From IMG/VR virus record IMGVR_UViG_3300030106_005418, positions 1 through 20,928 of that record: a stretch of DNA of 20,928 nt. One strand, 5' to 3'. Made by a program: the position numbers and the translations under genes. The stretch is from a virus. Below the pieces are notes generated by a model that saw only the letters and a list, made by a program, of their open reading frames with translations, did no database searches and had not been told where the DNA came from. Positions 1 to 20,928 of this stretch are shown here, piece after piece (position 1 is the stretch's first letter; every line of letters begins with the position of its first letter).

Positions 1-704
1 AATTAGCTCTTTTAACAGCTACAAGTTCTGCAGTTAATGAAATTACATTAGCTAATGCAGCTACTGGTAATAACCCTACTATTAGTGCAACAGGAGATGA
101 TTCAAACATAGGTATTTCTTTCGCAACAAAAGGAACTGGAGTTATTAAAGCTGAAGATGGCGGTGGATCTGTTTCTGCAGTTAAGATTGCAGGGAAAGAA
201 ACTATGTGGATTCCTGCAGTAGCTATGTATCCAAATTCAACAAACGGATGCGCAGATTTAGCTCAAACAGAATTAAGTAATGGACCAGAATTAAAATCTT
301 TAGATTTTGATAAAGATTCAGATGAATTTGCACAATTTGCTGTTGCATTTCCAAAATCATGGAATGAAGGCACAGTAACTTTTCAAGCATTCTTCACAGC
401 AAACTCAACAAATACAGGCACAACAGCATTTGTTTTACAAGGTGTTGCATTAGCAGACAACGGAGATCTTAATACTGCTTTTGGAACAGCAGTAGGCCCA
501 ACAGCGAAAGCAATGAGTGGAACAGCGAACGATTTAGCAGTTACAGCGGAAAGTGGAGCAGTTACGATAGCAGGCTCACCTAGTACAGATGAGTATGTGT
601 TCTTCCAAATATCAAGAGATGTTTCAGCAGATGATCTAACAGCTGATGCAAAATTATTAGGAATTAAATTATTCTTCACTACAGACGCTGCTAACGACGT
701 ATAA
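1..704 (+). CDS. Phage tail fibre-like virion protein, C-terminal part (5' end outside window)
   Basis: The reading frame is open to the left edge (first full codon at base 3), so 233 residues are visible. An internal Met at 204 should not be taken as the start. The sequence is rich in Ala, Thr, Asn, Gly and Ser, with alternating short beta-type segments and no catalytic motif. This fits a trimeric beta-rich fibre or other distal tail protein. The stretch before base 204 has the Asn/Gly/Thr pattern often seen in fibre shafts of marine phages. The last 165 residues look like a compact C-terminal domain (motifs ELSNGPELKSLDFD and FAVAFPKSWNEG). The next gene starts 12 bases downstream and is an adhesin, which supports a host-recognition module. 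The exact role (fibre shaft, spike or decoration protein) cannot be settled from this fragment. Confidence 0.65.
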   Translation, partial: LALLTATSSAVNEITLANAATGNNPTISATGDDSNIGISFATKGTGVIKAEDGGGSVSAVKIAGKETMWIPAVAMYPNSTNGCADLAQTELSNGPELKSLDFDKDSDEFAQFAVAFPKSWNEGTVTFQAFFTANSTNTGTTAFVLQGVALADNGDLNTAFGTAVGPTAKAMSGTANDLAVTAESGAVTIAGSPSTDEYVFFQISRDVSADDLTADAKLLGIKLFFTTDAANDV

Positions 705-716
705 TAGGAGTAGCGA

Positions 717-1592
717 ATGAGAGATATAAAAAATAAACTTTTTGCGGAAAGTCCAAGAGAAAATAAAAAAAGGCTTAGACCAAGAAGAAAATCCTTTGGT
801 TATCAAGTTTTAGGATTTGGTTCTGGTGGTCTTGTTCCTGTCGAATACAACGTTCAATATTTAGTTGTTGCTGGCGGTGGCGGAGCTGGTTTTGGAGCAT
901 CTGGAAACTATCAATCTGGCGGTGGCGGAGCTGGTGGTTTTAGAAAAATTGATGATAAATCATTTCCCGTTTTTACTTTAACTGATTACCCTATAACTGT
1001 CGGAGCTGGTGGACCAGCTGGTCCTGGAACACCTGACTCTAGTGGAGGATCTGGAGGAGACTCTGTTTTTAGTTCTATAACTTCAGCTGGCGGCGGTAAC
1101 GGAGGAGTACGATCCGGAGGATCCGGAGGATCTGGCGGAGGCGGCGGTGGCGGAGGCCATGGCGGCGGAAGCGGAGATACACCCCCTACATCACCACCAC
1201 AAGGAAATGACGGAGGAGCAGGACACCCTAGTCACTCTCCTGTAGGAAATACAGGCGGCGGTGGAGGCGGCGGCGCTGGCGGAACTGGTAGCGGCGGAAG
1301 TTCTTCTTCAGGCGGCGGTGGCGGATCAGGCTCATCAAATTCAATTACTGGCTCATCTGTAACTTACGCCTCAGGCGGCGCTGGACAACCAGGCCCAGGG
1401 GCAGCTGGAACAAACGGAGAAGGCGACGGAGGTAACGGACAAGGAGCAGGAAACCCAGGAATAGTTGGTGGTAGCGGAATAGTTATTATTAGAAGATTAA
1501 CAGCAAGTTCAGCAACTACTAGCGGATCTGTTACTACTTCAGGTAGTGACACTATTCACAGCTTTACATCAGATGGAGTATACGCAGGATAA
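717..1592 (+). CDS. Glycine-rich phage adhesin / tail tip protein
   Basis: 291 residues. After a basic N-terminus (about residues 1-30, many Arg/Lys) comes a YLVVAGGGGAG entry motif. Long poly-Gly runs follow, broken by beta strands, and the protein closes with SGIVIIRR and a short Thr/Ser-rich end. This order is the hallmark of the phage glycine-rich domain family, related in style to polyglycine-sandwich receptor-binding tips such as T-even gp38. The role is probably host surface recognition at the end of a fibre. The start is supported by AGGAG at 706-710, six bases before the ATG. The coding DNA is locally much richer in G+C than its surroundings because of GGN codons. It contains a 20-bp direct repeat (871-890 and 916-935) and tandem 9-bp units from 1111. 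Family placement is fairly sure; the receptor is unknown. Confidence 0.8.
   Translation: MRDIKNKLFAESPRENKKRLRPRRKSFGYQVLGFGSGGLVPVEYNVQYLVVAGGGGAGFGASGNYQSGGGGAGGFRKIDDKSFPVFTLTDYPITVGAGGPAGPGTPDSSGGSGGDSVFSSITSAGGGNGGVRSGGSGGSGGGGGGGGHGGGSGDTPPTSPPQGNDGGAGHPSHSPVGNTGGGGGGGAGGTGSGGSSSSGGGGGSGSSNSITGSSVTYASGGAGQPGPGAAGTNGEGDGGNGQGAGNPGIVGGSGIVIIRRLTASSATTSGSVTTSGSDTIHSFTSDGVYAG
1111..1137 (+). repeat. Tandem 9-bp repeats in the adhesin gene
   Basis: Two exact copies of GATCCGGAG (1111-1119 and 1120-1128) are followed by a degenerate third (GATCTGGCG, 1129-1137). They encode consecutive Ser-Gly-Gly type units. Together with a 20-bp direct repeat at 871-890 and 916-935, offset by 45 bases (exactly 15 codons), they keep frame. 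In-frame slippage or recombination could therefore lengthen or shorten the glycine-rich domain without breaking the gene. Confidence 0.7.
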
Positions 1593-1594
1593 TT

Positions 1595-1975
1595 ATGGCA
1601 TACTTCGCAAAATTAGATTCTGAAAACAATGTTTTAGGAATTCACACTGTTAGTGAAGCTAATTGTACAAATGATGCAACAAATGTTAGATCAGAAGAAA
1701 CGGGTGTTTCATTTTTAACTAAAGTTCACAAGTGGCCTTACTGGAAAGAATACAAAATAGATGGATCATTAAGAACAAGAGCTGCTGATATAGGTGGCAC
1801 TTACAATACAGAACACGATGCTTTTATTCCACCTAAACCATACCCTTCATGGAATTTTAATACTTCAAGTTTAAACTGGGATCCCCCAGTTGCTAAACCT
1901 ACTACAGGTGGTCCTTATGATTGGGATGAAGATACTCAAGCTTGGGTTCAAGCAGTTGCACCAGGTGCACAATAA
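1595..1975 (+). CDS. Small Trp/Pro-rich tail-associated protein
   Basis: 126 residues, starting two bases after the adhesin stop, with AGGA at 1586-1589 as a plausible ribosome site. The N-terminus (MAYFAKLDSENNVLG) and the later pattern of a GGTYN turn, FIPPKPYPSW, a NWDPP segment and a PYDWDEDTQAW segment match a small protein family common at the end of tail-fibre loci in marine phages, including cyanophages. It contains six Trp (47, 50, 86, 95, 110, 117) and ten Pro, most in the C-terminal 50 residues. No enzyme motif is visible. Its last 28 bases overlap the oppositely oriented methyltransferase gene. The function is unknown; a virion or fibre-tip accessory is likely from context. It is a candidate substrate for the neighbouring halogenase and hydroxylases (speculative). 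Confidence 0.6.
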   Translation: MAYFAKLDSENNVLGIHTVSEANCTNDATNVRSEETGVSFLTKVHKWPYWKEYKIDGSLRTRAADIGGTYNTEHDAFIPPKPYPSWNFNTSSLNWDPPVAKPTTGGPYDWDEDTQAWVQAVAPGAQ

Positions 1976-2673
1976 AAAATATTAAAAACATCTTTTCTAT
2001 TAAAATAGTTTTCATACTTTTCTTCCAACATACCTAAAGTAAAAGTTTTTGCTTCTGAATCTTTCCATTTAGAATATTCTTGTATATTTTTTAAACAAGC
2101 CGTGGCTACATTATCGGTTATATCTTTTACCTCTATAGATTTAAATAAATGTTTGTTTTTATAAAAAGTTTCTAATGTTCTATAGCTACAATCAGTGCAT
2201 ATAAATAGACCATCTGGTTTTAATAATTTAATTACATTTTTTAAAAATTTACTTTGATCTATATATAATGACATAGACTCTACGTTAGTAATAATATCAA
2301 AAGTGTTTTTATCATATGTTAAGTTTTCTGCGTTAGCGACTTTAAAATTTATGTCTTTATGTTTTGATTTTGCATAATCAATATTAACATCTGTAATATC
2401 ACAGCCATATACATCTTTGAAATTAAAGTATTTTTTATAAAGAGCAACACCGCCGCCTCTACCACATCCAACATCTAAAATATTTTTATTGTTGGTATCT
2501 ATGTTTTCTAAAAGTTTTAAATACAAAGAAGCTTCTCTTTTCATAATAAAATCTTTGTCCAATAAATTGGAGACAGGGTCATAACCATGATTCATAAAAT
2601 CATAAAACTTTATTTTATTAAGCAGTTTATTGTGATGTGTGTAGTCAGCTATAATTTGTTTATATTCTATCAT
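1948..2673 (-). CDS. Class I SAM-dependent methyltransferase
   Basis: 241 residues. Motif I, ILDVGCGRGGG, is at residues 65-75. The acidic residue ending strand beta-2 is D92 (YGCDIT). FDIITNVESM (125-134) and LLKPDGLFICTD (150-161) fit the later Rossmann-fold methyltransferase motifs. The FMNHGY-type N-terminus, CGRGGG and NVES resemble the phthiotriol dimycocerosate O-methyltransferase type, which acts on small molecules; the substrate here is unknown. It is the last gene of a three-gene minus-strand operon and its ATG overlaps the upstream stop (ATGA). Its final codons lie antisense to the end of the tail gene, so its C-terminus (APGATA) is encoded by the complement of that gene. It probably works with the halogenase and oxygenases of the same island as a tailoring enzyme. 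Fold assignment is strong, substrate unassigned. Confidence 0.85.
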   Translation of the reverse strand: MIEYKQIIADYTHHNKLLNKIKFYDFMNHGYDPVSNLLDKDFIMKREASLYLKLLENIDTNNKNILDVGCGRGGGVALYKKYFNFKDVYGCDITDVNIDYAKSKHKDINFKVANAENLTYDKNTFDIITNVESMSLYIDQSKFLKNVIKLLKPDGLFICTDCSYRTLETFYKNKHLFKSIEVKDITDNVATACLKNIQEYSKWKDSEAKTFTLGMLEEKYENYFNRKDVFNIFYCAPGATA

Positions 2674-3020
2674 AAATTAAAAAAATACCTTATCAATATG
2701 AACGAACTTATAAATATCCATATGGTGTTAAAAGCAACTAATGTGGGTAAAAGTTTTTGTTCACTAACCCATATTAACAGAGAAGAAGTCATTAATGTTA
2801 TAATATGTGCCCACCAAACTTCTATTTGAAAAAATATAGCAGGTAAAATAACAAACAGTTTACCTGACCAAGCCATTGCCTCTACAACGTTATATCTTTT
2901 TCTCCAATAATCTTTGTGCCACCACATGGAGTAAGAGTCTTTTATTTCTCTCCAACCAACATGATTGTAGATAATTAAAACTAAAACTAACCATAAAATA
3001 AAAGAGGCTAATAAAATCAT
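2670..3020 (-). CDS. Small multi-pass membrane protein of unknown function
   Basis: 116 residues. Hydrophobic stretches at about 2-18, 53-66, 68-85 and 90-112 suggest three or four membrane helices. They are separated by one polar, basic and aromatic loop (about residues 19-50, with Trp, His, Lys and Arg). No known family was recognised. Its ATG overlaps the stop of the upstream oxygenase gene (ATGA, 3017-3020), and its own stop overlaps the methyltransferase start in the same way, so the three genes are probably translationally coupled. Position between two enzymes suggests a membrane anchor, exporter piece or membrane-modifying helper, but nothing in the sequence proves this. Confidence 0.6.
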   Translation of the reverse strand: MILLASFILWLVLVLIIYNHVGWREIKDSYSMWWHKDYWRKRYNVVEAMAWSGKLFVILPAIFFQIEVWWAHIITLMTSSLLIWVSEQKLLPTLVAFNTIWIFISSFILIRYFFNL

Positions 3021-3460
3021 TCAAAGTCCATTGCTAATGTATATCTGTCTAAATTGTAATCTGCCGAAGGAGAGCTATGAGTAATAGAATTGTCAAATAT
3101 AACACAAGAGTTTTCTGGGCAGATAGTCTGTATTTCTTCTTTTTCATCTTTTAAAACAGTCCCTAATTTTGATTTGTTTTGTAACATATAAACAATTGAA
3201 AACGTGCCTGGATGAGTGTGCCAAGACTTAAAATCTCCTGTTGTATAGTTTGCCCAACATTTTAATATAGTTGAATTTTTAGGCATATATTTTTCTAGCT
3301 TTATTAATAATGGATGTGTTGCTACGTTAAAATGAAGGTCTGCATCACTTTGTAAACCAGGGAAATCTTTACCTCTATCATATACTTTAGTTTTAATTAC
3401 ATTAAGCAAAGTGCTTTTTTCAGAGGTAGATAATATGTCGTAATAAACTTTATATTTCAT
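3017..3460 (-). CDS. Fe(II)/2-oxoglutarate-dependent oxygenase (HxH type, 2OG-FeII_Oxy_5-like)
   Basis: 147 residues, short for the family, mostly the double-stranded beta-helix core. A WANYTTGDFKSWHTHPG segment (residues 69-85) gives H81 and H83 as metal-ligand candidates. FDNSITHSSPSA supplies the distal His (H128) and LDRYTLAMDF the 2OG-binding Arg (R139). This order fits the putative 2OG-Fe(II) oxygenase family in which HxH replaces the usual HxD. These enzymes couple 2OG decarboxylation to hydroxylation or related oxidation of a substrate. It is the first gene of the minus-strand arm of the island, reading away from the 3461-3502 gap. No clear Shine-Dalgarno sequence precedes it. The substrate is unknown. 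Confidence 0.75.
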   Translation of the reverse strand: MKYKVYYDILSTSEKSTLLNVIKTKVYDRGKDFPGLQSDADLHFNVATHPLLIKLEKYMPKNSTILKCWANYTTGDFKSWHTHPGTFSIVYMLQNKSKLGTVLKDEKEEIQTICPENSCVIFDNSITHSSPSADYNLDRYTLAMDFE

Positions 3461-3502
3461 GTATTTGCTTATAACTTTATATCGTGTATATATACTATAG
3501 AA
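3461..3502. promoter_or_regulatory. Divergent AT-rich promoter gap of the enzyme island
   Basis: These 42 bases separate two genes reading in opposite directions, so any local promoters for both arms must lie here or inside the genes. On the plus strand TATACT (3491-3496) is a good -10 candidate, with only a weak -35 (CTTATA, 3468-3473, spacer 17). The start point expected about seven bases after the -10 coincides with the ATG at 3503. A perfect 10-bp palindrome GTATATATAC spans 3486-3495. Read on the minus strand it also offers TATA-type -10 boxes. Assignment rests on position and sequence similarity only. Confidence 0.45.
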
Positions 3503-4057
3503 ATGAAAAAGACAATATTATCTGAAACAGCTATTTATACAGGGACCATAGACAGTCCTAAAGGATACGAAATAGACAGAGAAAAAATTAAAAAAGAGGC
3601 TGTCCAAGGATATGTTTTAAATAATAGAAAACACTTTATTGAAAATACTTGGGAGCACAAAGACTACAAATTAATGAGACATATATCTGAGTTAAGATTT
3701 GTAGAGGATTATATAAAAGATTTTTTTAAAATTAAAGCAGGGGCTGTTTTAGAGTCAAAAAATTATTACGTTAATATCTTAGAACATTTAGAACAATCTT
3801 ATTCTCGTAATAATTTAAATCTTAATCACTTATTAGATTCACCAAGCTACACTATGATCTATTGTGTAGATGTTACAGAAAAGTCTTCTTCTATAGTTAT
3901 AGAATATGATGATCATTTAAGAATTAATAAATTACATCAAGTCCCTGTAAAAAATAATATGTTCATAATAATGCCATCAACATTAAGATATTTTATATCT
4001 GAAAATTTATCAGAAGATCCAAACATTTTTATTAACATTAATTATAGAGCAAGATAA
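3503..4057 (+). CDS. Oxygenase-fold (double-stranded beta-helix) protein with probable loss of catalytic residues
   Basis: 184 residues. The C-terminal half has the layout of the 2OG-Fe(II) oxygenase proteins around it. There is a YYVNILEHLEQ strand (about 88-98), a single H109 in LNLNHLLDSPSYTMIYCV, a middle strand ending VPVKNNMFIIMPS (147-159), and a last strand FININYRAR. In the related families the PS-x-L-x-H position carries the distal metal His and the last strand the 2OG-binding Arg; here these are Y163 and about N174. The fold is therefore inferred but activity is doubtful. It leads the plus-strand arm; no ribosome site precedes its ATG, and its TAA shares one base with the next ATG. 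It may be a non-catalytic partner or a substrate-binding protein. Confidence is moderate because similarity was judged by eye. Confidence 0.5.
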   Translation: MKKTILSETAIYTGTIDSPKGYEIDREKIKKEAVQGYVLNNRKHFIENTWEHKDYKLMRHISELRFVEDYIKDFFKIKAGAVLESKNYYVNILEHLEQSYSRNNLNLNHLLDSPSYTMIYCVDVTEKSSSIVIEYDDHLRINKLHQVPVKNNMFIIMPSTLRYFISENLSEDPNIFININYRAR

Positions 4058-4683
4058 TGAATTTAAAACATACCTTTTGGCATTTTCCTAAAGCTTTAAG
4101 CGATAGGTTTTGTAAAGATGTCATAGACTTTTCTACCAAGAGAAAGCCTGTAAAGGGTATAACAGGGATAGTTGGTAATCATAGAGATCAAATGAAAAAC
4201 CCTTTATCAAAAGAAGAGTTTAAAAAAGTTAAAAAGAAAAGAAAGTCAGATATTGTTTGGTTAAACGAGCCATGGATTCATAGAGAGATACTTCCGTTTA
4301 TAAACACTGCAAACGAACAAGCTGAGTGGAATTTTAGTTGGGATCATTCAGAAGAAATACAGTTTACAAAATATAGAAAGGGCCAGTATTATGGTTGGCA
4401 TAGAGATAGCTTTACAGACCCATATCCTGAGGGAAAGTATAGAAAAGGTAAAGTTAGAAAGTTATCAGTTACATGTCAGTTGTCCGACCCTAACGACTAT
4501 GAAGGTGGTAACTTAGAATTAGGTGAGTTAAGCGAAGACATGACTTTAAAAATTTATAAGGCTGAAAAACAAAAGGGTTCAATAACTGTTTTCCCTTCGT
4601 TTGTTTACCATAGGATTACACCAATAACTAAAGGCACCAGATATAGTCTAGTAGTTTGGAATTTAGGAGTGCCATTTAAATGA
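4057..4683 (+). CDS. PKHD-type Fe(II)/2-oxoglutarate dioxygenase
   Basis: 208 residues with a complete facial triad. GWHRDSFTDPYP gives H115 and D117, FPSFVYHRITP gives H185, and KGTRYSLVVWN gives R195 for 2OG binding. The strand LSVTCQLSDPNDYEGGNLEL between them is the signature seen in PKHD/PiuC-like and prolyl-4-hydroxylase-like enzymes. The expected reaction is hydroxylation of a protein residue or small molecule with 2OG and O2. The start overlaps the previous stop by one base (TAATG), and the halogenase start overlaps its own stop, so it is probably co-translated with both. All catalytic residues are intact, so I expect an active enzyme; the substrate is unknown. Confidence 0.85.
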   Translation: MNLKHTFWHFPKALSDRFCKDVIDFSTKRKPVKGITGIVGNHRDQMKNPLSKEEFKKVKKKRKSDIVWLNEPWIHREILPFINTANEQAEWNFSWDHSEEIQFTKYRKGQYYGWHRDSFTDPYPEGKYRKGKVRKLSVTCQLSDPNDYEGGNLELGELSEDMTLKIYKAEKQKGSITVFPSFVYHRITPITKGTRYSLVVWNLGVPFK

Positions 4684-6116
4684 TGAAATCTATTTGTGTA
4701 GTTGGAGGGGGTAGTGCTGGATTAACTTCAGCTATGATACTTAAATCAAGATTTCCAACCATGAAAGTTAAAATAATTAAATCTGATAAGATAGGTATCA
4801 TAGGAGTTGGCGAAGCATCCACAGAACATTGGAGTTATTTTTTGCAGTTCTGTAGCTTAGACTACCTTGAGTGTTTAAGAGAAACGGGAGCAACCTTTAA
4901 GTATGGTGTGTTGTTTAAAGATTGGATGAAACATGATTACTTTAATAATTTAAACAGTCTTATAACAGATACACAAGCAGGTCAGTATTCCATAGCCATG
5001 GCTTACACAATAGCTTATGATTTAAAACCAGAAGAATATACCGACAGTCTAGCTCTACAAAACAAAGTTTATTTTCAAAGTGTGCCCACAAACCAATTTA
5101 ATTTTAATACTTTTAAACTAAACGAATGGTTATTAAAAAAATGTGTTGAAAGAGGCATAGAAATTGTTGACGATGATATTGAAGATATAGTTGTTAAAGA
5201 CAATAAAATTATAAAGTTAAAAGGTAAGCAAGAACATGTTGCTGATTTTTTTGTTGATTGCACAGGTTTTAAAAGACTATTGATTTCTAAATTAGGTGCT
5301 AAGTGGCAATCTTATAAAGAGTATCTGCCTATGAATGAGGCCATTGCTTTTCCGACCAAAGACACAGATGAGTATCCTCCTTACGTTACAGCAAGAGCCA
5401 TGAAAGCTGGTTGGATGTGGAGAACTCCTGTTAGAGGTAGATGGGGAAACGGTTATGTATTTGACAATAGATATATTAATGCTGAAGAAGCACAAAAAGA
5501 ATGCGAAGAATATTTAGGACATAAAATTAAAATTGCTTCTAACATAAAATTTGATGCTGGCAGTTTAGACAAACCTTGGCAAGGTAATTGTATTGCTTTG
5601 GGTCTGAGCTCTAGTTTCGTAGAACCATTAGAGGCAACATCAATTGGTTTTGGTATTAATCAATGTTTTTTATTTATACATATGTTGCTAAACTACGATC
5701 AACATATTATAGATGATTACAACGAAGACTTTCAATATTTGATAGAGAACGTTAGAGATTACGTAATTATTCATTACATGGTAGATAAAAAAGATTCACC
5801 TTTTTGGAAAGAATTAAAATTAAACCTACCAGATTCTTTAAAGAAAAATTTAGCTATTTGGAAGAATCGACTTCCTATGCAAATAGATTTTAAAAGTAAA
5901 TACTGTTTATTTTATCCTAATAACTATTCTTTAATATTAAAAGAAATAGGGTTTTTTGATAAACAAAAAATAAAAGAAGAATACGAAATGTTGCCAAAAG
6001 AACTTAAAAAATGGTGTGAGTCTAAGATGAAATTTCAAAAGCAAAGACTTAACGATAGAGGTATGTGGATAAGTCACAAGAGTTTTTTAGAGAGCTTAAC
6101 AAATGAAAGTAATTAA
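4680..6116 (+). CDS. Flavin-dependent tryptophan-halogenase-family enzyme
   Basis: 478 residues, near the usual length. An N-terminal FAD-binding Rossmann motif GGGSAG is at residues 9-14. The GVGEAS segment (42-47) follows. A FKYGVLFKDW segment (73-82) carries the presumed catalytic Lys (K74, matching K79 of PrnA/RebH). The halogenase motif WxWxxP is present as WMWRTP (245-250, Thr replacing the common Ile). FVEPLEATS (313-321) carries the active-site Glu (E318, matching E346/E357). The expected chemistry is FADH2- and O2-dependent halide oxidation to hypohalous acid, delivered through the Lys to an electron-rich substrate. A marine cyanophage enzyme of this family (VirX1 of phage Syn10) is known to halogenate, preferring iodide. 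No flavin reductase is in the window. ATG codons at 4680 and 4683 are both possible starts. Confidence 0.9.
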   Translation: MMKSICVVGGGSAGLTSAMILKSRFPTMKVKIIKSDKIGIIGVGEASTEHWSYFLQFCSLDYLECLRETGATFKYGVLFKDWMKHDYFNNLNSLITDTQAGQYSIAMAYTIAYDLKPEEYTDSLALQNKVYFQSVPTNQFNFNTFKLNEWLLKKCVERGIEIVDDDIEDIVVKDNKIIKLKGKQEHVADFFVDCTGFKRLLISKLGAKWQSYKEYLPMNEAIAFPTKDTDEYPPYVTARAMKAGWMWRTPVRGRWGNGYVFDNRYINAEEAQKECEEYLGHKIKIASNIKFDAGSLDKPWQGNCIALGLSSSFVEPLEATSIGFGINQCFLFIHMLLNYDQHIIDDYNEDFQYLIENVRDYVIIHYMVDKKDSPFWKELKLNLPDSLKKNLAIWKNRLPMQIDFKSKYCLFYPNNYSLILKEIGFFDKQKIKEEYEMLPKELKKWCESKMKFQKQRLNDRGMWISHKSFLESLTNESN

Positions 6117-6639
6117 AAATTATATAACAAAAGAAGAATTAAACACAATCAAACAAACCTTAGAGAGCCCTGCTTTTCCTTGGTATTGTAATCATGATAT
6201 TACTCCCAATACTTACAAACTGCCTTCATACAGATTCAAATTTGGAAAGGAAGAGAATAAAAAATCATACTTAAGAAACTTTCAATTTACCCATACTTTT
6301 TACATTAACTATAATATTAGTAGCAGCACTTATTTTAATATACTTAATCCAATTCTTAAAAAATTAAATCCTCACGCTTTAATAAGAATTAAAGCTAATC
6401 TCAGGCCCTACACAGAAAAACCTCATCAAACAGGATGGCATATAGATAATGAAGTACCTAGTGCTAAAACCGCTATTTTTTATGTTAACACTAACAATGG
6501 CTATACGTTATTTAAGAATAAAAAAATAATTAAATCGGAAGAAAATAAAATAGTTGTGTTTGATAGTAAACTTCAACATTGTGGTATGTCTAGCACTGAC
6601 ACTAAATACAGAATGGTAATTAATTTTAATTATGTCTAA
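6103..6639 (+). CDS. Fe(II)/2-oxoglutarate-dependent oxygenase (phage HxD...H...R type)
   Basis: 178 residues. QTGWHIDNEVPSAKTAIFYV provides H113 and D115. NNGYTLF marks the beta-hairpin typical of the viral and marine bacterial members. FDSKLQHCG gives H159, and KYRMVINFNY gives R170. The triad and 2OG-binding Arg are thus complete and an active dioxygenase is expected. The start lies 14 bases inside the end of the halogenase gene, and the next gene starts 8 bases before its own stop, giving tight coupling in the plus-strand arm. The substrate is unknown; the fold resembles enzymes acting on protein side chains or small polar metabolites. Confidence 0.82.
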   Translation: MKVIKNYITKEELNTIKQTLESPAFPWYCNHDITPNTYKLPSYRFKFGKEENKKSYLRNFQFTHTFYINYNISSSTYFNILNPILKKLNPHALIRIKANLRPYTEKPHQTGWHIDNEVPSAKTAIFYVNTNNGYTLFKNKKIIKSEENKIVVFDSKLQHCGMSSTDTKYRMVINFNYV

Positions 6640-7087
6640 TATAGATTTTGAAAAAAATATAATTGATTTTAAACGAGATATTGATTTTAATTATATATCT
6701 GAGTTGTTGGATAACAATAACTATGAATCACAGTTCTCTAGTGATTGGCATAGCTCGTTTGTTTTAAAGTCTGTTTTTAAAATAAACAACATACAAAACA
6801 ACAATGACTTTAAACCTTTCTACGATTATTGTGAGGAAAACTTTAACAAGAATAAAAAGAAATCAAATTTAATTATGTTTTTTTCTTTGAAAAGCGGTGG
6901 GTCTAGTATAACTCACAAAGACAAAGAAGACGTGTATATAGTTGGAGTAAAAGGAAAAACGTGGTATAAAGTTAACAATAAAGAATATATGGTTGAAAAA
7001 GGAGATCTATTAAAAATACCTGCTAATACTATTCACACAGGAATAGGATTAACACCAAGAATAATTCTTTCATACGGAGTTTATTAA
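6632..7087 (+). CDS. Cupin/JmjC-like oxygenase-fold protein
   Basis: 151 residues. The C-terminal half carries a cupin core: SGGSSITHKDKEDVYIVGVK gives H95 and D97 (HxD). VEKGDLLKIPANTIHTG gives the GD-x6-P turn and the second His (H135), and TPRIILSYG closes the barrel with R143. This pattern is like small JmjC/cupin-8 type hydroxylases. A catalytic role with Fe(II) is plausible, though a plain metal-binding cupin is possible. The N-terminal 80 residues are Asn/Phe/Lys-rich and not recognised. It is coupled to the gene before it (8-base overlap) and abuts the next gene (stop at 7085-7087, ATG at 7088). Confidence 0.65.
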   Translation: MSNIDFEKNIIDFKRDIDFNYISELLDNNNYESQFSSDWHSSFVLKSVFKINNIQNNNDFKPFYDYCEENFNKNKKKSNLIMFFSLKSGGSSITHKDKEDVYIVGVKGKTWYKVNNKEYMVEKGDLLKIPANTIHTGIGLTPRIILSYGVY

Positions 7088-7690
7088 ATGTCTTTTAAAA
7101 AAAACAAGTATCTACTATTTAAAAATATTATAACAAAACAATCTGCTACATTTCTAATGGGATACTCTTTATTAAAAAGAAAGGTTGTATCAACCATGCA
7201 AGAAACAAGGTACATATCTCCCAACGAAACTATCTTAGGTTCTTTCGGTGATAGTCAGGTTGATGGTACCTATTGTCATTATGGAGACATTGCGATGGAT
7301 ACTTTGTTGCAAGTTTTAAGATCTGAGATAGAGAAAAAAATTAAGATAAAATTAGTGCCAACATATTCTTATCAAAGAATTTATAAAAAAGGAGATATTT
7401 TAAAAAGACATAAAGATAGAGTTTCTTGTGAAATATCAGGCACTTTAAATTTAGGTGGAGATCCTTGGCCTATATTTATTAAAAAAGATAAAAAAGAAAT
7501 TAAAATTAATTTGGAACCAGGAGATATTTTGTTGTATCATGGTTGTGAATTAGAACATTGGAGAGAGCCTTTTTTAGGTGATTTCTGTGTGCAAGTGTTT
7601 TTGCATTACAACCAAGAAAGCTCTAAAAATCCCAATCTTTGGGATGGCAGGCCTCATCCTGGTTTACCAGCCCATTTTAAAAAAGGTTGA
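7088..7690 (+). CDS. Prolyl-4-hydroxylase-like 2OG-Fe(II) oxygenase
   Basis: 200 residues. YQRIYKKGDILKRHKDR supplies H108 and D110 (HxD), and EPGDILLYHGCELEHWREPF supplies H157 (H151 is a second candidate). QVFLHYNQ is the closing strand, where a Gln or His replaces the usual 2OG-binding Arg, a feature I recall in related phage proteins. A C-terminal NPNLWDGRPHPGLP extension is unusual. The family typically hydroxylates Pro or other residues; the substrate here is unknown. It is the last gene of the plus-strand arm. The next structural gene starts 32 bases later with no clear terminator between them, so late transcription may pass through. Confidence 0.72.
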   Translation: MSFKKNKYLLFKNIITKQSATFLMGYSLLKRKVVSTMQETRYISPNETILGSFGDSQVDGTYCHYGDIAMDTLLQVLRSEIEKKIKIKLVPTYSYQRIYKKGDILKRHKDRVSCEISGTLNLGGDPWPIFIKKDKKEIKINLEPGDILLYHGCELEHWREPFLGDFCVQVFLHYNQESSKNPNLWDGRPHPGLPAHFKKG

Positions 7691-7722
7691 AACACGTACA
7701 TTTCTAATATATTTTAAATTCT

Positions 7723-9858
7723 ATGGCATTACAAAAAGTAAACTTTTTACCTGGATTTAATAAACAATTGACAGAAACTCAAGCTGAGGGACAATGGGTA
7801 GATGGTGATAATGTTAGATTTAGATATGGCTCACCAGAGAAAATAGGTGGTTGGTCTCAATTAGGCGAAAACAAGCTTACCGGTGCGGCTAGAGCTATGC
7901 ATCACATTGTAAGTAGCGGTGGAGTTAAGTACTCTATCATAGGAACAAACAGAATATTATATGCTTATTCAGGCGGTGTGTTCTATGACATACATCCAAT
8001 TAAATCTACAACAACACTTACTAGTGCGTTTAGCACAACCAACGGATCACCAACTGTTACTATAACTTTTTCTTCAGGTCATGGCTTAAGTCCTGGTGAT
8101 ATAATTTTATTAGATAATTTTACCACAATCACAAACTCTAATTATTCAGCATCTGATTTTGATGATAAAAAATTTATGGTAACTAGCACACCGACCAATC
8201 TTACAATAACTATAACAATGCCATCAAATGAGTCTGGATCTGGAGCCACAACATCTGGAGGTATTAGAGTTCAAATTTATTACCCAGTAGGACCAGCAGA
8301 ACAATTACCTGGCTTTGGTTGGGGATTAGGACAATGGAGTGGTACTGTGGCCAATCCACAAACAACAACTTTAAACGGAGCCATCAATGATTCTACAACG
8401 ACTATTGTTTTAACCAGTTCAACAAACTTCCCATCAACAGGAACAAACCATGTTTTAATAGGGACAGAAGAAATATCTTATACGGGTATATCTGGAAACA
8501 CCTTAACAGGAGTAACCAGAGGGGTTAGAAATACTACAGCAGCTAGTCACTCGGACGGAGCAACAATAACTAATACTTCTGACTATGTGGCGTGGGGCGA
8601 GGCTGCATCTGGAGATTTAACAATTGATCCAGGCCTCTGGTCTATTGATAACTTTGGTAGTAAAATTATTGCTTTAATACATAACGCAGAAGTTTTTGAA
8701 TGGAATTCAGATGCATCAAATGCTACCGCAACTAGAGCTACAATTATATCGGGTGCACCAACTGCGTCTAGAGATATGCTCGTATCTACACCTGATAGAC
8801 ACTTAGTATTCTTCGGCACAGAAACTACGATTGGAACAAAGTCTACTCAAGATCAAATGTTTATTAGATTCTCTGATCAAGAGAATATTAATTCATATAC
8901 GCCTACAGCAACCAATACAGCTGGTACACAGAGACTTGCAGACGGTTCTAGAATTATGGGAGCTGTTAGAGGTAGAGATGCAATCTATGTTTGGACTGAC
9001 ACTGCCTTATTTACACAAAGATTTATTGGACCACCATTTACATTTGGTTTTGCACAAGTAGGAACAAACTGTGGATTAATAGGACAGAATGCAGCGATTG
9101 AAGTAGATGGTGCTGCTTACTGGTTCTCAGAAAATGGTTTTTTCAAATATGCTGGTGCACTTCAATCACTACCATGTTTAGTAGAAGATTTTGTTTTTGA
9201 TGATTTAAATACTACAGCTAACCAACTTATAAACGCTGGATTAAATAATCTATTTGGTGAAATTAATTGGTTTTACTCTTCTTCAGGGTCAACCGTTATA
9301 GATAGAGTTGTAACTTATAATTATTTTGAATCAACACCACAGAGACCAATATGGACAACAGGAACTTTAGATAGAACAACATGGCAAGACTCTGCTGTTT
9401 TTGGAAAACCACACGCTACAGACTATGATGCTAGCTCAGACAATTCTTATGATGTAGTTGGCAATACAGATGGTTGCACTATTTATTACGAACATGAAAC
9501 TGGCACAGATCAAGTTACATCTACGGCAACAACAGCTATAACTTCTAACATACAATCAGGGGACTTTGATGTTTCACAAGGTGGCGAAGGTGAATTCTTT
9601 GCAAAAATTAGAAGATTCATACCTGACTTTTTATCACAAACAGGTAATACACAAATTACATTAAACCTAAGAAACTTTCCAAATAACACTGAGGCAAGCT
9701 CACCTCTTGGTCCTTTTACAATTACATCGTCAACGGAAAAGGTTGATACAAGGGCTAGAGCAAGAGCAGTGTCTTTAAAGGTTGCAAATACAGCTGCAGC
9801 ACAGAGTTGGAAACTTGGTGGATTTAGGTTAGACATACAACCAGACGGAAGAAGATAA
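7723..9858 (+). CDS. P22 gp10-like packaged-DNA stabilisation / head-completion protein
   Basis: 711 residues. The N-terminus (LPGFNKQLTETQAEGQWVDG, then NVRFRYGSPEKIGGW) is the signature of the phage stabilisation family (P22 gp10), which plugs the portal and bridges head to tail. This member is longer than P22 gp10. Beta-rich segments at about 105-165 (a GLSPGDIILL turn) and about 213-286 look like inserted domains; the second has the pattern FPSTGTNHVLIGTEEISYTG ... LTGVTRG ... TTAASHSDGA common in marine phage structural proteins. The body from about residue 300 has beta-propeller-like repeats such as DRHLVFFGTET and GRDAIYVWTDTALFTQRFIG. The ATG at 7723 has no good ribosome site. Its stop shares one base with the next ATG. 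Family assignment is good; precise head-tail position is inferred. Confidence 0.75.
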   Translation: MALQKVNFLPGFNKQLTETQAEGQWVDGDNVRFRYGSPEKIGGWSQLGENKLTGAARAMHHIVSSGGVKYSIIGTNRILYAYSGGVFYDIHPIKSTTTLTSAFSTTNGSPTVTITFSSGHGLSPGDIILLDNFTTITNSNYSASDFDDKKFMVTSTPTNLTITITMPSNESGSGATTSGGIRVQIYYPVGPAEQLPGFGWGLGQWSGTVANPQTTTLNGAINDSTTTIVLTSSTNFPSTGTNHVLIGTEEISYTGISGNTLTGVTRGVRNTTAASHSDGATITNTSDYVAWGEAASGDLTIDPGLWSIDNFGSKIIALIHNAEVFEWNSDASNATATRATIISGAPTASRDMLVSTPDRHLVFFGTETTIGTKSTQDQMFIRFSDQENINSYTPTATNTAGTQRLADGSRIMGAVRGRDAIYVWTDTALFTQRFIGPPFTFGFAQVGTNCGLIGQNAAIEVDGAAYWFSENGFFKYAGALQSLPCLVEDFVFDDLNTTANQLINAGLNNLFGEINWFYSSSGSTVIDRVVTYNYFESTPQRPIWTTGTLDRTTWQDSAVFGKPHATDYDASSDNSYDVVGNTDGCTIYYEHETGTDQVTSTATTAITSNIQSGDFDVSQGGEGEFFAKIRRFIPDFLSQTGNTQITLNLRNFPNNTEASSPLGPFTITSSTEKVDTRARARAVSLKVANTAAAQSWKLGGFRLDIQPDGRR

Positions 9859-10022
9859 TGGCAAAGATAGTACAAGTATTAACAAGACCTAGTAAAGAAT
9901 ATAGACAAGACGTGGCTGATGCACAGGTTAGAGACCTAGATGCGATTATACAAAAATTAAATACAACGTACCAACAAGAATTAAAAGATGAGGTAGAAGC
10001 TGAAAACTTCTTTTTAAATTAA
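9858..10022 (+). CDS. Small conserved phage protein (54 aa), likely neck/tail accessory
   Basis: 54 residues beginning MAKIVQVLTRPSKEY and ending EAENFFLN. It is predicted almost wholly helical, with a charged amphipathic middle (DLDAIIQKLNTTYQQELKDE). Start and stop both use one-base TAATG overlaps with the genes on either side, which strongly supports that it is translated although short. GGAAG lies about eight bases upstream of the ATG. Similar small proteins follow the gp10-like gene in marine phages by my recollection. No function is known; position suggests a minor virion or assembly component. Confidence 0.65.
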   Translation: MAKIVQVLTRPSKEYRQDVADAQVRDLDAIIQKLNTTYQQELKDEVEAENFFLN

Positions 10023-10363
10023 TGTCAAATAGTTTTGTAAATGCAAAAGTAGATTTAACATCAACAGACAACACAACGTTGTATACAACACCAACAGCAA
10101 ACGTTTCTTTGGTTAAATCTTTGTTAGTATCTAATGATGCTGGGTCCTCATGTAATATAACTATTACGTTAACCGATGCTTCTGGCAATGTGTTTAGTTT
10201 GTTTAAAACAAAAGCAGTGGATACCAACACAACAGTAGAACTTTTAACTCAACCCCTTGTAGTAGAGGAAAGTGAGATATTAAAGGTACAAGCTAGTGAC
10301 GCGAATGAGCTGCACGTTATAGCTTCAATATTACAAATACAGCCAAGAGAGGTAACAACATAA
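10022..10363 (+). CDS. Beta-sandwich-like virion protein of unknown function
   Basis: 113 residues, acidic and Thr/Ser/Asn-rich with alternating hydrophobic strands (SLVKSLLVSND, CNITITLTDASGNVFSLF, TTVELLTQPLVVEESEILKV). This is the profile of a small all-beta structural domain. There are no catalytic motifs, signal peptide or membrane segments. It starts at the last base of the previous stop and ends sharing one base with the next start. Its place between the stabilisation protein and the internal-virion genes suggests a neck, decoration or tail-attachment role (inference). Confidence 0.6.
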   Translation: MSNSFVNAKVDLTSTDNTTLYTTPTANVSLVKSLLVSNDAGSSCNITITLTDASGNVFSLFKTKAVDTNTTVELLTQPLVVEESEILKVQASDANELHVIASILQIQPREVTT

Positions 10364-10533
10364 TGAAAGAACTAAAACCAGAGAAAATTATAGAAACAAT
10401 ATCTAACAAAAAGACTGGAGAAAAGTACGAAAATGACCAGGAATGGAAAACAAAAGGAGTGTCCCCAGAGGACATTAGGAGAGACGTTACGGTGATAATG
10501 CCAAGTCTTGATTTATTTCCAAAAACCAAGTAG
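10363..10533 (+). CDS. Small conserved phage protein (56 aa)
   Basis: 56 residues beginning MKELKPEKIIETISNKKTGE and ending MPSLDLFPKTK. It is charged, with no membrane segment. The ATG overlaps the previous TAA by one base and AGAGAGG lies at 10346-10352, about ten bases upstream, so both coupling and a ribosome site support translation. The NKKTGEKYENDQEW pattern and the C-terminal MPSLDLF look conserved rather than random. No function is recognised. A 50-base AT-rich gap follows before the next gene, with no convincing terminator or promoter. Confidence 0.6.
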   Translation: MKELKPEKIIETISNKKTGEKYENDQEWKTKGVSPEDIRRDVTVIMPSLDLFPKTK

Positions 10534-10583
10534 ATTAATAAATTCAGGATTTATACGCCTGCCTATAACAATTTAATTAAATT

Positions 10584-11750
10584 ATGCCAATAACAAGAGG
10601 ACAGATGAAAAGACAATTATACATGGGCGGTGGAATCATGAACGCTGTGCCTAGAGAACAATATGGTCTAGGAAGTGTTTTTAAAAAAGCTAAAAAAGCT
10701 GCAAAAGGTGCAGTCAAAACAGTTAAAAAAATTGCATCCTCTGACGTGGGTAAAGCAGCATTATTAGCTGCAGCAGCTTACTATGCTCCAGGTGTTGGAA
10801 TAAAAGCTCAAGGAGGTTTACCAGCTTTTTTACAAGGAGCTAAAACCAAACTTACTGATTTTGCTTTAGGAGATGTTATAGCGGGTGATTTTCCTGGAAG
10901 CACAGTTAGAGGACCAAATCTTCTTCAAAGAGCTTTTGGTGCAGTAACTGGAATAGGCGGCGACAAAAGCAGTGGTCTTTTAACTAAAGGTCTAGCTCTA
11001 GCAGGACTATCTACTTTTCTAACATCTCAATACGGTTTAACAGAAGCACAAGCACAAGAAGAATTAAATGATCCAGAAAAATTACCATCATATCTAAGAG
11101 CATATTATACAAATTTAAATCCAAACGCAGGATCTGAAGAGATAGAAGAATTTGTAAGAGTAAACTCAGCTACAGGTGGTAGAATAGGTTTTGCTGATGG
11201 TCCAGTATTACCACCAGACCCAACACAACCTGTAAATCCTTTTGGACCAAAACCAACAGGACCTGTATTGCCAGATAGAAGAATGGCATCTGATGATACA
11301 AATGAGAGAGTGTTAGAAGCTCTTTTTGAAAAGTATTTAGATATGGGTTTATCTCCAAAAGATGCAGCAGATGCAGCAAGAAAAGAGTTTCAAGAAATGA
11401 GTATGATGAGGTTAGAGGATAGAGGTCTAGCAGCTTTAGGTGGTAGAATTAAAAAAGCCCGAGGAGATTCTGCAAGCATGAACGCTATGCAAGCAGCTAG
11501 AGTCGAGGGGCTACCTATCAGAGAAAATAAAGCAGGTATAAAAGAATTAGACCTACGAGATAGAGGTGGATTTATACCCCCTGTTGGTATAAAAGAAAAA
11601 GCAGATGATATTCCAGCAATGTTATCAAACAATGAATTTGTATTTACAGCTGATGCTGTAAGAGGCGCAGGAAACGGTAACGTTGAAGTAGGCGCTCAAA
11701 AAATGTACGACCAAATGAAAATGTTAGAGGAAGGTGGCAGATTAGTATAA
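10584..11750 (+). CDS. Putative internal virion protein with GGRIGFADG motif
   Basis: 388 residues. The N-terminus MPITRGQMKRQLYMGGGIM is followed by a Lys/Ala-rich amphipathic helix (residues 31-70, FKKAKKAAKGAVKTVKK), a candidate DNA- or membrane-interacting segment. The middle carries GGRIGFADG at 198-206 followed by a Pro-rich linker with two GPVLP units (206 and 226). A second related motif, LGGRIKKARG, is at 285-294. The end (about 330-388, with EFVFTADAVRGAGNGN) is a conserved-looking terminal domain. No enzyme motif is seen. Composition and context (before other Ala/Gln-rich virion genes) suggest an ejection or inner-capsid component. The stop shares one base with the next start. Confidence 0.55.
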   Translation: MPITRGQMKRQLYMGGGIMNAVPREQYGLGSVFKKAKKAAKGAVKTVKKIASSDVGKAALLAAAAYYAPGVGIKAQGGLPAFLQGAKTKLTDFALGDVIAGDFPGSTVRGPNLLQRAFGAVTGIGGDKSSGLLTKGLALAGLSTFLTSQYGLTEAQAQEELNDPEKLPSYLRAYYTNLNPNAGSEEIEEFVRVNSATGGRIGFADGPVLPPDPTQPVNPFGPKPTGPVLPDRRMASDDTNERVLEALFEKYLDMGLSPKDAADAARKEFQEMSMMRLEDRGLAALGGRIKKARGDSASMNAMQAARVEGLPIRENKAGIKELDLRDRGGFIPPVGIKEKADDIPAMLSNNEFVFTADAVRGAGNGNVEVGAQKMYDQMKMLEEGGRLV

Positions 11751-12622
11751 TGGCAGAAGTAGTAAGAACAGCTCCCGCAGAGTTTATAGAAGCAGCAGCA
11801 AAAACGTACCTTGATGATTTAACAAAAGGTATTGGTCAATTTAAAACAACAGATTTATCTACTATTATGGGTCCACAGTTTGTTGCTGGACCTAGTGCAT
11901 TAACTACACAAGCAGAAGCGTTAGCTCCTGGCCTTGGTGGTTTTCAACCTTTTTTAACAGAAGCCGCTGCAAGAGAAACAGCAGCAAAAGATTTAGTAAG
12001 TCCAACTGCTTATCAGACTTACATGTCACCTTTTCAACAAGATGTTATTGATACAACACTTGCAGAATTTGACAGACAAACACAAGCAGGTTTACCATCA
12101 TTAGCAAATCAAGCCATACAAGCTGGTGCATTTGGTGGTGGTAGAGAAGGTGTACAAAGAGCAGAGTTCTTATCTAATCAAGCTAGGAACAGAGCAGCTT
12201 TACAAGCACAATTATTACAACAAGGTTTTGGCCAAGCACAAAATTTAGCGACACAAGCATTTAATCAACAAAGAGCATTATCAGCTGGTCAGTTAGGTTT
12301 AGCACAACAATCACCTGCATTGTTAGGTCAACAGATTTCAGCACTAACAGGTTTAGGCGCGCAGCAAGCAGCGAGAACACAACAAGGTTTAACAGCGCAA
12401 CAACAATTATTATCAAGACAAGCTTTACAACCATTAGAAGCTGCACAACAATTTGGTTCTGGTGTTACACAATTAATTGCAGGATATCCAGGTAGAACTC
12501 AAACAGCTCCACCTGCACCTACACCATCGCCGTTAGCTACAGGTTTAGGAACAGCATCAACATTAGCTGGTATTTACAGATTAATTAGTCCACAACAACA
12601 AACTATAAAAATTCAACAATAA
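11750..12622 (+). CDS. Ala/Gln-rich putative internal virion / ejection protein
   Basis: 290 residues, with a central region (about 100-235) very rich in Gln, Ala and Leu. It is likely a long helical or coiled-coil segment with repeats of the type QQGFGQAQNLATQAFNQQ and LGAQQAARTQQGLTAQQQLL. A Gly-rich turn GAFGGGREG lies near residue 128. The end is Pro/Thr-rich and then hydrophobic. Such composition is typical of podovirus ejection or inner-core proteins. There is no enzymatic motif. The start is TAATG-coupled to the preceding gene without an evident Shine-Dalgarno sequence. Function is inferred from composition and neighbours. Confidence 0.55.
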   Translation: MAEVVRTAPAEFIEAAAKTYLDDLTKGIGQFKTTDLSTIMGPQFVAGPSALTTQAEALAPGLGGFQPFLTEAAARETAAKDLVSPTAYQTYMSPFQQDVIDTTLAEFDRQTQAGLPSLANQAIQAGAFGGGREGVQRAEFLSNQARNRAALQAQLLQQGFGQAQNLATQAFNQQRALSAGQLGLAQQSPALLGQQISALTGLGAQQAARTQQGLTAQQQLLSRQALQPLEAAQQFGSGVTQLIAGYPGRTQTAPPAPTPSPLATGLGTASTLAGIYRLISPQQQTIKIQQ

Positions 12623-13479
12623 TGAGTAGAATATTAAAAAGACCAATGTTTAGAAAAGGCGGAGAAGTTATGGAAGGTATCATGACTGGTATCAAGCCTA
12701 GAGAAAGGTTTTCAGAAAAAGGTATGTCTGATTCTATGCGTGACGACCTTAAAAATATTCAAAACAGAGTTAATTTAATAGATGCTTTTTCTGGAGCAGG
12801 AGCTAGTCCACTGGGAGATCCGTTAACACAATTTTTATTACAGACAGGTCAAAATTTAATAAGTGGTGAATCTGCAGGTGGCACTAAATTACAAGAAATT
12901 TCAGGTGCAACAAGAAAACCTTTAGAAAAAGCAATTAAATCACAACAGGTAAAAGATTTAAGTAGAAAAAAAATAGCAGCATCTTTACTATCTAAAATGG
13001 GTGCCGGTGATATTGCAAAAATAAAAAGAAATGCAAAAGATTTATCAGAATTATTGGGTATACCTATAGAACAAGCAACAAAAATGGAAATAAATAAAGC
13101 TTACTATAAAGACCCAGCATCAGCAGCAGCAAAAAGAGAAAAATCAATAGCAACTTTAGCTAATAATTTTATGAAAGAAAAAAAGTTTGGTCAAAATGTT
13201 TACACTGGGCCAGAAGCTAATGCTATGGCAGAAGCTTATGTTGCTGCAATGGAAAAAAAAGATTACAGAGGCAAAATAGTTCCTTCACAACCTAGCATAT
13301 CTAAAAAAGAGGAATTTACAAAAGTACCTACAGGAAATGAAAAAATGCCAACGGCATATAAACCAAAAGAAAACACAGGCATCACGTATTTAGACAATAA
13401 AATTTATTACGATATAGATATGGGAACATGGTTGTTATATGATCAAAACCAAAATTTATTGTTTCCTTACAATAAGTAA
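12622..13479 (+). CDS. Putative virion protein with MSRILKRPMFRKGG N-terminus
   Basis: 285 residues. The basic N-terminal peptide (RPMFRKGGEVMEGIMTG, residues 7-23) has the same flavour as GG-R/K peptides in the neighbouring virion genes and is frequent in marine phage contigs by my recollection. The rest is mostly helical, Lys/Ala-rich (about 95-210), and ends with an aromatic strand region (TYLDNKIYYDIDMGTWLLY). No enzyme motif is visible. It is TAATG-coupled to the previous gene. Immediately after its stop comes the strongest ribosome site of the window, serving the next gene. A role as internal virion or scaffold-like protein is inferred from position. Confidence 0.5.
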   Translation: MSRILKRPMFRKGGEVMEGIMTGIKPRERFSEKGMSDSMRDDLKNIQNRVNLIDAFSGAGASPLGDPLTQFLLQTGQNLISGESAGGTKLQEISGATRKPLEKAIKSQQVKDLSRKKIAASLLSKMGAGDIAKIKRNAKDLSELLGIPIEQATKMEINKAYYKDPASAAAKREKSIATLANNFMKEKKFGQNVYTGPEANAMAEAYVAAMEKKDYRGKIVPSQPSISKKEEFTKVPTGNEKMPTAYKPKENTGITYLDNKIYYDIDMGTWLLYDQNQNLLFPYNK

Positions 13480-13485
13480 GGAGGA
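13478..13485 (+). promoter_or_regulatory. Strong Shine-Dalgarno sequence of the 1395-aa gene
   Basis: AAGGAGGA lies six bases before the ATG at 13492 and overlaps the last bases around the preceding stop. It is close to the full anti-16S complement, and clearly stronger than any other site in this module, where most starts rely on stop/start overlap. It fixes 13492 as the start. Confidence 0.8.
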
Positions 13486-13491
13486 CACTAG

Positions 13492-16400
13492 ATGTCTGAA
13501 AAAATTAAAATACCAGAAATTCTACTAGATGATAGAGAAGATGTTACTGAGGAAGTCCCAAAAGAAATAGAGGACGGCACCCTAATAGAAGAAGCAAAAC
13601 CAATTCCAGAAGAAGAAAGAACCCCTTTCTTTGGTGACGTTATATCTAAAGATACTAAAACTGGAACTATAATAGAAGAACAAATTAGAGGTATTAGTAA
13701 AATTGTAGACAAGTTTCAAGGTAAAGAAATAGAGGGAGACGTATCTCTTTTTGAATCTTTGGCTGGCGCTACTATGAGTGCTGGTATTAAAATACCAAAA
13801 GGACTTGTAACGTTTGGAACGCTCCTATACGACATCTTTCAAGAAGAAGGTATACCAGTAGATGAGACTTTAACAGCTAAATTTAATGAAGCTTTTGATC
13901 AATCAACTTTAGGTAAAATAGAAAGAGCATCTGAAGAAGTAGCTGCAGAAACAGCAGCGGGTAAGCTTACAGAAGCGATTGGACAATTGTATGGTGCAGG
14001 TAAAATAGCAAAAAAAACTATTATACCAGTTGTAGAAAAAGGATCTCAAAAAGTTAGACAGCTTGTAAGTGCAATAAAAAGTGGTAGGTATGTTAAAACC
14101 ACAAATAATGTAAATGCGGCAAGAGCTATTAAAGAAGCAAACAAACTAAATACAATAACAGGCACAGACAAATTTGCAGCTATAGCTATAGGCGGTGGTA
14201 TAGGAACGGGTTTTATTGTTTCTGATGTAGAAAATATAGGGACTTTTGGTGATTGGGATTATTTAGATTTTTTACCTACAGGATTAGACAGGACGGCAAG
14301 AGAAGAAGGCGGTGAAGAATCAAAAAGACAACTGCTAAACAGATTAAAATTTGGTGCAGAGTTAGCTTTTCCTATTGTGCCCTTTATAGTAGGTGGCGGA
14401 AAAATAGGTAAACTTATAGTTCAAAAAGGTAAAGATCTTGCATACAGCGACAGTATGTTAGAAAGATGGGTTGATAGATTTATTGCAAAACCTTTTAGAT
14501 CTAGAAGTAATAAAACACAAGAATTGTTTGATGGTATACAAAAGCTAGAGGGTAAAAAATCTGCAGTAAAAATTTTAGCTAAAGATGCTTCTAGAAACAT
14601 TGATGACTCAATAAGAGAAATATCAAGAGAAACTAAAGGTGCTGCACAAGCACTTAAAGATCCAGCTAACTTATCAAAACTTATTGCAGAATTTACATAT
14701 TCTGCAGACGATGTTGTTAAAAAAAATAAAATTGTTTTTCCTGGGTTTAATCAAAAGGTTAGAAGTAAATTTATAGCGTCATTAAATAAACTAGGCGTAT
14801 CAAAAAAATCAGTTGAAAAAATAATAACAGATACTAAAGCCTTTAGAGAAACAGCAACAGGATTAAAAAATTTAATTGCTGCTAGTAAAAATGTAAAAGT
14901 TGGAACTGAAAAATTAAATAACATATTAAATGAAAGAATAAAAAATGTATTAGCTGTTGATTATAAGATAATTGATGATAACGCAGGATTATTTAACGGG
15001 TACACTCCTACTAATGAGAGTATAAATCAAGTAGCAAAAATTTTACAAAGATACGCAAGAGACAATGGCAGATCATTAGATAGTGAAACTGCAGTTAAAT
15101 TAGTAAACAATATAACTAAAAATGCATTTAAAGATAAATCTACAAACGCATTAGTATTTGATATTGGAGAAGAAAGCGCTTTTGCTGCTAAACCAGTGCA
15201 AACAGTAAACATAGGTAAGTATATAACGTCAGGTAAATTTAAACCAGATGGTAGAGGAGGTCTAATACAAAAAGAATCAGATCTTACAGCTTTTAAAAAA
15301 TTGTTTGGTGAGTATAAAAATGCTCAAAAGGGCATTTATAGCGTTATGACAGAATTGTCTGAAATTATAGCTAGAGATAAATTTTACACAAACCTATTAA
15401 AAGACTCACAAAATATTGCAAAACTATTAAGAGCTGGCGCAGATCCTGGACAAATAGGAAGACCTATATTTTTTAAAAGATATAACAAGGCTGTTACTGA
15501 ATTACCTTTTCAAGTTATAACAAGACAACCATTAAATTTAAAAACTAAGTTACCAGAAACAATTTATAAAAGCCCTTTAGATGGATACTTTACAACACAG
15601 CCATATGCTGAAGCTATAAGAGTTGGTGACGCTGTTGTAGGTAGTTCTATTACAAGAAGTTTACCCTATAGAATACTTATGTTAATTCCAAAGGGCGCAG
15701 CACAAGCAGCTAAAACTGTTCTTGGATTTTTTACACACGCAAGAAACTTTTTTTCCGCTGCTATTACAACAGTGCACAGAGGTAATATTTTAATACCACC
15801 AGCTAAAATAGGTGAGTTTGCAAACAGAGCTAGAAAAGCTGTACAACCTCAAATTCTGTATAGAATGACAGGTAATCCTAAATATAGAAACGCACCTGAA
15901 GACCAAGCAATGTATAGATTTTTATTAGAGGAAGGTGTTACAAACCAAAACGTAGTAGCGAGAGACGTAGAGGGTATCTTTCAAGATGTGGCACAAATAA
16001 GAACAAGATACGGTACAACAGATAGATTTTTTAATAAAGTTTTAAATACGGGCACAAAAAAATTTAAAAAAATATATGACGTTGCTCAAGATCTATACAC
16101 AGCAGAAGATGATGTATTTAGAGTATATAATTTTTTAGCTGAAGCACATAAATTAGACAATGCTTTTGAGATTGCAATTAAAAAAGGTCTTAAAGATGCT
16201 TCTGGTAAAGTTGTAACAAGAGCTAATAAACCATCTGACTTAGCAATCATGAAAGAGGCAGCGCAAATTGTAAGAGAAACTGTGCCAAACTATGCTTACG
16301 TATCTGATTTTGTAAAAAGCGTTAGACGTTCGCCATTTGGAAGTTTTGCAGCCTTTCCTGCAGAAATATACAGAACGGGAACAAACACTCTCATGAGAGG

Positions 16401-17679
16401 TTTAAAAGAAGTTAAAGACCCTATAAGAAAACAAATAGGATATAACAGTTTAGTTGGACAAGGTTTTACATACACATTTTTACCTGTAGCGGCCGTAGAA
16501 TTATTTAGAGGTATGTATGGAATAACTAGAAAACAATTAAGCGCTATAAGAGAAGTTTTACCAACATGGTCAGAGGATAATACTATTTTACCAATTTATG
16601 AGGACGGTAAATATAAATACATAGATTTTAGTCATGGCTTCTTTTATGACACGATGATTCAACCTGTACAAACAACACTGTCCACTGTGCAAAAAAATCC
16701 AAACGCTCCGTTAGTGCCTACAATTTTAGACGCTATGGTAAAAGCTGGAGGAAAAGTTTTAGAACCTTTTATTCAAGAAGCTATTTGGACATCAACTGTA
16801 TTAGATATTTTTACTAGAAATGGTAAAACAAAAGACGGTCGAACAATATTTAATCCGAGAGATTCGTTAGGTGATAAAATATCTAAATCATTTCAACATG
16901 CAGCGTACGAATTATCTCCTTTCTCTTATGCACAGATATTAAGATTATCAAAAGCCTTAACGGGAGACACATTAAAAGGTGAGAAATATCAAATACCTGA
17001 TGAACTTTTAGGCTTTACAGGATTTAGAAAAGTTCCAATAAATTTAGAAAAAAACTTAAACTTTAAAATAGCTGAGTTTAAAAGAAATACATTCGAAGAA
17101 CGTAAATTAATATTTGAAGGTACAAGAAGTGGCGACCCTGTAAAAGATGAAAATCAAATTATAAGACAATATATAAAAGCCAACAAACAGCATTTAGAAT
17201 CATACAGTAAACTACGTAGAATCTATGATGCTGTAAAAGTATTGGGCATGAGAGATCCAAAGATAGCAGAGGAGTTTGATGATCAAAAATCAATACCTGT
17301 ATATGAGTTTATAGAAAATAATTCTTTTAAACCATTTAATATTAGTGACGATGTTATCGCTGGTTTTGCTAAATTATCAGAAGAAAAAGGAATACCAAAT
17401 CCATTAAATGATAGAGTTCTTGAAAAATTGTTTCAAATACAAGAGGAATTATTTGAAAAACAAAAATTAAATCAACCTCTCGTAATTAACGAAAAAGATT
17501 ATTTATTACCAGAAACTAATACTAGCATGGTACCACCGTTACCGGAACAACCCATGCCAAATGCTGCAGTAGTGCAAACACCTGCACCAGTAACTGAAAC
17601 TGGATTGACTATGGTAGAAAAAGCTTTATTATCTGATGAGGAAAAAATGATGACACTTAAAAACAGAGGACTAGCTTAA
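13492..17679 (+). CDS. Large internal virion / DNA-ejection-type protein (1395 aa)
   Basis: This is the longest gene of the window. The N-terminal 65 residues are acidic. Ala/Gly-rich hydrophobic stretches occur near 228-243 (AAIAIGGGIGTGFIV) and 292-305 (LAFPIVPFIVGGG). Long Lys/Asn-rich helical regions follow. A central patch of Arg and aromatics lies around 700-860. The tail is Pro-rich (about 1345-1370) and closes with EKALLSDEEKMMTLKNRGLA. Size and position next to Ala/Gln-rich genes are like the large inner-core ejection proteins of podoviruses (compare T7 gp16 in size only). I could not find a transglycosylase or protease motif. Its stop shares one base with the next start. Role inferred; family not recognised. 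Confidence 0.6.
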   Translation: MSEKIKIPEILLDDREDVTEEVPKEIEDGTLIEEAKPIPEEERTPFFGDVISKDTKTGTIIEEQIRGISKIVDKFQGKEIEGDVSLFESLAGATMSAGIKIPKGLVTFGTLLYDIFQEEGIPVDETLTAKFNEAFDQSTLGKIERASEEVAAETAAGKLTEAIGQLYGAGKIAKKTIIPVVEKGSQKVRQLVSAIKSGRYVKTTNNVNAARAIKEANKLNTITGTDKFAAIAIGGGIGTGFIVSDVENIGTFGDWDYLDFLPTGLDRTAREEGGEESKRQLLNRLKFGAELAFPIVPFIVGGGKIGKLIVQKGKDLAYSDSMLERWVDRFIAKPFRSRSNKTQELFDGIQKLEGKKSAVKILAKDASRNIDDSIREISRETKGAAQALKDPANLSKLIAEFTYSADDVVKKNKIVFPGFNQKVRSKFIASLNKLGVSKKSVEKIITDTKAFRETATGLKNLIAASKNVKVGTEKLNNILNERIKNVLAVDYKIIDDNAGLFNGYTPTNESINQVAKILQRYARDNGRSLDSETAVKLVNNITKNAFKDKSTNALVFDIGEESAFAAKPVQTVNIGKYITSGKFKPDGRGGLIQKESDLTAFKKLFGEYKNAQKGIYSVMTELSEIIARDKFYTNLLKDSQNIAKLLRAGADPGQIGRPIFFKRYNKAVTELPFQVITRQPLNLKTKLPETIYKSPLDGYFTTQPYAEAIRVGDAVVGSSITRSLPYRILMLIPKGAAQAAKTVLGFFTHARNFFSAAITTVHRGNILIPPAKIGEFANRARKAVQPQILYRMTGNPKYRNAPEDQAMYRFLLEEGVTNQNVVARDVEGIFQDVAQIRTRYGTTDRFFNKVLNTGTKKFKKIYDVAQDLYTAEDDVFRVYNFLAEAHKLDNAFEIAIKKGLKDASGKVVTRANKPSDLAIMKEAAQIVRETVPNYAYVSDFVKSVRRSPFGSFAAFPAEIYRTGTNTLMRGLKEVKDPIRKQIGYNSLVGQGFTYTFLPVAAVELFRGMYGITRKQLSAIREVLPTWSEDNTILPIYEDGKYKYIDFSHGFFYDTMIQPVQTTLSTVQKNPNAPLVPTILDAMVKAGGKVLEPFIQEAIWTSTVLDIFTRNGKTKDGRTIFNPRDSLGDKISKSFQHAAYELSPFSYAQILRLSKALTGDTLKGEKYQIPDELLGFTGFRKVPINLEKNLNFKIAEFKRNTFEERKLIFEGTRSGDPVKDENQIIRQYIKANKQHLESYSKLRRIYDAVKVLGMRDPKIAEEFDDQKSIPVYEFIENNSFKPFNISDDVIAGFAKLSEEKGIPNPLNDRVLEKLFQIQEELFEKQKLNQPLVINEKDYLLPETNTSMVPPLPEQPMPNAAVVQTPAPVTETGLTMVEKALLSDEEKMMTLKNRGLA

Positions 17680-18479
17680 TGAATGATTTAGATAAAGCTA
17701 AAATGATGGCACCAGAGGGTGAGTTTCTTGCTTACATAAACCCTAAAGAAGCAGGTATTTTAAAAGCTTTGGGTGGTTCAGGAAGAATGACTTCTATGGG
17801 TATACCAAGTTTTACTGAAGATGAAGAAGATACAGGAGATGTAGCGAATCCAGGCAGTGGGTTTTCTGGAGACACTACGTCACCAGGAGATGACCAAGAA
17901 GATGATACCGCTAGAATGATGCAAGACATGGGACTTACAGGTCCTGGTTTTACAAGTAGAGGACCCGTTGATGATAATCCACCTACAATTTCAGATATTA
18001 TTGGCGGCGGTGTTCAAAATATAAAAAATTATCTTACTGATCCCAGTAGACGAACAGGAATTCTTTCAGGTTTAATAGGCTCTGCTTTATTTGGTCCTTT
18101 TGCAGGCCTAGTAGCAGGATCACTGGGACAAAGATTTGCCTCTAGAAATAATAATTTATTAACAGGGATGAATACAATAGATTATGATAATACACCACCT
18201 GTTACATCACCTTTTATATTACCTGAACCAAAACCATTCCGTGGTTCAGGAAATATTCCTCCTATTTTTTATGACAGTGATATATCAGATCTCATGGCAA
18301 ACAAACTTTTTGATTATAAAATAGGAGACATAAGTGATAAAACTTTTAATGGAGCCATTAACGCAGGTTTTAATCCTTACACAGGAGAAGAGTTGAAACC
18401 AGGAGAGGCAGAAGATTTGAAAAACGAAAGAAATAAAGGAACTGGTATCAATACAATTGATACAACGATGATTGTATAA
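17679..18479 (+). CDS. Putative virion protein with acidic linker and Gly-rich hydrophobic segment
   Basis: 266 residues. The N-terminal motif GEFLAYINPKEAGILKALGG (14-33) followed by SGRMTSMGIPSF looks like a conserved phage domain. An Asp/Glu/Gly/Thr-rich linker spans about 46-80. A glycine-zipper-like hydrophobic stretch at about 127-150 (GLIGSALFGPFAGLVAGSLG) could enter a membrane. The remainder is polar. AGAGGA at 17665-17670, eight bases before the ATG, and a TAATG overlap support the start. In this position a role in ejection or in the inner virion is plausible; no function is proven. Confidence 0.5.
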   Translation: MNDLDKAKMMAPEGEFLAYINPKEAGILKALGGSGRMTSMGIPSFTEDEEDTGDVANPGSGFSGDTTSPGDDQEDDTARMMQDMGLTGPGFTSRGPVDDNPPTISDIIGGGVQNIKNYLTDPSRRTGILSGLIGSALFGPFAGLVAGSLGQRFASRNNNLLTGMNTIDYDNTPPVTSPFILPEPKPFRGSGNIPPIFYDSDISDLMANKLFDYKIGDISDKTFNGAINAGFNPYTGEELKPGEAEDLKNERNKGTGINTIDTTMIV

Positions 18480-18688
18480 TGCCTAACGGAAAACCACCAA
18501 AAACAACTGGCGAACATTTAGTATCTCTCTACGGATATGTAACAGGATTTAAAAAACAAATAGATCATCTACACGCAGACATAGGTAAACTAGAAAGAAA
18601 AACAGACACTGTAATTTATTGGATTGTTGGTGGTGCGTTTACAACTATACTAACGCTTGTAGGTTTATTTAATTTATTTATAAATTAG
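18479..18688 (+). CDS. Holin-like small coiled-coil plus membrane protein
   Basis: 69 residues. A polar N-terminus leads into a heptad-like region (about 22-44, including HADIGKLERKTDT) and then a single strong membrane helix (about 45-67, YWIVGGAFTTILTLVGLFNL) at the C-terminus. This architecture is that of XhlA-type haemolysin/holin-associated proteins, so a lysis role is likely. No endolysin gene is in the window, so the partner must lie elsewhere. The start shares one base with the previous stop. The stop overlaps the stop of the convergent helicase gene within TTAG at 18685-18688. It could also be a virion membrane protein. Confidence 0.55.
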   Translation: MPNGKPPKTTGEHLVSLYGYVTGFKKQIDHLHADIGKLERKTDTVIYWIVGGAFTTILTLVGLFNLFIN

Positions 18689-20109
18689 ATCCAAGCTTTT
18701 AACTCTTCACCCATTATCTCTGTAGCTATATTAACTTTATTACGTAACGATTTTACAATTTTAGTATCAATCGTATCTTCTGCAATAATATCAATGTATG
18801 TCATAGGTTTTTCTTGGCCTATTCTATCTATTCTAGCTTCTGACTGCTGTCGTTTTTCAAGGTCATAACCGTTTGAATAATATATCATTGTTGATGCACC
18901 TGTAAGTGTAATACCGTAACCACCTGTTTGTGTTGTGCCAATTATAAATCTAACTGGTGAGTTTTTATCTTGTATTTTATCAATTGCTTTTTGTCTATCA
19001 TCTGTACTTGTATCACCATAGTATGTAACAATAGTTTTTTCTCCATATTTTTTTGATATGGCTTCTACAATTTTTTCTATGTCATGTCTGTAATGAGCCC
19101 ATATTACAGCTTTGCCTTCTACTTCTTCTAGTATGTCCATAAGTTGTGTAATACGATTATTCTTAAGATCTTGAACGGTGCCATCATTAGATTTAAAATG
19201 ACCACATGTTATCTGGTGTAGTCTCATGAGCTGTGTAATCACAGTTGCAGATGTAACCATCTTACCATTTAAGAATGCAATAGCTTCTTGTTTCATTTGT
19301 TTGTAAACTTTCTTTTGTTCATCTGTAAGCTCCACAGTTCTTTTCATATATGTTTTACCAGGTAAATCTAAACAATCATCTTTTAATACACGATATGAAA
19401 AAGGTTTAAGTTTTTCTGATAGCTCAGGTAGATTTCTATATCCAACAACAATCTCAACTTGTCTACCAGATACATTTATTTTTCTACATATTGCATACCT
19501 AGCCTTAAACACATAATAGGATGATTGATCTAATAGATAAGGATCTAAAAAATAACATTGTGTAAATAGATCTAATGGTGATTTTGTAACTGGTGAGCCT
19601 GTGAGTATTCTTCTGTATTTTGTAAACTGTTTTAAATACACTATGTTCTTAGTTCTTTTTGCTGCAGGGTTTTTTATAGTGGTAGACTCATCTATACCCA
19701 TTAATGTTTTATGACTATTTAAAAACTTTTCTGCAAACTGTATACCTTTTTTCGTAGAGAAAGCTTCTACATTCATAATTAAAATATGAAGCTCCGCTCC
19801 TACTTTAAACAAGGGTTGAAGATCTTTTGCTTTAGGATCTGTTCTCCACAAACCTACTCTTTTCTCTATGTAGTCAGGCATATGATTAGGTATTTCAGAG
19901 TCAAACCAATTTTTATAAACACCTTTTGGTGCAACAATTAAAGCACCATTTATCTTACCAGCGTTGTAAAGCATGGCAATATTATCAATTAATACTTTTG
20001 ATTTACCAGTGCCCATCTCCATAAAATACGCAAAAACTTCTTTGTTCCATGACATTTCAAGAGCTTTCTTTTGATGAGCAAAAGGCTTGCTTTTATATTT
20101 GTAATGCAT
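18685..20109 (-). CDS. SNF2-type DEAD-like helicase/ATPase
   Basis: 474 residues. An N-terminal Q13 precedes motif I EMGTGKS (31-37). Motif Ia is LIVAPKGVYKNW, motif II DEST (140-143), motif III LTGSPV (169-174), and the C-terminal lobe has TQTGGYGITLTGA and motif VI QQSEARIDRIGQ (about 420-431). This set is typical of the short phage SNF2 helicases, which translocate on double-stranded DNA and act in replication, recombination or chromatin-like remodelling. It has no accessory domain. It reads opposite to the structural genes and converges on the holin-like gene with no room for a terminator. The 71-base gap upstream holds the divergent promoter for the next gene. Confidence 0.88.
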   Translation of the reverse strand: MHYKYKSKPFAHQKKALEMSWNKEVFAYFMEMGTGKSKVLIDNIAMLYNAGKINGALIVAPKGVYKNWFDSEIPNHMPDYIEKRVGLWRTDPKAKDLQPLFKVGAELHILIMNVEAFSTKKGIQFAEKFLNSHKTLMGIDESTTIKNPAAKRTKNIVYLKQFTKYRRILTGSPVTKSPLDLFTQCYFLDPYLLDQSSYYVFKARYAICRKINVSGRQVEIVVGYRNLPELSEKLKPFSYRVLKDDCLDLPGKTYMKRTVELTDEQKKVYKQMKQEAIAFLNGKMVTSATVITQLMRLHQITCGHFKSNDGTVQDLKNNRITQLMDILEEVEGKAVIWAHYRHDIEKIVEAISKKYGEKTIVTYYGDTSTDDRQKAIDKIQDKNSPVRFIIGTTQTGGYGITLTGASTMIYYSNGYDLEKRQQSEARIDRIGQEKPMTYIDIIAEDTIDTKIVKSLRNKVNIATEIMGEELKAWI

Positions 20110-20180
20110 AATATATTTTTACTTTCTATTGGAAGCATATATATTATGTGTTATTAAATGTCAAGAAGGATATATTATTA
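20110..20180. promoter_or_regulatory. Divergent regulatory gap between helicase and plus-strand early genes
   Basis: 71 bases, very AT-rich. On the plus strand TTGGAA (20129-20134) with TATTAA (20152-20157) at spacer 17 is a possible sigma-70 type promoter. AAGGA at 20166-20170 then precedes the ATG at 20181. TATATAT runs near 20138-20144 could serve the minus-strand helicase. Motif matches are modest and no operator was recognised. Confidence 0.4.
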
Positions 20181-20516
20181 ATGTCGACAGTCTTTGTTAT
20201 ACAAGACATACCAGGAACTAAAGTAGGAACACCTAAAATTAACATTATTGGTGCAACAGAATTTGGTAATTTAAAAGTATTATTACCAGAAAACTCACAG
20301 ATCATTTTGAGTCCTGCGTATGTAATACAAACTTTACGACAAAAATTAAAAGAATATAAAGAAAGTGATTATTTACTACTTACAGGCGATCCTGCCATAA
20401 TTGGTGTGGCTTGTTCTATTGTATCAGATATTACAAATGGAAAATACAACCTGTTAAAGTGGGATAAACAAGAAAGAAAATACTACCCTGTAGAAATAGA
20501 TTTATATAAGACTTGA
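20181..20516 (+). CDS. Conserved phage protein of unknown function (early region)
   Basis: 111 residues from ATG 20181, which I prefer to a GTG at 20148 because AAGGA lies ten bases before the ATG and the encoded MSTVFVIQDIPG is a natural N-terminus. The protein has an alternating strand/helix layout: a GNLKVLLPENSQ turn, a helix with LRQKLKEYKESDYLLLTGDP, AIIGVACSIVSD, and a closing LLKWDKQERKYYPVEIDLY. Similar proteins sit near helicase genes in many phages by my recollection. No catalytic or metal motif is visible. Function unknown. Confidence 0.65.
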   Translation: MSTVFVIQDIPGTKVGTPKINIIGATEFGNLKVLLPENSQIILSPAYVIQTLRQKLKEYKESDYLLLTGDPAIIGVACSIVSDITNGKYNLLKWDKQERKYYPVEIDLYKT

Positions 20517-20540
20517 CAATAATATAAAAACCTATATATA
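20513..20540 (+). promoter_or_regulatory. Sigma-70-like promoter overlapping a stop codon
   Basis: A consensus TTGACA (20513-20518) is followed after 16 bases by TATATA (20535-20540); TATAGA at spacer 18 is an alternative. The -35 box contains the TGA stop (20514-20516) of the upstream gene. It lies 17 bases before the ATG at 20557, giving a short leader. It is the best consensus promoter noticed in the window and would use host RNA polymerase. Confidence 0.65.
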
Positions 20541-20556
20541 GAAAGACGAGAAAGTT

Positions 20557-20928
20557 ATGACAAAAATAGATTTTGAAAATGATAGAATGCAGTCTGTTGA
20601 GCAGATAGATTCCGCTAAACGATTGTCAGATAAAGTATTAGAATTAAAAGATTTAGAAGACGAGATTGCAAACGCAGAACAGAGCGTAAAAAAATTAAAA
20701 GAAAAAGCAAAACAAGTTTCTACTGTAGAGATTCCAGCTATGATGGATGAAATGCAGATTACAAAATTAAAGCTGAAAGATGGTGAGTCCGTAGAGATTA
20801 AAAAAATATACGGCGCATACATATCTCCTGATCAACAGGAGGCAGCTTTTACATGGCTTCGTAACAACGGCTTAGGTGATATTATTAAAAATGATATTAC
20901 CGTTACCTTTGGTAAGGGCGAAGACAAC
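20557..20928 (+). CDS. Conserved phage early protein, C-terminus outside window
   Basis: 124 codons are open to the right edge. Residues about 20-52 form a Lys/Glu-rich coiled coil (LELKDLEDEIANAEQSVKKL). A proline hinge (VSTVEIPAMMDEMQITKLKL) follows, then a compact alpha/beta region with ISPDQQEAAFTWLRNNGLGD and the strand NDITVTFGKGE. This coiled coil plus C-terminal domain pattern recurs in phage replication regions, but I do not know the function. The start has GAG at 20548-20550 and a consensus promoter just upstream. An antisense open frame over the same bases is judged spurious. Confidence 0.65.
   Translation, partial: MTKIDFENDRMQSVEQIDSAKRLSDKVLELKDLEDEIANAEQSVKKLKEKAKQVSTVEIPAMMDEMQITKLKLKDGESVEIKKIYGAYISPDQQEAAFTWLRNNGLGDIIKNDITVTFGKGEDN

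Follow-up and report, generated by a model that had tools for sequence, protein, structure and literature searches.

The nine-gene island at positions 1948–7690 of the viral DNA analyzed here (IMG/VR record IMGVR_UViG_3300030106_005418; the window is the whole stretch of 20,928 nucleotides) is one version of a recurrent locus, an array of oxygenase-fold genes in which a halogenase is an optional member. The fixed place of the array, the intact active sites, its exchange as a block with the gene C_126 and its reappearance next to tail genes in further families of phages are directly supported. It is proposed, tentatively and at slightly short of an even chance, that the array consists of exchangeable protein-modifying enzymes of the tail-fibre/host-recognition module of a pelagiphage-type podovirus, by which tail and adhesin proteins of the virion would be oxidised and sometimes halogenated.

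Gene content of the island

The ORF listing contained nine intact contiguous ORFs, most of them overlapping, with three on the minus strand (241, 116 and 147 aa) followed by six on the plus strand (184, 208, 478, 178, 151 and 200 aa). Together with Pfam and PHROG matches, this confirmed the nine adjacent genes and the coordinates given in an earlier sequence-only reading of this DNA. The GC content of the island was 27–34%, versus 36–39% in the adjoining downstream structural genes. The dN/dS values of its genes were mostly 0.02–0.35 in close pairs, far beyond chance, and those of the halogenase gene HAL were 0.02–0.04. A promoter and terminator scan gave no signals above shuffled controls. 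No NRPS, PKS, RiPP-core, carrier or transport genes were found among the nine genes or their neighbours (ORF list and Pfam/PHROG), and the island is not a natural-product biosynthetic gene cluster, in which a scaffold-forming core enzyme accompanies tailoring enzymes. A host (bacterial) origin was rejected, since the bacterial-labelled best matches (L212 and L231) are contigs of phages that had been placed in MAGs by binning; identity to the remaining bacterial halogenases was at most 37%, and none of them except the phage-like L219 lay beside oxygenase arrays.

MT (1948–2673, minus strand) encodes a class I SAM methyltransferase of 241 aa (PF08241, E = 1e-17; eight orthologs), as had been recognized from the letters alone. 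At its 3′ end it shares 28 bp with C_126, which runs convergently, and MT is an optional member which accompanies the halogenase in seven related loci. MEM (2670–3020, minus strand) encodes a small Trp-rich membrane protein with no family match. Its relatives (42–46% identity) adjoin halogenases in other phages, but occur without halogenases too. MEM, initially seen at halogenase loci only, was therefore discarded as a halogenase-specific partner when an independent MEM-anchored scan showed a halogenase in 23 of 80 cases.

HAL (4680–6116, plus strand) matched PF04820 with E = 1e-87 and 295 bits (cut-off 21 bits). It has the FAD site GGGSAG, and its WxWxxP motif is W245-M-W247-R-T-P250. The intact Lys, Glu and WxWxxP previously noted were borne out among relatives, K74 being present in 46 of 46, E318 in 98%, and W245, W247 and P250 in 100, 93 and 100%, respectively. 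With GxGxxG, WxWxxP and the catalytic Lys and Glu all present, HAL can be assigned by its motifs to the flavin-dependent (tryptophan) halogenase family. In the free-tryptophan halogenases PrnA, RebH and PyrH, a YY...E...W segment near the C-terminus binds Trp. Profile alignment placed the PyrH segment YYHGFETYSW opposite KYCLFYPNNY of HAL; therefore, the Tyr pair and the Glu seem to be missing from HAL.

Among the oxygenase-fold proteins, OX3 (4057–4683, plus strand; 2OG-FeII_Oxy_3, E = 5e-15), a PKHD-type (PiuC/YbiX-like) protein and the most frequent member of the arrays, kept H115, D117, H185 and R195 in 100% of 124 sequences. OX4 (6103–6639, plus strand; phrog_274, E = 9e-48) kept H113, D115, H159 and R170 in 98–100% of 66 sequences. 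By the HxD...H motif with a distal Arg and the Pfam/PHROG matches, both can be assigned to the 2OG-Fe(II) oxygenase superfamily. OX1 (3017–3460, minus strand; phrog_81 type, E = 1e-9) is 2OG-Fe(II) oxygenase-like, and its motif H81-x-H83...H128...R139 was invariant in 16 of 16 sequences, so that a His takes the place of the Asp in HxD...H...R. CUP (6632–7087, plus strand; JmjC_2/cupin, 26 bits) is a cupin/JmjC_2-like putative oxygenase with H95, D97 and H135 kept in five of five sequences. In loci L004–L006 a second OX4-type gene takes the place of CUP.

OX5 (7088–7690, plus strand; phrog_2954, E = 8e-50) kept H108 and D110 in 100% and H157 in 99% of 122 sequences. Its model (pLDDT 95.7) had the Pseudomonas putida prolyl hydroxylase P4H (4iw3/4j25) as top Foldseek match, and with the HxD...H motif this places OX5, as far as a model allows, in the same superfamily with a prolyl-hydroxylase-like fold. 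The published label of its homologues, ferrochelatase, was rejected, the best fold matches being 2OG oxygenases; a ferrochelatase Pfam match was found in none of 40 family members. Thus phrog_2954 is misnamed, as is the OX4 family phrog_274 ("DNA endonuclease V"). OX2 (3503–4057, plus strand; phrog_81, E = 4e-6) was modelled with pLDDT 90 and has the oxygenase fold by Foldseek, and the conserved His/Asp set was absent in 44 sequences. It is thus probably a pseudo-oxygenase, with the double-stranded beta-helix kept and the HxD...H triad absent, and its dN/dS indicates purifying selection.

Recurrence and block exchange of the array

The island is preceded by A_adh (3–704, plus strand), a fibre/adhesin gene with its 5′ end beyond the window, which follows the backbone by inheritance; by B_gly (717–1592, plus strand), a glycine-rich Gly_rich_2 (PF21722) adhesin gene; and by C_126 (1595–1975, plus strand; phrog_7759), which encodes a small tail-fibre companion protein. 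STAB (7723–9858, plus strand; phrog_3287, E = 6e-110), a virion structural/stabilization protein gene used as backbone marker, closes the site; its product is 47–49% identical to those of 023Pt_psg01 and HTVC027P.

Twenty complete sites were chosen through STAB without regard to the halogenase. All 20 held 3–9 (median 6) oxygenase-fold genes between C_126 and STAB, and of the 34 STAB contigs that extended far enough upstream, 32 had an oxygenase within 4.5 kb. Since relatives normally carry such arrays at this place, with 3–10 oxygenase genes, the density of enzymes, formerly taken as unusual, is not exceptional. A halogenase was present in only four of the 20 sites and does not define the island; most related arrays are almost purely oxygenases, without halogenase and methyltransferase. 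The search for the same gene set and order elsewhere, proposed with the sequence-only reading, found both repeated in the independent contigs L002–L011. Because of these contigs, and because, among 74 additional halogenase loci, 56 had an oxygenase within 4 kb, the possibility that the genes never co-occur elsewhere was rejected. The halogenases of S-PM2, S-RIM44, S-MbCM6 and Campylobacter phage CP21 had no oxygenase within 5 kb.

Correlation of pairwise distances between genes across loci gave two linkage groups, one of C_126, OX2, OX3, HAL and OX5 (r 0.26–0.96) and the other of A_adh, STAB, H113 and T388 (r 0.31–0.66). Across the groups, r was −0.02 for C_126 and STAB and −0.16 for HAL and STAB; array distances did not track A_adh and tracked B_gly weakly. 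In L011, STAB was 98% and HAL 59% identical, and in L006, HAL was 93% and A_adh 51% identical. The array is located upstream of the adhesin in 023Pt_psg01 and HTVC023P and inverted in L175, L183 and L184, and in all of them C_126 and B_gly still adjoin it. These results show that the island is swapped as a block, together with C_126, among phage backbones.

Possible function of the array

Since an oxygenase set beside the tail genes is near-universal in the relatives, with the halogenase optional, this virus may add chemical modifications to the tip of its own tail. The array would be expressed late in infection, from inside the structural genes. OX1, OX3, OX4, OX5 and CUP would hydroxylate side chains of freshly made tail and adhesin proteins, B_gly being the first candidate substrate; HAL, with FADH2 from host reductases, would chlorinate or brominate aromatic side chains; MT would contribute methyl groups; and the metal-less OX2 could act as a scaffold or substrate-recognition partner. 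Exchange of array members would alter the chemistry of the receptor-binding surface beyond the reach of sequence change alone, a further way to shift host recognition or to withstand host proteases. Among solved structures, the models of OX5 and OX2 come closest largely to prolyl hydroxylases acting on proteins, which, with the JmjC_2 match of CUP and the PKHD resemblance of OX3, counts in favour of protein modification. However, a fold resembling that of protein hydroxylases does not establish the substrate, and small-molecule oxygenases, sharing the same fold, are also among the structural matches of OX5 and OX2.

B_gly evolves fast (dN/dS 0.25–0.73). In the discovery set, adhesins of halogenase carriers were richer in His than the others (1.14 vs. 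0.51%, p = 7e-5), and a pre-stated replication was marginal (0.97 vs. 0.54%, one-sided p = 0.052). No enrichment of Trp or Tyr with the halogenase was found in the discovery set; Tyr was higher in the replication set only, and this signal was not relied on because of its absence from the former. The Trp/Pro-rich, co-inherited C_126 was rejected as a dedicated substrate, since phages free of oxygenases also have it and its Trp residues stay conserved whether or not a halogenase is present.

The sequence-only reading took the island for a coordinated modification pathway. Co-inheritance as a unit was upheld by the set and order common to L002–L011 and by array distances that are correlated among themselves but not with those of the backbone. 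A pathway acting on a small molecule or peptide is less likely than tail-protein modification because the island lacks a gene for making a scaffold, inversion or relocation of the array leaves the locus within the tail/adhesin module, and the solved folds closest to the two modelled proteins, OX5 and OX2, are mostly prolyl hydroxylases. It is unlikely that the enzymes modify host-derived compounds (a metabolite, an amino acid or a surface polysaccharide), aiding the infected cell or excluding competitors, although halogenase, methyltransferase and 2OG enzymes are a common tailoring set, the halogenase VirX1 of Syn10 accepts many small aromatics (PMC8407142) and such tailoring was predicted for the S-SSM6a cluster (Iyer 2021, PMC7824862). 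Activating, transport and resistance genes are also absent from the island, the array sits and moves with genes of the tail and not with those for host takeover, and the nearly all-oxygenase relatives, with their highly variable content, do not resemble an ordered pathway.

Rather unlikely, too, is hydroxylation of host EF-Tu, ribosomal or outer-membrane proteins for translation takeover or a superinfection block. The top structural match of OX5 was solved with EF-Tu, and JmjC_2 is the ribosomal oxygenase type; nevertheless, the array lies inside the structural-gene block by the tail genes, it is exchanged between close backbones, as expected for host-recognition genes, and a conserved target would favour a single conserved enzyme, not 3–9 shuffled paralogues. 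That the site is an insertion hotspot gathering unrelated morons with no joint role would agree with its variable content, its moron-typical gene overlaps and its GC below that of the downstream structural genes, but is improbable in view of low dN/dS, invariant active sites, the overwhelming preponderance of a single fold class and the correlated histories of neighbours. Tuning of host nitrogen control by lowering 2-oxoglutarate or using iron, proposed for cyanophages via NtcA (Sullivan 2010, PMC3037559) and suggested by the pairing of 2OG enzymes with the iron partner "ferrochelatase" in the available text of Wittmers 2022 (PMC9599517), is highly improbable, as the latter protein has a 2OG-oxygenase fold, the halogenase requires neither iron nor 2OG, and diversity and tail linkage would be left unexplained.

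Comparison with known systems

Viral halogenases have been known from early cyanophage genomes onward, and VirX1 is a solved biocatalyst. VirX1 (PDB 6qgm) is of the same family as HAL (profile E = 7e-101), and its gene likewise lies in a tail-adhesin/halogenase/oxygenase block, but it belongs to another phage family and is only ~28% identical over 79% of the HAL query. A 2021 review table holds no pathway entry for it. In T4-like marine myoviruses, related halogenase–oxygenase clusters lie next to genes of the tail or baseplate. A Gly_rich_2 adhesin gene precedes the halogenases in the T4-like L016, Syn10 and P-RSM6, being followed in Syn10 by two halogenases and two oxygenases, and further clusters adjoin a tail sheath stabiliser, baseplate tail-fibre connector or Gly_rich_2 gene. 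It is conceivable, though doubtful, that marine phages oxidise and halogenate their own receptor-binding tail adhesins post-translationally, in a combinatorial manner and through swapped gene arrays; viral halogenases, VirX1 included, would then have the glycine-rich adhesin of the tail as native substrate, with His or Tyr residues as possible sites. If so, phages would change host range by a route invisible to sequence-based prediction, and one of the most abundant groups of phages in the ocean would have modified proteins in its virions. With VirX1 and its relatives placed in tail-adhesin/oxygenase modules, virion residues become a concrete and cheaply testable substrate.

The locus is in part already known. 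Clusters of 2OG-Fe(II) oxygenase and "ferrochelatase" genes were reported in HTVC023P-type pelagiphages (Wittmers 2022, PMC9599517), the same lineage, in which 023Pt_psg01 and HTVC023P have OX2-OX3-OX5 beside B_gly and C_126; the available text of that paper takes the ferrochelatase label at face value and describes neither a halogenase nor the link to tail genes, the exchange as a block or the shared fold. Fe(II)-oxygenases are, likewise, among the most frequent genes of hypervariable host-recognition islands in metaviromes (Mizuno 2014, PMC3909814), although the array, the halogenase and the chemistry proposed here are not given in the parts of that work consulted. The 10-gene cluster of jumbo cyanophage S-SSM6a (halogenase, 2OG, cupin, methylase and carbamoyltransferase), interpreted as decorating a secondary metabolite or the capsule (Iyer 2021, PMC7824862), shares a flavin halogenase, several 2OG/cupin enzymes and a methylase with the island, which lacks its carbamoyltransferases and HAD phosphatases and sits in a podovirus tail module. 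With the "ferrochelatase" and "DNA endonuclease V" labels corrected, marine virome studies are freed of misleading claims of auxiliary metabolism. New with respect to these systems are the halogenase as an optional member, the block exchange, the corrected fold of OX5, the genomic context of VirX1 and a testable substrate.

The nine-gene island and its predicted enzymes

The window is a linear viral contig of 20.9 kb, whose virion gene STAB (7723-9858) is 41–49% identical to those of 023Pt_psg01, HTVC027P and HTVC023P (pelagiphages of the HTVC023P type plus an uncultured relative). The nine-gene island described in the sequence-only reading at 1948-7690 is real, since the ORFs agreed with that description in place, strand and family, active sites were kept and dN/dS was low. 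Active-site residues were essentially invariant among relatives for the flavin-dependent halogenase (HAL), the oxygenase-fold genes OX3 (4057-4683), OX4 (6103-6639) and OX5 (7088-7690), and the cupin/JmjC_2-like CUP (6632-7087); OX1 (3017-3460, minus strand) showed an equally invariant HxH...H variant. In comparisons with close relatives, HAL had a dN/dS of 0.02–0.04 and the other island genes mostly stayed below 0.35, versus 0.25–0.73 for the Gly_rich_2 adhesin gene B_gly (717-1592) directly upstream.

The three genes on the minus strand are arranged as an inverted sub-block, likewise found in HTVC027P, and the methyltransferase gene is convergent with the small tail gene C_126, overlapping it by 28 bp (1948-1975). 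Elsewhere in the window, a 1395-aa late-block protein (13492-17679) with homologues in cultured relatives (27–28% identity) gave no match in Pfam and PHROG searches and is probably an internal virion or ejection protein. A SNF2-type helicase (18685-20109, minus strand) is encoded opposite to the structural genes.

The OX5 family is labelled "ferrochelatase" in PHROGs (phrog_2954), as well as in published pelagiphage (Wittmers 2022, PMC9599517) and cyanophage (Sullivan 2010, PMC3037559) work. The OX5 model, built from 40 sequences (mean pLDDT 95.7), had 2OG-Fe(II) oxygenases as nearest solved structures. The P. putida prolyl hydroxylase came first (4iw3, 4j25; E 9e-9); PHDs and enzymes of the BesD/HalD and AlkB types ranked lower. 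Ferrochelatase Pfam models matched none of the 40 family members, and on this predicted fold the ferrochelatase assignment was rejected. The OX2 (3503-4057) model (pLDDT 90.2) belonged to the same fold class, and its matches included vCPH, a viral collagen prolyl hydroxylase, as well as PHDs; metal ligands were absent in 44 sequences. OX4 falls in phrog_274, labelled "DNA endonuclease V", yet its 2OG motif is conserved. Both labels sit on 2OG-Fe(II) oxygenase families and have propagated into many phage annotations. From folds and motifs, the neighbours of HAL are therefore four intact or near-intact 2OG enzymes, one JmjC/cupin protein and one pseudo-oxygenase.

Oxygenase arrays with and without halogenases

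Scans with HAL, STAB and OX3 as queries collected 34, 80 and 80 loci, respectively. The recurrent gene string was the upstream adhesin A_adh (3-704 in the window), B_gly, C_126 (1595-1975), the array and STAB. All 20 complete sites reached via STAB contained oxygenase-fold genes (3–9 each, median 6); a halogenase was present in four of them, and in one of 39 complete sites reached via OX3. The island had been considered unusual in density, but its six oxygenase-fold genes are not extreme because they equal the median of these 20 sites. As many as ten oxygenase genes were found in L024-L027, and three consecutive halogenases in L030.

Arrays of this kind also occur in other phages. In T4-like contigs L016-L019 the terminase, sheath, tube and portal genes are preceded by B_gly, HAL, OX3, OX1 and OX5 in that order, and P-SSM2, S-H38, S-SCSM2R and HTVC008M carried related halogenases with oxygenase genes nearby. 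In Syn10, a tail-fibre adhesin (phrog_863, Gly_rich_2 PF21722) is followed by genes for 272 and 164 aa, two halogenases and four genes including two phrog_81 oxygenases. P-RSM6 has a pair of Gly_rich_2/phrog_863 adhesin genes ahead of two halogenases and six or more genes for oxygenases or cupins. The arrays of S-CAM8, S-SSM5 and HTVC033P adjoin C_126 and tail genes without a halogenase. Searching with a profile added 74 halogenase loci; 56 of them had an oxygenase within 4 kb, 41 had at least two and 19 had several halogenases. For comparison, loci lacking a halogenase were collected around an unrelated gene for a small membrane protein, and only 3 of 57 had such an oxygenase (Fisher p 3e-17, the loci not being fully independent). 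Counter-examples were S-PM2, S-RIM44, S-MbCM6 and Campylobacter CP21.

Viral contigs L323, L326, L331, L341, L345, L348 and L357 carry 3–5 halogenases and 5–11 oxygenase genes within 13 kb, with a Gly_rich_2-type adhesin at the cluster edge in L348 and L357. A halogenase/oxygenase cluster adjoins a T4-type tail sheath stabiliser in L339:8411-9904, and in several contigs of the L317:1207-9880 type it is flanked by a NolO-type carbamoyltransferase on one side and a gene for a baseplate tail-fibre connector on the other. In large phages (L466-L477, e.g., L466:3248-6306) an SbmA/BacA-like peptide transporter, a protein of the island's small Trp-rich membrane type (MEM) and a halogenase are consecutive; one phage contig (L035:529-6451) holds a collagen-like tail fibre, a radical-SAM-like protein, a MEM-type protein and a halogenase inside 6 kb. 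L212 (NZMJ01000086, Maricaulis MAG) and L231 (NHDJ01000139, Verrucomicrobia TMED56) are pelagiphage-type viral contigs with a halogenase array, and their placement under bacterial MAGs is binning contamination.

Exchange of the array and its putative substrate

Pairwise-distance correlations separated two linkage groups, {C_126, OX2, OX3, HAL, OX5} and {A_adh, STAB and the markers H113 and T388}. Correlations were 0.71 (OX3-OX5), 0.96 (OX2-HAL) and 0.53 (C_126-HAL) inside the array group and nil for pairs across the groups such as C_126-STAB (−0.02) and HAL-STAB (−0.16), with a permutation p floor of 0.005 (199 permutations) and paralogy of the OX families as added noise. Such pairs were uncorrelated despite an OX5-STAB gap of just 33 bp. 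Relative to the window, STAB was 98% and HAL 59% identical in L011, and HAL 93% and A_adh 51% in L006, which show mosaicism in both directions. Block exchange means a common history of the array genes; exchange alone does not imply a common substrate.

From their location, the array genes would be co-expressed late with the structural genes; a promoter scan found no excess. As known for their families, the 2OG enzymes would hydroxylate and HAL would halogenate using FADH2. HAL showed remote, sub-threshold similarity to QhpG and LodB, flavoproteins in the maturation of Trp-derived cofactors inside proteins; this resemblance may serve as a lead only. Genome anatomy suggests a tail or adhesin protein as substrate, since the array-tail linkage survives inversion and relocation, scaffold genes are absent, the modelled OX folds resemble prolyl hydroxylases, the segment binding free Trp in free-Trp halogenases appears, tentatively, to be lost from HAL in the profile alignment, and the solved Syn10 halogenase VirX1 has a reported large and open active site (PMC8407142).

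His ranked first of 20 residues in the B_gly composition comparison, being higher with a halogenase in the array (1.14 vs. 0.51%, p = 7e-5; 12 vs. 43 clusters). In a replication specified in advance, using new clusters that did not overlap the first set, the values were 0.97 and 0.54% (one-sided p = 0.052). Direction and size repeated and the significance was marginal, so this covariation is taken as a hypothesis only.

Relation to reported phage gene clusters

A literature search, mostly without subscription journals, found no report of halogenases as optional members of tail-linked oxygenase arrays. Wittmers 2022 (PMC9599517) and Mizuno 2014 (PMC3909814) already report oxygenase/"ferrochelatase" co-location and oxygenases in host-recognition islands, respectively. 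Phage halogenases and 2OG genes were reported by Sullivan 2010 (PMC3037559) and in a 2010 review of T4-like cyanophages (PMC2984593), and one halogenase/2OG/cupin cluster of jumbo cyanophages was interpreted as secondary metabolism (Iyer 2021, PMC7824862).
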